Part shown: positions 1-64,000 of the stretch, one piece after another | How the letters are laid out: each line of letters begins with the position of its first letter | Numbering within the stretch: position 1 is the stretch's first letter | NCBI GenBank assembly: GCA_008125075.1 | Contig: VLTH01000002.1 | Location: 423,105-487,104, forward strand | Direction: 5' to 3' | Source: Acetivibrio alkalicellulosi | GTDB taxonomy: Bacteria; Bacillota; Clostridia; Acetivibrionales; Acetivibrionaceae | Length of the DNA stretch: 64,000 bases | Program-made: the position numbers and the translations under genes | Notes under the pieces: model-generated | What the model was told of the DNA's origin: nothing | Databases searched by the model: none | What the model saw: the letters and a program-made list of their open reading frames with translations, nothing else

Positions 1-1
1 A

Positions 2-3000
2 ATGGAAAAAATCATAAACCCTGATGATCCATCAAAAAGCAGTATTACAAGAATGGTTTATGATAATGCAGGAAGATTAGTACAGATTATACCTCCAAAT
101 CTATATAATCCTGAGCTAGATAATCTTTATACCAGAAGATATGCTGATAATTCAGTAGGTACAAGGTATAGATATAATTCAAAAGGTCAGGTTGAATCTG
201 TTACAGATCCAGAAAACAATGTAACCAAATATACCTATGATATTTATGGAAATGTTGAAACAGAAGAGAAGCCAAATGGAGCAGTATATAAATATGACTA
301 TGATGCTATTAATAGAATGGTAAAATTATCATTTAAAGATAGAGCATCTTTAAGCTCATATACTGTTCTTGAAGAATACAAATATACATCTGACAACAAT
401 CCTGTGAAAGAAACAATTAGGCATTTAAGTAGTAATGAAACGGCTAAAATATTAGATACTTTTGATTATGCACAAAGACATATAAGGAGAGATAATCCTT
501 CGGATATATACAACGCAGCTTCATTTACCTCTACACAATACTATGGAAATGGACAAATAAAAGAACACACTAATGAAAATGGCTATACTACATATTTTAA
601 CTATGATAAATACGATGCTGCCTTAAAAATGAAATATGATGAAAAGTGGACTCCAGTTGAGCTTGTAGGATCTACTGTTCAATATAATTATACAAGAGTA
701 TATTACGACTATGCAGGAAGAATTGTATCTGAATGGACAAGTGATGAACTTGTAGAAAAAGATGGAGTTCCTCAAAACTATATCAAAAAAACAATTGGAT
801 ACTATAGTGATGGTAAAATAAAACATGTTGAGCATGGCGATGGAAGAAGAATTGATTATTTATATGATTATGACAGAAATCTTACATCTGAAAGAATACG
901 TAAAGATTCAAATGAGGAAATAAGAGCAGAATATGAAAACAATCATTTAGGAAAACCTTATGAAAAGAGAGAATATATAAGAAGAGGAGATATTACAGGT
1001 AATTTATTTACCGATAATGGAAACCAAGTAATCAAAACAATTTATAAATACGACTTAAATGGAAATATTGAAAATGTTATAAGAGAAGGCGTTTATCCTA
1101 ATTTAGGTTCAACCCATACAATAACATATACTTATGACAAAGCAGGAAGAAGCACTGGAAGTATAGAGCTTGTGCTTGATTATGATGGAACACTAAAAGA
1201 GGTACAAACTCACTCAGTTTTAAATTGGGAAGGGAACCCAACAAAAACAGAAGTTAAAGTAAATGATATAACAACAAGGACTACAAGCTATAATTACAAC
1301 CCAAGAGGATTTTTAACAAGTGTTACTTCACCTGTGGGTACTACTCTTTATGATTATGACAGAGGAGGAAGGCTTATTGCAGAAGTGTCTCCTGAAAACT
1401 ATAGGGCAAATTCAACTATAAGTAATATGGATAGAAATATCTATACTTATGATAAGCTAGACAGATTAATAACAAAAGCTTTTAGAGGAAGACAGGGGAG
1501 TTTTAATCAAAACGGAATATGGACTCAATCATCAAGTCAAACAACAGTTGTTCAAAAGGCATATAGATATGACAAAGCAGGTAATGTAATAAAAGAACTT
1601 GATGCATTAGGTTTTTCAACTGCATCTGGATCAAGTGATGCCCAGAAAATAAATAATGGATATGGAATAGAGTACGCATACAACCCAATAAATAAAGTAA
1701 CTGCTATTTTAGATGCCCAGTCAAAAGAACAATACAGACTTACCCTTTCTAATGCTCCAAAGAGGTTTAAGTATGATGCATTAGGAAGAAAAGTTGAAGA
1801 AATTGTAATGATAGAAGAAGCAAATGGCATAGAATACAGCCTACATAGTAGTAGCAAAAAATTTGAATATGACAGTGCTGGAAATATAAAAGAAGTACAG
1901 GTAAAAAGAAATAATGGAGCTTATACTACAATTGCTTCTGCTACATATGACTACTTAGGTAATGCTCTTACAAAAACAGACGGTAACAATAATACCACTA
2001 CATATACATACAATGCTTTTGGAAAATTAAGAAGTGTAACTACACCAAGTGACGGAACAATAAATTCAAACACTATAAACTATCAGTACGATGTTATGGG
2101 TAACTTAAGCTATAAGCAGGACAAGAAAGGATCACCTATTGTTATAAATGATGCTAACACATATTTTACATATGATAATCATGGAAGGCTACTAACTTCA
2201 AAAGAAGAAAGTACTACAGGAAGTGATTCAATAGGAGTATCCTTTAAATATGATGTGTATGGCAATTTGCGATTTGAAACAGATGCAAATGGCTATGTAA
2301 CAGAATACAGATATGATGATGTTGACAGGCTTATATATAAAGGAATTGAAGTGACAAATATAAATAATGAAAACACAATTCATTCTGTCAGCTTTGACTA
2401 CGATAAAAATGGTAATAAATTATATGAAATGGATCACTTAGGCAATAAGTGGGAGTTTGTTTATGACAGTTTAAATAGACTTCGTGAAAAGAAAGATCCA
2501 TATAACCAGAGTATACAAAAGCTAAACTATAACATAAACAATGCTCAAACAGAATCATTTGATGGACTAAATAATATGACAATTTATAATTATGACAAAA
2601 ACAACAGACTTATTTCAACTATTGATCCAGAGAAAAAAGAAAAGAGCACTACTTATGATATAGCAGGAAATGTCAAGACAGTATTTGATGGTAAAAATAC
2701 TACCTATTATGGTTATGACTACCGTGGAAGACTAAAGTCAGTTTCGGCCATTGTAGAAGGTCAACTGCTTACAACCTCTTATGAATATGACAATAACGAC
2801 AACCTTATAGAGCAGACAAATGCCAAAAACCACACAACAACATATGAGTATAACTGTGCAAACAAGCTTATTAGAATAATTGACAATGGTGGACGTACAG
2901 GTACACATGGTAACTATACATATGATAACACTAAAGTTGAATACTACAGATACAATGCTGATGGCACATTAAATGATAAGGTTGATAGAAATGGTGAAAG

Positions 3001-5404
3001 AACCCGTTATAGATATGATGTACATGGAAGGCTAGAGGAAGAATCAGTAGGAAAAATAACTATATCATACACTTATGACGACAATGGAAATATGCTAACT
3101 GTAACTGACAGCACAGGAACTACTGTAAGAACTTATGATGAACTTTCAAGAGTCACATCAAAAACTGTACCTTATATAGGTAAAATAACATATTTGTATG
3201 ATATAATAGTGGAAGATGGACTTTTAGCTGAGACTTTAACTGATCCTAAGGGGAATATTACAACAAAGGTATTTGATAAGGCAGGAAGACTTAAAACAGT
3301 TAAAGATGGGTACATTAATTCAACTGTTTCAACAGAGTACACATATTACACTAATGGTAGAAGAAAAAGTGTTGTATATCCAGGTGGATTAAGTGCAGAA
3401 TACACCTATTATGACAATGGTATGTTAAAAACCCTTACAAATAAAAGGGCTAACGGTGTTATAATGGATGAGTATTCATATACATATGATGCTGCTGGCA
3501 ATCAGGATTCAAAGACAGAGCTTATAAATGGAGTAGAAAAAGGAACAACTTCATATACATATGATGAATTAAACAGACTTAAAACAGTAACAGAGCCTAA
3601 CCTTAGAAAAACAACCTACACTTATGACAGGGCTGGCAACAGGGAAACTGAAACAATTGAAAGTGGAAGTGATACTACTGTAAATACTTATGCTTACAAT
3701 GATCAAGACAGGTTAAATTCTGTAACAACAAGGCTAAATGGAAGCGTAACAGAAACAACAGGATTCTCATATGACGATAACGGAAATCAGCTTACAATCA
3801 GAAGAAATAATGAGCTAATAACGACAAATGAGTATAATGAAAAAAATCAATTAGTAAGGACTACAACTAATGGAACTACCGTTGTAAACACTTATAACGG
3901 TGAAGGATTAAGGGTTGCAAAAGAAGTAAACGGTTCTTTGACAAGGTATATGTATGAGTATTTGAAAGTTATACTTGAGGTAGATGGTAGTGGTAAACAG
4001 GTAGGTAGAAATCTATACGGAATAAATCTTCTCATGAGGGATGTAGATGGTGAAAGCTACTACTACATGTATAACGGTAATGCTGATGTAACAGCACTTA
4101 TTAATAGTGTAACATCACAAATAGATGCTACCTACTATTATGATGCATTTGGTAATATATTAGAATCGACAGGAAATGTAAATAACAGTATTACATATAA
4201 GGGCTATCAGTGGGATGAAGAAACAGGATTGTATTACCTAAATGCTAGAATGTATGACCCAAAGATTGCAAGGTTCTTGCAGGAGGATACATATAGGGGT
4301 AATGTAAGGGATCCACTTAGTTTAAATTTATATGCGTATTGTGCTAACAATCCAATAATCTATTATGATCCGACTGGACACAGTTATGAGTACTACTTAA
4401 GAAATAAAGAAATTTACTTAAGAGATGAAGTTGAAGATAGAGATGGTGGAAAAGTTATATGGAACAACATACATAAAGTTGCTACATTTAGTTTAAATGA
4501 TATAACAATGCACTATAAAGTTGAAAATGGAAAAGCATACGAATATGATCTCCAAAGTGGCGAGAAAGGGTCAAAAATAGGATATATTAACAATGGAAGA
4601 ATAACCGTTACAATGGGATACTTTGAAAATACATTTATAAAAAGATCTGATTCTATGTCTATTCAGGGGACGGTAAACGATAATAAAAATGTACTTTATA
4701 CTACAAGGGAAGAGGCTGCAAAATATATATTAGCTCATCCAGAAAGATTATTTTCAAGTTTTAAAGTATATATTGATAATGTCATAGAGAGTTTACCCCA
4801 AGAAATAGTTTACGTCCATCATAATTATACGTATGTATATATATTAGATGAGCATAGACAACCAGCACTTTTTGGTGTAAGATTACCCCTTCCATCAATA
4901 CATGGTGAGAGTTATTATAGCTATCAATTAGCTTATACTAATGAACCCCAAATTAATGAAGGTATATTTTTGGGAGCAGGATTGTTTAAAGGTGTGGCTA
5001 ATTCAAATCAGGGAACGCCTAAGACTGGAAAGTTAGTTGGGTCAACCAGTGGGCTAAAATCACATGAGGTAAAAATGGTAAATGATTTAGTTAAAAAAGG
5101 AAACACTGTGGAAGTTGTCCCACGCTCCAATATTCAAGGAGTTAAAACGTATGATTTAAAAGTAAATGGTGTTGCGACAGAGCTAAAAACACTTACCAAT
5201 CCCAATACAGGTACAGGAGCAAAGAGAATTTATGAAGGATTCCAACAAGGAGCAGATACAGTAATGATAGATGGTAGACAGGCTGGATTAACATCCCAAC
5301 AAGCAAAAGAAATGTTGAGTAGGGCTGCAGGTAAATACACAAACAAGCAAATACCTGGGAATGTACAGATTTGGACAAATGATGGAATAATTACTTATCC
5401 TTAA
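2..5404 (+). CDS. RHS/YD-repeat polymorphic toxin, 5' end outside window, nuclease-like C-terminal tip
   Basis: The frame is open at the left edge, so the Met at position 2 is probably internal and the export region is missing. YD repeats (patterns such as YDNAGRL and YDxxGN) fill about residues 1-1370. The conserved RHS core follows, with YLNARMYDPKIARFLQED from about residue 1412 and DPTGH near 1456-1460. The tail after this differs completely from the other RHS copies downstream, as expected of a toxin tip. Its last ~110 residues contain TYDLKVNGVATELKT (Asp1718, Glu1727, Lys1729), which resembles the D-ExK active site of PD-(D/E)XK-type nucleases and the tRNase tips of some CdiA proteins. 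RHS proteins are known to encapsulate and deliver their C-terminal toxin to competitors. Assigning this tip as a nuclease is inference from the motif. This is the only RHS copy here long enough to be the expressed form. Confidence 0.9.
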   Translation: MEKIINPDDPSKSSITRMVYDNAGRLVQIIPPNLYNPELDNLYTRRYADNSVGTRYRYNSKGQVESVTDPENNVTKYTYDIYGNVETEEKPNGAVYKYDYDAINRMVKLSFKDRASLSSYTVLEEYKYTSDNNPVKETIRHLSSNETAKILDTFDYAQRHIRRDNPSDIYNAASFTSTQYYGNGQIKEHTNENGYTTYFNYDKYDAALKMKYDEKWTPVELVGSTVQYNYTRVYYDYAGRIVSEWTSDELVEKDGVPQNYIKKTIGYYSDGKIKHVEHGDGRRIDYLYDYDRNLTSERIRKDSNEEIRAEYENNHLGKPYEKREYIRRGDITGNLFTDNGNQVIKTIYKYDLNGNIENVIREGVYPNLGSTHTITYTYDKAGRSTGSIELVLDYDGTLKEVQTHSVLNWEGNPTKTEVKVNDITTRTTSYNYNPRGFLTSVTSPVGTTLYDYDRGGRLIAEVSPENYRANSTISNMDRNIYTYDKLDRLITKAFRGRQGSFNQNGIWTQSSSQTTVVQKAYRYDKAGNVIKELDALGFSTASGSSDAQKINNGYGIEYAYNPINKVTAILDAQSKEQYRLTLSNAPKRFKYDALGRKVEEIVMIEEANGIEYSLHSSSKKFEYDSAGNIKEVQVKRNNGAYTTIASATYDYLGNALTKTDGNNNTTTYTYNAFGKLRSVTTPSDGTINSNTINYQYDVMGNLSYKQDKKGSPIVINDANTYFTYDNHGRLLTSKEESTTGSDSIGVSFKYDVYGNLRFETDANGYVTEYRYDDVDRLIYKGIEVTNINNENTIHSVSFDYDKNGNKLYEMDHLGNKWEFVYDSLNRLREKKDPYNQSIQKLNYNINNAQTESFDGLNNMTIYNYDKNNRLISTIDPEKKEKSTTYDIAGNVKTVFDGKNTTYYGYDYRGRLKSVSAIVEGQLLTTSYEYDNNDNLIEQTNAKNHTTTYEYNCANKLIRIIDNGGRTGTHGNYTYDNTKVEYYRYNADGTLNDKVDRNGERTRYRYDVHGRLEEESVGKITISYTYDDNGNMLTVTDSTGTTVRTYDELSRVTSKTVPYIGKITYLYDIIVEDGLLAETLTDPKGNITTKVFDKAGRLKTVKDGYINSTVSTEYTYYTNGRRKSVVYPGGLSAEYTYYDNGMLKTLTNKRANGVIMDEYSYTYDAAGNQDSKTELINGVEKGTTSYTYDELNRLKTVTEPNLRKTTYTYDRAGNRETETIESGSDTTVNTYAYNDQDRLNSVTTRLNGSVTETTGFSYDDNGNQLTIRRNNELITTNEYNEKNQLVRTTTNGTTVVNTYNGEGLRVAKEVNGSLTRYMYEYLKVILEVDGSGKQVGRNLYGINLLMRDVDGESYYYMYNGNADVTALINSVTSQIDATYYYDAFGNILESTGNVNNSITYKGYQWDEETGLYYLNARMYDPKIARFLQEDTYRGNVRDPLSLNLYAYCANNPIIYYDPTGHSYEYYLRNKEIYLRDEVEDRDGGKVIWNNIHKVATFSLNDITMHYKVENGKAYEYDLQSGEKGSKIGYINNGRITVTMGYFENTFIKRSDSMSIQGTVNDNKNVLYTTREEAAKYILAHPERLFSSFKVYIDNVIESLPQEIVYVHHNYTYVYILDEHRQPALFGVRLPLPSIHGESYYSYQLAYTNEPQINEGIFLGAGLFKGVANSNQGTPKTGKLVGSTSGLKSHEVKMVNDLVKKGNTVEVVPRSNIQGVKTYDLKVNGVATELKTLTNPNTGTGAKRIYEGFQQGADTVMIDGRQAGLTSQQAKEMLSRAAGKYTNKQIPGNVQIWTNDGIITYP

Positions 5405-5425
5405 ATAAGAAAGAGGTGTGTTATT

Positions 5426-5665
5426 ATGGCACAAATGACATGTACGTGTGGAGAAGTCTTATCAAATACTCTTGCACCAAATGATATTCAATTAAGAGTG
5501 TTTACTGATAAGGAGTGGGATGATATTATCAATATTGGGCAGATTGATACATTAGATTTGCCAGACCCTAAAGTTGATGTTTGGCGATGCCCAAAATGTG
5601 AGAGGCTGTATTTCTTTGAGGATGGTAATGATAAAGCTACAAAGATTTATAGGCTTGAAGAATAG
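5426..5665 (+). CDS. small cysteine-rich protein, candidate immunity protein for the upstream RHS tip
   Basis: A 79-residue protein starting 21 bases after the RHS stop, with an AAGAGGTG ribosome binding site. It has no recognised family. CTC near the N-terminus (residues 6-8) and CPKC around residues 55-58 could together bind a zinc ion; the rest is acidic (DDIINIGQIDTLDLPDP). A small, acidic, non-secreted protein directly after an RHS tip is the usual position of the cognate immunity gene, so the role is inferred from position only. A rho-independent terminator follows at once, so RHS and this gene form a closed transcription unit. Confidence 0.6.
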   Translation: MAQMTCTCGEVLSNTLAPNDIQLRVFTDKEWDDIINIGQIDTLDLPDPKVDVWRCPKCERLYFFEDGNDKATKIYRLEE

Positions 5666-5678
5666 AAAATACTATATG

Positions 5679-5715
5679 GGTCACACAGTTCTGGCTGCTG
5701 TGACCTTTCTTTTTG
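5679..5715 (+). terminator. rho-independent terminator after the first RHS/immunity pair
   Basis: Stem GGTCACA/TGTGACC with an additional inner CAG/CTG pairing, followed by TTTCTTTTT. It separates the expressed RHS unit from the orphan cassettes downstream. Confidence 0.75.
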
Positions 5716-5827
5716 CTCTTGCATATAAGAGGTAAATATAAAAAGGTACAAAATGTACTTACAATAATAAGAGGAAGAATCAGTAGGTAGAATAACTATA
5801 TCATACACTTATGACGACAATGGAAAT

Positions 5828-8227
5828 ATGCTAACTGTAACTGATAGCACAGGAACTACTGTAAGAACTTATGATGAACTTTCAAGAGTTACATCAAAAA
5901 CTGTACCTTATATAGGTAAAATAACATATTTGTATGATATAATAGTGGAAGATGGACTTTTAGCTGAGACTTCAACTGATCCTAAGGGGAATATTACAAC
6001 AAAGGTATTTGATAAGGCAGGAAGACTTAAAACAGTTAAAGATGGGGACATTAATTCAACTGTTTCAACAGAGTATACATATTACCCTAATGGTAGAAGG
6101 AAAAGTGTTGTATATCCAGGTGGACTAAGTGCAGAATACACCTATTATGACAATGGTATGTTAAAGACCCTTACAAATAAAAGGGCTAACGGTGTTATAA
6201 TGGATGAGTATTCATATACATATGATGATGCTAGCAATCAGGATTCAAAGACAGAGATTATAAATGGAGTAGAAAAGGGAACAACTTCATATACATATGA
6301 TGAATTAAACAGACTTAAAACAGTAACAGAACCTAACCTTAGAAAAACAACCTACACTTATGACAGGGCTGGCAATAGGGAAACTGAAACAATTGAAAGT
6401 GGAAGTGATACTACTGTAAATACTTATGCTTACAATGATCAAGATAGGTTAAATTCTGTAACAACAAGGCTAAATGGAAGCGTAACAGAAACAACAGGAT
6501 TCTCATATGACGATAAAGGAAATAAGCTTACAATTAGAAGAAATAATGAGCTAATAACAACAAATGAGTACAATGAAAAAAATCAATTAGTAAGGACTAC
6601 AACTAATGGAACTACCGTTGTAAACACTTATAACGGTGAAGGATTAAGGGTTGCAAAAGAAGTAAACGGTTCTTTGACAAGGTATATGTATGAGTATTTA
6701 AAAGTTATACTTGAGGTAGATGGAGAAGGTAAACAGGTAGGTAGAAATCTATATGGAATAAATCTTCTTATGAGGGATGTAGATGGTGAAAGCTACTACT
6801 ACATGTATAACGGTAATGCTGATGTAACAGCACTTATTAATAGTATAACATCTCAAATAGATGCTACCTACTATTATGATGCATTTGGTAATATATTAGA
6901 GTCAACAGGAAATGTAAATAACAGTATTACATATAAGGGCTATCAGTGGGATGAAGAAACTGGGCTGTATTATCTAAATGCCAGAATGTATGACCCAAAG
7001 ATTGCAAGGTTCTTGCAGGAAGATACATATAGGGGAAATATAAGGGATCCACTTAGTTTGAATTTGTATGCGTATGTTCATAATAATCCATTAATATACT
7101 TTGATCCATTAGGTCATAGCCCAGTAAATATACAGGTTGGAGATGTGCAAGTAAGAAATGCTGCTGTAAGTGGAGGAAGGACAACAGGTAATCTTGAGGA
7201 CATTGTAAAGGGACTAGGAGGAAGAATAAAGACTATAAAAGAAGGTGGAAGGTTTGGAATTGGTGGTGAAGTGGTAGCATATGATGTCTATTTAAAAAAT
7301 CCTGAAACAGGTATAATGGAGAGAAAAGCTACTTATGATATAAGATCAATGAGAGATAGCGACGGAAACAGTTTTTCAATTATAAATGGAAGTGTACAGG
7401 GACAGGTTAGAGAACTAGCAACACTAGCAGGTGTAGATGATACAATTAGTTGGTGGCATGACAGAAATAAAAATCTTAATGTATTGGTTAGACCAGAGAT
7501 GAAGTATGCACCAGTGAAAGTTGTTCGAGAGGGAAACAATATAAACGTTAAAGCTCATATAAATATAGTTGGATTAGCTTCTCAGGGTTTTGCATGGGAA
7601 GAAGATAATGAGAGACTTCGCGAAAGGAACAATAATTATAATTTTAAAAGATTTTATGACCTTGTATCTGAAGGGTTTAAACTTTGGGAAGGAAATTACA
7701 CAATAAATGGAGAAAATGTGGATGTTAATGTAGATGTTATTACTAATAATAATTCTTCTAATCAAAAATATATAAAAGTTGAAGTTAGAAACCCAAGTAA
7801 CTATGCATTAATATCTGATTCTTATGATAGAAACGGACAAAGTCACGTTAAAGTTAATCCATATAAAGGTTGGTCTATTCAAAATAATGTAAATTACGTA
7901 AGGCTTTATACAGGATACTTAAGGAATGGAGAAATAAATTTTGATGATTGGGGTGCATTTAAAGCAACATCAGCCCATGAATTTGGTCATGTTTTAGGCA
8001 TTAGTGATGCGTATGATGTTGGCAGTGAGCGTTTATTAGGAGGAAGAAGATCCGCTCCAAATGTTATTATTGATGAGGATATGGATATAAGATATCAAAT
8101 ACCTCAAGATGCTATTATGAGAGGTGGATTTAGAGCAAGCAACTTTGTAACAGATTATGATATAAAACTGATGTGGGATGCATTCAGAACTAATACTTTT
8201 CAACATTATCCACAAGTTGATAAATAA
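5828..8227 (+). CDS. orphan RHS-core fragment with metalloprotease-like C-terminal tip
   Basis: Residues 1-430 repeat the RHS core of the first gene with few changes (YLNARMYDP at about residue 383). Similarity starts abruptly at about position 5770, where a Leu codon of the full gene is replaced by an in-frame TAA; the next ATG is 5828. There is no signal peptide and no good ribosome binding site. After DPLGH the tail is new. It contains HEFGHVLGISD (His717, Glu718, His721, Gly724, Asp727), a metzincin-type HExxHxxGxxD zinc site, and a possible Met-turn at AIMRGG (about Met764). It reads as a silent tip cassette that would be expressed only after recombination into a full-length RHS gene, although weak translation from 5828 cannot be excluded. 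Protease activity is inferred from the motif. Confidence 0.8.
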   Translation: MLTVTDSTGTTVRTYDELSRVTSKTVPYIGKITYLYDIIVEDGLLAETSTDPKGNITTKVFDKAGRLKTVKDGDINSTVSTEYTYYPNGRRKSVVYPGGLSAEYTYYDNGMLKTLTNKRANGVIMDEYSYTYDDASNQDSKTEIINGVEKGTTSYTYDELNRLKTVTEPNLRKTTYTYDRAGNRETETIESGSDTTVNTYAYNDQDRLNSVTTRLNGSVTETTGFSYDDKGNKLTIRRNNELITTNEYNEKNQLVRTTTNGTTVVNTYNGEGLRVAKEVNGSLTRYMYEYLKVILEVDGEGKQVGRNLYGINLLMRDVDGESYYYMYNGNADVTALINSITSQIDATYYYDAFGNILESTGNVNNSITYKGYQWDEETGLYYLNARMYDPKIARFLQEDTYRGNIRDPLSLNLYAYVHNNPLIYFDPLGHSPVNIQVGDVQVRNAAVSGGRTTGNLEDIVKGLGGRIKTIKEGGRFGIGGEVVAYDVYLKNPETGIMERKATYDIRSMRDSDGNSFSIINGSVQGQVRELATLAGVDDTISWWHDRNKNLNVLVRPEMKYAPVKVVREGNNINVKAHINIVGLASQGFAWEEDNERLRERNNNYNFKRFYDLVSEGFKLWEGNYTINGENVDVNVDVITNNNSSNQKYIKVEVRNPSNYALISDSYDRNGQSHVKVNPYKGWSIQNNVNYVRLYTGYLRNGEINFDDWGAFKATSAHEFGHVLGISDAYDVGSERLLGGRRSAPNVIIDEDMDIRYQIPQDAIMRGGFRASNFVTDYDIKLMWDAFRTNTFQHYPQVDK

Positions 8228-8250
8228 TAATTATGACAAGAGGGATGGAA

Positions 8251-9321
8251 ATGAAAAAATATATATTATTTGTTGCTACTTTTATGATATTGTTATCGTC
8301 TTGTATAGATAGTACAATTGATGATTTTTCAAGTGATCAAGAGTTATACAGAGTACAAAGACGTGGAAAATGGGGTTTTATAAATAAAGATGGAGAAATA
8401 ATAATAAGGCCTAAGTATAAATGGGCATTAGATTTTAGTGATGGTCTTGCACCAGTTCAAATAGGTAATAAAATGGGATATATCAATGAAAAAGGTGATA
8501 TTGTAATTAAACCAATATTTGACTTTGCGGATGTTTTTAATGATGGATTGGCGATAATAAGAACAGGAAAACACATTAGAGAAAGAAGATATGGTTTTAT
8601 AGATACAGAAGGAAATATTGTTATAGAACAACAATTCCAAAGTCTTTATCCCTTTTCAGATGAGTTGGCAATGGGACTTAAGGATGACAAATGGTTATAT
8701 ATTGACAAAAGCGGCAATGTTGTATTAGAGGAGCAATTTGATAGTTCTTCAAATTTCAGTGAGGGTCTTGCATCGTTTAAGTCAAACGGCAAATATGGAT
8801 ACATAAATAAAAAAGGAGAAGTGGTTATAGATGCAAAATTTGAAGGTGCTTTTCCTTTTTCAGACGGTCTTGCATTAGTTAATGTAATGGCAGCAGACTA
8901 TCCAGAAAATATTCCAGAAGGAATGAACTTAGTTCATTTGAGTGGTTATATTGATATAACAGGAAGGTTTGTAATTGAACCTCAGTATGTAGGTGGATCG
9001 GATTTTAAAAATGGCATTGCTATTGTATCCAAGGGAGCAGATAAAATGGCGATTGATAAAAATGGGAATGTATTATTCAAATTGCCACCTTGGGGTTTTC
9101 GTTATTTTAGAGAAGGTTTTGCAGCTGTATCTATAAATATTGGAAATCCAATAATTGAAAATTTTAAATGGGGTTTCATTGACACAAATGGTGAATTATT
9201 GATTGAACATAAGTTTGATGAAGTTGGAGATTTCTACAAAGGCATTGCACGAGTAAGAATGGGTGAAAAATGGGGTTATATAAATACATCTGGAGATTAC
9301 ATCTGGAAACCTACTAAATGA
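8251..9321 (+). CDS. WG-repeat lipoprotein, candidate immunity partner of the metalloprotease tip
   Basis: Start chosen at 8251 (MKKYILFVATFMILLSSC), which has an AGAGG site upstream and gives a proper lipoprotein signal with a lipobox ending at Cys18; in-frame ATGs at 8233 and 8245 would only extend it. The mature part is about eight WG (KWG) repeats of the form WGFINxxGxxxIxPxFxxAxxFxxGLA. WG-repeat proteins are common in clostridia with no single known function. It begins 23 bases after the RHS fragment with the metalloprotease tip, and the next RHS fragment starts at its stop codon, so it travels with that cassette. A surface-anchored immunity protein would suit a toxin acting outside the membrane, but that is inference. 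Confidence 0.75.
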   Translation: MKKYILFVATFMILLSSCIDSTIDDFSSDQELYRVQRRGKWGFINKDGEIIIRPKYKWALDFSDGLAPVQIGNKMGYINEKGDIVIKPIFDFADVFNDGLAIIRTGKHIRERRYGFIDTEGNIVIEQQFQSLYPFSDELAMGLKDDKWLYIDKSGNVVLEEQFDSSSNFSEGLASFKSNGKYGYINKKGEVVIDAKFEGAFPFSDGLALVNVMAADYPENIPEGMNLVHLSGYIDITGRFVIEPQYVGGSDFKNGIAIVSKGADKMAIDKNGNVLFKLPPWGFRYFREGFAAVSINIGNPIIENFKWGFIDTNGELLIEHKFDEVGDFYKGIARVRMGEKWGYINTSGDYIWKPTK

Positions 9322-9463
9322 TAAGGCAGGAAGACTTAAAACAGTTAAAGATGGGGACCTTAATTCAACTGTTTCAACAGAGTATACATATTACCCTAAT
9401 GGTAGAAGAAAAAGTGTTGTATATCCAGGTGGACTAAGTGCAGAATACTATTATGACAATGGT

Positions 9464-11368
9464 ATGTTAAAGACTCTTACAAATAAAAGGGCTAACGGTG
9501 TTATAATGGATGAGTATTCATATACATATGATGCTGCTGGCAATCAGGATTCAAAGACAGAGATTATAAATGGAGTAGAAAAGGGGACAACTTCATATAC
9601 ATATGACGAATTAAACAGACTTAAAACAGTAACAGAACCTAACCTTAGAAAAACAACCTACACTTATGACAGGGCTGGCAACAGGGAAACTGAAACAATT
9701 GAAAGTGGAAGTGATACTACTGTAAATACTTATGCTTACAATGATCAAGACAGGTTAAATTCTGTAACAACAAGGCTAAATGGAAGCGTAACAGAAACAA
9801 CAGGATTCTCATATGACGATAACGGAAATCAGCTTACAATTAGAAGAAATAATAAGATAATAACAACAAATGAATACAATGAAAAAAATCAATTAGTAAG
9901 GACTACAACTAATGGAACTACCGTTGTAAACACTTATAACGGTGAAGGATTAAGGGTTGCAAAAGAAGTAAACGGTTCTTTGACAAGGTATATATATGAG
10001 TATTTGAAAGTTATACTTGAGGTAGATGGTAGTGGTAAACAGGTAGGTAGAAATCTATATGGAATAAATCTTCTTATGAGGGATGTAGATGGTGAAAGCT
10101 ACTACTACATGTATAACGGTAATGCTGATGTAACAGCACTAATTAATAGTGTAACATCACAAATAGATGCTACCTACTATTATGATGCATTTGGTAATAT
10201 ATTAGAGTCAACAGGAAATGTAAATAACAGTATTACATATGCAGGATATCAGTGGGATGAAGAAACAGGACTCTATTACCTAAATGCTAGAATGTATGAT
10301 CCTAAGATTGCAAGGTTTTTGCAGGAAGATACATACAGGGGTGATCTAAGGGATCCACTTAGTTTGAATCTGTATGCGTATAGTCATAACAATCCAATAA
10401 AATATTATGACCCAACAGGATACTGGATCGAATTACGTGAGAACCTTGAAGCACTTCTAAAAGTACAACTTAACTATAAGAGTGTTTATGACAATCCTTA
10501 TATGCCTTGGAAGAGTAAACAAGATTATTTAGATATATTAAGTGAAGAAATAGGCTTAATCAAAGAAAACATTTACAACACTGCACAAGTTTATGAAAAC
10601 TGGCCTTTAGGAGTAATTGACGGGTATTATGCACGGGATATTGTAGATTCAATATTTGCCAATGGCAATACTAGGGCGTTTACATTAATTGATGATACAA
10701 AATTAGCATTGGAAATTTTCCAACAACAGTCAGATGCTCATTTTAGACAGAAACTCAAACTAGACGGTATTCAAGTAGGAGTAACAGCTGGTGCTATAGT
10801 AGGGATTGTAAAGGCTGGACCTATAGCATCTGGGGCAAGTGCTGTAAAATCGGGAACAGGTGTAGTATCAGCAAAAGTAAATAATGCAATGCTACAAACT
10901 TACATTTCTTTTACTACTGCTGCGGGTACAGTAGCTGAAAAAGGAACAGGTGTCATCAAAAAAAGTTTTAATTGGGTAACGGGTAAGGGAACGGGCAAAC
11001 TTGAAAAAGCAATGCTCAAATCAAATTCTGCTAATCAATGGGGAACTCTATCTGATGGAACTAACCAAGGAGTTAAACATTTTAAAAACTATTGGGATGA
11101 ATACCCTGAACGAATTCCTTCATTAGCTAAGCGTTTAGGAGTTGCCCCTAATGAATTTGAAAACACCGTTAAAGGATTTGAGAATTTCACCAACGCTGCT
11201 CAAAAAGTAATAACAAATCATTCTTCAATGAAAACAGTTGGTGATAAAACTATGTATTTCATTGAAGGTGCAGAGAAAGCTAAAAAGGGTGTTGCAGTAA
11301 TTGTTCAAGATGGAAAGATTCAAACAATGATGCCAACCACTCTAAAAGATTTCTTAAATTTACAATAA
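9464..11368 (+). CDS. orphan RHS-core fragment with unrecognised toxin-like tip
   Basis: RHS-core similarity begins exactly at the TGA of the preceding gene (position 9319) and is open in frame; the first ATG is 9464. It is nearly identical to the other two copies through YLNARMYDP (about residue 273) and DPTGY (about 320), with a 3-base in-frame deletion near 9448. The 310-residue tip has a Gly/Ala-rich hydrophobic stretch (about residues 442-470, GVTAGAIVGIVKAG) as in many pre-toxin linkers, then a ~100-residue C-terminal domain with AKRLGVAPNEFENTVKGF and KTVGDKTMYFIEG. I do not recognise this domain; small RNase folds often have this size. No signal peptide or clear ribosome binding site is visible, so this is probably another silent cassette. 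Confidence 0.8.
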   Translation: MLKTLTNKRANGVIMDEYSYTYDAAGNQDSKTEIINGVEKGTTSYTYDELNRLKTVTEPNLRKTTYTYDRAGNRETETIESGSDTTVNTYAYNDQDRLNSVTTRLNGSVTETTGFSYDDNGNQLTIRRNNKIITTNEYNEKNQLVRTTTNGTTVVNTYNGEGLRVAKEVNGSLTRYIYEYLKVILEVDGSGKQVGRNLYGINLLMRDVDGESYYYMYNGNADVTALINSVTSQIDATYYYDAFGNILESTGNVNNSITYAGYQWDEETGLYYLNARMYDPKIARFLQEDTYRGDLRDPLSLNLYAYSHNNPIKYYDPTGYWIELRENLEALLKVQLNYKSVYDNPYMPWKSKQDYLDILSEEIGLIKENIYNTAQVYENWPLGVIDGYYARDIVDSIFANGNTRAFTLIDDTKLALEIFQQQSDAHFRQKLKLDGIQVGVTAGAIVGIVKAGPIASGASAVKSGTGVVSAKVNNAMLQTYISFTTAAGTVAEKGTGVIKKSFNWVTGKGTGKLEKAMLKSNSANQWGTLSDGTNQGVKHFKNYWDEYPERIPSLAKRLGVAPNEFENTVKGFENFTNAAQKVITNHSSMKTVGDKTMYFIEGAEKAKKGVAVIVQDGKIQTMMPTTLKDFLNLQ

Positions 11369-11386
11369 GAATATATGGAGGTAATT

Positions 11387-11809
11387 ATGCCTAAAGCAAG
11401 GATTAGAGAAGTAAAATATGATGGATATGAAAGACTCTATTTATTGGACTTGATAGAATCAAATAACAAAGTATGTGCTTATGGTCTAGAATATGATAAT
11501 TATGTTAAGAGCGGTTCAGAAGTTATTAAAGAAATAGTTGAAAAAGAATGCAATTTCTCAATAGAGTGGGTTAACAAAATTAGGGTAGCTAGTTTTGAGG
11601 TTGATGAAATTATACAAGATAAACCAGGTTCATCACATACTGTTTGCAATGTTACAATTTCTAAAGTAATTGATTCAGACTCTTTTGAATGGTTTAGCAA
11701 GTATTTAGGAAAAGTTACCACGGAAATTGAAAATGATGTTGATTTTTTAGAAGTAGGTATAAAAGTATCATTTACAGGAAATCTACGTGTGTACTTCGAA
11801 AATTTGTAG
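11387..11809 (+). CDS. hypothetical protein, candidate immunity protein
   Basis: Start 11387 (MPKARIREVKYDG) is preceded by GGAGG five bases upstream; the earlier in-frame ATG at 11375 lies before that site and is unlikely. The product is 140 residues, soluble and acidic, with no recognised domain or signal peptide. It follows the third RHS tip by 18 bases on the same strand, the usual place for an immunity gene. Function is inferred from position. Confidence 0.6.
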   Translation: MPKARIREVKYDGYERLYLLDLIESNNKVCAYGLEYDNYVKSGSEVIKEIVEKECNFSIEWVNKIRVASFEVDEIIQDKPGSSHTVCNVTISKVIDSDSFEWFSKYLGKVTTEIENDVDFLEVGIKVSFTGNLRVYFENL

Positions 11810-11913
11810 GCATGTTTGAAAAGTGGGAATTTTAGCCCTATAAAAATTGGTACGGTTTACTTAACAAAAGCTAAGGTATAGAGACTTAAAATAACAATAT
11901 TTAATTAATATTC

Positions 11914-11948
11914 AGGCATAATGTAGTTGTTTTCACTATATTATGCCT
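11914..11948 (+). terminator. long hairpin after the third RHS cassette
   Basis: AGGCATAATGTAG pairs with CTATATTATGCCT (one G-T pair) across a 9-base loop. There is no clear T-run, so it may be a weak terminator or simply a palindrome. The rest of 11810-12065 shows no coding potential that I can support. Confidence 0.4.
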
Positions 11949-12065
11949 CTTACAAATTACAAGCATGTTTAATAATGGATTTGAAAATCAAAAAAGGCTA
12001 AAGTGATATTATCATAATGATGAAAAAGAAGGGATAAAAATATATATTTATATAATAAACAATTT

Positions 12066-12275
12066 GAACATATAGTTGCAGTCAAAGACGGTGGAAATGA
12101 CCATCTAAATAATCTAATGTATGTACATAGTTACTGCTATTAAACTAATAATTCTTTAAGTAGCTGGAGAGTCAATGATAATGACAATCTTATAAAGGCT
12201 TGAGCCGTATGAGTGGAAACTATCATTTACGGTTCTTAGGCGAGAAAGGGGAAGCGATTCCCCCTACTTAGCCGA
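12066..12275 (+). mobile_element. 3' remnant of a group II intron (HNH tail of the intron protein plus domains V and VI)
   Basis: Positions 12066-12143 encode EHIVAVKDGGNDHLNNLMY followed by VHSYCY and a stop, matching the C-terminal HNH endonuclease region of group II intron reverse transcriptases. Positions 12202-12235 form a 34-base domain V (GAGCCGTA ... GAAA loop ... TACGGTTC), and 12236-12273 a domain VI-like stem (GGGG/CCCC, then CTACTT). Domains I-III and the reverse transcriptase are absent, so the intron is 5'-truncated and dead. The 3' exon directly after it is an Rpn-family nuclease remnant. Confidence 0.8.
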
Positions 12276-12278
12276 GAG

Positions 12279-12733
12279 AAATTTGACAGTGAAAAGGACG
12301 TTGATCAAATTGAAGGAATAGAACTTTGGCTAGACTTTATAAAGGAAGTAGATAAAAAAGGAAGTCAGAAAAGGTTGGAAAGATTAAAGGAAAGGAGTGA
12401 CAAAATAAAGATGGCAGTGGAGATGATAAAAAAAATTAGTGCAGATGAAAAGATTTTAGAAAAATACTTAGAAAGAGAAAAAGCAAGAATGGACGAGATG
12501 TCTAGGCTTAAGGATGCGCAGAAATAAAGGGCAAAGCAGAAGGTAGAGAAGAAGGTAGAGAAGAAGAAAAAAAGGCATTAATTATAAAGCTGCTGAGAAA
12601 AAAACTTAAAAACATACCAGAGGAGATAATAAATATAATTGAAAAAACAAATGATTTGGATATGTTAGAAAGACTTTCGGACAACATATTTGAAATTAAT
12701 GCTATTAAAGATATAGAAGAATTTTTAAAATAG
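12279..12733 (+). pseudogene. Rpn/PD-(D/E)XK transposase-like nuclease, C-terminal remnant, frameshifted
   Basis: Frame 1 (12279-12525) reads KFDSEKDVDQIEGIELWLDF and continues into a charged helix ending ARMDEMSRLKDAQK. A one-base shift is then needed to continue with KGKAEGREEGREEEKKALI and the tail IPEEIINIIEKTNDLDMLER to TAG at 12733. The GKAEG repeat and the IPEEII helix are typical of the C-terminus of Rpn-family recombination-promoting nucleases. The N-terminal catalytic domain is missing; the group II intron remnant abuts it upstream. Confidence 0.7.
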
Positions 12734-12805
12734 ATAACAAGAAGCTTTGAACATATATTTTAATAATGTGTAAATAAATACTTTGAGATATATTTCGAAT
12801 AATAG

Positions 12806-12852
12806 TTGTGGTCAGGATATTATTTTTTATTACAATCATGACCACAATTTTT
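12806..12852 (+). terminator. rho-independent terminator-like hairpin
   Basis: TTGTGGTCA pairs perfectly with TGACCACAA, followed by TTTTTATTTT on the plus strand. It lies after the Rpn remnant. Confidence 0.6.
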
Positions 12853-12956
12853 ATTTTAACCAAAATAGTTGGATTAAATCTATTTACCAAACCTAAATCA
12901 TTAAAAATCATGAAACATTGCCCCGATTTTTTGAGAATGTTATAATAAAAAGTAAA

Positions 12957-13206
12957 AATGTGACTGTAACTGGCACTACAGGAACTATTGTAAGAACTTA
13001 TGATGAACTTTCAAGAGTTACATCAAAAACTGTACCTTATATAGGTAAAATAACATATTTGTATGATATAATAGTGGAAGATGGACTTTTAGCTGATACT
13101 TCAACTGATACTATATGGTACAATTGATAAAGGATTAACAGGGAATTTACATATAATCCCAATGCATAAAACTCCTAAACAAATAATTGAAGAGCTCAGA
13201 AATTGA
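12957..13206 (+). pseudogene. short RHS-core remnant fused to the tail of a lost toxin tip
   Basis: Positions 12957-13107 are nearly identical to a piece of the RHS core in the three long copies (VRTYDELSRVTSKTVPYIGK). Similarity stops right after ACTGAT at about 13107. In another frame the next bases read YGTIDKGLTGNLHIIPMHKT and then PKQIIEELRN to a stop at 13206, which looks like the last ~30 residues of a different RHS tip. Most of the tip and the core have been deleted and the two frames no longer match, so this cassette is dead. The membrane protein that follows may be its surviving partner. Confidence 0.7.
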
Positions 13207-13250
13207 TATATTATATATATAGTAATAAAATGAAGGGAGAAGGATTTTGA

Positions 13251-14138
13251 ATGTTTCAAATATTTAAACTGTTAATAAATTGTATTATAACACCTTCCCA
13301 AACAATTACTAATAGTAATTGTTTGGACAATTATAATAAAAAAAATATGAATATATTAATAATTATTTTAGTTACCATTTTATCAATATTAACACTTGTA
13401 TATTACAGTACATATTCTATTTTAAGTATACAGTTTTTATATGCTATATTATTTATAACGCCAGTATTATACCTAATTAATAAAATTATAATAGCAATAT
13501 ATTATTTAGTGTTTAAAAAACTTATTATTCAACCAAATAGCTTCAGAAATCTTGAAAGGAAACTATTGCCTTTTGTTGTGATACTTTTAATTTTTTCTAT
13601 AATAATATTTTTTATAAATTATTACTTTTACAAATCATTTGCCTATTTGCTACATATTCTTGTTTTTGCATGGTTCAACATACAAGTATATAGAGTAATG
13701 AAAAATCAATCAGAAAAAAAATATGCAAATGCTATAATGAGAAAATTTTCAGTTATAATATTGATAGTAATATCCATAATATCTTTTCAAATTGTGTTAA
13801 ATAACATTAATGAAAAAAAAGAGCAAGCATATAGCATTAGGGAAGAAGTATTTGAGGTTTCTTCATATGGTTATAATATTCTGGTTCAAAAAATGGATTC
13901 TAAAGAAAAGGTTAGTGAAGAAGAAAGATATTATATAATTGAAAAGCTTAAACGTCATGGGTTAGGTACATTATCTGAAGATGAACTTGAATTAATATTA
14001 GCGGTAAATAGTATGTGTTATGCTTCAATTAATTACTTTAACTATAAAGAAAATAATAATGTAGAGGGAATGGAAGAACAATTAAACATTTATGAAAATT
14101 CTAAAAATACAGCTATGGAGTTATTAGATAAATTATAA
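13251..14138 (+). CDS. multi-pass membrane protein, possible orphan immunity protein
   Basis: A 295-residue protein with a GGGAGAAGG site before the ATG. Hydrophobic segments are visible at about residues 34-55, 57-85, 105-127, 128-145 and 165-185, followed by a soluble, charged C-terminal region of about 100 residues (EKKEQAYSIREEVFEVSS onward). I recognise no family. It follows the toxin-tail remnant by 44 bases in the same orientation, so it may be an immunity protein left after its toxin decayed. A membrane immunity protein would imply a pore-forming or envelope-acting toxin, which is inference. Confidence 0.55.
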   Translation: MFQIFKLLINCIITPSQTITNSNCLDNYNKKNMNILIIILVTILSILTLVYYSTYSILSIQFLYAILFITPVLYLINKIIIAIYYLVFKKLIIQPNSFRNLERKLLPFVVILLIFSIIIFFINYYFYKSFAYLLHILVFAWFNIQVYRVMKNQSEKKYANAIMRKFSVIILIVISIISFQIVLNNINEKKEQAYSIREEVFEVSSYGYNILVQKMDSKEKVSEEERYYIIEKLKRHGLGTLSEDELELILAVNSMCYASINYFNYKENNNVEGMEEQLNIYENSKNTAMELLDKL

Positions 14139-14178
14139 TATTATTCATAAAGATAGTGAAGTTGTTTAGGGTGCAAGT

Positions 14179-14463
14179 CTCAAAAACTTAATACTTAATA
14201 AGGCTAAAACACGAATCAATATTAATGCTCCTGCCCCTAAAGATGGAGTGCTAAATATTGGAGCAGGTCAAAATCCTATGCCTGGTGCTTATAACATAGA
14301 CTTAAAAGCATTAACTGGAGTTTATGTTGGTAATGTTATTGATTTAAGTAATATAACAACAGGAAGTCAAAGCACAATTATTACGCAGAATTCTTATGGT
14401 TATAATCCATTAACATCAAAAGTATCAAGAGTATTACAAAAAGGTGGTGCTATTCATTTAACA
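14179..14463 (+). pseudogene. methyltransferase-like RHS tip, 5' part, interrupted by an IS91-type element
   Basis: The open frame reads LNKAKTRININAPAPKDGVL and then NIGAGQNPMPGAYNIDLKAL, a glycine-rich motif I of a Rossmann methyltransferase, then ITTGSQSTII and VSRVLQKGGAIHLT. Domains of this type occur as C-terminal tips of RHS proteins. No RHS core is attached. The frame is broken after Thr (codon 14461-14463) by an insertion and resumes at 16837 with GGMSNKYFKS. Removing the insert with one AACA copy restores a continuous frame. Confidence 0.75.
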
Positions 14464-14474
14464 CTTAGCCAACG

Positions 14475-14561
14475 TTCCGAAGTTTTCGGCGAAAAAAGGC
14501 TCTATCCAAATGTAGAATGGATAGAGCTTAATTTATGCACACCCCGCCGAAAATTTTGGAA
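14475..14561. repeat. nested hairpins at the transposase-distal end of the IS91-type element
   Basis: The outer arms 14475-14491 and 14545-14561 match at 15 of 17 positions (TTCCGAAGTTTTCGGCG type). Inside, GCTCTATCCA (14499-14508) pairs perfectly with TGGATAGAGC (14518-14527). Such structures fit the origin or terminus end of a rolling-circle element. Confidence 0.65.
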
Positions 14562-14757
14562 TTGCATGATGAACGAAGCCGCTGGATGTAGTAGCTGATA
14601 TGGGGATTTAATTTTTATTCATTCCTGCTAATTGCAACTTTTCGTCATGATACTTCTAAAATTTAACATAGAATATTGCCTCATTGCTAAAAATAGGTAC
14701 AAGAAAGCAGACCCATGGTTAATGGGTTTTTAATTTTTTTATTCAGTTAACAAAAAG

Positions 14758-15872
14758 TTATTCTCTTAAAATAATTCTGTTTATAAACTCAGAACCACAA
14801 AGAGGGCAACAAAAAATATCAGCACCAAATATTTTTTTTATAATTTCACGCCTACTAAGTCGTTTTACTTCTGTAAACCTTGAACCAGTGAGCTTTTGAC
14901 ATAGCTTAAGTTTTGTTTTTTTGTTTCTATTACTTAATAGACCAAAATGTCTAATCTTGAAAAACCCCTTAGGGAGAACATGCATGAGAAACCTTCTTAT
15001 AAATTCAAAAACAGAAAGATTCATTACCTTTTCTTTGTTGTTATCTTTATAATCTCGCCATTTAAAATAAACACGATTATCTTTAACGGTTATTAGTCTG
15101 CTATTTGTTATTGCAATTTTATGAGTGTATCTACCAAGATACTCAATAACATTTTCAGGAGTTTTAAATGGTGGTTTACAATAGACAACCCATTCTTTAG
15201 TATAAAGCTCATTTTTAAGAGCTTTAAAGTCAATTTCATTTAAAAAATGTGATATCTTTTTTTTTCTAAGAGTAAACACAAATTATGCATAAACTTTCCT
15301 CTAAATTTCCTGCTAAGTACTTTTACAGGAATAAAGAATTTCTTTCTTGAATGTTTAAAAACTTTTTCAGATGGTAATAAACCACCCCCAGGAACTATAC
15401 AGTGTATATGAGGATGGAATGATAAATTTTGTCCCCATGTATGTAAAACAGTAGTAATACCAATTTGAGCTCCCAAGTATTTTTTATCCATCGAAAGTTC
15501 TGTAAGGGTTTCAGATACGCACTTAAAAAGAAGATTATATAGATGTTTTTTATTACTAAAAATCAATGTGTTCAATAAATCTGGTACTGTAAATACAACA
15601 TGAAAATAATGAGTATTTATAAGCTCAGACTTTCTAGCATCAACCCATTCTTCCTTTGCGATGTTTTGACATTTAGGGCAGTGCCTATTACGACAAGAAT
15701 TATAAGACATTTTCTTGTGACCACACGCCAAGCATTGTTCAATATGCATATCTAAAGCAGAAGTTCTACAAGCTTCTATAGAATCCATTACTTTCAAAGA
15801 ATCTATAGGTAAAATATAATTTTCTCTAAAGCTTTCACCGTATTCTTTAAAAATAGAATTAATATCATACAT
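14758..15872 (-). CDS. IS91-family HUH transposase, two frames joined by a -1 shift
   Basis: Frame 1 starts at ATG 15872 (MYDINSIFKEY), overlapping the integrase stop, and ends at 15240. It has the N-terminal zinc-binding region (CLACGHKKMSYNSCRNRHCP) and the HUH motif HPHIH. Frame 2 (from about 15279 to 14758) continues with VIEYLGRYTHKIAITNSRL, which carries the catalytic Tyr, and a final CPLCGSEF zinc motif. The frames meet at a run of nine A on the coding strand (15257-15265), where GAA AAA AAA AGA would slip -1 to AAG ATA. This may be real frameshifting, an inactivating mutation or a homopolymer sequencing error. The combined product has the normal length for the family. Confidence 0.8.
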
Positions 15873-16713
15873 CAAAATCACCACCATCAAATGGACTACT
15901 AGTGCCAAGAATATCTTTTCGAGCCAAATGAATATAGATCATAGTTGTTTCTAATTTTTCATGTCCTAATAAGTCTTTAACAATTATAAGATTTGTTCCT
16001 TGTTCCACAAGATGGGTGGCAAAACTATGTCTTAGTGTATGAGGAGAAACATTTTTAGTAATACCCGCTTTTTTAACTGCTTCTTTAAATGTTGATTGGA
16101 TAGTTCTTGTGCTAATAGGATTAGAAGGATTTTGACCAGGAAAAAGCCAATCAGTGGGGCGAAATTTTTTAAAATATGTACGAAGTATTTCAAGATTGTT
16201 TTTGGATAATAGTGCAAATCGATCTTTGTTTCCTTTTCCTTGTCTAATAAATATTTGCATGTTCTTACTGTCAATATCAGAAATTTTTAATCTTGAAACT
16301 TCACTAACTCTTAAACCTGCTGAATAAGCAGTTACAATCATTGCTTTATGCTTTAAATAAGAGGCATTTTTAAATATTTTATTAACTTCATCTTTTGATA
16401 ATACCTCTGGAAACTTCTTTTTATTTTTAATTCGTGGTATGTGTTTCATATTCCAATCTCTTTCGAATACAGTTTCATAAAGAAACCTAATAGCACTATA
16501 GCAACCATTAATAGATTCACTGCTAAGTTTTTTAATTTTTATGGCATGATGTAAAAAATCTCTTACATGATCATAATTCATTTCACTAAATGGAAGATTA
16601 AAATGATTTGTAAAATGCCTTAAGTTCATTAGATATTTTTTTTGAGTTGAAATTGCAAATCCTCTAAGTTCCATTCCTTGTTTCATTTTTTCAAATGCTT
16701 TGTTATTTGTCAT
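15865..16713 (-). CDS. tyrosine recombinase/integrase of the IS91-type element
   Basis: A 282-residue phage-integrase-family protein with an N-terminal SAM-like DNA-binding domain (about residues 1-90) and a catalytic domain containing Arg in SAGLRVSEVSRL, the HTLRH box in SPHTLRHSFATHLV, and the nucleophile Tyr in LGHEKLETTMIYIH. An AAAGGAGAG site precedes the ATG. The transposase starts within its last codons (ATGTATGA), so the two are translationally coupled. Integrases of this type accompany a subset of IS91-like elements. Confidence 0.9.
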   Translation of the reverse strand: MTNNKAFEKMKQGMELRGFAISTQKKYLMNLRHFTNHFNLPFSEMNYDHVRDFLHHAIKIKKLSSESINGCYSAIRFLYETVFERDWNMKHIPRIKNKKKFPEVLSKDEVNKIFKNASYLKHKAMIVTAYSAGLRVSEVSRLKISDIDSKNMQIFIRQGKGNKDRFALLSKNNLEILRTYFKKFRPTDWLFPGQNPSNPISTRTIQSTFKEAVKKAGITKNVSPHTLRHSFATHLVEQGTNLIIVKDLLGHEKLETTMIYIHLARKDILGTSSPFDGGDFDV

Positions 16714-16811
16714 AATAGATACTCTCCTTTAAAAATTATTTGATTTAATTTTAAAGGAAAGTATAGTATAATTGTTATATATTTTACTCGAGATTAAAAC
16801 AAGCAACAGCC

Positions 16812-16825
16812 ACCGCGTAAGCGGT
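16812..16825. repeat. terminal hairpin of the IS91-type element
   Basis: ACCGC-GTAA-GCGGT, 8-11 bases inside the right junction of the element. Confidence 0.6.
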
Positions 16826-16836
16826 TTAGTTCAACA

Positions 16837-17001
16837 GGAGGTATGTCTAATAAATACTTCAAAAGTGTTTACAAAATGACTGCTGAACGATTAAAGGCTG
16901 ATAAATATACAATAGTTTCAAAGGGAGAAGCTACAGATGCAACAGTTGGCAACCACACTACTGGTGAAATAATAAGAAGTACTATGATGAAAAGTATTTA
17001 A
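16837..17001 (+). pseudogene. methyltransferase-like RHS tip, 3' part
   Basis: Continues the tip interrupted at 14463: GGMSNKYFKSVYKMTAERLK, then a stretch with SKGEATDATVGNHTTGE, ending SMMKSI-type residues and TAA at 16999-17001. The two halves together make a complete ~145-residue domain. An ATG at 16843 could start a truncated peptide, but nothing suggests it is used. Confidence 0.75.
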
Positions 17002-17022
17002 AAGAAAGATAGGAGGTTTAAA

Positions 17023-17568
17023 TTGAGATATATACTTGATATAACAAAAAATAATTTTGAAAGGATCGATTTTACTGAGGCGAAAATTCTTGATTTTCAT
17101 TGTCAATGCAAACTTCCAAGCAACGTAGAATTTAAAACATGGGGAGCTACCATATTATCATCACCTACTTGGAATCATGTTGAAAAATTTGATAGTTATT
17201 TGACAAATAATGATGATATGTATATAGCGGGAGAAGGGATTGTAAAAATTGACAAAGTAATTGGTGGTAATGTTGAAGTTTATGCATATGATAATATAAG
17301 AGGTTCAAATAATCGAACAATTGTAGCAAAAAATTGCGACGGTTCGGAATTAGTGTTTAGAAGAGAATGGCAATTTGATAAAGGCTATAAGTTAGATGAA
17401 TACTTATGGGAATGTGTTATGAGTTGGCCTGATGGATTTTGTAATTTAAAACTTTATAGCGATAATGGTAATGTAACTTATGAGTTTGATACAAAAAATA
17501 TGATATCTGTAGAAGAATATATAAACAATCCACTTGTATATTCTTATCATGAGTGTCCGAGTGTTTGA
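17023..17568 (+). CDS. hypothetical protein, candidate immunity protein of the methyltransferase-like tip
   Basis: A 181-residue protein with a TTG start at 17023; AGGAGG at 17011-17016 gives ideal spacing and there is no closer ATG. No recognised domain or signal peptide. It is soluble and rich in acidic and aromatic residues (WNHVEKFDSYLTNNDDMYI). It lies 21 bases after the toxin tip and appears intact although the toxin is broken, as expected if it still protects against sibling toxins. The role is inferred from position. Confidence 0.6.
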   Translation: MRYILDITKNNFERIDFTEAKILDFHCQCKLPSNVEFKTWGATILSSPTWNHVEKFDSYLTNNDDMYIAGEGIVKIDKVIGGNVEVYAYDNIRGSNNRTIVAKNCDGSELVFRREWQFDKGYKLDEYLWECVMSWPDGFCNLKLYSDNGNVTYEFDTKNMISVEEYINNPLVYSYHECPSV

Positions 17569-17657
17569 AATTCAATCAGGCTAAAGTATATTAAAAAAAT
17601 GAATATTTAACCAAAGAGCTGGAATGTGCTCCAAAGGTATTCCAACTCGTTGGTATA

Positions 17658-17699
17658 TTAAAAAAACTCTCCATATACATTTTAAGTAAGTGGAGAGTT
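17658..17699 (-). terminator. rho-independent terminator of the RCC1-dockerin gene
   Basis: On the minus strand AACTCTCCA pairs with TGGAGAGTT and is followed by seven T. It lies about 100 bases past the stop at 17800. Confidence 0.75.
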
Positions 17700-17799
17700 G
17701 TAGATTGTAAATTTTAAACACAAATTAAATTTAATCTATACTATCAAATACTGGAACCCTTTCGTAGATATCATCAATTATAGGAAATCTCTCATCAAT

Positions 17800-20700
17800 T
17801 TAGTCATCTATTGGAATAAAACCGGCTGTTAGGTTAACATCAACTGATGGATGCTTATACATTTCTTTACCATAGATAAAACCAGTATATGTTGAATTAA
17901 TGCCATTTAGAAAAATTTCACCATAAGGAGCTATCAGTAATCCAGAAAAAATCGTATTATCAGCATCATTTCTGATACTACCTCCACTAGAAATAAAACA
18001 AACATCTTCAAGGACAAATTCACTACCAAATGGCTGGTGTGAACCTCCAATAGTAATATTACCATCTGCTATAACAAAAACACTATTTGGAGAAGTGTTG
18101 TCTACATGTCTAATGGTATTAGACATTTTAATACTCTGAGTTTTAATATACAAACTGCCCATAAAATACATATCAGATTCAATTATAAAACTATCAGTAC
18201 CTAGAATTGAAAAAGTGTTTGAACCTGAATCATATTTGACATATACAGTCTTCGCATCGTTTAAATAAATTATATGATCAGCAGTAGGGAAATCACTAGG
18301 TCTAAATATATTTTGTAGATCGTCAAATCTTTTATTGAGAGTTATTGCATTGTCAAGGATGTTTTCAATTAGATCAATAATAATTTGAAACTCAAACTGG
18401 TTTAATTCAATTGAATCAATTTCATGAATCTGATTAAGGTTTTCAACAGGAAAAACATCAATACTATATGTTTTTTTACTAAAACCATCTTGGGCTGTTA
18501 CTTCAATTGTTGCAGTACCAGGAATGGATATTGGTTGAGTTATATTAATTGTTGAATTTAAGTTGTACGGTATTGCATTAATAAAGGGTACAGAGTTTGT
18601 ACAAATATTTAATGAATATTTATCAAGATCTTTTGTAAAATCTTCAACGATTTCGTTATTTACAATTAGATAACGTAACTCTGTGTCATTAACATCACGT
18701 ACCTTTACAGGAATATTTGTAAGTCTATTGGGATTTACACTAAACATAAACATTGATCCATCTTCTTTAAGAGCTATTGAATCATATAGCTCAACAAAAC
18801 CTTCTCCAATTGCTTTTACAGGAATATTACTATTTGAGTATGTACCTATTCCTAATTGTCCGATGTCGTTTCTACCCCAAGCCCAAATTGTACCATCTTC
18901 TTTAAGCGCAAGTACTCTTTCAGAAGTTGCTGAAATTGACTTAACATTATCAAGATTTTCTACTTGAATAGGCACTGTAGTAGATTCATAAGTACCATTT
19001 CCTAATTGACCAAAATCATTTCTACCCCAAGTCCAAACAGTACCATCTTCCTTTAATAAAACAATAAAACTATTGGTATAATATGACTGTATGCTAGAAA
19101 TTGTAATTATCTTTGTTGGTGTAGTATTGCTTTGAGAACCCCAAACCCAAAAAGAACCTTCTTTGTCTAATGCATAAGTTTGATAACCGAGTGCTTTTAT
19201 GCTTGCAATTCCTTCTAGAGAAACTTGTATTGGAGTATTACTATTTTCAGTAGTGCCATTTCCTAGCTGACCAGAATTATTTCTACCCCAAGTCCATACA
19301 GTACCATCCTTCTTTAATGCAATAGAATGAAAAACTCCTGTAGCAATATATGAAATATCAGTTAGGGTTGTCACCCTTGTTGGAGAGTTAGTACTATTTC
19401 GAACAGAACTTCCTAATTGACCATAATTATTATCCCCCCAAGCCCAAACAGTACCATCTTCTTTTAGTGCAAGACAAAAGTTATTTCCTGAAGAGATATC
19501 AACAACACCTGATAATATTTCATTTCGTGATGATTGATTTGAAGTCCATGTCCATAAAGTACCATCTTCTTTTAAGCCAACAGATCTCATGCTTGATAGC
19601 ATAGGAGAATAACTAACTACTTTTTTAAACTCAGATTGTGTTGGTGATATACTAATTGCAACACTGTTATTAAAATATTCTACATTACCTAATTGTCCAC
19701 TAGAGTTACTGCCCCAAGTCCATATTTCACCACTAGTAGTTAATGCTGCTGCATTAGTATTACTACTAGATAATGAAGATATATTGTTTATAGTTGACAG
19801 TTTGTAAGGTGTATTATGTGAAATATCTAAAGTAGTATTTTTACCCCAAACCCAAATACAACCATCTTTACTTAAAGCCATTGAGTGGTTATTAAATGAA
19901 GATATTGAAGAAATATTATTTAATGCGGTTACTTGAATTGGTGTAGAACTGCTTGTGCTAGTTCCATCGCCAAGTTGATTTTCATTATTATAACCCCAAG
20001 CCCAAACGGTTCCATCTTCCTTTAACACAAGAGAATGTGAGCTACCTGCACTTACAGAAATAGCATTTGATATACCTGATACTTCTGTAGGATGATCAGT
20101 ATGTCCAGTTATAAATGAACCAAATATCCAAACTGATCCATCATTTTTTAATGCTAGAGAATGTCGATCAGCAGATGATACAAGTTTAACATCTGAAATG
20201 CCTGTTAGTTTTGTAGGTATATTTATACTATCAATAGATCCGATTCCTAATTTTCCACTAGAATTGTGACCCCAAGCCCAAACATCACCATCCTCATTAA
20301 TAGCAAAAGATTGATAATTTGCAGCCTCTATGTATTTTATATTGTATAATCCATCAACTTTAACTGGATTAATACTATGTTCATTATGTCCTTGTCCTAA
20401 TTGGCCAGATTCATTCCAGCCCCAGGCCCAAACAGTTCCATCCTCTTTTAAAGCTAAAGCATGTAGGTTTCCTACAGATATAGATTTTATATTTATTAAT
20501 TCAGGTACTTTTGTTAAATTATAATTTGTATCACCAACTATATTTTTACCCCAAGTCCAAACGCTGCCATCATCTTTTAATGCAACCATGAAAGCATTTC
20601 CAACTGCTACGTGAGTAAAACCTTCAGGTATTATGTCTGGGCTTGGCGGAGGCTCAATTTTTGCAGCTGGAAATATATCAATAATCTCTAGGATATATCT

Positions 20701-20982
20701 TCTTAAAAGAGCATAATCAGTACTATTTATCTGCCCATCCCCATTTACATCGGCAGCTTTTAATCCATTAGGAGAAGGAAAATCAGAAATAATTTCAAGT
20801 AAGTACCTTCTAGCTAATGTAATATCTGTGCTGTTAACTACCCCGTCACCATTTAAATCTCCATAGATAAATTCTTCTGAAACGTTACTTGCAAGAGAAA
20901 AATAACTCACACTTAATAAATTTGTTAAAACAATTGCTAAAAATAAAGATGTTGCTAAAAATTTTCTTATTTGTTGCTTCAT
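17800..20982 (-). CDS. secreted dockerin protein with 14 RCC1-like repeats
   Basis: 1060 residues. AGGAGG precedes the ATG. A signal peptide (about residues 1-32) is followed directly by a type I dockerin (about 40-105; loops DLNGDGVVNSTD and DVNGDGQINSTD, helices RRYLLEI and RRYILEI). Fourteen repeats of the type GTVWAWGxNxxGQLGxGT fill about 120-760, enough for two seven-bladed RCC1 propellers. A cadherin-like/beta-sandwich region (about 765-840, ending AQDGFSKKTYSIDVF) comes next, then a C-terminal module (FIIESDMYF ... FSGLLIAPYGEIFLNG) also found in the neighbouring gene at 22725-25103. The dockerin predicts attachment to a cellulosomal scaffoldin; the repeats suggest binding rather than catalysis. 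No catalytic motif is visible. Confidence 0.9.
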   Translation of the reverse strand: MKQQIRKFLATSLFLAIVLTNLLSVSYFSLASNVSEEFIYGDLNGDGVVNSTDITLARRYLLEIISDFPSPNGLKAADVNGDGQINSTDYALLRRYILEIIDIFPAAKIEPPPSPDIIPEGFTHVAVGNAFMVALKDDGSVWTWGKNIVGDTNYNLTKVPELINIKSISVGNLHALALKEDGTVWAWGWNESGQLGQGHNEHSINPVKVDGLYNIKYIEAANYQSFAINEDGDVWAWGHNSSGKLGIGSIDSINIPTKLTGISDVKLVSSADRHSLALKNDGSVWIFGSFITGHTDHPTEVSGISNAISVSAGSSHSLVLKEDGTVWAWGYNNENQLGDGTSTSSSTPIQVTALNNISSISSFNNHSMALSKDGCIWVWGKNTTLDISHNTPYKLSTINNISSLSSSNTNAAALTTSGEIWTWGSNSSGQLGNVEYFNNSVAISISPTQSEFKKVVSYSPMLSSMRSVGLKEDGTLWTWTSNQSSRNEILSGVVDISSGNNFCLALKEDGTVWAWGDNNYGQLGSSVRNSTNSPTRVTTLTDISYIATGVFHSIALKKDGTVWTWGRNNSGQLGNGTTENSNTPIQVSLEGIASIKALGYQTYALDKEGSFWVWGSQSNTTPTKIITISSIQSYYTNSFIVLLKEDGTVWTWGRNDFGQLGNGTYESTTVPIQVENLDNVKSISATSERVLALKEDGTIWAWGRNDIGQLGIGTYSNSNIPVKAIGEGFVELYDSIALKEDGSMFMFSVNPNRLTNIPVKVRDVNDTELRYLIVNNEIVEDFTKDLDKYSLNICTNSVPFINAIPYNLNSTINITQPISIPGTATIEVTAQDGFSKKTYSIDVFPVENLNQIHEIDSIELNQFEFQIIIDLIENILDNAITLNKRFDDLQNIFRPSDFPTADHIIYLNDAKTVYVKYDSGSNTFSILGTDSFIIESDMYFMGSLYIKTQSIKMSNTIRHVDNTSPNSVFVIADGNITIGGSHQPFGSEFVLEDVCFISSGGSIRNDADNTIFSGLLIAPYGEIFLNGINSTYTGFIYGKEMYKHPSVDVNLTAGFIPIDD

Positions 20983-21787
20983 TTTTCATTCCTCCTGTTT
21001 TAGTATATTTTTTATTATATAAGGATAGCTAAATTATTACTAACACTTTTAACCTGTCATCAATAATGTCTTTAGTGAAAGTTATATATTTAACAATCCT
21101 AAGTTATAATTAAATTAAGGTTATCCACAAGACTATAACATTTAGAAATCAATAAACAAATTTAGATGAGTTTGATAAAACTACTCCTTTGAAAGTAGTA
21201 GATACAATAGATAAATAAATGCACAACACAAATAAGCTTTTTCTCATTTTTTACTCCCCCTAAATATTTTTCTATGTGCTGGAAAATAGAAGCACTTTTA
21301 TAGTATTTTATAACAATAACATTTAAAATGCAATATAAACTAAAAATTTAATGTTTAAATAGACATTCATGAGCAAAAAACTCACCAACATAGAATGAAA
21401 AATACAAAGCGAATGAATGATGCTGCGCATGCGCATATTTGCTAAGCAAACAAATTGCACGCGCATTAAATCAAAAGGTTCTATTCTGAAAAGTATTTTC
21501 AGAATAGAAATATTATTAATATGCTCCAATAGTGTTAAAAAATAAATTGAGTCTTTGTAATCAAAAAATATGTATATAGCGTAGTGTTTATAAAGCAACA
21601 ACACAACAAATATACGAATATACACCATAAAAGAATATGTTATTAAAATTTCTGAAAATAACAAAGTGTGTAATATAAGATAAATACGCTAATTTATTTA
21701 AGAGTGAAAAAAATTAAAGATTTATACTTGTTATAAAAAAACATGGAAAACAAAATTAAGTATAAATTTGATACTTGCAAATATATC
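20983..21787. other. 805-base intergenic region with a structured repeat and a long hairpin
   Basis: No gene that I can support. It contains the divergent repeat at 21361-21470 (see separate entry) and a perfect 14-bp stem at 21479-21509 (TTCTATTCTGAAAA/TTTTCAGAATAGAA, 3-base loop). Open frames here are AT-rich and lack ribosome binding sites. Confidence 0.6.
21361..21470. repeat. divergent ~110-bp noncoding repeat, copy A
   Basis: Aligns with 55214-55320 through shared blocks AGACATTCA, AGCAAAAA, CAACATA, ATGAAAA, GAATG, ATGNGCAT, GCAAACAAATTGC and TAAAT, with substitutions and small indels between. Internal inverted pieces (ACATTCA versus TGAATG; ATGCGCAT) suggest structure. In both places it lies in a long gene-poor region and the frame is not conserved. 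Confidence 0.6.
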
Positions 21788-22528
21788 CTAATGCTTATTC
21801 ACAAGTATGGCAGAAACCGTAATAAATGGAGAAGGTCCATTCTCTACACCTATACCAATATGAGTATATATAGGGCTGATCATCTGATTATAATGGCTTT
21901 GAGAATTGCACAATAAATTAAATCCATAGTTTACATTAGAGGATTCTACTATTAATACCGTTGCGTGAGATAAATAACGAATATTAAATTTTGTTAGCAT
22001 TTTTGAAAAGCTGCCATAAGTAGGAGAGTTCGGCGAAAGGTAACTGTTTGCAACCATGTCATTTGCATGAAATCTTGCAACTTGGGCAAGTTCAGAATCA
22101 AGTATAAGAGGTGAGACTCCAAGACTTTGTCTCAAATTATTAATATTAGTAAGAAATTCTTGTTCATAGTTAGTTAAACTTATAGGTGAAGGCGGAACTG
22201 TAATATTTTCAGCTGGAAATACATCCATTATGCCAAGAACATATCTTCGTAATAAAGCATAGTCAGTACTATCAATTTTTCCATCAGCATTTAAATCAGC
22301 AGCATATATACTTTGCTGAGAAGGTAAATTGGGAATAATACTTAAAAGATATCTTTTAAGTAGAATTACGTCAGAACTATTAATTTGACCATCACCTGTT
22401 AGGTCTCCATACATAATAAAATCAGGACTATTATAAGCATGTACGTTGATAAATTTTGTATAATTTGAAAAACAAATAAAAGTACATATAACTGAAAATG
22501 TAATCATTAAACAGCTAATCCTTTTCAT
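21788..22528 (-). CDS. secreted dockerin protein with a CAP (SCP/YkwD) domain
   Basis: 246 residues. An AGGGGGGG site lies before the ATG. Signal peptide about residues 1-30; type I dockerin about 38-105 (DLTGDGQINSSD and DLNADGKIDSTD); a short Pro/Ser linker; then a CAP domain (about 120-246) with LTNYEQEFLTNINNLRQSLG, HANDMVANSYLSPNSPTYG and SHYNQMISPIYTHIGIGVE. CAP proteins are extracellular; bacterial ones have been linked to envelope and spore functions without a single proven activity. The dockerin suggests cellulosome attachment. N-terminal dockerin placement is shared with the RCC1 gene downstream on the same strand. Confidence 0.88.
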   Translation of the reverse strand: MKRISCLMITFSVICTFICFSNYTKFINVHAYNSPDFIMYGDLTGDGQINSSDVILLKRYLLSIIPNLPSQQSIYAADLNADGKIDSTDYALLRRYVLGIMDVFPAENITVPPSPISLTNYEQEFLTNINNLRQSLGVSPLILDSELAQVARFHANDMVANSYLSPNSPTYGSFSKMLTKFNIRYLSHATVLIVESSNVNYGFNLLCNSQSHYNQMISPIYTHIGIGVENGPSPFITVSAILVNKH

Positions 22529-22692
22529 TAATAAAACCCCCCCTATTCTTTTGGTTTAAGTAAAAATGATTTAATTAAACAGATAATTATCAAACCAACG
22601 GAATCACCTCCTGGAATTATCATAGTATTAACACCATGAACTTAATAAAACAGGAGAAAGGTTAAAATAAGATTGTTTGATAAATCAGTATG

Positions 22693-22715
22693 AGCCGGAG
22701 TATTTAACTCCGGCT
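22693..22715. terminator. strong hairpin between the vWA-like and CAP genes
   Basis: AGCCGGAGT pairs perfectly with ACTCCGGCT, five-base loop. It lies just past the stop of the minus-strand gene at 22725 but has only a short T stretch on the plus side, so it may terminate or stabilise either transcript. Confidence 0.5.
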
Positions 22716-22724
22716 TTATACTAA

Positions 22725-25103
22725 TTAATTAATATCAATTGAATGTTTGATTGTTATATCTTTATCTTCAAATGGTGCAATATGCTCTTCTGTAAAAGAA
22801 TTGTCCTGTTTGTCTGTAAAGGTGTATTTTGCATATGCGTGCTTAGCATTTTCCTCATTACTATCAAGTATTATTGTTGCTACTTGCTCACTAGCAGTTG
22901 ACTCAAAATGTAAATTATCTGGTATTATAGTTGCTTTAAGTAGTATATTTATTTTGTTTATTAAATATGTATTTTCATTTAATATAACTGAAAAGTCATC
23001 AGGGTCGAAAGAATAAGTAAACACATTAGCATTTTCAGTTTCAGATAAATATAAATCGATATTTGATGAATTAATTATAAATGGCTCAGGTTGATCACCA
23101 ACAGTTATTTCAGCACCAAATATTTTTAGATCTTTTTTAAGCTCAGCTGAAAAATATAAGTTATTAAGTTCTAAGTCTCTTGGTTTATAAGATTGTGAGT
23201 AATCAGATGGTTCAAAAGTTTCAAGAATACTTGGAAGCGAATTTGAACCGTCTAATTTATGATAATTGCTTATGCTAAGGTTATTTTTAACATAGCTTTC
23301 TGTTAATAAAGCTAGACCTGTTAGGTCTTCATCAACAGATGAAGATATATCTATTAAAGCTACATTTATATCATCATCAGATAGCATACTCATAACATTG
23401 CTAGTATATATATCAGGCCAATAGTTACCAGAGTATCCAGGGCTTCTAGTCTGGGATGATGAATAATAATTAGATCCAGTGCCAAAAAACAGTTCGTTTG
23501 TGTTAACTGGGTGTGTTCCCACAGGTAAATTATTGATGGTGCTATATGCATTAGGTTGTCTAGCAGTAAATACTATTATATATTTTTCAGATATACTGCT
23601 TTCAAAACTATTATATGCTAATCTTAAACCGTCACCTAAATTACTTAAAATAAGGTCTTCGTTATCTGTTTCAATCTGAAGAATCTTATTGGAAATATTA
23701 GAGAAATCATCACTTACTTCTGCTAAAACACTAGCTTTGTTTGAATATAATATTACACCTGCTTTGGTTTCCTCACCTAAACTATTTTCAACGTAATTAG
23801 AAAGAATGTTTTTAATATTATGAATAGCACTAGTTTGAGGCAGACGACCAGTAATATCATCTGAAAGTTTTTCACTAGGACCTTTAAATGTTGCAGGGGC
23901 AGTAATGTTTAAAGTTTGACCAATAATACTTCCAGTGTAATTACTACTATCACCACCAAGATAGATATTGCCTTGAGGAGCTAAAAGTAATCCAGAAAAA
24001 TCAGTATTAGCTACACTGTTTCTAATGTAACCTTTATGAGATATTAAATAGATATCTTTTATTTTCTGTTCTATTTGACCACTTAACTCAGCTTGAGCTC
24101 CTTCTAATATAATATTACCAGAAACTAAAACAAAAGCAGTTTCAGGAGATTCACCATCGGTAATTATTTCTTCCGACTTTCTCATGCCAGGTACAGAAAT
24201 AATAAGATTACTATCGAAATACATATCTGATCGTATAATAAACTCAGAGTTACCAAAAATAACAAGATAATCTTTAGGTTCAGTGTCATCATCACGTTTT
24301 ACTGTTTCAGCCTTCATTTGAATATTGTTTTCTAAAGTAATAACCTTACTAGTATCTATTGGCGATTCAGAGTCAAGAGGATTTTGTCTAAATTGATCAA
24401 CTGAAAAATAACTCATAGCACCTAACCTATCATGAAGCTTAGCAGCATTACTTTGTATATTAGCAATTAGCTGATCAATTAATACAGGATCACTATTGTC
24501 AGCATCTAAAGGTTCGAAAAGATGGTCGTATTGTGATTTGAAAATATCTTTTTCAGCTTCAGTCATGCCTTCGCTTACTATTCTTCCACTTTCAACAGTT
24601 GGTTTATTCCAATCACCTTGAGTTAAACCTGAGTAAAAAATTAGTCCAGGAGACTCAACTGTGCCGTCTTCTGCAATTTTGTCAAGTATTCTTAATTTAT
24701 TTCGATCCATTGTGTTGTTTAAATTTTCTTTGATAAAAGTGTCCCCTTCTATAGTAGTATCAGATGGACCACCTTGAAAATTAGCATATGATCTTGAAAA
24801 CAATGTATGCTTAAAAAGTACTTCTGGCAGGTCTGGATCCACCATAGCTAGAGATGAATCTAAAACAAATATAAACTCTTTGGGTATATTAACAGATCTT
24901 TCAATTGGAGTAATATTTGCAGATTGAATATAGTTAATGTCGACAGATTTTCCTAAAGTAACAGCAGGAATTTCCTCAGAAATATCTTCATAAATAAAAG
25001 TAGATCTAAGTGAGTCTGCATTTACAAATGCATTTAAGCACATTACACTTAATAGAATAATCAATGTAAAACAAGTACTTCTTTTTATAAAATTCTTTTT
25101 CAT
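22725..25103 (-). CDS. large secreted vWA-like protein with an inserted shared module
   Basis: 792 residues with a GGGAGGT site and a signal peptide (about 1-30). A vWA-like fold starts with FIFVLDSSLAMVDPD (about residue 78); the metal site would be DxSxA rather than DxSxS, so metal binding is doubtful. The fold resumes around residues 425-540 (AGVILYSNKASVLAE, SNLGDGLRLAYNSF, KYIIVFTARQP, later DDINVALIDIS). Between the parts lies a ~170-residue module (FIIRSDMYFDSNLIIS ... FSGLLLAPQGNIYLGG) homologous to the C-terminus of the RCC1 protein. The C-terminal ~150 residues look like beta-sandwich. There is no dockerin or anchor. It may be an adhesin or surface-assembly protein. Confidence 0.75.
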   Translation of the reverse strand: MKKNFIKRSTCFTLIILLSVMCLNAFVNADSLRSTFIYEDISEEIPAVTLGKSVDINYIQSANITPIERSVNIPKEFIFVLDSSLAMVDPDLPEVLFKHTLFSRSYANFQGGPSDTTIEGDTFIKENLNNTMDRNKLRILDKIAEDGTVESPGLIFYSGLTQGDWNKPTVESGRIVSEGMTEAEKDIFKSQYDHLFEPLDADNSDPVLIDQLIANIQSNAAKLHDRLGAMSYFSVDQFRQNPLDSESPIDTSKVITLENNIQMKAETVKRDDDTEPKDYLVIFGNSEFIIRSDMYFDSNLIISVPGMRKSEEIITDGESPETAFVLVSGNIILEGAQAELSGQIEQKIKDIYLISHKGYIRNSVANTDFSGLLLAPQGNIYLGGDSSNYTGSIIGQTLNITAPATFKGPSEKLSDDITGRLPQTSAIHNIKNILSNYVENSLGEETKAGVILYSNKASVLAEVSDDFSNISNKILQIETDNEDLILSNLGDGLRLAYNSFESSISEKYIIVFTARQPNAYSTINNLPVGTHPVNTNELFFGTGSNYYSSSQTRSPGYSGNYWPDIYTSNVMSMLSDDDINVALIDISSSVDEDLTGLALLTESYVKNNLSISNYHKLDGSNSLPSILETFEPSDYSQSYKPRDLELNNLYFSAELKKDLKIFGAEITVGDQPEPFIINSSNIDLYLSETENANVFTYSFDPDDFSVILNENTYLINKINILLKATIIPDNLHFESTASEQVATIILDSNEENAKHAYAKYTFTDKQDNSFTEEHIAPFEDKDITIKHSIDIN

Positions 25104-25122
25104 ACACTATACCTCCCTGTAA

Positions 25123-25896
25123 TTAATTTATTTCATATCTTGCAACTGTGATGTAATTATCGTTTTCATTCAACATTTTTACTAATACAAACTTTGGTTT
25201 GCTTCTAAGTGTATCTATTGATGCACGGAAATAATATCCACCATCAGGTAATTCAGTGATTAGAGGTAAAATTGTGAAAGGAGTGGGTGAATTCGAATGA
25301 ACCTCTAAAAGCATACCTCTTGCATTTGAATTAGTAGTCCCTGTAATAACAATCCTATTGCTTTCGTCCTTATCGCTGATGCTGTCTACTGTAAATACCC
25401 TATCCTTATATGTACCCTGTTGACCTAGTTTTAAAACTTCCCTTGAAAGGGTTATGGTAACAGTTCTTGTAACGCCGTCCCAGCCTACGTCTGCGCCGAT
25501 ACTTTCACTTACAAACCTTAGGGGTACAAAAGTTCTATTGTCGGTTATTTCAGGTGGTACATCAAGAGTTCTTCTTTCACCGTTTACAAATGCAACATTT
25601 CTTCCAATTCCAAGCTCCATGATTGTTGTTTCATTTCTGGCATAGACAGTACGTGTATTACCGTCCCATGTTACGTCCATTTTAAGTTCTTCAAAAATCC
25701 TTCTAAACGGTACCAATGTCCTTCCGTCTTTGATGTAAGGTTGTGGGTCGTTTGCGTCAGTCCCAAATTCCATTATTTTCCCGTTGATAATAACTGTGAT
25801 GTCAGTATTAGCAGATACATTGTTTGTAAACAAAAATGCACTACAAAATAGCATACAAACAATAGATAGCAAAACTAATACACTTAGTTTTTTCAT
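25123..25896 (-). CDS. secreted protein with two copper-amine-oxidase-N (stalk) repeats
   Basis: Start set at 25896 (MKKLSVLVLLSIVCML) because GGGGAGG lies just upstream of it; an upstream in-frame extension to 25944 lacks a ribosome site. A signal peptide ends near ANTD. Two tandem repeats follow: INGKIMEF ... DGRTLVPFRRIFEELKM...WDGNTRTV and VNGERRTLDVPP...DNRTFVPLRFVSESIG...WDGVTRTVTI. This domain is common in clostridial extracellular proteins and is thought to be structural or wall-associated. The C-terminal ~100 residues form an unassigned beta-rich domain. It is 19 bases upstream of the vWA-like gene, so the two are probably co-transcribed. Confidence 0.85.
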   Translation of the reverse strand: MKKLSVLVLLSIVCMLFCSAFLFTNNVSANTDITVIINGKIMEFGTDANDPQPYIKDGRTLVPFRRIFEELKMDVTWDGNTRTVYARNETTIMELGIGRNVAFVNGERRTLDVPPEITDNRTFVPLRFVSESIGADVGWDGVTRTVTITLSREVLKLGQQGTYKDRVFTVDSISDKDESNRIVITGTTNSNARGMLLEVHSNSPTPFTILPLITELPDGGYYFRASIDTLRSKPKFVLVKMLNENDNYITVARYEIN

Positions 25897-25944
25897 ATTC
25901 TGATTCCTCCCCAAAAATATAATTACTATCGATTTCACGTCCAT

Positions 25945-26366
25945 ATCTTATAATATTCAATTATAATAACAACATAGAATAAAAATAGAATTGTAAAATC
26001 TCTTATTACATAGCATAGTTCAAACAAAAGATATTTGTGAAAAATCGGCTAAAGCCATTAAATAATGGCCTTATGTACATTGTGTTTAATTATCACCCCT
26101 TTAAACAACAAAGTAAAATTTATTAAACGTTGAAATGTCTATTCCTATATGGTTCCTTTATCTATTAAGTGGAACCAATTGATTTTGTAGCAGTTTAACT
26201 TCTCATACTATATTATATATCAAATTACGGAAAAAATAAAGGCTATTTTACCATAAATACAGAAAATCTAATTCTTTTTCCTATCATGAATGGTAGTAAA
26301 AATAGTTACACTACAAATACCAAAATTTAACTTGGCTTTTTGGTGGTAAGGTCTTTAATAAACATG
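25945..26366. other. intergenic region between divergent genes
   Basis: No gene seen. Contains small hairpins, for example GCCATT-AAAT-AATGGC near 26055 and TGGTTCC/GGAACCA at 26150-26177, and the motA promoter at its right end. Confidence 0.5.
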
Positions 26367-26394
26367 TAAATTTAATTATGGAAAAATCCGATAT
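26367..26394 (+). promoter_or_regulatory. sigma-D (FliA)-like promoter of motAB
   Basis: TAAA (26367-26370), 16 bases, then TCCGATAT (26387-26394), close to the flagellar sigma factor consensus TAAA-N15-GCCGATAT. It lies 43 bases before the motA start, which fits class III flagellar control of the stator genes. Confidence 0.65.
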
Positions 26395-26437
26395 ATTTTA
26401 AAGAAGTATAAAAACAATTAGGATTGAAGGGAATAAT

Positions 26438-27259
26438 GTGGATTTAGCTACTTTGATAGGAATTATAATTGGAATAATATGTATTATTAGTGCAATAGTT
26501 TTAGGTGGTAACCTGTTGACTTTCTGGAGTATTGCCTCTGTTTTTGTTGTGCTCGGTGGAGGTATTGCTTCAACGCTCATTTCATACCGGGTTGGTGAAA
26601 TGGCAAAAGTTATTAAAGTTGTAAAAAAAGCTTTTTTTGGAAAAGATCAAAGGCCACAAGACATTATTAAACTTTTAGTTGACTTATCCTTAAAAGCTAG
26701 AAGGGAAGGATTGCTTTCCCTTGAGTCTGATCAGGAAAATATTGAAGATGACTTTCTAAAGCAGTCACTTCAACTGGTTGTTGATGGAGTTGAGCCAGAG
26801 GTAATAGTTGAGTCAATGGATTTAGAAATTGAAAACATGAAGTCGAGACATGGAAAGGGAGCTGGAATGTTTAAGACCATGGGAGCACTATTTCCAGCGT
26901 GGGGTATGATAGGAACACTTATAGGCCTTATAAATCTTTTGCAAGCCCTTGATGATCCTTCTGCAATTGGTCCTGCTATGGCAATAGCATTGATAACAAC
27001 CTTTTATGGTAGTGTTCTTGCAAACTTTGTATGTATTCCTATATCAAATAAACTTTCACTAAAGAGTAAGGAAGAAATACAGGAAAAAAGAATGATTATC
27101 GAAGGAATATTATCAATACAGGCAGGCGAAAACCCTAGAATACTTGAGCATAAACTAAAGACATTTTTGTCGCCACAGCAGAAAGAGGATTATGATAAAC
27201 AATCAGGAGATCAAGGAGCAGAGGATAAAGGTCAAAGTAAAAATGCTGTAGCTGAATGA
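26438..27259 (+). CDS. motA: flagellar motor stator protein MotA
   Basis: 273 residues, GTG start at 26438 with GAAGGG upstream (the overlapping ATG at 26436 leads to an immediate stop). Four membrane segments: about 3-25, 33-50, 148-170 and 182-203. The conserved stretch FPAWGMIGTLIGLINLLQ and the cytoplasmic loop SLKARREGLLSLE identify MotA/ExbB-family stators. With MotB it forms the ion channel that drives flagellar rotation. motB starts as motA ends, so the two are co-transcribed. Only these flagellar genes are in the window. The acidic, polar C-terminal tail is somewhat longer than usual. Confidence 0.95.
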   Translation: MDLATLIGIIIGIICIISAIVLGGNLLTFWSIASVFVVLGGGIASTLISYRVGEMAKVIKVVKKAFFGKDQRPQDIIKLLVDLSLKARREGLLSLESDQENIEDDFLKQSLQLVVDGVEPEVIVESMDLEIENMKSRHGKGAGMFKTMGALFPAWGMIGTLIGLINLLQALDDPSAIGPAMAIALITTFYGSVLANFVCIPISNKLSLKSKEEIQEKRMIIEGILSIQAGENPRILEHKLKTFLSPQQKEDYDKQSGDQGAEDKGQSKNAVAE

Positions 27260-27267
27260 GGTGTGAT

Positions 27268-28065
27268 ATGAGGAAAAAAAATCATGATGTAGAAGAAGAA
27301 CAGTCAGAAGGTGCACCGGAGTGGATGGTTACATATAGTGATTTAGTTACCCTATTGCTCACTTTTTTTATTCTTCTTTTTTCAATGGCTGTTATTGACA
27401 AGGACAGGTTTGAACAGGTGGCAAGTTCATTGAGGTCTGCTTTTTTAAGTAATAGTGATGGAGAGATGTTTGATCATAATAAGGGAAAGGAAATAATAAG
27501 TATAACAGATAGTATACAATCTAGTGACCTTATAGAAAGCAATATTGGAAATATAACTGATATTAATAATGAAGGGAGAGTAACTGGAGGAAAAGAAGAT
27601 GATGAGGCAGAAAAAACAAAAGGACTAGAAGAATTTGTTAGAGAGATAAAGCAATATATATTGGACATGGAACTAGATGAGTATGTTACTGTCCTTGATG
27701 AGAAAACTCAAGTTATTTTAAGAATAGATTCAGTTATACTATTTGACCTTGGTAGGGCGGATATAAAAAGAGAAGGAGAAACTACTTTAAAAAAGATAGG
27801 AGAACTTTTAAATGATTTTGATGCTGAAGTAGCTGTACAGGGTCACACAGATAACCTTCCAATTAATACCCATTTGTTCCCGAGTAATTGGGAATTATCT
27901 ACAAGGAGGGCTACAAACGTAGTATTGTTTTTTGTAGAAGAAAGCAGAGTAAATCCTATAAGGCTAACAGCTACCGGAAATGGTGAGTTCAGACCTATTG
28001 CACCAAATGACAATGCCAAAAACAGGCAAAAGAACAGAAGAATTGATATTGTTATAGATAAATAA
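27268..28065 (+). CDS. motB: flagellar motor stator protein MotB
   Basis: Start at 27268 (MRKKNHDVEEE), with GAGGTG five bases upstream; the ATG at 27256 overlaps the motA end and precedes that site. One membrane segment (about 22-42) carries the channel Asp in WMVTYSDLVTLLLTFF. A long acidic linker (about 60-125) leads to an OmpA/MotB peptidoglycan-binding domain (about 150-265) with VAVQGHTDNLPI and LSTRRATNVVLFF, ending NRRIDIVI. It anchors the stator to the wall. The linker is rich in Glu and Asn. Confidence 0.95.
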   Translation: MRKKNHDVEEEQSEGAPEWMVTYSDLVTLLLTFFILLFSMAVIDKDRFEQVASSLRSAFLSNSDGEMFDHNKGKEIISITDSIQSSDLIESNIGNITDINNEGRVTGGKEDDEAEKTKGLEEFVREIKQYILDMELDEYVTVLDEKTQVILRIDSVILFDLGRADIKREGETTLKKIGELLNDFDAEVAVQGHTDNLPINTHLFPSNWELSTRRATNVVLFFVEESRVNPIRLTATGNGEFRPIAPNDNAKNRQKNRRIDIVIDK

Positions 28066-28119
28066 ATAAAACTGTAGTATAATGTTTAATTATATAATTA
28101 AACATTGTGAGGTTTTAAA

Positions 28120-29094
28120 ATGAAATATAAAGAATTTGGCAGTCCTAAGCACAAGACTAATATAGGAGGTCAGGCGCTAATTGAAGGACTTATGATGATA
28201 GGTCCTGAGCAAGCAGCAATAGCAATAAGAAAACCTGATGGTGAGATTTTAATTGAAAAAAGACCTACACCTAAAAAAAGTAAGGTTTCAAAATTACCTA
28301 TTTTAAGAGGTGCAGTAGGTTTATTTAAACAGCTGGTTTTGGGATTTAAAGCTCTTATGTTTTCAGCTGAGTTTGTAGATATAGAAGCCGACTCTGAGGA
28401 AGAGGAAAAACCATCTAAATTTGAAAAATTTCTTACAAGGGTTTTTGGTGATAAGCTTCAGGAAGTAATTATATATTTTTCTGTCATTTTGTCCCTTATG
28501 TTTTCAGTGGGATTATTTATGTTATTACCTAATTTTGTTTCTGGAATTACGCTATCACGGCTTTTTAACCTTGAGAAAGAAACTTCGAATGTATTAATCT
28601 TTAATTTTTTTGAAGGGTTTTTAAGAATAGGGTTATTTTTTACCTATCTCCTATTAGTGTCTAAAATGAAAGACATAATGAGAATATGGCAATATCATGG
28701 GGCAGAGCATAAAACTATTCACTGCTATGAGCATGGAGAAGAGTTGACTGTTGAAAACATCAAAAAGTATACTACAAAACATCCTCGCTGTGGAACATCT
28801 TTTTTCTTCACTGTTATGGTAGTTAGTATTCTTGTATTTTCAATGACAGGATGGCATCATCCTTTGATTAACATAGTAATTAGATTGGCACTTCTTCCTG
28901 TTGTTGCAGGTATATCTTATGAGATAACAAGATTTGCAGGAAGAAGCGAATCAACATTTGTTAGAATTATAAGTGCACCGGGACTTTTCTTTCAAAACTT
29001 TACTACAAAGGAGCCGGATGAAAGTCAAATTGAAGTGGCTATTGAAGCTATGAAAAATGTAATGGTTGAGGATAAAGAAAAGGATAAGTGGTAG
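28120..29094 (+). CDS. yqhQ: DUF1385 membrane protein (YqhQ family)
   Basis: 324 residues, with TGAGG before the ATG. The N-terminal signature GGQALIEGLMMIGPEQ and the motif YHGAEHKTIHCYEHGEEL, then TKHPRCGTSFF, define DUF1385. Membrane segments lie at about 112-135, 155-182, 228-248 and 255-275. The function of YqhQ is not established. The conserved His/Glu cluster facing a membrane suggests metal or cofactor binding, which is inference. prmC begins four bases after its stop, an arrangement common in clostridia. Confidence 0.9.
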   Translation: MKYKEFGSPKHKTNIGGQALIEGLMMIGPEQAAIAIRKPDGEILIEKRPTPKKSKVSKLPILRGAVGLFKQLVLGFKALMFSAEFVDIEADSEEEEKPSKFEKFLTRVFGDKLQEVIIYFSVILSLMFSVGLFMLLPNFVSGITLSRLFNLEKETSNVLIFNFFEGFLRIGLFFTYLLLVSKMKDIMRIWQYHGAEHKTIHCYEHGEELTVENIKKYTTKHPRCGTSFFFTVMVVSILVFSMTGWHHPLINIVIRLALLPVVAGISYEITRFAGRSESTFVRIISAPGLFFQNFTTKEPDESQIEVAIEAMKNVMVEDKEKDKW

Positions 29095-29098
29095 TAGA

Positions 29099-29974
29099 AT
29101 GATTATCAGGGATGCTTTGTTAGAGGGTTTAGATTTTTTAAGATCAGTGGGCAATGAGGCCCCGGCAATTGAAGCCGGGGTTCTGCTATGCCATGTATTA
29201 AAATGCCATAAAACATTTATATATGCACATGATGATTATAAGCTTAGTGAAATTGAATATCAAAAGTATTGGGAACTAATTTTAAAAAGAGCCCAAGGGA
29301 AACCCCTTCAATATATAATGGAGCATCAGGAATTTATGGGGCTTAACTTTAAGGTTACTCCAGAGGTTTTAATACCCAGACAGGACACAGAAATTTTAGT
29401 TGAAAGTATATTGGATTATGCAAGTGATCTAAAAGATGATAGTATTGATATATTAGATATAGGGACAGGTTCAGGTTGTATATCAGTAAGCCTTGCATAT
29501 TACTTGAAAAACTCTAAAGTGAAAGCTCTTGATATAAATTTAAAGTCTTTAGAGATTGCAAAGTTTAATGCTCAAAAAAATAGCGTTTTAAATAGAATTG
29601 ATTTTATATGTGGTGATATTTTTACAGGCCTTAAAAATATACTTACTAGTGGGGAAAATAATAATCTATTTGATGTAATTGTTTCAAATCCTCCCTATAT
29701 AGCTTCACATGAAATTGACATATTAGAAAAACAGGTGAGGGAATTTGAGCCATCAATAGCACTAGATGGGGGAATGGATGGCCTGGATTTTTATAGAGCT
29801 ATATCAAAAGAAGGAGCTTTGTTTTTGAAAGAACAAGGACTTTTGGCCTTTGAAGTTGGAATATATCAGGCTGAGGAAGTGTGCTCTATAATGGAAGAAA
29901 GATACAAGGATTTAAAAATAATTAAAGATCTTTCGGGGATAGACAGGGTGATTATGGGAACAGTTAGAAAGTAG
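29099..29974 (+). CDS. prmC: peptide chain release factor N5-glutamine methyltransferase
   Basis: Start set at ATG 29099 (MIIRDALLEGL), just after the yqhQ stop; an upstream TTG at 29066 would overlap yqhQ. About 291 residues. The N-terminal helical domain (about 1-75) is followed by a class I SAM methyltransferase with motif I DILDIGTGSGCISVSLA and the catalytic NPPY in FDVIVSNPPYIAS. PrmC methylates the Gln of the GGQ motif in release factors RF1 and RF2. prfA, often adjacent, is not here. Confidence 0.95.
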   Translation: MIIRDALLEGLDFLRSVGNEAPAIEAGVLLCHVLKCHKTFIYAHDDYKLSEIEYQKYWELILKRAQGKPLQYIMEHQEFMGLNFKVTPEVLIPRQDTEILVESILDYASDLKDDSIDILDIGTGSGCISVSLAYYLKNSKVKALDINLKSLEIAKFNAQKNSVLNRIDFICGDIFTGLKNILTSGENNNLFDVIVSNPPYIASHEIDILEKQVREFEPSIALDGGMDGLDFYRAISKEGALFLKEQGLLAFEVGIYQAEEVCSIMEERYKDLKIIKDLSGIDRVIMGTVRK

Positions 29975-30047
29975 TATAAAATAATAGCATTTAGCTTGGA
30001 TTTGAAGACTATAAACAAGAAAGTTTAATAAAAATATATCCAAAGGT

Positions 30048-30076
30048 TTGACTTGTTACAAAGTAAAATTTATAAT
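30048..30076 (+). promoter_or_regulatory. sigma-A type promoter of the rnf operon
   Basis: TTGACT (30048-30053), a 17-base spacer and a perfect TATAAT (30071-30076), 55 bases before the rnfC start. The sequence is near consensus and suggests strong, housekeeping transcription. Confidence 0.8.
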
Positions 30077-30131
30077 TATAAAATGTAAGATAAGTAATAA
30101 ATAAATGTAGATTATAGATGGGGTTGTTGAT

Positions 30132-31451
30132 ATGTTATTTAAGAGGTTTTTTAAGGGAGGTGCGGTAGTTCCCCATGAAAAAAACACAGAGAATTGTGAA
30201 ACAATTCAAATGGGGGTACCGGCAAAAGCTATAATTCCATTGCTTCAGCACATAGGAGCACCATGTGAACCATGTGTTGCAAAGGGGGATTATGTAAAGG
30301 TAGGTCAGGTTATAGGGGATAGTGATAAGTTTGTATCTGCGCCTATACATTCAAGTGTTTCAGGAACGGTGGCAGAGGTAGCGCCAATGCTTTATCCTGG
30401 GGGAGTTTTTGTTAATTCTGTGGTAATTAATACCGATGGAAATCAAGAAATCTGCGAAAGTGTGAAACCTCCAAATATGTCTAATTCCAAGGAGTTTTTA
30501 AAAGCTATTAGGCAGTCAGGGCTTGTGGGCCTTGGAGGAGCTGGGTTTCCAGCTCATGTTAAGCTTGCAGTTCCTCCTGATAAAAAAATAGATACGCTAG
30601 TCATTAATGCGGCAGAGTGTGAGCCCTACATTACTTCAGACTATAGAGAAATAATTGAAAATTCATGGAATGTAATTAGTGGAATAAATACAGTTATGGA
30701 GCTTATGGGGATAGAAAATGTTCTTATTGGAATAGAGGACAACAAGCCAGATGCCATAAAAGAAATGACTCAGGTAGCAGCTACCAGCGATAAAATAAAT
30801 GTAGTAAAGCTAAAGTCAAGATATCCTCAAGGGGCTGAAAAAATGCTTATATATGCTACTACTGGAAGAAAAGTTCCACCAGGTAAGCTGCCTTTAGATG
30901 TTGGGGTAATTGTTATGAATGTAAATAGTGTCTCCTTTATTGCAGAGTATGCTAAAACTGGTATGCCACTTATCAAAAAGAGAGTTACTATTGATGGTGC
31001 ATGTGTAAACAAGCCATGTAATGTAGATGTCTTAATTGGAACATCTCTAAAAGAAGTGTTTGATTTTTGCGGAGGTTTTAAAGAAGAGCCACAGAAAGTA
31101 TTAATGGGTGGTCCAATGATGGGTATAGCTCAATTCTCCCTTGATACATCTGTAGTAAAGCATACAAATGCTTTACTGGCATTTGAAAAAAATGAAGCAA
31201 ATCTTCCTTCTCAGAGTACATGTATAAGATGCGCAAGGTGTGTAAGAGCCTGTCCTATGAATCTTATGCCACTAAATTTAAATAAAAGCGCATTAAAAGA
31301 AAATATTGAAGATCTAAAAAAGTATCATGTAAGTGATTGTATTGAGTGTGGCAGTTGCTCTTATGTCTGTCCTGCAAAAATACATTTAGTTCAGTCAATA
31401 CGACTTGGTAAAGCAATAGTTGGGCAGGCAGCCGGGAAAGGGGGGAAGTAA
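30132..31451 (+). CDS. rnfC: Rnf complex subunit C (NADH-binding)
   Basis: 439 residues. The N-terminal barrel-sandwich domain carries GAPCEPCVAKGDYVKVGQ; a Rossmann-type flavin/NADH region has GLVGLGGAGFPAHVKL and INAAECEPYITSDYR. Two ferredoxin-type clusters near the C-terminus are CIRCARCVRACP and CIECGSCSYVCP. RnfC is the peripheral subunit that reacts with NAD(H) in the Rnf ferredoxin:NAD+ oxidoreductase, which couples electron flow to Na+ or H+ export. First gene of rnfCDGEAB, the usual clostridial order. Confidence 0.96.
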   Translation: MLFKRFFKGGAVVPHEKNTENCETIQMGVPAKAIIPLLQHIGAPCEPCVAKGDYVKVGQVIGDSDKFVSAPIHSSVSGTVAEVAPMLYPGGVFVNSVVINTDGNQEICESVKPPNMSNSKEFLKAIRQSGLVGLGGAGFPAHVKLAVPPDKKIDTLVINAAECEPYITSDYREIIENSWNVISGINTVMELMGIENVLIGIEDNKPDAIKEMTQVAATSDKINVVKLKSRYPQGAEKMLIYATTGRKVPPGKLPLDVGVIVMNVNSVSFIAEYAKTGMPLIKKRVTIDGACVNKPCNVDVLIGTSLKEVFDFCGGFKEEPQKVLMGGPMMGIAQFSLDTSVVKHTNALLAFEKNEANLPSQSTCIRCARCVRACPMNLMPLNLNKSALKENIEDLKKYHVSDCIECGSCSYVCPAKIHLVQSIRLGKAIVGQAAGKGGK

Positions 31452-31452
31452 A

Positions 31453-32442
31453 ATGGAAAATAAATTTGTAGTTTCGTCTTCACCTCATATAAGGGACAAT
31501 GCCAGTTCAAGAAGAATTATGATAGATGTTGTGATTGCTCTTTTACCAGCAGCAGCAGCAGGTGTGTATTTTTTTGGACCTAGGGCTTTAGCTGTTATTT
31601 TAGCAACTGTGTTTTCTTGTGTAGTTTCTGAGTATATAACTCGACGGGTTATGAAAAGAGAGTCAACCATAAATGACTTTAGTGCAGTGGTAACAGGTCT
31701 TTTACTTGCATTAAACCTTCCACCTACAATACCCATTTGGATAGCGGCGATAGGTGGAGCTATAGCAATTGTTATAGTTAAACAGATGTTTGGAGGACTT
31801 GGGCAAAACTTTATGAACCCTGCACTTGCGGCAAGGGTTATATTGCTTGTATCATATACAGAGCATATGACAAATTGGGTTAATCCAAGAGGGATTGACG
31901 CAATTTCAACTGCAACGCCACTTGAAATTGCAAAATCTGGAGCACTAGATGCAGTTAGTTCTGCAACTTCAGCTTATACGGAAGCTAACATTCCATCCTA
32001 TGCTCAACTTTTTATAGGTCAGGTAGGAGGATCTATTGGTGAAATTTCTGCACTGGCATTACTGTTAGGAGCAGCATATCTTCTAGTAAGAAAAGTTATC
32101 GGATTTCAGATACCTTTAACCTATATTGGTACTACCGCCTTATTTGTCTGGATATTTGGAGGAACCTCTCCTTTTACAGGGGATTTTATATATCATGTTC
32201 TTGCAGGAGGGCTAATACTAGGAGCCTTTTATATGGCGACAGATTATGCTACCTGTCCTGTAACAAATAAGGGAAGAATTATTATGGGGCTAGGCTGTGG
32301 AATACTTACAGGAATAATTAGGCTTTATACCAATTACCCTGAAGGTGTTTCATTTGCTATAATTCTTATGAATATAGCAGTACCTCTTATTGACAGGTAT
32401 ATAGTGCCAAAAAGCTTTGGAGGTGAAAAAAAAGTTGCGTGA
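31453..32442 (+). CDS. rnfD: Rnf complex subunit D
   Basis: Start at ATG 31453 (MENKFVVSSSPHIRD), one base after the rnfC stop and behind a GGGAAAGGGGGG stretch. About 329 residues with about nine membrane segments. TATPLE around Thr155 matches the site where FMN is covalently linked to Thr in RnfD/NqrB proteins. GQNFMNPALAARVILL is also conserved. It is part of the membrane ion-translocating core. Confidence 0.95.
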   Translation: MENKFVVSSSPHIRDNASSRRIMIDVVIALLPAAAAGVYFFGPRALAVILATVFSCVVSEYITRRVMKRESTINDFSAVVTGLLLALNLPPTIPIWIAAIGGAIAIVIVKQMFGGLGQNFMNPALAARVILLVSYTEHMTNWVNPRGIDAISTATPLEIAKSGALDAVSSATSAYTEANIPSYAQLFIGQVGGSIGEISALALLLGAAYLLVRKVIGFQIPLTYIGTTALFVWIFGGTSPFTGDFIYHVLAGGLILGAFYMATDYATCPVTNKGRIIMGLGCGILTGIIRLYTNYPEGVSFAIILMNIAVPLIDRYIVPKSFGGEKKVA

Positions 32443-33007
32443 TATAATAAAGCATGGATTTATTTTATTTGTTGTATGTGCAACAGTCACATTAGCTCTT
32501 GCCTTTACCTACTCTGCAACAAAGGAAAGGATTGATGAAAGAATTTTAGAAGAAGAGCAAAAGGCTAGAGAACGAGTTATGAATTTTGTAGACCATTTTG
32601 AAGAAATTGAAGATATGGATTTTTCATTGGGTATGGTGTCAAAAGTATTTAATGGTATAAAAGACAGTGAAATAGCCGGAAGAGTATTTTTAGTTGAAGG
32701 CAAGGGTTATGGAGGTAAAATTCAGATAACTGTTGGAATTGATAATGAAGGTAGAATTACTGGAGTAAATATTGGTGACAATAGTGAGACACCAGGGCTA
32801 GGTACGAAAATTACTCATAATGACTTTTTATCTCAATTTATAGACATTACTCCAAAGGAGCCTTTGGTTGTAGTTAAAAATCCTGGTTCTAAGGATGAAG
32901 AGATAGATGCTGCAAGTGGAGCTACCGTTTCGTCAAAAGCTGTTGTCGATGCAGTTCAGGCTGCATTAGACGTAAATAGAGAAATTGAAGAAATAGGAGG
33001 GGATTAA
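32435..33007 (+). CDS. rnfG: Rnf complex subunit G
   Basis: The best start is TTG 32435 (LRDIIKHGFILFVV), with GGAGGTG ending 9 bases upstream; earlier in-frame TTG/GTG codons at 32417 and 32423 sit on top of that site. About 190 residues: one N-terminal membrane segment (about 7-27), then an extracytoplasmic FMN-binding domain ending in the SGATVSS motif (Thr164, the covalent FMN site), followed by VVDAVQAAL. It overlaps the rnfD end by 8 bases, implying translational coupling. Confidence 0.93.
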   Translation: MRDIIKHGFILFVVCATVTLALAFTYSATKERIDERILEEEQKARERVMNFVDHFEEIEDMDFSLGMVSKVFNGIKDSEIAGRVFLVEGKGYGGKIQITVGIDNEGRITGVNIGDNSETPGLGTKITHNDFLSQFIDITPKEPLVVVKNPGSKDEEIDAASGATVSSKAVVDAVQAALDVNREIEEIGGD

Positions 33008-33008
33008 T

Positions 33009-33671
33009 ATGGGGGTTGGGAAAATATTATCCAATGGGATAATAAAAGAAAATCCTGTTTTTAAATTGGCACTGGGTGCATGTCCTGCACTCGCCGTTAC
33101 AACATCGGCACAAAATGGTGTTGGTATGGGTCTTGCAGCTACAGCTGTTTTAATTGGATCAAATACCGTTATATCCCTTACAAGAAAACTGATACCTGAA
33201 AAAGTGAGGATTCCAGCTTATATAACAATTATTGCTGGATTTGTGACAATTGTTCAGCTTCTTTTAAAAGCATACCTTCCTGAATTAGATAAGGCTCTGG
33301 GGATTTTTATTCCCTTGATAGTTGTAAACTGTATCATTTTGGCGAGAGCTGAAATGTTTGCTAGTAAAAACAGTGTGTTTTCTTCTGTAATAGATGCTGT
33401 AGGTATGGGGGCAGGATTTACTCTTGCACTATTTATAATAGGTTCTATAAGAGAAGTCTTAGGCAATGGAACATGGTTTGAAATGAATCTTACTGCAAAC
33501 TTATTTGATTCTGCAAAAATTATGACGTTGGCACCGGGAGGTTTTTTAACTTTTGGTATAGTTATAGGAATTATAAACAAGTTTTCATCAACTAAGGTTG
33601 AACATAAGGGTTGTTCTGCCTGCCCTACTCCATGTGGTGTAGCATCCAAGGAAAAGGGGGTTGACGCATAA
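33009..33671 (+). CDS. rnfE: Rnf complex subunit E
   Basis: 220 residues; the ATG is preceded by GGAGGGG and starts one base after the rnfG stop. Six membrane segments. LALGACPALAVTTSAQNGVGMG is the RnfE/NqrD signature, with the Cys that helps bind an intramembrane iron-sulfur centre together with RnfA. The C-terminus carries CSACPTPCG, an extra cysteine cluster seen in several clostridial RnfE proteins. Confidence 0.95.
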   Translation: MGVGKILSNGIIKENPVFKLALGACPALAVTTSAQNGVGMGLAATAVLIGSNTVISLTRKLIPEKVRIPAYITIIAGFVTIVQLLLKAYLPELDKALGIFIPLIVVNCIILARAEMFASKNSVFSSVIDAVGMGAGFTLALFIIGSIREVLGNGTWFEMNLTANLFDSAKIMTLAPGGFLTFGIVIGIINKFSSTKVEHKGCSACPTPCGVASKEKGVDA

Positions 33672-33672
33672 A

Positions 33673-34248
33673 ATGAGAGAAATTATTATAATTGTTTTAA
33701 GTGCAGTTTTAGTTGAAAATTTTGTATTAACAAAATTTCTGGGAATATGCCCGTTTATTGGAGTTTCGAAGAAAATTAATACCGCTCTTGGAATGGGTGG
33801 AGCAGTAATTTTTGTAATGACCTTTGCTGCGGCAATAACAAAAATTGTTTACGATTTGCTGCTAGAGCCTAGAGGACTTGATTATCTTAGTACAATATGT
33901 TTTATATTGGTTATTGCCTCTTTAGTACAATTTGTTGAGATAGTGCTAAAAAAGATGGTTCCACCTTTGTATAAAGCTCTAGGAATATATCTTCCTCTTA
34001 TTACAACTAACTGTGCAGTACTTGGTGCAGCACTATTAGGAATTGAGAGAAATTATAGCTTTGGTGTTACAGTACTCTTTGGATTGGGAGCAGGACTAGG
34101 ATTTACCCTCGCCCTTGTACTTTTTGCAGGAGTTAGAGAAAAGCTTGAGGATAGTGACATACCAGAAAGCCTTAAGGGTTTTTCAATATCCCTTATTGCA
34201 GCAGCATTGGTGTCTGTGGCATTCTTTGGTTTTCAGGGACTGTTTTAA
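33673..34248 (+). CDS. rnfA: Rnf complex subunit A
   Basis: Start at ATG 33673 (MREIIIIVLSAVLVEN), right after the rnfE stop; a TTG at 33661 would overlap rnfE further. 191 residues, six membrane segments. ENFVLTKFLGICPFIGVS and LPLITTNCAVLGAALL carry the conserved cysteines of RnfA/NqrE. It pairs with RnfE in antiparallel topology around the membrane iron-sulfur site. Confidence 0.95.
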   Translation: MREIIIIVLSAVLVENFVLTKFLGICPFIGVSKKINTALGMGGAVIFVMTFAAAITKIVYDLLLEPRGLDYLSTICFILVIASLVQFVEIVLKKMVPPLYKALGIYLPLITTNCAVLGAALLGIERNYSFGVTVLFGLGAGLGFTLALVLFAGVREKLEDSDIPESLKGFSISLIAAALVSVAFFGFQGLF

Positions 34249-34292
34249 GTAATATTTGAAATAGCTTTTTATGAGGCCTGTTTGGCATAAAT

Positions 34293-34358
34293 AAAAAGCT
34301 GGGGGCATTAGGCTCCGAACATTTAGAAGTCTTTCACTTTGTTCTAAGACTTCTAAAT
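34293..34358. repeat. palindromic intergenic repeat between rnfA and rnfB (family 1, copy 1)
   Basis: AAAAAGCTGGGGGCAT, then a perfect 13-bp stem ATTTAGAAGTCTT/AAGACTTCTAAAT (34321-34333 and 34346-34358) around the 12-base loop TCACTTTGTTCT. The same loop and the GGGGCAT block recur at 41245-41340. It sits in the 180-base rnfA-rnfB gap, unusually wide for this operon, and could modulate rnfB expression. Confidence 0.75.
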
Positions 34359-34428
34359 AAGGCCGATAGTAAAACAATGGCTTGGCATTACTAGGAAAAG
34401 ATGATATTTATGAGGGGTTGTTTACAGT

Positions 34429-35229
34429 ATGTATGTTAATTTATTAGTTTCTGCATCAATAGTTGGAGGACTAGGACTTTTATTTGGGGTAGGCCTTTCA
34501 GTTGCTTCAAAAAAGTTTGCTGTAAAAGTTGACGAGAGAGTTGCTAAAGTAAGGGATGCTCTCCCAGGTGCTAATTGTGGAGCCTGTGGTCTTACAGGGT
34601 GTGATGCCTTTGCAGAGTGTCTTGTAAAAGGAGAATGCAGTATTAATGGGTGCCCTGTTGGAGGAGAAGAACTTGTAAATAATTTAAGTCAAATTCTTGG
34701 AGTAAAGGCAGAAGCAACAGTAGCAATGACAGCTAGAGTCATGTGCTCAGGAACTCATCAATTATGCAAACAAAAATTTGATTATTCAGGTATAGAGGAT
34801 TGTTTAGCTGCGGCTAAGCTTTATGGGGGACCTGCTGCATGTACCTATGGTTGTGTAGGTATGGGAAACTGTGTGAGAGCCTGTCCCTTTGATGCGATCG
34901 TTATGATAGATGGACTTGCAAGAATTGTTGAATCAAAATGTAAGGCATGTGAGAAGTGTGTTGGTGCCTGCCCTAAGAATATAATTAAGATGGTATCAAA
35001 GTGCAGCGAATATACAGTAACATGTAAAAGCCTTGACAAAGGAGCTGTAGTAAGGAAAAATTGCAATGTAGGATGCATTGGTTGTAGAAAGTGTTCGAAG
35101 GTTTGCCCTGTCAATGCTATAACATTTAACGGAACCCTTGCACAAATTGATCCTGAAAAATGTATTAACTGTGGTGAGTGTATGAAGGCTTGTCCCACAA
35201 ACGCTATAAAGAGATTTAAATGTGAATAA
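34429..35229 (+). CDS. rnfB: Rnf complex subunit B (ferredoxin-oxidising)
   Basis: 266 residues. One N-terminal membrane anchor (about 3-25), then a 4Fe-4S domain [20 protein letters not shown], and further ferredoxin-like clusters [40 protein letters not shown] and [12 protein letters not shown]. RnfB takes electrons from reduced ferredoxin into the complex. The start is ATG 34429, with GAGGGG about 12 bases upstream, a longer than ideal spacing. A palindromic repeat separates it from rnfA. Confidence 0.95.
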
Positions 35230-35253
35230 TGGTAAAAAAGATTGGAGTTAGTT

Positions 35254-35769
35254 ATGAAAAAAAGCAATATTGCATTAATTGGAATGCCTGGTTGTGGAAA
35301 AAGTACTATAGGAATTCTACTTGCAAAGACGATGCGAAAAGACTTTATAGATACTGATTTATTAATACAGCAAAAGCATGGCAATTTACTTCAAGATATA
35401 ATAGATAATGAGGGTTTAAAGCAATTTCTAGCTTATGAAGAAAAAGTTGTAGTAGACATAGACGTGAAAAATCATGTAATTGCCACAGGGGGAAGTGTTA
35501 TTCACAGTAATGCTGGATTAAACCACTTAAAAAGGGACAGTATTTTAATTTATTTACAGTTAAGGTTTGATGAGATTGATAGCAGGATTAAAAATATATC
35601 TAGCAGAGGAATTGCAATGGAAAAGGGTGGATCACTTATAGAGCTCTTTAACAAAAGAGTTCCTTTATATGAAAAACACGGAGATATTATTATAAATTGC
35701 TCAAATAAGCATATGGAAGACATTATTTCAGAGATAAAAGACAGGGTATCTGCAGACGGGGATATTTAA
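35254..35769 (+). CDS. aroK: shikimate kinase
   Basis: Start at ATG 35254 (MKKSNIALIGMPGCGKST), with GGAG upstream; the in-frame TTG at 35242 overlaps that site. About 171 residues. Walker A GMPGCGKST, shikimate-binding Asp in FIDTDLLI, and ATGGSVIHS (the GGG/GGS region) are present. It phosphorylates shikimate in chorismate biosynthesis. The C-terminal lid part (RGIAMEKGGSLIELF) is less typical. It starts 24 bases after rnfB and is followed by a strong terminator, so it likely ends the rnf transcript. Confidence 0.9.
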   Translation: MKKSNIALIGMPGCGKSTIGILLAKTMRKDFIDTDLLIQQKHGNLLQDIIDNEGLKQFLAYEEKVVVDIDVKNHVIATGGSVIHSNAGLNHLKRDSILIYLQLRFDEIDSRIKNISSRGIAMEKGGSLIELFNKRVPLYEKHGDIIINCSNKHMEDIISEIKDRVSADGDI

Positions 35770-35936
35770 TGTGAAGATTCATAATGTTTCTTCCATGTTT
35801 TTCTTCACTTAAAAAATGCACTCCTACTGACGGATAAAAAAATTTTAAAAAATTTTTAATATTTTTGAATAAAGAACCCTATTTTGGGTCAATAATATAA
35901 ATGACCTCACAAAATACATTTTGACCCCCTTTACAT

Positions 35937-35970
35937 GGTTAGTCTTTTAACAAGACTAACCTTTTTTTTT
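35937..35970 (+). terminator. strong rho-independent terminator of the rnf-aroK unit
   Basis: GGTTAGTCTT pairs perfectly with AAGACTAACC, five-base loop, then nine T. The 165 bases between aroK and it are AT-rich with no gene. Confidence 0.92.
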
Positions 35971-35974
35971 ATCA

Positions 35975-38900
35975 TTACCCCAGTTCAAACAATTCTTTTA
36001 TCTCATTTTCAGACATTTTAGATAGCATTGTCTCACCTGGTTTTATTATGGAGTCAATAAGTTCTTTCTTTTTTTGTTGAAGCTCAAATATTTTATCTTC
36101 AATGGTACCTTTTGTGATTAATTTCATAACTTGAACCACGTTTTTTTGACCTATTCTATGAGCTCGATCTGAGGCCTGGTTTTCAACGGCAGGATTCCAC
36201 CAGGGATCAAAGTGAATAACCATATCTGCGCCAGTTAGATTTAGGCCTGTCCCACCTGCTTTTAAAGAAATAAGAAAAAGGTTATTCTCACCTTCATTAA
36301 AAGCTTTTACCATTTCGATTCTTTGCTCTGCTTTTATAGAACCGTCAAGATAAAAGTATCCAATATTTTGCTTGTGAAGATGTTGCTTAATAATATCTAA
36401 CATACTTGTAAACTGTGAAAAAAGAAGTATTCTGTGTCCCCCGTCAAATGCATCTTGAAGAATTTCTTCTAAGAGCTGCATTTTGCCACTTTCACCTTTA
36501 AAGTTTTCAACAAATAATGATGGGTGACAGCATATTTGTCTTAAGCGAGTCAATATTGAAAGAATTTTAATGTGACTTTTTTCAAAACCATTGTTTTTAA
36601 TCTCTAAGGCTACTTCATTTTGTGCCTTTTGATGGTATGCCAGATAAATTTTCTTTTGCTCGGTTGTCATTTCGCAGGTCATTTTACTTTCTATTTTATC
36701 TGGAAGCTCTTTTAAAACATCCCGTTTAATTCTACGCATTATGAAGGGCTTTATGTGTCTTTTAAGCTCTTTTAAAGTTTTTTGATTATTATTTTTCATT
36801 ATAGGAGATTCAAACTTCTTTATAAATTTTGGATGTGATAGAAGATATCCGGGCATTATAAAATCAAAAATTGACCAGAGCTCAGTAATTGAGTTTTCAA
36901 TAGGTGTTCCTGTAAGGGCATAGTTTGTTTTAGAGTTTATTTGCTTAACTGTTTTTGCATTTAATGTATTTGGATTTTTAATGTGCTGAGCTTCGTCTAA
37001 AAAACAATATGAAAAATGGATATCTTTATACATGTCAATATCTTTTCTTATAAGTGGATATGAAGTTACAACCAGATCAGCATTTTGGATTTCTTGTATT
37101 TGCTCTATTCGATCTTTTGGAACTCCCGATACAACTAAAACTTTCATGTCTGGTACAAACTTTTTTACTTCTTCTAGCCAGTTGTAAACTAAAGAAGTGG
37201 GAGCAATAACTAAAGCTGGTTCATTTTCAGTTTCATTGTTAGAGAGGACAAAGGATATTACCTGAAGAGTTTTACCAAGTCCCATGTCATCAGCTAAAAT
37301 ACCACCTAAGCCGTAAGCAGAAAGAGTTTTTAACCACTTGTAACCAGTTTTTTGATAGTCCCGCAGTATATTTTTTAATTTTTCTGGCAACTCAAAATCC
37401 ATATCTTCTGGTTCTTTTATGCTTTGAACCATTTGCTTAAAATCCTGACTTCTCTTTATACTGTGGAGTTCAGATTCTCTAAGAAGGCTGTCCAGATAAA
37501 GGGCTCTGTACTTAGGTAGTTCAATGACTTTTTTTGAAAGATCCTTTTCTGAAATATCCAGATGCTCAGCTAAATTACTAATACTTTCTAATTCAGGGGT
37601 GTTAAGAGGTAAAAAGGAACCATCTTTTAACCTGTGATATTTTTTCTTTTCTTTTAATGAGGAAAAAATATTTTCTATTTCAGATGGATCAATATCATCA
37701 TAATTAAAAGAAAACTCTAACATGTTTGAACTCTTCTGTATCTTTACTCCACCTGAAAAAGTTGAAGACTTAATTCTCATGTTTTTAAAGGAATCAGAGT
37801 AATATACCTCCGAAAGCTCTTGTAGTTTAGGAAAAGATTCAGTTAAGAAGTCAAAAATCATGTCATTATCTCTTAAGTATATTTTATCTTTTTCTACAAT
37901 AAACTCATTTATTTCAAAGAGTGAAAGTATATTTTTTTCAGCCTGAGAATTACGGACTACAATTTTACTAGCATCTTTTTTTACAGGCTCATTGTTTGTA
38001 AAAGGATAAAATATATTTTTACCATAATGAAATTCAATAACGGCACTGATGCCATCTTTGTATTTATCAAAATATATCTTTGATACCAATGTTTCTTTTA
38101 TAAGTTGATCATTTATTTTTTTATCTACTTTTACATTTCCCAAATCCTTTATATAGGGCAACACGCTAGATATAAACTTTTCCATTTGTCCCATTGAAAA
38201 AGACAGCTTGTTTTTTTTATTTTCCAGAAGCTTAGAAATAAAAGGCATATAGTACTGTTGTTGATTTTGTGATGGATGATATATTTTTCCATCACAATAA
38301 AAATATATTCCCTTCTCTGTAAGGGGAATAACAGAATTTTTAGTAGATAAAGAAAGCTGCATTTCATCTGAATTTCGACCAAGTAAAAAGTCAAAGGGAA
38401 TATCTTCTTCAACTATTGAAACATTTTTTACACCTTCATTTAAGATTTTAGCTAAAAAGCCTCTTTGTTTTAGAATATTAAATGTCCTTACAAGATATGG
38501 CGTAGTCAATTCAATTTTCTTGCCGGAAAATATTGATGGAGCAGAATAATAAGTATACCTTGATTTTTCAGTCATATGTAAGTCATTTTCGTAGAGCTCT
38601 AACAGAGTATCAATTAGTTGTTGATCTTCATCTGAAAAGGAATGAATTTCAGGATCATAAGTGAAATTTTTTCCAAACTCAAGGGATGTTTTATCATATA
38701 TGCTTTTAAGAAAATCTCTTAGATTTTTAACTACATATAACTTACTTGTGCCAACACGAAAATCAAGTGTAGATGAAAACTTATTTGTATAAACCTTTTC
38801 ATATTCATAGGTTACTTCAAGGTTTAAAGTTTGTTTTTCTTTTTCAGGTGCTATATTTTCAAAGAATGAAAAAATTTCAGTTAAAGATTTTTCGTCTTTT

Positions 38901-39214
38901 CTTTTTAAATATTTATATTTTTCCATTTCTATCTGAGCATTTTTTAAAACAGCAACTACATGCTTACATGCCTTGTAATAACCAAAAAAAACAGGGCAGT
39001 TGCAATCATAGTCTTCTATTTCACCTATGTTATCAAAGAAAACCGTTACAGAATAGTTATCGCTGCCTCTAACAATAGAATTAATTACGTTTTCTTCTGG
39101 ATCATAGTCAAAATCTACAACCCTATTATTTGTTTGATATGTTAGACCTCTAATATATGATTCTCTACTTGAAGCATGATTAAATATTATATGGTCATGT
39201 AAAATAAATTTCAC
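35975..39214 (-). CDS. SWIM-domain SNF2-family DEAD/DEAH helicase
   Basis: 1079 residues. A SWIM zinc finger (CNCPVFFGYYKACKHV, about residues 76-92) is followed by a long bacterial SNF2-associated region (about 100-600) and then the ATPase: LADDMGLGKTLQVISF (Walker A), FLDEAQHIKNP (motif II as DEAQ), LTGTPIENSITELWSIFDF, LISLKAGGTGLNLTGAD and ASDRAHRIGQKN. Such proteins are DNA translocases, probably remodelling protein-DNA complexes or aiding repair; the exact role in Firmicutes is unknown. It stands alone between the terminator at 35937-35970 and pepF. Confidence 0.93.
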   Translation of the reverse strand: MKFILHDHIIFNHASSRESYIRGLTYQTNNRVVDFDYDPEENVINSIVRGSDNYSVTVFFDNIGEIEDYDCNCPVFFGYYKACKHVVAVLKNAQIEMEKYKYLKRKDEKSLTEIFSFFENIAPEKEKQTLNLEVTYEYEKVYTNKFSSTLDFRVGTSKLYVVKNLRDFLKSIYDKTSLEFGKNFTYDPEIHSFSDEDQQLIDTLLELYENDLHMTEKSRYTYYSAPSIFSGKKIELTTPYLVRTFNILKQRGFLAKILNEGVKNVSIVEEDIPFDFLLGRNSDEMQLSLSTKNSVIPLTEKGIYFYCDGKIYHPSQNQQQYYMPFISKLLENKKNKLSFSMGQMEKFISSVLPYIKDLGNVKVDKKINDQLIKETLVSKIYFDKYKDGISAVIEFHYGKNIFYPFTNNEPVKKDASKIVVRNSQAEKNILSLFEINEFIVEKDKIYLRDNDMIFDFLTESFPKLQELSEVYYSDSFKNMRIKSSTFSGGVKIQKSSNMLEFSFNYDDIDPSEIENIFSSLKEKKKYHRLKDGSFLPLNTPELESISNLAEHLDISEKDLSKKVIELPKYRALYLDSLLRESELHSIKRSQDFKQMVQSIKEPEDMDFELPEKLKNILRDYQKTGYKWLKTLSAYGLGGILADDMGLGKTLQVISFVLSNNETENEPALVIAPTSLVYNWLEEVKKFVPDMKVLVVSGVPKDRIEQIQEIQNADLVVTSYPLIRKDIDMYKDIHFSYCFLDEAQHIKNPNTLNAKTVKQINSKTNYALTGTPIENSITELWSIFDFIMPGYLLSHPKFIKKFESPIMKNNNQKTLKELKRHIKPFIMRRIKRDVLKELPDKIESKMTCEMTTEQKKIYLAYHQKAQNEVALEIKNNGFEKSHIKILSILTRLRQICCHPSLFVENFKGESGKMQLLEEILQDAFDGGHRILLFSQFTSMLDIIKQHLHKQNIGYFYLDGSIKAEQRIEMVKAFNEGENNLFLISLKAGGTGLNLTGADMVIHFDPWWNPAVENQASDRAHRIGQKNVVQVMKLITKGTIEDKIFELQQKKKELIDSIIKPGETMLSKMSENEIKELFELG

Positions 39215-39279
39215 TTATCTCCCCACCTTGATAAATCTATAAACTTTAGGTTTTTAAAAAATTACACCTGTAGTTTATT

Positions 39280-41073
39280 TTAAATTAATTTTTCTAATTG
39301 TTCAACAGTTTTTCCAAACAAGTCTAGTGCGTCCTGGACAGGCTTTGGAGTTGATAAATCTACACCTGCTGACTTAAGTAGTTCTAAAGGATAATTGGAA
39401 CCACCACTTTTTAAAAACTCTATATATCTGTCTACAGCAGGCTTACCTTCACTAAGTATCATATTTGAAATTGCTGTAGCAGATGAAAAGCCAGTTGCAT
39501 ACTTATAAACGTAAAAGCTGGTATAAAAATGAGGTATCCTTGCCCACTCAATACTTATAGCATCATCTACTAATACTTCAGCTTCAAAGTATTTTTTGTT
39601 AAGTTCAAGATATATTTTGCTTAAATTTTCTGCTGTAAGTGCTTCACCATTTTGGTACTTGGCATGAATTATTTTTTCAAATTCTGCAAACATAACCTGT
39701 CTGAAAACTGTACCTCTAAACTGTTCTAAGTAGTGGTTTAAAAGATATGCCTTTTCCATTTTGTTTTCCGCATTGTCTAGCATGTATCTGATAAGCAAAG
39801 ACTCGTTAACTGTAGATGCTACTTCGGCAACAAAAATTTTATACTCTGAGTATACATATGGCTGGGTTCTATTAGTGTAAAATGTATGGAGTGCATGCCC
39901 CATTTCATGAGCAAGGGTGAATACATCATTTACTGTACCCTGATAATTTAAAAGGACATATGGGTGAGTTTCATAAGCTCCCCATGAATAAGCTCCGCTA
40001 GTTTTTCCCTGATTCTCATAAACATCAATCCAGCCTTTTGTAAAGCCCTCATTTAAAAATCCAATATACTCATCTCCAAGAGGTTTTAGACCATTTTCAA
40101 CTAATTTTAAGGCTTCCTCGTAGGGAATGCTTTTTTTAGACTCTTCAACAATTGGAGTATATAAATCATACATACTAAGTTTATCAAGTTTTAAAGCTCT
40201 TCTTCTAAGATTTAAATATCTGTGAAGAAGATGCAAATTTCCATTGACCGTTTCAATCAAATTATCATAGACTTTTGTGCTAATATTATCAGCATCAAGA
40301 GAAGCTTCTAAAGAAGAATTATATTTACTTGCAGTTGCATAAAACTTTGCAGATTTTATATTGCCTGAAAGCATAGTACCAAAGGAGTTGTTGTATTTGC
40401 TATAAGTACTGTAAAGTGCATGATAAGCATCTTTTCTTACTCGTCTGTCTTTGCTCTCTAAAAATTTTATATATCTTCCCTTAGTAAGCTCTACATCCTC
40501 ACCATTTTCATCTTTAATAAATGGAAATTTTAGATCTGCATTATTAAACATAGTAAAGATTTCTCTTGCCGATCCAGAAATCTCTGATGATAGGGCTAAA
40601 AGTTCTTCTTCTCTTTCTGATAATACATGTTCTTTTTGGCGAAGTACTTCGTTAAAGAAATGGATATATACTTTTAGTTCAGTGTTTGATTCAATAAATT
40701 TATTAAGAGTATCCTCTGGTAATGAAACTATTTCAGGTAAAATAAATGATATTGAAGCATAACTTTCAGTACATAAAGTAGATGCTCTGTCTGCTAGACC
40801 TTGATATATGGGATCTGAGTTATTCTCATCTTTTTTCATTCTTGCATAAACAAAGAGTTTATCACACAATGACATAAGCTGATTACTTGTTTTAAGACAT
40901 TCTAAAAGTTTATTGGGGCTTTCTTTAAGTATTCCTTTAAATGTTACTACTTTACTAATATATTCTCTTACTTTTTTAAAATCTTCTTCCCATATATCAA
41001 TATTTTCATATATATCTTCTAAGTTCCATTTGTACTTATCATCTATTTCATTTCTATTAGGTAATGTTTTCAT
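39280..41073 (-). CDS. pepF: oligoendopeptidase F (M3B metallopeptidase)
   Basis: 597 residues, the usual family length. The zinc site HEMGHALHTFYTNRTQ (HExxH) with the downstream Glu in EVASTVNE, and the helical N-terminal half, identify PepF. It is cytoplasmic (no signal peptide) and cleaves peptides of about 7-17 residues, recycling imported or internal oligopeptides. TCAGGAGGACAT upstream of the ATG supplies the ribosome site. It is a single gene on the minus strand. Confidence 0.95.
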   Translation of the reverse strand: MKTLPNRNEIDDKYKWNLEDIYENIDIWEEDFKKVREYISKVVTFKGILKESPNKLLECLKTSNQLMSLCDKLFVYARMKKDENNSDPIYQGLADRASTLCTESYASISFILPEIVSLPEDTLNKFIESNTELKVYIHFFNEVLRQKEHVLSEREEELLALSSEISGSAREIFTMFNNADLKFPFIKDENGEDVELTKGRYIKFLESKDRRVRKDAYHALYSTYSKYNNSFGTMLSGNIKSAKFYATASKYNSSLEASLDADNISTKVYDNLIETVNGNLHLLHRYLNLRRRALKLDKLSMYDLYTPIVEESKKSIPYEEALKLVENGLKPLGDEYIGFLNEGFTKGWIDVYENQGKTSGAYSWGAYETHPYVLLNYQGTVNDVFTLAHEMGHALHTFYTNRTQPYVYSEYKIFVAEVASTVNESLLIRYMLDNAENKMEKAYLLNHYLEQFRGTVFRQVMFAEFEKIIHAKYQNGEALTAENLSKIYLELNKKYFEAEVLVDDAISIEWARIPHFYTSFYVYKYATGFSSATAISNMILSEGKPAVDRYIEFLKSGGSNYPLELLKSAGVDLSTPKPVQDALDLFGKTVEQLEKLI

Positions 41074-41244
41074 TTACTTAATGTCCTCCTGACATTTATT
41101 TGATTTCACATTATATTATATCCTAATGAAATGTAATTACCAATAATTATTTTTAAGTGGGTGCATTTAATAAAAGTAACAGGCGCTATGAATTGCTCCA
41201 CCATGTCTCTTACATATATTTGAACACCAATAAAATATGTAACC

Positions 41245-41280
41245 TTTTTAAGTCTTTCACTGCGTTCTAAGACTTAAAAA
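41245..41280. repeat. palindromic intergenic repeat (family 1, copy 2)
   Basis: Perfect 12-bp stem TTTTTAAGTCTT/AAGACTTAAAAA around the 12-base loop TCACTGCGTTCT. It is followed by AAGCTTGGGGCATCGAG, the same block that precedes copy 1. The region 41074-41540 has no gene. Confidence 0.75.
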
Positions 41281-41306
41281 AAGCTTGGGGCATCGAGACC
41301 TTACGA

Positions 41307-41340
41307 TTTAAAGTCTTTCACTGCGTTCCAAGACTTTAAA
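41307..41340. repeat. palindromic intergenic repeat (family 1, copy 3)
   Basis: Perfect 11-bp stem TTTAAAGTCTT/AAGACTTTAAA around the loop TCACTGCGTTCC, preceded by the GGGGCAT block. The loop length (12) is the same in all three copies while stem bases change in pairs. Confidence 0.75.
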
Positions 41341-41372
41341 AAAAATAGGAAGCCATAAATAGACTTCCTATT
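41338..41372 (-). terminator. rho-independent terminator of the GH5 gene
   Basis: On the minus strand AATAGGAAG pairs with CTTCCTATT, followed by eight T in total. It lies 170 bases past the GH5 stop and overlaps the edge of repeat copy 3. Confidence 0.7.
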
Positions 41373-41540
41373 AATAAGTATTCAAATTATATTATGATTT
41401 ATACACACATAAACTATTATGATTAGATTTAGCATCACCTAAATCATTTAGGAACGCTGAATTTATATTATTCTAAGAATCTTATAAATATTCAGGTGGA
41501 GTTGAGTCTCCATCTTAAGCCAACAAGTTCACTTTACTAC

Positions 41541-42923
<1,383 letters not shown>

Positions 42924-43101
42924 TTATATAAATTTTTATATTATATTCGTGCACTTGTATGAGTTTTGATTACCATCAAATTAAACATTATAAGGGGGCA
43001 TTTTTTAAAGTAAAGATAAACATGGAAGAAAAATTTTATCTTAACATTCACTAAATACACCCATTATAAGGTGTATAGAATATCTAAAATTTAATTCAGT
43101 A

Positions 43102-43551
43102 TTATAGAAATTGAACTACAAACTCAAGCAAAATAACAAAACCAATTAAAATCAAAAAAAGGGTTTGGAATACTTTAATATATTTTTGATTCTCAAGGTT
43201 TCCACCTACTATAAGAAATAGTCTATAGGGTATTTGAAACAGGCAAAGAATATAGAGGAGAACACCTGGTTTGCTCATATTCCATGCTAAGTTTAAATTA
43301 AGCTTGGTCATATAAACAAAACATCTTGTCATTCCACAAGAAGGACAGTTATAACCTGTAAGGTCCTTAAAAGAACATGGTAATCCGATTTCAAAAAGTG
43401 AATTTTGAAATCGGATTGCTGTATAGTTTCCGTTAGTTACAAGAAAAAAAGAAATAATTATAGGTACAAGACAAATGAGAAAAATAGAAATATGTAAAAA
43501 TAAATTTCCCACGTCATAGTTTTTTATTTTACACATATTAGTAATTTGCAT
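43102..43551 (-). CDS. DUF2752 membrane protein
   Basis: 149 residues with three or four membrane segments (about 20-40, 88-110 and 125-147). The DUF2752 signature CSFKDLTGYNCPSCGMTR is clear, including CPxCGxTR. Function unknown; members are often paired with small CD225/DUF4190 membrane proteins, as here. Its start overlaps the DUF4190 end by 14 bases, so the two are co-translated. Confidence 0.85.
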   Translation of the reverse strand: MQITNMCKIKNYDVGNLFLHISIFLICLVPIIISFFLVTNGNYTAIRFQNSLFEIGLPCSFKDLTGYNCPSCGMTRCFVYMTKLNLNLAWNMSKPGVLLYILCLFQIPYRLFLIVGGNLENQKYIKVFQTLFLILIGFVILLEFVVQFL

Positions 43552-43909
43552 TTTCCAATTCCCTCATAAGGTTTTCTAGTATTTCTTGATAGTTATTACC
43601 CAAAACTAAAGAGATTACTAGGAAAACTATAGCTAAAGCAATGGTTGCTATACCCATTATTAAACCAGCCGTAGCTAAGCCATTTCCTGTTTCTGTACCA
43701 TCAGACTCTCTAATTTTGCTTTTAGCTAAAAAGCTTAGTACAATTGCTATAATTCCAGGAATTACTCCTATATAGAAGCAACATAAAAGAAGGATACCTA
43801 ATATACCCAGAACTAAAGATGCAATTGCAAGCCCATTTGTTTTTGCAGGGGTTGGCCTCATTCCAGAATTATCGTTTTCAGAATTGTTTTGCATGTACTC
43901 AGATTCCAT
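43538..43909 (-). CDS. DUF4190 membrane protein
   Basis: 123 residues with GGAGGT before the ATG. A polar N-terminus (about 1-25, rich in Asn) leads to NGLAIASLVLGILGILLL and GLATAGLIMGIATIALAIVF, the duplicated Gly-rich hydrophobic motif of DUF4190. No known activity. It forms a two-gene unit with the DUF2752 gene. Confidence 0.85.
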   Translation of the reverse strand: MESEYMQNNSENDNSGMRPTPAKTNGLAIASLVLGILGILLLCCFYIGVIPGIIAIVLSFLAKSKIRESDGTETGNGLATAGLIMGIATIALAIVFLVISLVLGNNYQEILENLMRELENANY

Positions 43910-43941
43910 AAATGAATTACCTCCAATTTAATATATTTTTT

Positions 43942-44001
43942 ATTATTTGAATGTATATAGAAATATAATACTATCATTGCCATTTTATGCATTCAAATAA
44001 T
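43942..44001. repeat. inverted repeat upstream of the DUF4190 gene
   Basis: ATTATTTGAATG (43942-43953) pairs perfectly with CATTCAAATAAT (43990-44001) across 36 bases. It is close to the DUF4190 start and may be an operator pair or a DNA structure. The rest of 43910-44246 holds no gene. Confidence 0.45.
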
Positions 44002-44182
44002 CTTATAAACATAATTCTACATTATATTATAGGGTTTCTCAAGGTATTTTTAATAATTCTATTTATTTAAATGGATTAAAATAATGATGATTTTGGTACA
44101 CAAAGAGGAGGTCAATTCTTGTTTAGATAATAATAAAAAATTTTCTCTTTTTTATTTTTTTAACAAAACATTATAAAGAATA

Positions 44183-44200
44183 TTGCAGCGGAAGCTGCAA
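44183..44200 (-). terminator. hairpin downstream of the SLH gene
   Basis: TTGCAGC pairs with GCTGCAA across a 4-base loop, with T-rich sequence after it on the minus strand. A longer alternative pairing GCAGCGGAA/TTCCGCTGC spans 44185-44224. Confidence 0.5.
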
Positions 44201-44246
44201 TCATAGTAGTTAAGTTCCGCTGCGATAAACAGAGGAACTATATCTT

Positions 44247-47200
44247 CTAAAAAGTTTGCTCAAAAAGCAAACTTATTGAGAAGAATAGTATAACAGCGGC
44301 TTCTGCTCTGGTTGCAAAATCTCTTGGAGCAAGGAGCCCATTCCCTTTTCCATTTATTATTCCTGCACCGTGTAATACCGAAAGGCTGGATATGGAATAA
44401 TCTGATACAAGGTGTCTATCAGAGAATTTGTCCAGTATTGAATGTTCATGGTGGGGAAGAGGATTTCCTGTAATTCTTAGTGTTCTTGCTAATATAACGG
44501 CCATATCTTCTCTTTTAATAGGATGATTTGGATAAAAATAATTATTCCCTGTTCCTGATACTATACCGGCATTTTTGGCAATTATAACATTTCTATAATA
44601 CCAATGGTTTGGAGCAACATCATTAAATGCTCCCACTGGATTTTTGTCAATTTCAAAAGCATTTACTACAAGACTTATAAATTCTGCACGGGTAATAATA
44701 TCATTTGGTGCAAATATGTTTTCATTTCGTCCCTTTATTATTTCCATGCTTGCAAGATTTTCTATAGCGTTTTTTGCCCATGGTACCCTTGAAATATCAT
44801 TAAAGGTTATAGCAGTCCTGGTTCTAGCAGTAACAGCATTGCTAGGGCTTGTAAGTAAGTTTTCCATATATGCACGTACTCTGTAGTAGTACAAAGTATT
44901 GAAGGAGAGGTTTTTATCGGTATAAGTTTGAGTATTCTGACCTACACGGGCTATTTCAGCATAGTGTCCCTCGTTATTAAGTCTTTCTATAATAAAGCCT
45001 TGCTCATTGTCAGAGTTATCCTTCCACTCTAATTTAATTTCAATTGGTGAAAGTGTAGTTGCAATAAGATTTGATGGTGGTTTTAATGTACTAAGTAATA
45101 CTTCAACTATATCACTGTATGATTTTATATTTAGTGACGAACTATATGCAGCTACTCTATAAAAATAAACTGTGTTTGTATCTAAACTCTTAACTGTATA
45201 GCTGGTATTAAGGTTTGAAAGATTTGCTATTTCACGCCATGAACCGTCAGTTCCTATTTTTTGTTCAACTTTAAAACTTGTTATGTCAGATTTATCATAT
45301 TTCCAGTTGAGCATAATTTGTGAATCTGATAAAACAGTAAGTTGTAAGCTTTCAGGAGAAGGAAGTTGCAAGGCTTCTAAACTTGATTCATTTGAGTAAT
45401 CTGAAGAATTGTAGGAATTTATAGACTTTATTCTATATGTATAATCCCGATTATAATGGACTCCAACATCATACCAAACAAGTTCATCTGAATTGGTTGT
45501 TCCTACAGGTATAAAAACTGATCCCTGTGCTTTTCTTTCAATTATGAGACTGCTCCCAGAAGATGAATAACCAGTCCAATTTAGTCTTACTACTCCTGCA
45601 GAATGCCAGGAGGATTTTAGGTCTTTAGGTGTCATAAGTCTTGTATATGCGCCTATTCCAATATCATCAGATGGAAAGGGTCTTGAAAAAATATTAGTGT
45701 CAATTACTGTTTTTACCCTATAAAAGTACTGAGTATCAGGATAAAGAGAAGTATCACTAAAACTGCCATAGCCAGTATCTAAGGTTGTGATGATTTCCCA
45801 ATTTCCATTGGCACCAGTTTTTCTTTCAATTGCAGTACTATGATTTGAGTAGTCAGGATGAGTCCATGAAAGGTCAATTTGAGTTGCAGAGATGGGAGTA
45901 ACTATCAAAGAAGCAGGAGGGTCTCTTAATTGGGTGGTGGAAGCTAAAACCTCATTAGTGTAGGAATTGGCTTTACCAAAAGCATTAAAAGGTATTACTC
46001 TGTATGTATAATTTGAAGTAATGTTTACTGTGTTGTCAATATATGAAGTGGTATTTGGAGGCAGTGATGCAATTTCAACAAAACTACCGTAACCTATTCT
46101 TCGTTCAACGATAAAGCCCGATTCATTATTTGAATTATCCTGCCAATTTAAAATTATTCTAGTAGGATTTGCAATGTCTAGTGTCAGTGAATTGGCAGGG
46201 GAAGGGGGCCCTGTAACAATTCTAAGTTCTGGTGTTGAGACTGTGTTGTTATTTGAATCTGAAGCCACAATTCTATAATAATATATTTTACCAGAATAAA
46301 TTTCATATGTATCTGAGTAGGAAGTTATGTTGCTATCAACAACAGATATCAGGGGAAATGAGCCTCCTTCCTCTCTTCTTTCTATTTTAAGTGTAAAATC
46401 ACCTGTCGGGGGATTGGTCCAACTAAGATCAATTCTTCCAGGAGTTATAGGTATACCCTGTATATTTGAAGGAGCAAATAATCTAGATATTGGCTTTGAA
46501 ATATTGCTATGTCCTTTATAGTTTTCATTGTCAACACTAAGCCTGTATCTATATGTACCATTATCTCGAAGCCTATCAGTTATTTGAGTACTATCTTTTT
46601 TTATATTTGTGGATATCATTTCCCATGGGCCCCATGAATCTTCCATATACCTTGACCGTTCTAAATGAAAATGTTCAATATGGGGATTACTTTCCCAGGA
46701 AATTACTGATACGCCCTTTTCTATAATGGCATCTATTAGAGGAAGTTGCAAAGATGTTATTTTAAAATATGAATCTGCATAGTTTTGAAGCAAATCATAT
46801 GATCTAAGAGTATAGTTATTTGCCAAGTCAGGTACAAGAGAAGAATCAACAAAACTTGCATAAGTACCATTATTTTCTATACGTGTCATTTCATCATGGT
46901 CTGTTTTATATATTGCAATACTCTTAGTTGCAAGGGAATTGTTTAACCATGACAATGAAATTAAGTTGTTATTTATATCTAAGTGCCATGATACTAGGGA
47001 AGGGCTTTTCATTTTTAATGTTGAAACAGTAACAGATGAGGAGATTATAATATCCTCAGAAGAGTTTATTGCATTAACTGTATAAGTGTATAAAGTCTCA
47101 GGTAACAGATCTGTGTCTTCATAACTTAAAAAATTTCTTTTTACATCAACATCAATGGTGCTAAGTAGCACATCATCTCTATATATACTGTAATAGGAGG

Positions 47201-47348
47201 CATTAGTAACAGAGTTCCAGCCAAGATTTATTTGAGTGTCAGCATTTAAAAGCGCAGGGACAGCAGTTAATTTAAAGGATGCACCAAAAGGGACTAATGT
47301 ATTTACAAATACAAATAAAACTATCATAAAGATCATACTTTTTTTCAT
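44247..47348 (-). CDS. S-layer-homology surface protein with fibronectin type III repeats
   Basis: 1033 residues with GGAGGG before the ATG. Signal peptide about 1-28. About eight or nine fibronectin-III-like repeats follow (pattern LSWxxxSxxxxGFxIERK ... YxDxxLxxxTxYxYRV), for example LEWKDNSDNEQGFIIERL. Three SLH domains close the protein (about 865-1033: ITRAEFISLVVNAFEI, IKREDMAVILARTL and FATRAEAAVILFF). SLH domains bind pyruvylated secondary wall polymers, so it is a cell-wall anchored, extended protein, perhaps a structural or adhesion element. There is no enzyme or cohesin domain. The third SLH unit is short and hydrophobic at its end. Confidence 0.92.
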   Translation of the reverse strand: MKKSMIFMIVLFVFVNTLVPFGASFKLTAVPALLNADTQINLGWNSVTNASYYSIYRDDVLLSTIDVDVKRNFLSYEDTDLLPETLYTYTVNAINSSEDIIISSSVTVSTLKMKSPSLVSWHLDINNNLISLSWLNNSLATKSIAIYKTDHDEMTRIENNGTYASFVDSSLVPDLANNYTLRSYDLLQNYADSYFKITSLQLPLIDAIIEKGVSVISWESNPHIEHFHLERSRYMEDSWGPWEMISTNIKKDSTQITDRLRDNGTYRYRLSVDNENYKGHSNISKPISRLFAPSNIQGIPITPGRIDLSWTNPPTGDFTLKIERREEGGSFPLISVVDSNITSYSDTYEIYSGKIYYYRIVASDSNNNTVSTPELRIVTGPPSPANSLTLDIANPTRIILNWQDNSNNESGFIVERRIGYGSFVEIASLPPNTTSYIDNTVNITSNYTYRVIPFNAFGKANSYTNEVLASTTQLRDPPASLIVTPISATQIDLSWTHPDYSNHSTAIERKTGANGNWEIITTLDTGYGSFSDTSLYPDTQYFYRVKTVIDTNIFSRPFPSDDIGIGAYTRLMTPKDLKSSWHSAGVVRLNWTGYSSSGSSLIIERKAQGSVFIPVGTTNSDELVWYDVGVHYNRDYTYRIKSINSYNSSDYSNESSLEALQLPSPESLQLTVLSDSQIMLNWKYDKSDITSFKVEQKIGTDGSWREIANLSNLNTSYTVKSLDTNTVYFYRVAAYSSSLNIKSYSDIVEVLLSTLKPPSNLIATTLSPIEIKLEWKDNSDNEQGFIIERLNNEGHYAEIARVGQNTQTYTDKNLSFNTLYYYRVRAYMENLLTSPSNAVTARTRTAITFNDISRVPWAKNAIENLASMEIIKGRNENIFAPNDIITRAEFISLVVNAFEIDKNPVGAFNDVAPNHWYYRNVIIAKNAGIVSGTGNNYFYPNHPIKREDMAVILARTLRITGNPLPHHEHSILDKFSDRHLVSDYSISSLSVLHGAGIINGKGNGLLAPRDFATRAEAAVILFFSISLLFEQTF

Positions 47349-47438
47349 ATATATCCCTCCACAAAAACTCCCTATTCATAGTATCGAAAAAATGGAATAA
47401 AAAAATAAGGGCTTTTTATTGGAAGCAAAAAAAGTATT

Positions 47439-47762
47439 TTATTCTAAATGGCATATGCCGGCAACCTTATCTACCTCTAATACAAAAGCAATACCTTTAC
47501 CGGGAGTATTTAGACCTACTGCATCAGTAATGCTTTTTAATACTTTACTAGATTTTTCTTGATCAATAAGTGTAAGAATGATCTCCTTCTCTGGTTCTAT
47601 TGGTATACCTAAAAGCTTTGCATTTTCATTTATTCCTGTTCCTCTACCATGTATAATTGTGCCTCCTTCGGCACCGGCTTTTTTTGCTGCATCAATAACG
47701 TCACATGAAAATCCTTTATTAACTATTGTTACAATTAATTCAAATTTAATATCACACTTCAC
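47439..47762 (-). CDS. PII-like regulatory protein
   Basis: 107 residues, GTG start at 47762 with GGGAGG upstream. PII fold: ELIVTIVNKGFSCDVIDAAKKAGAEGGTIIHGRG, then IEPEKEIILTLI and GKGIAFVLEVDKVAG. It lacks the usual uridylylated-Tyr T-loop of GlnB/GlnK (it has GRGTGINENAK). It is the last gene of an operon with a second PII-like protein and two DUF1538 membrane proteins, suggesting that it gates that transporter in response to a nucleotide or metabolite. Confidence 0.85.
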   Translation of the reverse strand: MKCDIKFELIVTIVNKGFSCDVIDAAKKAGAEGGTIIHGRGTGINENAKLLGIPIEPEKEIILTLIDQEKSSKVLKSITDAVGLNTPGKGIAFVLEVDKVAGICHLE

Positions 47763-47788
47763 TTTAGCTTTCCTCCCTATTAAAAATC

Positions 47789-48151
47789 CTAATTAAGCAA
47801 GTCATTCATTTTAAGCAAATGAAAAATTCCTGATATGCCTTTAACTGATAGCACAAAAGATACTCCTTTTCCAGGCTGGTTTAATTGAGCCTTTTCTATA
47901 ATAAGGTCTAACATAAAGTCTGATTCTTCCTTTTTAACCAAAGTCAATATTATTTCTTTGTCAGGTTCATAATCAAGACAAAACATTTTTAAAAAACCTT
48001 TTTTTTCTTGAGTACCTCTTCCAAGAAGTATGGTACCTCCTTTTGCACCATGTTTCTTGGTAAATTCAACAACTTTACTTGCCATACCCTTCTTAACTAT
48101 GGTAACTATTAATTTGTAATCATCACATATGCATATGCCATTTTCATTCAT
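47789..48151 (-). CDS. PII-like regulatory protein, paralogue
   Basis: 120 residues. DDYKLIVTIVKKGMASKVVEF and HGAKGGTILLGRGTQEKK mirror the downstream paralogue, then DKEIILTLVKKEE and GKGVSFVLSVKGISG. Its ATG overlaps the stop of the DUF1538 gene (ATGA), so it is translationally coupled to it. The N-terminus has an extra CICDD. Two diverged PII-like copies may form a heteromer. Confidence 0.85.
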   Translation of the reverse strand: MNENGICICDDYKLIVTIVKKGMASKVVEFTKKHGAKGGTILLGRGTQEKKGFLKMFCLDYEPDKEIILTLVKKEESDFMLDLIIEKAQLNQPGKGVSFVLSVKGISGIFHLLKMNDLLN

Positions 48152-48873
48152 CTTGTATCTACTTTCCTTTCATATAAAAACCCAAGAGTCAGTATAGATA
48201 TTATAGGTATCATTGATACTAGTGCAACCATGCCAAAGCCTTCTGTCAAAGGGTTTCTATTTTCTAAAGCATTAGATGCTCCTACTGTAAGAGACAGTAG
48301 AAGTGTTACAATCATGGGTCCTGTTACAACTCCACCAGAATCAAAAGCAATCCCAACAAAAACAGGACTAACAAATTTTGACAAAACAAAGGCAATTAAA
48401 TAGCCAGGTATAATGAAGTACCATAGTGAAATACCTGTTAATATTCTTAACATTGATAATGCAACCGATACTGCCACTCCAATTGAAAGAGAGTATAAAA
48501 CTATATTTTGCTTAATATGGCCGCCAGAAACTTTTTCAACTTCTAGATTTAATATTCTTACAGCTGGTTCGGCAAAGGCAATAGTAAAACCAAATACAAA
48601 ACCTATTGGAACTAAAAGCCAGTTGTTTTTAAGGGAAGCTAATGAACTTCCTAGGTACTCTCCAGTAGATAAGTAACCCACATTAACTCCCTGTAAAAAT
48701 AGTACAAAACCAAAAAATACAAATACAATTCCCCAAAAAGCACGTAAGACTTCCTTTTTAGGCAGTTTTAAAACAAAGTATTGAAAAAGCATAAAAATTA
48801 CTAATAGTGGCAACAGCGCATAAAAAACTTCTTTTATAACTTGAGTCATTCCATCAAATAGCATGCCTATCAT
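48148..48873 (-). CDS. DUF1538 membrane protein
   Basis: Start set at ATG 48873 (MIGMLFDGM), one base after the stop of the previous gene. About 241 residues with seven or eight membrane segments; it keeps GFVLFLQGVNVGYLSTGEYLG, FGFTIAFAEPAVRILNL and FDSGGVVTGPMIVTLLLSL. The FDxGGVTTGP loop occurs in both DUF1538 genes and looks like a pore or substrate motif. The family is of unknown transport function, often linked to PII-like proteins. Confidence 0.85.
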   Translation of the reverse strand: MIGMLFDGMTQVIKEVFYALLPLLVIFMLFQYFVLKLPKKEVLRAFWGIVFVFFGFVLFLQGVNVGYLSTGEYLGSSLASLKNNWLLVPIGFVFGFTIAFAEPAVRILNLEVEKVSGGHIKQNIVLYSLSIGVAVSVALSMLRILTGISLWYFIIPGYLIAFVLSKFVSPVFVGIAFDSGGVVTGPMIVTLLLSLTVGASNALENRNPLTEGFGMVALVSMIPIISILTLGFLYERKVDTR

Positions 48874-48874
48874 G

Positions 48875-49561
48875 TCAATAGTACACCCCCAAAAGCAACA
48901 CAGCAAGAATAGGACCTATTGAGGCAAGTGCAACCAGTCCAAAGCTATTGTCTCCAGAATTCTTACTTCCGAAAATTGAAGCAACTCCAACTCCAAAGGC
49001 TAGTATAAATGGAACTGTCATTGGCCCTGTAGTAACTCCTCCTGCATCAAATGAAACAGCTAAAAATTCCGGAGAAGAAAACAGTGACAAAATAAATACA
49101 AGTGAGTACCCTCCAATTAGCATATAAACTAAAGGTATATTAAAAACTGTACGTATAATTGCTAATGCAAGAAAAATTGCAACGCCCAACGACACAACTA
49201 CAACTAAAAGATTTTTTGTTATTGTATCACCTGTCACGCTGTCCACCTGTATAGCTAGTATTTGAACTGAAGGCTCTGCTATAGTGACAACAAAACCCAG
49301 TATAAATCCAAAAAACAGTACAATCCAAAGTTTTCCTTTTTGCACAAGGGCAGAACCTATATACTCACCTATAGGAAGAAGGCTTATTCTAACTCCTGCA
49401 AGAAATAGAAAAAAGCCTGCCATTATCATTATTGTCCCTGCGATAAAGCTAGTAAATACTTCAATAGGCATTCTGACAATTGTTAACTGAAGAACTACGA
49501 CCAATACTGTAACAGGTATAATTGCATATAGCACTTCTAAAGATGTCTCCTTAAAGTTCAA
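48875..49561 (-). CDS. DUF1538 membrane protein, first gene of the operon
   Basis: 228 residues, TTG start at 49561 with GGAGG eight bases upstream (the nearby ATG is in another frame and stops at once). The motifs match its paralogue: FFLFLAGVRISLLPIGEYIG, GFVVTIAEPSVQILAIQ and FDAGGVTTGPMTVPFILAF. Together the two halves may form one transporter, as DUF1538 proteins in other bacteria can be fused duplications. Substrate unknown. Confidence 0.85.
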   Translation of the reverse strand: MNFKETSLEVLYAIIPVTVLVVVLQLTIVRMPIEVFTSFIAGTIMIMAGFFLFLAGVRISLLPIGEYIGSALVQKGKLWIVLFFGFILGFVVTIAEPSVQILAIQVDSVTGDTITKNLLVVVVSLGVAIFLALAIIRTVFNIPLVYMLIGGYSLVFILSLFSSPEFLAVSFDAGGVTTGPMTVPFILAFGVGVASIFGSKNSGDNSFGLVALASIGPILAVLLLGVYY

Positions 49562-49627
49562 TAATCATACCTCCATCATGACCATTATAGTGTATATTAT
49601 AACATACTGGGGTAAAGCCGCAAGAGA

Positions 49628-50646
49628 AATTTAGGGACGGTTCTTGAATTGAATTTTGGTATTTGATATAATATAAGAATGATTGAAAATATAACTTCTA
49701 CTACTATTTCACTACAGAGTTTATTTGATGCTTAATAGGTTCTGTGAAAATTGTGAGTATATTTTAGACAGTGCTTAACATATAAAACTTGAAAGGAGAA
49801 CCTTTTATGCCATGAGTTGCAAGAAATAAAGGAGAATTTTCAACCTACCATGTTATAATGCGTGGAAATGAAAGAAGAAATATCTTTCTATCTGATGACG
49901 ACAAAGAAAGATTTCTTAACACATTAAAAAGGATGAAGTATAAATACAACTATAAACTTGAGGCATACTGTTTAATGGATAACCATGTTCATTTGCTGAT
50001 TAACGACAACGGAAATGACATTTCAAAGATAATGAAGAGTATTAACATAAGCTATGTCTATTACTTTAATCACCAGTATAAAAGAATAGGGCACTTGTTT
50101 CAGGATAGGTTTAAAAGCGAACTGATTGACAACGATAATTATTTACTGAGTGTAAGTGCATATATTCATAACAATCCCGTAAAAGCAGGCATTGTAAATT
50201 TACCTGAAAAATACAAATGGAGTAGTTACAATTTTTATATTGGTACTAAGGAAGATAAAGAGGGATTAATTGAAAATGGACGTATTCTAGCTCTCTTTTC
50301 AAACAAAAAGAAAAAGGCTTGTACTGCTTACCGTAATTATGTTTTAAAGTTTGAGATGGTGTACGAGATTTTGGATATTGACGAAGACAGGCTTTTATAC
50401 ATAAAAGAAAACAATGATTATATTGACTCTTTTGAGGATGCTCAGAAAATAGTTCATAAAGAACTTGAAATTAGGGGAAAAACCTTTGAGCAAATGAAGA
50501 AAGATAAAGAGTTTAGATTAGAATTAATTAAAAAACTACGATCAAATTCAAACTTGTCACTAAAAGAAATAGGGCAGATATGTGGAGGTATATCTCAATC
50601 AATGGTTTGCAAGCTGTTAAGTCAATTCAAGAACCGTCCCTAAATT
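49628..50646 (+). mobile_element. RAYT transposase unit with perfect 25-bp inverted ends
   Basis: The 25 bases at 49628-49652 (containing TTAGGGACGGTTCTTGAATT) are the exact reverse complement of 50622-50646. They enclose a single REP-associated tyrosine transposase gene whose last codons run into the right repeat. It lies in the gap between the DUF1538 operon and tRNA-Arg. No target duplication is evident. Confidence 0.8.
49807..50643 (+). pseudogene. REP-associated tyrosine transposase (Y1/RAYT), nonsense mutation at codon 3
   Basis: The family N-terminus is MPRVARNKGEFSTYHVIMRG; here the bases from ATG 49807 read MP-stop-VARNKGEFSTYHVIMRG, a CGA to TGA change. AGGAGA lies before 49807, so this is the native start. 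The next in-frame ATG (49858, MRGNERRNIFL) would drop the first beta strand. The rest is intact: HUH motif in CLMDNHVHLLI, Tyr region in LLSVSAYIHNNPVKAG, and a C-terminal helix-turn-helix (LSLKEIGQICGGISQS) of the extended Y1 subgroup. RAYT proteins process single-stranded hairpins. It is probably inactive unless the stop is read through or translation restarts at 49858. Confidence 0.8.
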
Positions 50647-50727
50647 GAATTTATACAAAATTTCCACTTGATTTTTTTAGCAGCACGTGTTAAAATAACA
50701 TGTGTTTCTGTAAGGAACAAAATATGT

Positions 50728-50803
50728 GCGCCCGTGGCCAAGTGGATAAGGCACAGGTTTCCTAAACCTGCATTCGGACGTTCGAGTCGTCTCGGGCGTA
50801 CCA
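50728..50803 (+). tRNA. tRNA-Arg, anticodon CCT
   Basis: Cloverleaf with acceptor GCGCCCG/CGGGCGT, anticodon stem CAGGT/ACCTG around loop TTCCTAA (anticodon CCT, decoding AGG), T loop GTTCGAGTC, discriminator A and an encoded CCA (50801-50803). Confidence 0.95.
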
Positions 50804-50831
50804 AAAACCCTATTTTATATAGGGTTTTTTT
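50804..50831 (+). terminator. terminator of tRNA-Arg
   Basis: AAACCCTAT pairs with ATAGGGTTT, then further T. Directly after the CCA end. Confidence 0.85.
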
Positions 50832-50903
50832 GTTAGGTGGTAAAAGGGTTATAATCTTCAGGTTGAGTGGCGTCTACACTTGAGGCGCGGATTTCGCTAA
50901 GAC

Positions 50904-51761
50904 CTAAAAATTAAGTGGTTTTACGCCTATGACTTTTACTATAAAAGCAATAGCAAATATTAATCCTGCAACTGATGCCATTGAGCCTGAAATAGAAACA
51001 TCTAAAAGACTTGCCACATGATATCCTATAACTCCAGTAAGAATGCCAAGTATACCGCTTACTAAAATCATATGTTTTAGTTTGTTTGTTAGAAGGTAGG
51101 CTGTAAGAGGTGGCACTGTCATTAATGCAACTACAAGTATTGATCCTACAGTATCAAAGGCGCCTATAGCAGTTATTGAAACAACTCCCATAAGTCCATA
51201 ATGAACAATACCTGGAGTAATGCCAAGTGCAAATGCAAGAGCAGGGTCGAAGGTGGAGATTTTTAATTCTTTATAAAACAAAGATATAAATAAAATATTT
51301 AATATTAGTATTGAGCCAATAATATAAAATGCTTTAGGTCCAAAATCTATATTGCCAATATTTAGTCTTCTAAAGGGAGCAAAAGCAATTTCACCTAATA
51401 AAACGGCATCAGTGTCAAGATGTACATTGTGAGCGTATTTAGAAATAATAATTATTCCTATGCTAAATAGAGCTGTAAAAATAAGACCTATGGCAGAATC
51501 TTCAGAAACTAGATTAGTATTTTTTAATACTTCAACTAAAGCTACTGTTAATAAGCCTGTTATAGTAGCTCCTATTATTAGTAGGGGTGAGTGAATATTT
51601 TTTGTATACAAATAGGCAACTGCAATGCCTGCTAGAATGGAATGACTTATAGCATCACTCATCATTGCCATCTTTCTTAAAACCAGGAAGGTACCGCATA
51701 AGGTACATGTAAGACTGGTGAGGATTGCCAGTATCAGGATTTCCATTTGAGCATTATTCAT
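50904..51761 (-). CDS. mntD: metal ABC transporter permease (MntD-like)
   Basis: Start set at ATG 51761 (MNNAQMEILILAIL), with TAGGTG upstream; a GTG three codons earlier overlaps that site. About 285 residues with eight or nine membrane segments. FLVLRKMAMMSDAISHSILAG and GAFDTVGSILVVALMTVPPLTAYL are conserved in ABC-3 family Mn/Zn/Fe permeases. It overlaps the end of mntC. The order SBP-ATPase-long permease-short permease matches mntABCD of Bacillus and troABCD of Treponema. Confidence 0.9.
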   Translation of the reverse strand: MNNAQMEILILAILTSLTCTLCGTFLVLRKMAMMSDAISHSILAGIAVAYLYTKNIHSPLLIIGATITGLLTVALVEVLKNTNLVSEDSAIGLIFTALFSIGIIIISKYAHNVHLDTDAVLLGEIAFAPFRRLNIGNIDFGPKAFYIIGSILILNILFISLFYKELKISTFDPALAFALGITPGIVHYGLMGVVSITAIGAFDTVGSILVVALMTVPPLTAYLLTNKLKHMILVSGILGILTGVIGYHVASLLDVSISGSMASVAGLIFAIAFIVKVIGVKPLNF

Positions 51762-52863
51762 ATGAATCACCTACCAATAAAATATGCTTGACTCTTTTTA
51801 ATCCCGTTAATGTAAGTTCTAAGGATTGATCATGTCGCTTTAGTAAATTTGCCTGCTCCATTTTCTTTATTATCTTTATAAGTTTTTTATCAAAAACCCA
51901 TAGTTCATTTTGTATAATTGAATCTATATTTTTAGTTTCTGAGTGATAAAGATTGGTTAAAATAATATCTTGCTTAATTTTTAAGTTATTATTGTAAGTA
52001 TAATAAAGTTTTTTTAGTATTCCTCTTTTTGGGGCAAAAAGAAGAGAGAATAAAAATATAATAAAACTTACAAGGACAATTAATGGGCCTGTTGGCATCT
52101 TTGATGTGCTACTGCTTATAATTGCTCCTGTAATACCAGAAAGAGCTCCAAAGAGACCTCCTAGTACAGCCATAATTTCTAAGCGATCAGTCCATTGTCG
52201 GCTAGCAGCGGCAGGTGCTATAAGCATTGCACTCATTAAGACAACACCAACTGTTTGAAGACCTACAACGATAGATATTACAATAAGGCATGTTAATAAA
52301 AGATCAAGTTTTTTCATGGGAAAACCAACTATATTTCCGAATTCAGAATTAAATGAAAGTAGCTTAAATTCCTTCCACAGAGCAAATGTTATAAGAAGGG
52401 ATACAGCTGCTAAAATGCCCATAGTAAAAATATCTTCTCTAAGAAGAGTTGCCGCCTGACCAAACAAAAATTTATTGAGTCCTGCCTGTCTTGAGTTGGG
52501 TAATTTTTGAACAATGCTTAGCATTACCATACCAAAGCCAAAAAAAACTGACAATATAATAGCAAGAGCACCATCGTATTTTATTTTTGTATAGCGTACA
52601 ATTAACATCATACACAGAGATGAAAACCATCCAGCAAAGAGAGCTCCTGTAAGAAGTATGACAGGGGAGCGACTTCCTGTGAGCAAAAATGCAATAACTA
52701 TTCCAGGAAGAGCGGAATGAGAAATAGCATCTCCCAGTAAACTTTGCTTTCTCAATACAGCAAATGTTCCCAATATCCCAGAAGTAATTCCCAATATGAC
52801 ACACCCAAGTATAACTGTTTTTAAAGTATAATCTTTAAATAAGTAAGTTATATTGTCAATCAT
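51754..52863 (-). CDS. mntC: metal ABC transporter permease with C-terminal helix-turn-helix extension (MntC-like)
   Basis: 369 residues. ABC-3 permease part about 1-285 with LGTFAVLRKQSLLGDAISHS and VGLQTVGVVLMSAMLIAPAAA. After the last membrane segment, about 80 residues (KRGILKKLYYTYNNNLKIKQ onward, with ELWVFDKKLIKIIKKMEQ and LTLTGLKRVKHI) look like a DtxR/MntR-type winged helix, an extension also seen in other MntC/TroC proteins. It could sense metal or tether a regulator. It overlaps the ATPase gene by 4 bases. Confidence 0.9.
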   Translation of the reverse strand: MIDNITYLFKDYTLKTVILGCVILGITSGILGTFAVLRKQSLLGDAISHSALPGIVIAFLLTGSRSPVILLTGALFAGWFSSLCMMLIVRYTKIKYDGALAIILSVFFGFGMVMLSIVQKLPNSRQAGLNKFLFGQAATLLREDIFTMGILAAVSLLITFALWKEFKLLSFNSEFGNIVGFPMKKLDLLLTCLIVISIVVGLQTVGVVLMSAMLIAPAAASRQWTDRLEIMAVLGGLFGALSGITGAIISSSTSKMPTGPLIVLVSFIIFLFSLLFAPKRGILKKLYYTYNNNLKIKQDIILTNLYHSETKNIDSIIQNELWVFDKKLIKIIKKMEQANLLKRHDQSLELTLTGLKRVKHILLVGDSYE

Positions 52864-53636
52864 ACTCTTTCCTCACTAACATAAGAATTTTTAAAATTAT
52901 TTTTTGTAACTAAAGAGTATACAGGTTGGTTACAATAGGTTTTTTTTATGTTTTCACCAACAAAAATATCTTCACAGGGGCCAAATGCAATGCACCTTGT
53001 ATTTAACATCATAACCCAGTCAAAATACTCTGAAACTGTTTCTAAATCATGATGAACGGCTACTATTGTTTTGCCTTCCCTTTTTAATTCTTTCAGTAAG
53101 TTTACAATTATTTTTTCTGTAAAGGCATCAACACCCTGAAAGGGTTCATCCATTAAATATAAATCTGCTTTTTGTACAAGAGCTCTTGCAAGAAATGTGC
53201 GCTGCTGCTGTCCTCCTGACAACATGCTTATCTGTCTATTTTTATATTGCTCCATACCAAGTTTATCAAGTGCATATAAGGCAGTCTCTTTTTCTTTTTT
53301 ACCAGGACGTTTAATCCAACCTAAATCACCATAGAGACCCATTGTAACAACGTCAAGTACAGTTGTGGGAAAATCCCAGTCCACGCTTCCTCTTTGCGGT
53401 ACATATGCAACTTTTTTGCGAATTTCCTTATAAGGTTTTCCATATATTTTTGTACTTCCTGCAACAGGTTTTATTAATCCTAAAACAGATTTTATAAATG
53501 TACTTTTTCCAGCGCCATTAGGTCCAACAATCCCCATTAAAACCCCTTCGGGAACTGATACATTTATATCCCATAAAACAGGATTGTCATGATAAGCTAC
53601 TGTTAATGAATTAACTTCTAATGCTTTATTATACAT
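52860..53636 (-). CDS. mntB: metal ABC transporter ATP-binding protein (MntB-like)
   Basis: 258 residues. Walker A GPNGAGKSTFIK, Q-loop in VAYVPQRGSVDWDFP, signature LSGGQQQRTFLARAL, Walker B LYLMDEPFQGVD and switch His in VAVHHDLETV are all present. YVPQRGSVDWDFP is typical of Mn/Zn importers. It energises the two permeases downstream. A short gap of 31 bases separates it from the binding protein gene. Confidence 0.95.
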   Translation of the reverse strand: MYNKALEVNSLTVAYHDNPVLWDINVSVPEGVLMGIVGPNGAGKSTFIKSVLGLIKPVAGSTKIYGKPYKEIRKKVAYVPQRGSVDWDFPTTVLDVVTMGLYGDLGWIKRPGKKEKETALYALDKLGMEQYKNRQISMLSGGQQQRTFLARALVQKADLYLMDEPFQGVDAFTEKIIVNLLKELKREGKTIVAVHHDLETVSEYFDWVMMLNTRCIAFGPCEDIFVGENIKKTYCNQPVYSLVTKNNFKNSYVSEERV

Positions 53637-53667
53637 AACATTTAACTCTCCTAACTTATTTAAAGGC

Positions 53668-54624
53668 TTAAGGATTTAGTGCTTTGGTAATAGTGTCAAT
53701 GTTGTGTTTAACCATTCCAATATATGTTCCTTCGGGCTCATGTAAATCTCCCATGGAATCTGAAAACAATTCTCCGCCTATTTCAACATTAAAGTTCCTA
53801 GATTGTACAGCTTCTTTCAAAGCCTCAATGTGACGTGTCTGAACTGATGTCTCGATGAAGATAGCAGGTATCTTATGCTGGCATATAAAGTCAGCAAGAT
53901 TTCTAACATCTGCTATACCTGCCTGAGTTTCAGTACTAAGTCCTTGCAGTCCTAAAACTTTAAAACCATAAGCAATTCCAAAGTATTGAAAAGCATCATG
54001 AGCAGTAATTAAAACTCTATGTTCTTCTGGAACTTTAAGAGCCACAGTGTTTACATATTCATGTAAGATTTTAAGTTCTTCAATGTAGTTGTTGGCGTTT
54101 TTTGAATATACATAAGCGTTAGAACTATCTAATTCCACTAGTATATCAGTCACAAATACAACAACATCTTTCCATAACATTACATCAAGCCATATGTGAG
54201 GATCATAACTACCTTCATAATTATCTTCACCAGCAAGGAGCTTGGATTTATCAATAGCATCAGTAACTGCATATGTGGGAATATTTCTTTTTGACATTTC
54301 CTCAAACAAGTCAGCCATTTTACCTTCTAAATGTAACCCATTATAAAAAATTATATCAGCATTAGAAAGCTTTATTACGTCACCTTCGGTTGCCTGAAAT
54401 GAATGAGGATCAATACCAGGTCCCATTAGTCCGTGAACATCTATGGCGTCTTCGCCTAACACTTTAAGTAAATCTGTAATCATTGTTGTGGTTGTTACAA
54501 CTTGTAATTTGTTGTTTGAGGGTAAAGATGCATTGTTAGTTATATTAGAAGTATAGAGATATAAGGCATAGCTGGCTGATAAAATTACTAGTACAATAAC
54601 AAGTGATAAAACTTTGTATTTCAT
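53668..54624 (-). CDS. mntA: metal ABC transporter substrate-binding protein (MntA/TroA-like)
   Basis: 318 residues. Cluster A-I fold: VVTTTTMITDLLKVLG, metal ligands His in GIDPHSFQAT and His in SYDPHIWLDV, Glu in FIETSVQTRH and Asp in ELFSDSMG. There is no His-rich loop, which favours Mn2+ (or Fe2+) over Zn2+. Unlike most Gram-positive binding proteins it has no lipobox Cys (the N-terminus reads SLVIVLVILSASYALYLYT), so it is held by an uncleaved anchor or released. AGAGGAG precedes the ATG. It is the first gene of the operon. Confidence 0.92.
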   Translation of the reverse strand: MKYKVLSLVIVLVILSASYALYLYTSNITNNASLPSNNKLQVVTTTTMITDLLKVLGEDAIDVHGLMGPGIDPHSFQATEGDVIKLSNADIIFYNGLHLEGKMADLFEEMSKRNIPTYAVTDAIDKSKLLAGEDNYEGSYDPHIWLDVMLWKDVVVFVTDILVELDSSNAYVYSKNANNYIEELKILHEYVNTVALKVPEEHRVLITAHDAFQYFGIAYGFKVLGLQGLSTETQAGIADVRNLADFICQHKIPAIFIETSVQTRHIEALKEAVQSRNFNVEIGGELFSDSMGDLHEPEGTYIGMVKHNIDTITKALNP

Positions 54625-54737
54625 TTATCAAGGCTCCTCTCTTAAGACAAAAAAATGCCCACTTTTGTAGTTTCATTATATGCGCTAAATGAATATCAGG
54701 TTACTGTTGCTATTAAATTATGTTTACAAAATTTTTA

Positions 54738-54766
54738 TTGAAAACATAAACCGTATGTAGTATAAT
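54738..54766 (+). promoter_or_regulatory. sigma-A type promoter
   Basis: TTGAAA (54738-54743), a 17-base spacer and perfect TATAAT (54761-54766). It points away from the metal transporter into the gene-poor stretch before mgtE and is 48 bases before the small frame at 54815. Confidence 0.6.
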
Positions 54767-54814
54767 TACAGAGCAAGTTTTCATAGAAAAATTTGAATTT
54801 GTGGAGGTGGTAGA

Positions 54815-54910
54815 ATGGACGCTGGGCCCAATCATAAGGATAGTATATTGTGCAACATATCAGGCAATGCGATTTTCTGCCACTCATATCTATATTATAA
54901 GGTAGGATAA
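54815..54910 (+). CDS. possible 31-residue small protein
   Basis: ATG preceded by GGAGGTGG and, further upstream, the promoter at 54738-54766. The product (MDAGPNHKDSILCNISGNAI, then FCHSYLYYKVG) has two Cys and two His that could bind a metal. No family recognised. It lies between the mnt operon and mgtE. The expression signals are good but so short a frame can arise by chance. Confidence 0.3.
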   Translation: MDAGPNHKDSILCNISGNAIFCHSYLYYKVG

Positions 54911-55596
54911 GTCTTATTTTAAATCTCCTGGTATTGTTGTTTTCAATTTAAAGCATATTTTAGCAGAAAAGTTTTTGTTGCTATAGAAAATTATAGACTA
55001 TATTTTTTAAAAGTTTGTTTAAAAAGCTAACTTTTAGAAAAAGAATAGTATATAGGAGCTAAAGCTACAATTACATTGAAAAATTTGTGGTGGTAAATAT
55101 TTTACAAGAGGGTCAAAAAATCACAAAACTGCTAAGAATCAAGGTTTTGAAAAGGATATTACTATCAGTGATAACCCGGTATTATTGTGGGTACTTACAC
55201 ATTTAGAATAAGTAGACATTCAACAGCAAAAAGATTAACAACATAATATGAAAATATTTAATTGAAATGAATGTCTTTGAACATGTGCATGCATGCGCAA
55301 ACAAATTGCAGGATGCTAAATATGCCATGTGAAAGTGTAAGGAATAATTTGCTTACTCTTAAGCTCCTAAAATATTTTAAAAAAGTATGCATTATACCTT
55401 TCTAGAGTTGTGATACACTTTGTGATTGCACTTTAGTTGTGGTGTGAATACTATGAAGTATATATTTTATGTGTACTACAAGAGTAACTAGCAAAATTAC
55501 TATTATTTCTTCAAAACTTAGTTATAAACAGGAATTTTGGAAGTATTAAGTAGATGCTTTAAATTTGATATTTTTACATGAAGGAGGTAAACTAAT
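54911..55596. other. gene-poor stretch before mgtE with degenerate fragments
   Basis: No complete gene. 55000-55075 resembles, at the DNA level, the 3' end of the SLH gene (44240-44320; shared blocks AAAAGTTTG, AAAAAGC, AACTT and GAATAGTATA) and is probably a decayed SLH gene tail on the minus strand. 55214-55320 holds copy B of the divergent repeat. I see no M-box magnesium riboswitch upstream of mgtE. Confidence 0.5.
55214..55320. repeat. divergent ~110-bp noncoding repeat, copy B
   Basis: Counterpart of 21361-21470 (see that entry). Here the outer arms GACATTCA and TGAATGTC are perfectly complementary. After both copies a TGCTCC/AGCTCC block followed by TTAAAAAA also recurs. Confidence 0.6.
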
Positions 55597-56931
55597 ATGA
55601 ATTATGAAAAGGCAAAAGAATTACTGCTTGAAAAAAAATATTCTTTATTAAAGAATGAGCTAAAAAATGTTCCGCCAGTTGATATAGCTGAATTTTTAGA
55701 TAGTTTAGACGAAAAGGAAGCACTTCTTGTTTTCAGGCTTTTACCAAAGGAAATTGCTGCCGACGTATTTTCATACCTTTCCATTGAAAGACAGGCTGAA
55801 CTATCGGATTTGGTTAATGAAACAGAGTTGTCAGCAATTATGGAAGACCTTTATTTTGATGATAAAGTTGACCTTTTAGAAGAAATGCCTGCAAATGTAG
55901 TTAAAAAAATACTTAAGAGCACCAGTGAAGTGGAGCGAAAAATGATCAACCAGTTTTTGATGTACCCGGATTACTCTGCTGGAAGCCTAATGACAATAGA
56001 GTTTGTTGACTTGAAAAAAGAGATGACAGTAGGTGAAGCTATTGAGAGGGTAAGGAAAACGGCTCCTGACAAAGAAACTATTTATACATGTTATGTTATG
56101 GATTCACAGAGACATTTAGAAGGCACAATATCTTTAAAAGATTTAGTTTTAGCAAAGAGTGAAAGCAAAATAGGGGACATTATGCAAAAAGAGCCTATTT
56201 ATGTTAAGACCCATGACGATCAGGAAAACATTGCAGATATGTTTAAAAAGTATGATTTACTTGCGGTACCTGTAGTTGACAATGAGCATAGGTTAGTAGG
56301 AATAATCACAGTAGATGACATAGTTGACGTAATTGAAGAAGAGGCTACCGAAGACTTTTACAAACTGGGTGCGGTAGAACCTACAGACGAGGAATACATT
56401 AGTGCAGGGACTTTCAAACTTGCACGTAAGAGAATAGTGTGGCTTACATTTTTGATGATTTCAGCATCTTTGACTGAGTTTATTATAGATAGTTTTGATG
56501 CTAGAGTAGCAGCATTTGGATTGTCAGCATTTATACCTTTACTTATGGATACTGGAGGGAATGCAGGGGCACAGGCATCTACAGTTGTGATAAGAAGTAT
56601 TGTTCTTGGGGAAATAGCCTTTACAGATTTACTAAAGGTAATTTGGAAAGAAATGAGGATAAGTGTTGTAGTTGGTACATCACTTGCTGTTTTAAACTTT
56701 TTAAGGATTTATTTTATATCGGGAAGACCAATTGAAGTTGCATTTACTGTTTCAATTACTCTTTTGATAACTATTCTTGTAGCTAAAATGCTAGGTGGTA
56801 TTTTACCTATTTTAGCAAAGAAATTAAAGCTTGATCCTGCAATAATGGCAAGTCCACTTATAACAACCATTGTAGATTCAGTTGCACTGGTAATATTTTT
56901 TTTAATTGCATTATCACTTCTTACAGCTTAA
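55597..56931 (+). CDS. mgtE: magnesium transporter MgtE
   Basis: 444 residues with GAAGGAGG before the ATG. N domain of MgtE (about 1-125, with RLLPKEIAADVFSYLS), paired CBS domains (about 130-255, including YSAGSLMTIEFVDL and VDDIVDVIEEE), the plug helix, and five membrane segments (about 285-440) with LMDTGGNAGAQASTVVIRS and DPAIMASPLITTIVDS, the pore motif. It imports Mg2+ and is gated by Mg2+ binding to the N and CBS domains. The long leader upstream might regulate it, but no known riboswitch is visible. Confidence 0.95.
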   Translation: MNYEKAKELLLEKKYSLLKNELKNVPPVDIAEFLDSLDEKEALLVFRLLPKEIAADVFSYLSIERQAELSDLVNETELSAIMEDLYFDDKVDLLEEMPANVVKKILKSTSEVERKMINQFLMYPDYSAGSLMTIEFVDLKKEMTVGEAIERVRKTAPDKETIYTCYVMDSQRHLEGTISLKDLVLAKSESKIGDIMQKEPIYVKTHDDQENIADMFKKYDLLAVPVVDNEHRLVGIITVDDIVDVIEEEATEDFYKLGAVEPTDEEYISAGTFKLARKRIVWLTFLMISASLTEFIIDSFDARVAAFGLSAFIPLLMDTGGNAGAQASTVVIRSIVLGEIAFTDLLKVIWKEMRISVVVGTSLAVLNFLRIYFISGRPIEVAFTVSITLLITILVAKMLGGILPILAKKLKLDPAIMASPLITTIVDSVALVIFFLIALSLLTA

Positions 56932-56971
56932 GATGTAAGTGATAAAAATAGTATACTGGAGGGTACATTAC

Positions 56972-57439
56972 TTGATATATGAAAAGTCAACACAGCACTG
57001 GTTTATGACTGAGGCCCTAAGGGAAGCTAAAAAGGCATATAAAAAAGATGAGTGTCCTATAGGTGCTGTTATAGTAAAGGATGGAGAGATTATATCAAGG
57101 GGACATAATGAAAAAGAACTAAAAAATGATCCTACCAATCACGCAGAGATTGTTGCAATAAAAAAAGCATGCAAAAAGCTTGGTACGTGGAGGCTAAATG
57201 AATGTGACATGTATGTTACTTTAGAACCTTGTGCAATGTGTGCAGGAGCAATTATTCAAGCAAGGGTTGGCAGGCTCTTTATAGGAACTTTTGATCCAAA
57301 AGCCGGAGCTGTTGGTTCGGTCATAGATTTGTTGAGTGTTGATAGTTTTAATCACAGAGTAGAAGTAACATATGGAATATTAAAAGAAGAGTGTTCAACT
57401 ATACTTAAGGATTTTTTTAAAGAATTACGTAAAAGATAA
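56972..57439 (+). CDS. tadA: tRNA-specific adenosine deaminase
   Basis: Best start is TTG 56972 (LIYEKSTQHWFM), with GGAGGG upstream; the reading frame extends further 5' and an ATG at 57005 is also possible. About 155 residues. The zinc deaminase motifs NHAEIVAIKKA (His and catalytic Glu) and LEPCAMCAGAI are present, with DPKAGAVGS typical of TadA. It converts adenosine 34 of tRNA-Arg(ACG) to inosine. It begins 40 bases after mgtE. Confidence 0.93.
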   Translation: MIYEKSTQHWFMTEALREAKKAYKKDECPIGAVIVKDGEIISRGHNEKELKNDPTNHAEIVAIKKACKKLGTWRLNECDMYVTLEPCAMCAGAIIQARVGRLFIGTFDPKAGAVGSVIDLLSVDSFNHRVEVTYGILKEECSTILKDFFKELRKR

Positions 57440-57509
57440 TAGCTGGGTTTATGTTACAAATTCCTATTGCTTTTTTACTATTTTATGTGTTAGAATGTTC
57501 TAAGTAAGT

Positions 57510-57600
57510 GGAGAGATGGCTGAGCTGGTCGAAGGCGCTCGACTCGAAATCGAGTGTACGTTTGCGCGTACCGTGGGTTCGAATCCCACTCTCTCCGCCA
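57510..57600 (+). tRNA. tRNA-Ser, anticodon CGA
   Basis: Class II tRNA with acceptor GGAGAGA/TCTCTCC, anticodon stem CTCGA/TCGAG around loop CTCGAAA (anticodon CGA), a long variable arm (TGTACGTTTGCGCGTACC), T loop GTTCGAATC, discriminator G and encoded CCA. Confidence 0.96.
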
Positions 57601-57607
57601 TTCATGA

Positions 57608-57639
57608 GGGATTCACTTGTTGGAAGTGAGTCCCTTTTT
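57608..57639 (+). terminator. terminator of tRNA-Ser
   Basis: GGGATTCACTT pairs with AAGTGAGTCCC (one G-T pair), then five T. Confidence 0.85.
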
Positions 57640-57755
57640 GATTTTATGAGGTAATTTGCAAACACTAGTTGTTTTTATCTTTATTATCGCTTTTAATATT
57701 TAAAATAGCTTTATCTATTCTTGCATTTCTTTTATGGAGAATTAAAGTATTATAA

Positions 57756-57799
57756 AAGGTACTAAAATCATAGTTTGGGTATGAATTTAGTACCTTTTT
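57756..57799. terminator. hairpin between tRNA-Ser and the propeller-dockerin gene
   Basis: AAGGTACTAAA pairs perfectly with TTTAGTACCTT, 19-base loop, with T-rich flanks on both strands. It lies just past the stop of the minus-strand gene, so it is probably its terminator. Confidence 0.6.
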
Positions 57800-57812
57800 A
57801 GGCTGAATTATT

Positions 57813-60800
57813 TTATTGTCTATCTGCTGGAAATTCATCTATAATTCCCAAAACAAATCTTTTAAGTAAGGTATAGTCTGTAGAGTCTATAGACCCATTT
57901 GCATCTAGGTCAGCAGCTTTTAGCTTTTCTCCTTCAAGTGTATAACCTTCCAGCTCTAGTAGATGTCTTTTTAATAGAACACAATCAATTGAATTCACTT
58001 TGCCATCCCCATTGAGATCTCCATATAAGACAGGCGGTAATGTAGGATAAATCAGTTCAAACATTGGTCTACCTTCAGAAGTCTTTGTTAATGCCCATAG
58101 CTTGCCATCTACAAATACCAAATTCAAAAGTGTTCCCTTTGAAGTCAGGGTATCTATTACATTTAAACCTTCATAGCTATAAACATTGATTGTATTATCT
58201 CCCACTGCAGTATAAAACTTATCATTTTCAATGTCAAAGGCTATGTCTTTAAAGGGTACATTTAGATTAAAAAAGAATCTCATATCTTCAGTTCTGTCTT
58301 CATCACAAGTAAAAATATTACCTGACCCATTAAAAAGAAATTTTCCATCAGGAGATATTTTAAAGTTTGTGTAAAGAGAATAATTTCCATGGTATGGAGA
58401 ACGATAAGACTCGATAAATTTTCCATTATCTATATTAAAAGCTATAAAATTTCTTGGTGAAGAATCAGTAGTAATTGTGTATATCCTGTCTAATGTTGGA
58501 TGTATTTTAGTATAACACCTTTGTCTGATACTATAAAAATCACCAAGTTGTTTTGATAATCTTGAATAACTGTTAAAATTAGTCCATTGTCCTGAGCCCG
58601 ATGAGACATATATATACCCATCTCTACCAGCAACAATATCAAAAGGGTCAATGTCTATAAAAAACTGTTCTTTTACTTCCATAGTATCTGCATCAATTAT
58701 TGCTATATAACCACTTTGGTCTTCTTCCCATCTGTATGAACTATGTGGGCCTGTAAGTATTGTAACAAACAACTCACCATTATGATAATCCATTCTTTCA
58801 ACAGATCCATTAATAAATGCTTCATTAACTATTCTTTGTGATTCAACGTCTATTGAGTAAATCTTTGAATTTGATACATCCAACGCATAAATTAATGGTT
58901 TTGAAGGATGGGATATGATGGAGGTTATGGTTGCATTAAAAGGCAACATAATACCAGGATCAGGAGTAGGTGAAGGTGCAGAAGGTATTAATGTATTTAA
59001 TTCTTCAGAAGTAAAAATTTCTAAGCAGTTTGATGATAAGGAAAATAATTTATTATTCTTAAAAAATAAAGCATCTGGTTTTTGATCAAGATCTATACTG
59101 ACAAGTAGTGATAATGTGCTGTAATCGTATATTTTTAAGGTGTTAGAAGATAATGTAAACATGGTTTTGTTTTCTGCGTCAAAGCAAGCCTCAGTAAAAC
59201 TAGTTGAGAGTTTTGAAACATACCTTATGTCATATAAACTGTTAGAACTTGAAGTAAATATATTACCTGAAGAATTAAAAATCAGTAAACCGTCAGGAGA
59301 AATTTTATTTATATTATGCATTGAATAATCACCATGATAAGGTGAAGAATATTGACGTAATATTTTTCCATCGGCATATTCAAAGGCATGTATATCACTT
59401 GGAGAAACTCCTCTTCTTGTATAATAAAATACACTTCTGGTAGGATGTTTTTCTAACTTGCCAGAATATGATGAAGATACTCTAGATATCTCTTGTTTGG
59501 AAGTCCTTAAAATTGATATAATATTCCTACTACTTAAAACATATATAAATCCATCATGACCTACACCAATATCGGCAAAAGTTGAACCAGTTATTATCTG
59601 ATCATTAAGTATAAGTGTAGTTTCATCATATATGTAAATTATTCCGTTTTGCCCACAACCCACATATATTTCACCATTATATATGTCTAAACTATTTGGA
59701 GAATAACTTACAGAAGTTTCAGTAATTTCGCCTGTTGAATAATTCAAAGAGACAAGCTTGTCATTTGTACTATCGATAAAATATATAAATGAATTATCAT
59801 TATTAATTACAGCCTCACTAATATTATAACTATTAAAAGTAATTCTTTCTATTGGTAATTGTGATGTAGGAGTAGTAGTAGGAGGTGTAGGAGTAGTAGG
59901 AGGAGGTGTAGGAGGTGTAGTAGGAGGTGTAGTAGGAGGAGGTGTAGGAGGCGTAGGAGGCGTAGGAGGCGTAGTAGGAGGAAGTGTAGGTTCTGTACTT
60001 TTAACAACATTTATTTTTTCAAGAATGGTCCTATTTCCAAGAGTTGAAATAGCTATAATTTGACCATTTTTAAAATACATATCTTTTATTGTGCCCTTGG
60101 AATACATGGTGTCTATACCCATAAAAGAACTGTATTTGTAAACATAAATCATGTTTGCATTTACAGATGTATAAAATCTGTCATTTTCTAGATCAAATAC
60201 CACATCATTAAAAGGTTTATTAAGCTTAATATAGAATCTCAAATCTTCTGATTTATTATTGGATGAATTGAATATATTACCTGATGAATTAAACACATAG
60301 TGTCCGTCAGGTGATATCCTATTTCTTGTAGATATACTGTAATCACCATGATATGGTGAATCATACGCCTCTTTGAGTATACCATTATCATATTTACATA
60401 CAACAATATCTCTAGGAGATACTCCAGTATTAGAAAGTACAAATGAGTTATGTACAGGATGTGGCTCTAAATGTCCTATATGTCGAAACCACAAATTTGA
60501 TATTTCTTGTTTAGATACTCTAGAAAAACTTTTTACATAGTTAGATTCGATTCCCCTATTATTAGGTGACGTATATATAAATCCATCATTACCAATAGCT
60601 ACATCATTAAATGTATATCCCGTCATTATTCTATCAATATACTGAAGTGTATCTGCATTGTAAATTCCAATCATACCCTGAGATCCAAATCCTACATAAA
60701 CTTCGCCATTGCCAAAAGCAATAGAATTAGAGTTGTACCCAAGAGAAGTTTTAAGCATCTCACCAGACTCTATATCAACTCTGATTAGATCATTAGTGCT

Positions 60801-62090
60801 ATTTATAAAGTATATAAATTCTTTATCAGGATCAATAACCGAATGTAATACATCTGCGTTAAGCTCCAACTCAGTAAAGGGTATAGTTGTAGAAGGTATA
60901 GGAGTTTGTGAAGGTGTAGGTATAGGTGTAGGTGTAGGTAGCTTATTTACAACACTATCTATTGGTATAGTTTCAATCATAGTTGCTCCATCGTCGCTAT
61001 TTGACAAAGCAAATAATTGGTTTCCAATATAAAAAAGGTTTAATATAGTTCCTTTTGAATAGATAGTATCTATACCAAATAAGTTTTCATAATCATAAGC
61101 ATATATTTGTTTTTGTCCAACTGATGTAAAAAACAAATTGTGGTTCAAAGCAAAAGCTATATCATTAAATGACCTGTTAAGTCCAAAGTAGAATCTTAAA
61201 TCTTGAGACTTTTCTTTGTTGCAGGTGAAAATGTTGCCAGAACCATTAAAAATATACTTTCCATCAGGAGATATTTTAAAGAATGTATGCAATGAATAGT
61301 CACCATGGTAAGGTGAGCGATAAGAATCCACAAATTTCCCAGCATCTATGGAATAAACATTAAAATCTCTTGGAGAGGAATCTGAAGTAATTGTGTAAAT
61401 CTTATCTAATGTTGGATGCATCCTTACAAAACTCATTTGACGAATAGATGCTGTTTCAATCATTTGCTTGGAAGTTCTTGAATAACTGTTAAAGTTAGTC
61501 CATTGCCCAGATCCTGATGGAATATATATGTAGCCGTCTCTTCCTGCAACAATATCAAAAGGATCAATGTCTATATCAAGCAGTTCTTTGACTTCCATTG
61601 TATCTGTATCAATTATTGCTATGCCTCCACTTTGATACTCTTCTTGCCAATATGAACTATGTGCACCTTTTAAAATAGTTACAAATAGCTCATCATTAAA
61701 GTAGTCCATTCTTTCGATTGTTCCATCAATATAAGCCTCTTTATGTTCGCCAGTCTCAATATTTATTGAATAAACTTTTGAATTTGCACTATCTAAGGCA
61801 AAAATAACAGGATTTGTTGGATGTGCTATAGCATAACTTATTTTTGAATCAGAAGGAAACTCGAAAATCTGATAAGGTAATGTTTTTGACTCAATATATT
61901 CAGAATCTGAAAACAATGTATCTTGAGATGAATAAGTTAATTCTAAATCTTGTGTATAAACCTCTGAAGTTATGCTTTTTACATTTTGATAAAAATCAGT
62001 GTCTTCAACTGCAAAAATCAATGTGTTGAGTAATAAGGATTGCAGAAGAAAAACCAGTACAAATAAAACTAGTGTCTTATTAAATTTCAT
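57813..62090 (-). CDS. giant secreted dockerin protein of four repeated propeller-like modules
   Basis: 1425 residues with AAGGGGGA before the ATG. Signal peptide about 1-28. Four homologous modules of about 290-330 residues lie at roughly 60-390, 410-700, 745-1035 and 1050-1350. Each has short beta repeats (FALDSANSKVYSIN, GRDGYIYIPSGSG), an RTSKQ or RLSKQ segment, and the near-invariant pair SPYHGDYS ... SPDGxxxFNxSGNIF. A Pro/Thr-rich linker (about 700-740) separates modules 2 and 3. A C-terminal type I dockerin has DLNGDGKVNSID and [12 protein letters not shown]. Each module is probably one beta-propeller related to YVTN/surface-layer propellers. No catalytic motif is recognised; binding or a lyase-like function is possible. 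The dockerin places it on the cellulosome. Confidence 0.88.
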   Translation of the reverse strand: MKFNKTLVLFVLVFLLQSLLLNTLIFAVEDTDFYQNVKSITSEVYTQDLELTYSSQDTLFSDSEYIESKTLPYQIFEFPSDSKISYAIAHPTNPVIFALDSANSKVYSINIETGEHKEAYIDGTIERMDYFNDELFVTILKGAHSSYWQEEYQSGGIAIIDTDTMEVKELLDIDIDPFDIVAGRDGYIYIPSGSGQWTNFNSYSRTSKQMIETASIRQMSFVRMHPTLDKIYTITSDSSPRDFNVYSIDAGKFVDSYRSPYHGDYSLHTFFKISPDGKYIFNGSGNIFTCNKEKSQDLRFYFGLNRSFNDIAFALNHNLFFTSVGQKQIYAYDYENLFGIDTIYSKGTILNLFYIGNQLFALSNSDDGATMIETIPIDSVVNKLPTPTPIPTPSQTPIPSTTIPFTELELNADVLHSVIDPDKEFIYFINSTNDLIRVDIESGEMLKTSLGYNSNSIAFGNGEVYVGFGSQGMIGIYNADTLQYIDRIMTGYTFNDVAIGNDGFIYTSPNNRGIESNYVKSFSRVSKQEISNLWFRHIGHLEPHPVHNSFVLSNTGVSPRDIVVCKYDNGILKEAYDSPYHGDYSISTRNRISPDGHYVFNSSGNIFNSSNNKSEDLRFYIKLNKPFNDVVFDLENDRFYTSVNANMIYVYKYSSFMGIDTMYSKGTIKDMYFKNGQIIAISTLGNRTILEKINVVKSTEPTLPPTTPPTPPTPPTPPPTTPPTTPPTPPPTTPTPPTTTPTSQLPIERITFNSYNISEAVINNDNSFIYFIDSTNDKLVSLNYSTGEITETSVSYSPNSLDIYNGEIYVGCGQNGIIYIYDETTLILNDQIITGSTFADIGVGHDGFIYVLSSRNIISILRTSKQEISRVSSSYSGKLEKHPTRSVFYYTRRGVSPSDIHAFEYADGKILRQYSSPYHGDYSMHNINKISPDGLLIFNSSGNIFTSSSNSLYDIRYVSKLSTSFTEACFDAENKTMFTLSSNTLKIYDYSTLSLLVSIDLDQKPDALFFKNNKLFSLSSNCLEIFTSEELNTLIPSAPSPTPDPGIMLPFNATITSIISHPSKPLIYALDVSNSKIYSIDVESQRIVNEAFINGSVERMDYHNGELFVTILTGPHSSYRWEEDQSGYIAIIDADTMEVKEQFFIDIDPFDIVAGRDGYIYVSSGSGQWTNFNSYSRLSKQLGDFYSIRQRCYTKIHPTLDRIYTITTDSSPRNFIAFNIDNGKFIESYRSPYHGNYSLYTNFKISPDGKFLFNGSGNIFTCDEDRTEDMRFFFNLNVPFKDIAFDIENDKFYTAVGDNTINVYSYEGLNVIDTLTSKGTLLNLVFVDGKLWALTKTSEGRPMFELIYPTLPPVLYGDLNGDGKVNSIDCVLLKRHLLELEGYTLEGEKLKAADLDANGSIDSTDYTLLKRFVLGIIDEFPADRQ

Positions 62091-62613
62091 TATAAAATCC
62101 CCCTTGTAATATATAGTTATAATAGTTCAGTAGATAGTAAACCTACTGTTATTACCTAAATTAACATCTAACACAATATTATCTCTAATGTATAAATTGT
62201 AACAATGCAAATAATTACCTTGTAGCGAAAAAATCTTTTTGCAATAAGAATCCTAAATTAAATTCCAAATAAGAAAAAAGAGATAGTAAATACAACAAAA
62301 AACACCTATAAATTGTTACTTTTGAAGTTTTAATGCTTACTAAATCTAAATACTTGCTATCTTTGATATGGAATTTCAGATAAAAGAATTCTTTAGTATT
62401 TTCAAAAATGTATACAAATATTAGCTATAACACATATAAGGTAATTAATAAATTTCTTCCTTAAGTATACTAAGAATATATTCACATGTCAATAGTTGAC
62501 AATCGTTATCAAAGGTCATTACACAGAATGGTTTTATAAAAATAGCAAAATACAAAAATATTACTTTTGGATTTTCGCACTATGCAATTAGAACAAAATG
62601 TAGATATATCCTA
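62091..62613. other. intergenic region between the propeller gene and blaI
   Basis: No gene seen. Contains TGACAATCGTTATCA at 62497-62511, which matches a Fur-type 7-1-7 box (TGATAATnATTATCA) at 13 of 15 positions; its target gene is unclear. Confidence 0.4.
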
Positions 62614-62665
62614 TTGACAAATTGGGGTTACAGGTGTAAACTAGAACTATGGTCTACAAATGTAA
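62614..62665 (+). promoter_or_regulatory. blaI-blaR1 promoter with two BlaI-type operator dyads
   Basis: TTGACA (62614-62619), a 17-base spacer and TAAACT (from 62637) as -10. Two dyads of the TACAnnTGTA class, TTACAGGTGTAA (62628-62639) and CTACAAATGTAA (62654-62665), overlap the -10 and the transcription start, as expected for autorepression by BlaI. Confidence 0.75.
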
Positions 62666-62683
62666 CCTTGGAGGTGGATACAT

Positions 62684-63067
62684 ATGAAGTCGGTGGTTTC
62701 TAAAATTACAAATTCAGAACTTGAGGTAATGAGATTGCTTTGGTCTTCTAAAAAGGAACTTACTATTTCAGATATAAGAAAATCTCTTGAAAAGTCAAGT
62801 GAATGGGATAGCTCCACTATCAAAACGCTGCTTAGGAGACTTTGTGAAAAAGGTGTGGTGGAGGCAATAAAAAAAGAAATGTATTATTACAAACCTTTAG
62901 TAAGTGAGTCTGAATATAAAGAGTATAGTACTCAATCATTAATTGACAAACTATATTCAGGGAGTGCCAAAAAACTTGTTGCCTCTTTGCTAGGTAGTAA
63001 AAAACTAGACGAAAGTGACATTAAAGAGCTTCGGGATTTATTTAAGGTGGGTGATGGACATGAATGA
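62684..63067 (+). CDS. blaI: BlaI/MecI-family transcriptional repressor
   Basis: 127 residues with GGAGGTGG before the ATG. Winged helix about 5-80 (ITNSELEVMRLLWSSKKELT, STIKTLLRRLCEKGVV), C-terminal dimerisation helices about 85-122 (LVASLLGSKKLDESDIKELR). BlaI represses its own operon until BlaR1 signals beta-lactam or wall stress. It overlaps blaR1 by 8 bases, so the pair is translationally coupled. No beta-lactamase is in the window. Confidence 0.93.
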   Translation: MKSVVSKITNSELEVMRLLWSSKKELTISDIRKSLEKSSEWDSSTIKTLLRRLCEKGVVEAIKKEMYYYKPLVSESEYKEYSTQSLIDKLYSGSAKKLVASLLGSKKLDESDIKELRDLFKVGDGHE

Positions 63068-64000
63068 AGCATTACAATTAATACTTTCTCTTTCACTGGC
63101 AGGTAGTATTCTTGCAGGAATGTTACTTATAATAAAACTATTCTTTAAAAACAAGATCTCAAAGACAGTACAGTACTACCTTTGGCTTGTTGTAGTTTTA
63201 AGACTTATTTTTCCCTTTTCTTTTGAAAATAGTATAATAAATAAAGTGTTTTATACTGAACAAGCAACTGTAGAACTAGCTAATCCTATAGATAGGCTCT
63301 CTGAAGAAATGACACAGGAACAAAGTATTACTTCTAGTTTAGGTTTTAGTGTTGAAAAAAATGTACAAGATGGAGTATACAACAATGATGTTGATCACAC
63401 AAGATATTTTAGAGAGTTATTTTCTCAGTATATCTTATACATTTGGTTACTTGGAGCAATAATTGTATTTGGAATAAATTTAATAGGATACATTAGATTT
63501 ATCAAGAACTTAAAGAAGGCAAATAAGCCTGCTTATGACAGTGAAAATAAAATACTCAGGTCATTACTTAAAAGAAATAAGGTGAAACTTATACGCAATC
63601 CTTATGCACTTACCCCTATGCTTATTGGAATCTTAAAACCATATATTGTTATTCCAGATATTGATTATACTGAAAAGCAACTTAAAAACATTTTACTTCA
63701 CGAGTTAATACATTTAAGGCGCTTTGATATAGGTGTAAAGTGGCTTACAATGATGGCTTCTGCTATTCACTGGTTTAATCCTCTTATGTATGTTATTAAA
63801 AAAGAAGTTAATTATGCCTGTGAATTATCATGTGATGAATGGGCTATAAAAAATCTCAACTCTGAAGAAAAACAATCCTATGGCGAGACATTAATATCTA
63901 TTTCAGCTCAGGAAAAATACCCTATAGGTGTACTGCAAGCAACCATGTGTGAAGAAAAAAAGAACCTGAAAGACAGATTGGAAGCAATTATGAAAAATAG
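63060..64000 (+). CDS. blaR1: BlaR1/MecR1-family M56 sensor metallopeptidase, 3' end outside window
   Basis: The frame from ATG 63060 (MNEALQLILSLSLAG) is open to the window edge, 313 residues. N-terminal membrane segments lie at about 5-28, 38-58 and 128-150, then a cytoplasmic zinc peptidase loop with NPYALTPMLIGILKP, HELIH (His214, Glu215, His218) and YACELSCDEWAIK, the M56 signature. In BlaR1 this domain acts after ligand binding to inactivate BlaI. The C-terminal sensor (penicillin-binding) domain, if present, is beyond position 64000, so the signal cannot be stated. Confidence 0.9.
   Translation, partial: MNEALQLILSLSLAGSILAGMLLIIKLFFKNKISKTVQYYLWLVVVLRLIFPFSFENSIINKVFYTEQATVELANPIDRLSEEMTQEQSITSSLGFSVEKNVQDGVYNNDVDHTRYFRELFSQYILYIWLLGAIIVFGINLIGYIRFIKNLKKANKPAYDSENKILRSLLKRNKVKLIRNPYALTPMLIGILKPYIVIPDIDYTEKQLKNILLHELIHLRRFDIGVKWLTMMASAIHWFNPLMYVIKKEVNYACELSCDEWAIKNLNSEEKQSYGETLISISAQEKYPIGVLQATMCEEKKNLKDRLEAIMKN

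What the first reader, a model, noticed from the sequence alone, without database searches (positions are those of the whole stretch)
7110..9321. Metzincin-like RHS tip paired with a WG-repeat lipoprotein
The second tip carries HEFGHVLGISD with a possible Met-turn, suggesting a zinc protease toxin. Its partner is not a small soluble protein but a lipoprotein with about eight WG repeats that ends exactly where the next cassette begins. A lipid-anchored outer-face protein as immunity against a protease acting outside the membrane would be unusual and, as far as I know, not established for WG repeats.
Basis: inference. Interest (0 to 1): 0.7.

Follow-up and report, generated by a model that had tools for sequence, protein, structure and literature searches.

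The report
Exported beta-propeller guarding against protease toxin
In a cellulose-degrading clostridium, a toxin tip that looks like a zinc protease sits next to a gene for a fat-anchored, propeller-shaped surface protein; the same pairing turns up in distant relatives, so the propeller is probably the bacterium's shield against its own protease.

Summary
Window 7112-8227 is a displaced Rhs tip with HEFGHVLGISD and a downstream Met; H, E, H, D and M are invariant in 15 aligned rows. The next gene (ORF 8233-9321, likely start 8251) encodes a WG-repeat lipoprotein (Pfam 4e-81) whose stop codon coincides with the first bases of the next cassette. A survey supports the pairing. Of 12 tip loci with an adjacent partner gene (11 found through the tip, G388 through its WG gene), 6 partners are exported WG-repeat proteins, in six genomes of four families, against 0 of 39 partners of other Rhs tips (Fisher p 5e-5; 2e-4 without G388; rows not independent). 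All 12 partners carry an export signal or membrane helix by a simple hydropathy test (19 of 39 for other tips). The WG protein is predicted with good confidence as a beta-propeller, nine blades by my count. Best reading: a secreted metzincin-type protease toxin, neutralised outside the membrane by a lipid-anchored propeller. Location-matched, even lipid-anchored, immunity has precedents (VgrG2b/PA0261, TipC, XAC2610); I found none for WG repeats. A cyanobacterial plasmid has a WG lipoprotein in the immunity slot behind an unrelated Tlde1 tip. Function is untested.

The parts
5770..7107 (+). duplicated Rhs core of the displaced cassette
   Evidence: 96.0% DNA identity to window 3034-4371; RHS_repeat in Pfam
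5828..8227 (+). open frame of the displaced cassette (Rhs core plus tip); starts inside YD repeats, no signal peptide seen
   Evidence: no evident ribosome-binding site before the first ATG (by eye)
7112..7521 (+). shared N-terminal part of the tip, nearly identical to that of the other tip at G000:C2:1413560
   Evidence: 98.3% DNA identity of window 6518-7521 to L025, after which homology collapses
7522..8227 (+). metzincin-like catalytic domain; HEFGHVLGISD 7976-8008, Met-turn candidate 8117-8119
8251..9321 (+). WG-repeat lipoprotein, candidate immunity protein (ORF open from 8233); lipobox Cys 8302-8304
   Evidence: PF14903 4e-81; predicted beta-propeller, pLDDT 86.6
9319..10423 (+). Rhs core of the next displaced cassette, beginning at the WG stop codon
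   Evidence: 95.3% DNA identity to window 3274-4381

Best explanation
The tip is a metzincin-type zinc endopeptidase toxin of an Rhs polymorphic toxin that acts on proteins outside the cytoplasmic membrane of rival cells. The gene behind it makes its cognate immunity protein: a lipid-anchored, probably nine-bladed WG-repeat beta-propeller on the outer face of the membrane, which binds the protease and blocks its active site before it can cut the cell's own surface proteins. Toxin domain and immunity gene travel together as one exchangeable cassette. Shown here: gene order, conserved ligands, recurrence in other genomes, joint exchange of catalytic domain and partner between two loci. Predicted: export signals, lipid anchor, propeller fold. 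Inferred: protease activity, target, binding and protection.
For: (1) WG-repeat exported protein directly behind the tip, same strand, in six genomes of four families: G000 (window), G010, G388, G367, G040, G830, gaps 23, 128, 19, 79, 12 and 6 bp in that order. (2) In four of the six it is the only WG gene found at E<=0.001: G000, G388, G040 and G830; G010 and G367 have one further frame each. (3) Specificity: 270 ORFs in 48 regions around Rhs cores of G000, G010, G040, G211 and G388 gave one WG hit, the G040 metzincin partner itself. (4) Of 12 tips with a partner, 12 partners carry an N-terminal signal or TM segment, against 19 of 39 for other Rhs tips (p 0.0015). (5) Window and L025 are 98.3% identical in DNA from 6518 to 7521; beyond, the six full 40-column blocks of the catalytic part are 17-42% identical and the next gene is a WG lipoprotein in one and a 151-aa TM protein without WG match in the other: toxin domain and partner changed together. 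(6) Compartment matching is described for such pairs (PMC6899460, PMC12419801, PMC6193138).
Against: No activity, binding or protection was measured. Half of the tips (6 of 12) have a different exported partner. One of the six WG cases, G388, was first found through its WG gene and its tip was a row of the later profiles; without it the count is 5 of 11. The G830 case came from a profile that already held WG-paired tips. WG proteins at large are mostly not seen beside such tips: of 30 WG loci, with 1.5 kb or less on each side, two (window and G388) hold an HExxH protein; of 12 plasmid records opened, one shows an Rhs array in its annotation. Two further tips (G010:C282 at a contig end, G005 degraded) show no partner. 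The tip's fold could not be modelled (pLDDT 35). The window's cassette has no evident start or secretion signal of its own, so its toxin may be silent.
Confidence: 0.7

Rival explanations
1. The WG propeller protects by shielding or occupying the toxin's envelope target, or serves as a decoy substrate, rather than by plugging the active site.
For: The predicted lipid anchor places it where a target would be; WG proteins occur widely without such tips, so the family has other roles.
Against: Partner identity changes together with the catalytic domain between window and L025, which fits direct recognition of the toxin better.
Confidence: 0.14
2. The WG protein is an accessory of the toxin (export chaperone, cell-surface anchor or activator) and not an immunity protein.
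For: It is exported by prediction and next to the toxin; surface display of Rhs proteins may need helpers (recalled, not tested).
Against: It occupies the slot where the neighbouring cassettes have other small genes (5426-5665, 11375-11809); an accessory factor would be expected to go with the conserved core, not with the exchanged tip.
Confidence: 0.11
3. Chance neighbour or mobile cargo: the WG gene has nothing to do with the tip.
For: WG genes are common in this class: 63 of 391 genomes at E<=1e-20.
Against: 6 of 12 tips (5 of 11 without G388) against 0 of 39 control partners; a single WG gene found per genome in four of six; two export variants (lipobox; signal peptide plus Cu_amine_oxidN1) behind different tip lineages.
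Confidence: 0.03

Closest known systems
VgrG2b C-terminal metallopeptidase / PA0261 (Tpe-Tpi family), PMC6899460, passages read
   Same: metallopeptidase toxin acting outside the cytoplasmic membrane; immunity needs its signal peptide and is soluble, lipoprotein or TM-anchored in different species
   Different: T6SS of Gram-negatives; the passages do not describe PA0261 as a WG or propeller protein; no sequence comparison was run here
TelC / TipC (T7SS), PMC6193138, abstract and outline read
   Same: Gram-positive toxin acting in the inner wall zone, immunity anchored in the membrane with its domain outside
   Different: lipid II phosphatase toxin; TipC has a TM helix and a crescent-shaped alpha/beta domain, not a propeller
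X-Tfe(XAC2609)/X-Tfi(XAC2610) and Tse1/Tsi1, PMC10933484 and PMC3391265, passages read
   Same: exported immunity with a beta-propeller-like fold; XAC2610 has a lipobox; [quoted passage not shown] predicted for XAC2610)
   Different: peptidoglycan-cleaving toxins; Tsi1 is a partial propeller of three sheets; no WG repeats mentioned in the passages
Tox-MPTase1-5 and Imm65 in the polymorphic-toxin catalogue PMC3482391, passages read
   Same: zinc metallopeptidase tips on Rhs proteins; one lipoprotein immunity family (Imm65)
   Different: the table rows seen list no immunity partner for Tox-MPTase1-5; Imm65 goes with Tox-JAB-1; the text says beta-propellers were not yet found among immunity proteins; 'WG repeat' has no occurrence in the part held. 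Whether the window tip belongs to one of Tox-MPTase1-5 was not tested
SUKH immunity superfamily (as described in PMC3482391 passages)
   Same: one scaffold used against several unrelated tips
   Different: the WG protein is exported; only two tip types seen so far, one of them in a single record

Membership tests
Metzincin zinc peptidases | HExxHxxGxx(H/D) zinc-binding motif | tested here: met
   HEFGHVLGISD; H, E, H and D invariant in 15 rows, the Gly in at least 90%
Metzincin zinc peptidases | Met-turn downstream of the motif | tested here: inconclusive
   one invariant Met, tip residue 336; that it forms the turn is not shown
Metzincin zinc peptidases | significant profile similarity or fold | tested here: inconclusive
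   profile of 15 finds myroilysin 6e-5 and snapalysin 9e-4; window tip below Pfam cut-offs; fold model failed, pLDDT 35
Metzincin zinc peptidases | zinc-dependent proteolysis | not testable with these tools
   needs purified protein
Rhs polymorphic toxin cassette | Rhs core followed by variable tip and immunity gene, with displaced tip cassettes | tested here: met
   RHS_repeat in three ORFs of the array; core duplicated at 95-96% DNA identity
WG_beta_rep proteins (PF14903) | score over the curated Pfam cut-off | tested here: met
   267 bits against 25.6, 7 stretches
Bacterial lipoproteins | signal peptide with lipobox ending in Cys | tested here: met
   LSSC at residues 15-18, Cys invariant in three proteins; Pfam LPAM_1 below cut-off; acylation untested
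Beta-propellers | circular array of antiparallel-sheet blades | tested here: met
   on a predicted model only: pLDDT 86.6, pTM 0.74; eIF2A and eIF3b propellers fill ranks 1-14 at Z 15.2-17.7 over 309-344 residues; nine blades by my strand count
Cognate immunity protein | linked gene, location matched to toxin | tested here: met
   linkage; export by prediction; the toxin's place of action is inferred
Cognate immunity protein | binds toxin and protects | not testable with these tools
   needs bench work

The most novel reading that the evidence does not exclude
WG-repeat beta-propellers are a general immunity scaffold for the outside of the cell, an exported counterpart of cytoplasmic SUKH: the same anchored propeller is recruited against chemically unrelated envelope-acting tips (metzincin protease in Clostridia, Tlde1-type peptidoglycan enzyme in a cyanobacterium), with blades or loops tuned to each toxin. 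This would give a first role to part of a very common family.
Probability: 0.35. Interest if true: 0.75.

Novelty: new variant of a known kind. Interest (0 to 1): 0.6.

Why it matters
WG-repeat proteins are common in this class (63 of 391 genomes at E<=1e-20) and I found no assigned function for them in the papers searched; a toxin partner gives a testable one. It would add a complete beta-propeller to the immunity folds and show how Gram-positive Rhs toxins that act outside the membrane are countered. The rule seen here, that the partner of this tip is exported whatever its fold (12 of 12), would let one predict from the immunity gene in which compartment an uncharacterised tip acts.

Tried and rejected
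Chance neighbour: rejected by the control counts. 'WG is the one immunity family of this tip': rejected, 6 of 12 partners are other exported proteins. 'Lipoprotein immunity is exceptional': rejected, other tips in the same genome also have lipoprotein or TM partners, 11 of 23 in G000.

A literature search on Gram-positive Rhs and lipoprotein immunity listed 3 papers, none opened.

Rows dropped before the counts. One search listed 59 Rhs-core places in six genomes; 48 were taken as controls. The 11 left out are five cores of metzincin tips (window, L025, L030, G010:C170, G211), the G367 core (also a metzincin tip), the two other tips of the window (added back by hand as controls), one split match and two at contig ends. 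Of the 48 regions, 3 had no readable core ORF (L152, L158, L160) and 8 no plausible partner by my reading (L115, L136, L137, L138, L140, L141, L142, L153), leaving 37; with the window's two, 39. L132 and L134 have the same partner, so controls are not all independent. Of 14 tip loci in a toxin setting, G010:C282 and G005 have no partner and are outside the 12. The seven non-Rhs secreted metzincin proteins of G007:C145 and G000:C1 are outside the 12 as well; six of seven are followed by a 241-252-aa multi-TM protein. Export calls use a hydropathy threshold and a lipobox pattern in a script, not a trained predictor. G388's delivery protein is cut by the contig end and not shown to be Rhs; the Rhs link of G801 and G010:C282 was not established; G040's tip match has a stop inside and G801's too. 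Whether the six non-WG partners are related to each other is unclear: best pairwise E 0.009.

Confidence was lowered from 0.72 to 0.70 for that.
Full report
WHAT IS THERE. The window lies in a 5.3-Mb genome (G000:C2:423105-487104) with dockerin-like proteins (my reading). At its left end is an Rhs array: an Rhs frame with a CdiA_C-type tip (2-5404) and a 79-aa partner, then two displaced cassettes, each a copy of the Rhs core with a new tip and a new partner gene. The cores are 95-96% identical in DNA to the first one; homology starts at 5770 in the second cassette and at 9319 in the third. The finding is the second cassette: tip 7112-8227 and WG gene 8233-9321 (probable start 8251). The WG stop codon is 9319-9321, so the gene ends on the first bases of the next core. 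The first Rhs frame begins in the middle of YD repeats; I did not follow its upstream part.

THE TIP. HEFGHVLGISD and a downstream Met are the only clear landmarks. Searches of the own family, order and class found relatives. In 10 aligned tips His, Glu, His, Asp and Met are invariant, and still in 15 rows that include stand-alone proteins. Two of the tips lack the motif's usual Gly (G801; G830). A profile of the 15 finds myroilysin (6e-5), snapalysin (9e-4) and matrixins in the PDB; the window tip stays under the Pfam cut-offs, and over all members Matrixin is the most frequent match, 13 of 15 at E<=0.1. I take it as a divergent metzincin-like peptidase with Asp as third ligand (as in snapalysin, recalled). 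A model of the window tip alone failed (pLDDT 35).

THE PARTNER. PF14903 WG_beta_rep, 4e-81; the lipobox Cys is shared with the full-length WG proteins behind the tips of G010 and G388, 42% and 39% identical. It is the only WG gene found in the own genome. With four viral-contig homologues as alignment, AlphaFold2 gives pLDDT 86.6 and, after the signal helix, an almost all-beta chain. The best structural matches are the propellers of eIF2A and eIF3b (ranks 1-14, Z 15.2-17.7; 4nox is titled 'nine-bladed beta-propeller of eIF3b'), with designed and dipeptidyl-peptidase propellers below. Counting strand triplets in the DSSP string I get nine blades.

DOES THE PAIR RECUR? Tip searches covered 14 genomes of the family, 58 of the order, 391 of the class, 398 of the phylum and the families of G388 (22 genomes), G367 (70) and G040 (4); these sets overlap. 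A WG search of the same class sample brought G388. Fourteen tip loci in a toxin setting came out; 12 have an adjacent same-strand partner. Six partners are WG-repeat proteins, all over the Pfam cut-off: lipoproteins with 7-8 scored repeats in G000, G010 and G388, and signal-peptide proteins with a Cu_amine_oxidN1 domain and 3-4 scored repeats in G367, G040 and G830. The other six are single-TM or multi-TM proteins without a Pfam family over its cut-off (G000 twice, G008, G211, G801, G835). Eleven of the 12 were found through the tip; G388 was found through its WG gene and its tip was then a row of the profile. On the tip tree the WG-paired tips fall in three places with moderate support, so the partner type was probably exchanged or regained.

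CONTROLS. Forty-eight of the 59 Rhs-core places, in G000, G010, G040, G211 and G388, were read; 37 have a partner. A WG profile built from the three lipoproteins finds 1 hit among their 270 ORFs, the G040 metzincin partner, which lies in one of those regions, and recovers the G367, G040 and G830 partners as positives. With the two other tips of the window: WG in 6 of 12 against 0 of 39, Fisher p 5e-5; exported partner in 12 of 12 against 19 of 39, p 0.0015. Without G388: 5 of 11, p 2e-4, and 11 of 11, p 0.0016. The rows are related to each other, so the p values are a guide only. In the reverse direction the link is weak: of 30 WG loci only those of the window and G388 hold an HExxH protein within the 1.5 kb or less kept on each side.

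JOINT EXCHANGE. Another Rhs protein of the same genome (L025, 2031-aa frame with a signal-like N-terminus) is 98.3% identical in DNA to window 6518-7521, that is through the last part of the Rhs core and the first 137 residues of the tip. From there on the catalytic domain is only distantly similar and the next gene is a 151-aa TM protein instead of the WG lipoprotein. Toxin domain and partner changed together: the signature of a toxin-immunity pair.

A SECOND PHYLUM. A protein search of plasmids with the WG lipoprotein hit Oscillatoria nigro-viridis pOSC7112.02. There a large RHS/FG-GAP protein with a Tlde1_dom tip (1.3e-14) is followed with 4 bp overlap by a WG protein with a lipobox (LLSC; PF14903 1.2e-91), then by a displaced Rhs cassette with an Endonuclea_NS_2 tip and a SMI1/KNR4 gene. 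The Salmonella Tlde1a effector acts on peptidoglycan when sent to the periplasm (PMC9638812, passages). So the exported WG protein stands behind the tip expected to act in the envelope and the SUKH-type gene behind the nuclease. It is one case: of 12 plasmid records opened, the annotation of the other 11, much of it 'hypothetical protein', shows no Rhs gene in the stretch read.

MECHANISM (inferred). Rhs delivery places the tip at the surface of a neighbour; the protease cuts exposed proteins there; sister cells carry the lipid-anchored propeller at the same face and block it. The nearest studied analogue is VgrG2b and PA0261: the metallopeptidase domain is toxic to E. coli when sent to the periplasm but not in the cytoplasm, the immunity protein fails without its signal peptide, and relatives are lipoproteins or TM-anchored (PMC6899460, passages). 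Tsi1, a partial propeller, puts a loop into its enzyme's active site, and the same is predicted for the propeller-like XAC2610 (PMC3391265, PMC10933484, passages); I would expect that mode here. The window's own toxin frame has no evident start signal, so it may act only after recombination onto a complete Rhs gene, while the WG gene, with what looks like its own ribosome-binding site, could be expressed alone.

WHAT IS NEW. Exported immunity and lipid anchoring are known. The 2012 catalogue (PMC3482391, passages) names one lipoprotein immunity family (Imm65), lists no partner for Tox-MPTase1-5 and says propellers had not been found among immunity proteins; Tsi1 and XAC2610 are described elsewhere as propeller-like. 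In some searches I saw no paper that links WG repeats to immunity: one search counts 37 papers with 'WG repeat', of which 25 were listed, by title largely on other subjects; the one paper with both 'WG repeat' and 'immunity protein', PMC8855297, mentions a Pseudomonas WG lipoprotein only as a gene deregulated with RsmA (passages). Subscription journals are mostly not held.

Noticed in passing
L187 (Oscillatoria nigro-viridis pOSC7112.02, 231631-240650): Rhs/FG-GAP toxin with Tlde1 tip, WG lipoprotein, displaced Rhs cassette with nuclease tip, SMI1/KNR4 gene: a WG protein in the immunity slot of an unrelated tip in another phylum.
   Followed up: partly
L138, L140, L141, L142 (G000:C2): Four Rhs cores end in the same tail NRVPNKALKTCW with the same ORF start 440-441 bp downstream, as if one mobile intron had inserted repeatedly at the same spot behind the core ('intron' is my reading).
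   Followed up: no
L032 and L033 (G000:C1:545000-572000), L031 (G007:C145:16000-35500): Arrays of secreted non-Rhs proteins ending in the same metzincin domain, six of seven followed by a 241-252-aa multi-TM protein.
   Followed up: partly
L178, L180, L181, L182, L183: Secreted 223-244-aa metzincin relatives beside what look like genes of mobile or conjugative elements in one family, without WG partner in the stretch held.
   Followed up: no
L089, L090, L091, L092, L094, L110, L111, L112: Stand-alone relatives of the tip without evident signal peptide or dedicated partner, a possible source of the toxin domain.
   Followed up: no
L047:3-1478 and the partners in L093, L096, L179: A Cu_amine_oxidN1 domain occurs in the toxin protein of G388 before the protease and in three of the WG partners.
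   Followed up: no
window 17800-20982, 41541-42920, 57813-62090: Large secreted proteins with dockerin-like stretches, including RCC1-like repeats and a cellulase-like protein: probably a cellulosome-type clostridium (read by eye from the translations).
   Followed up: no
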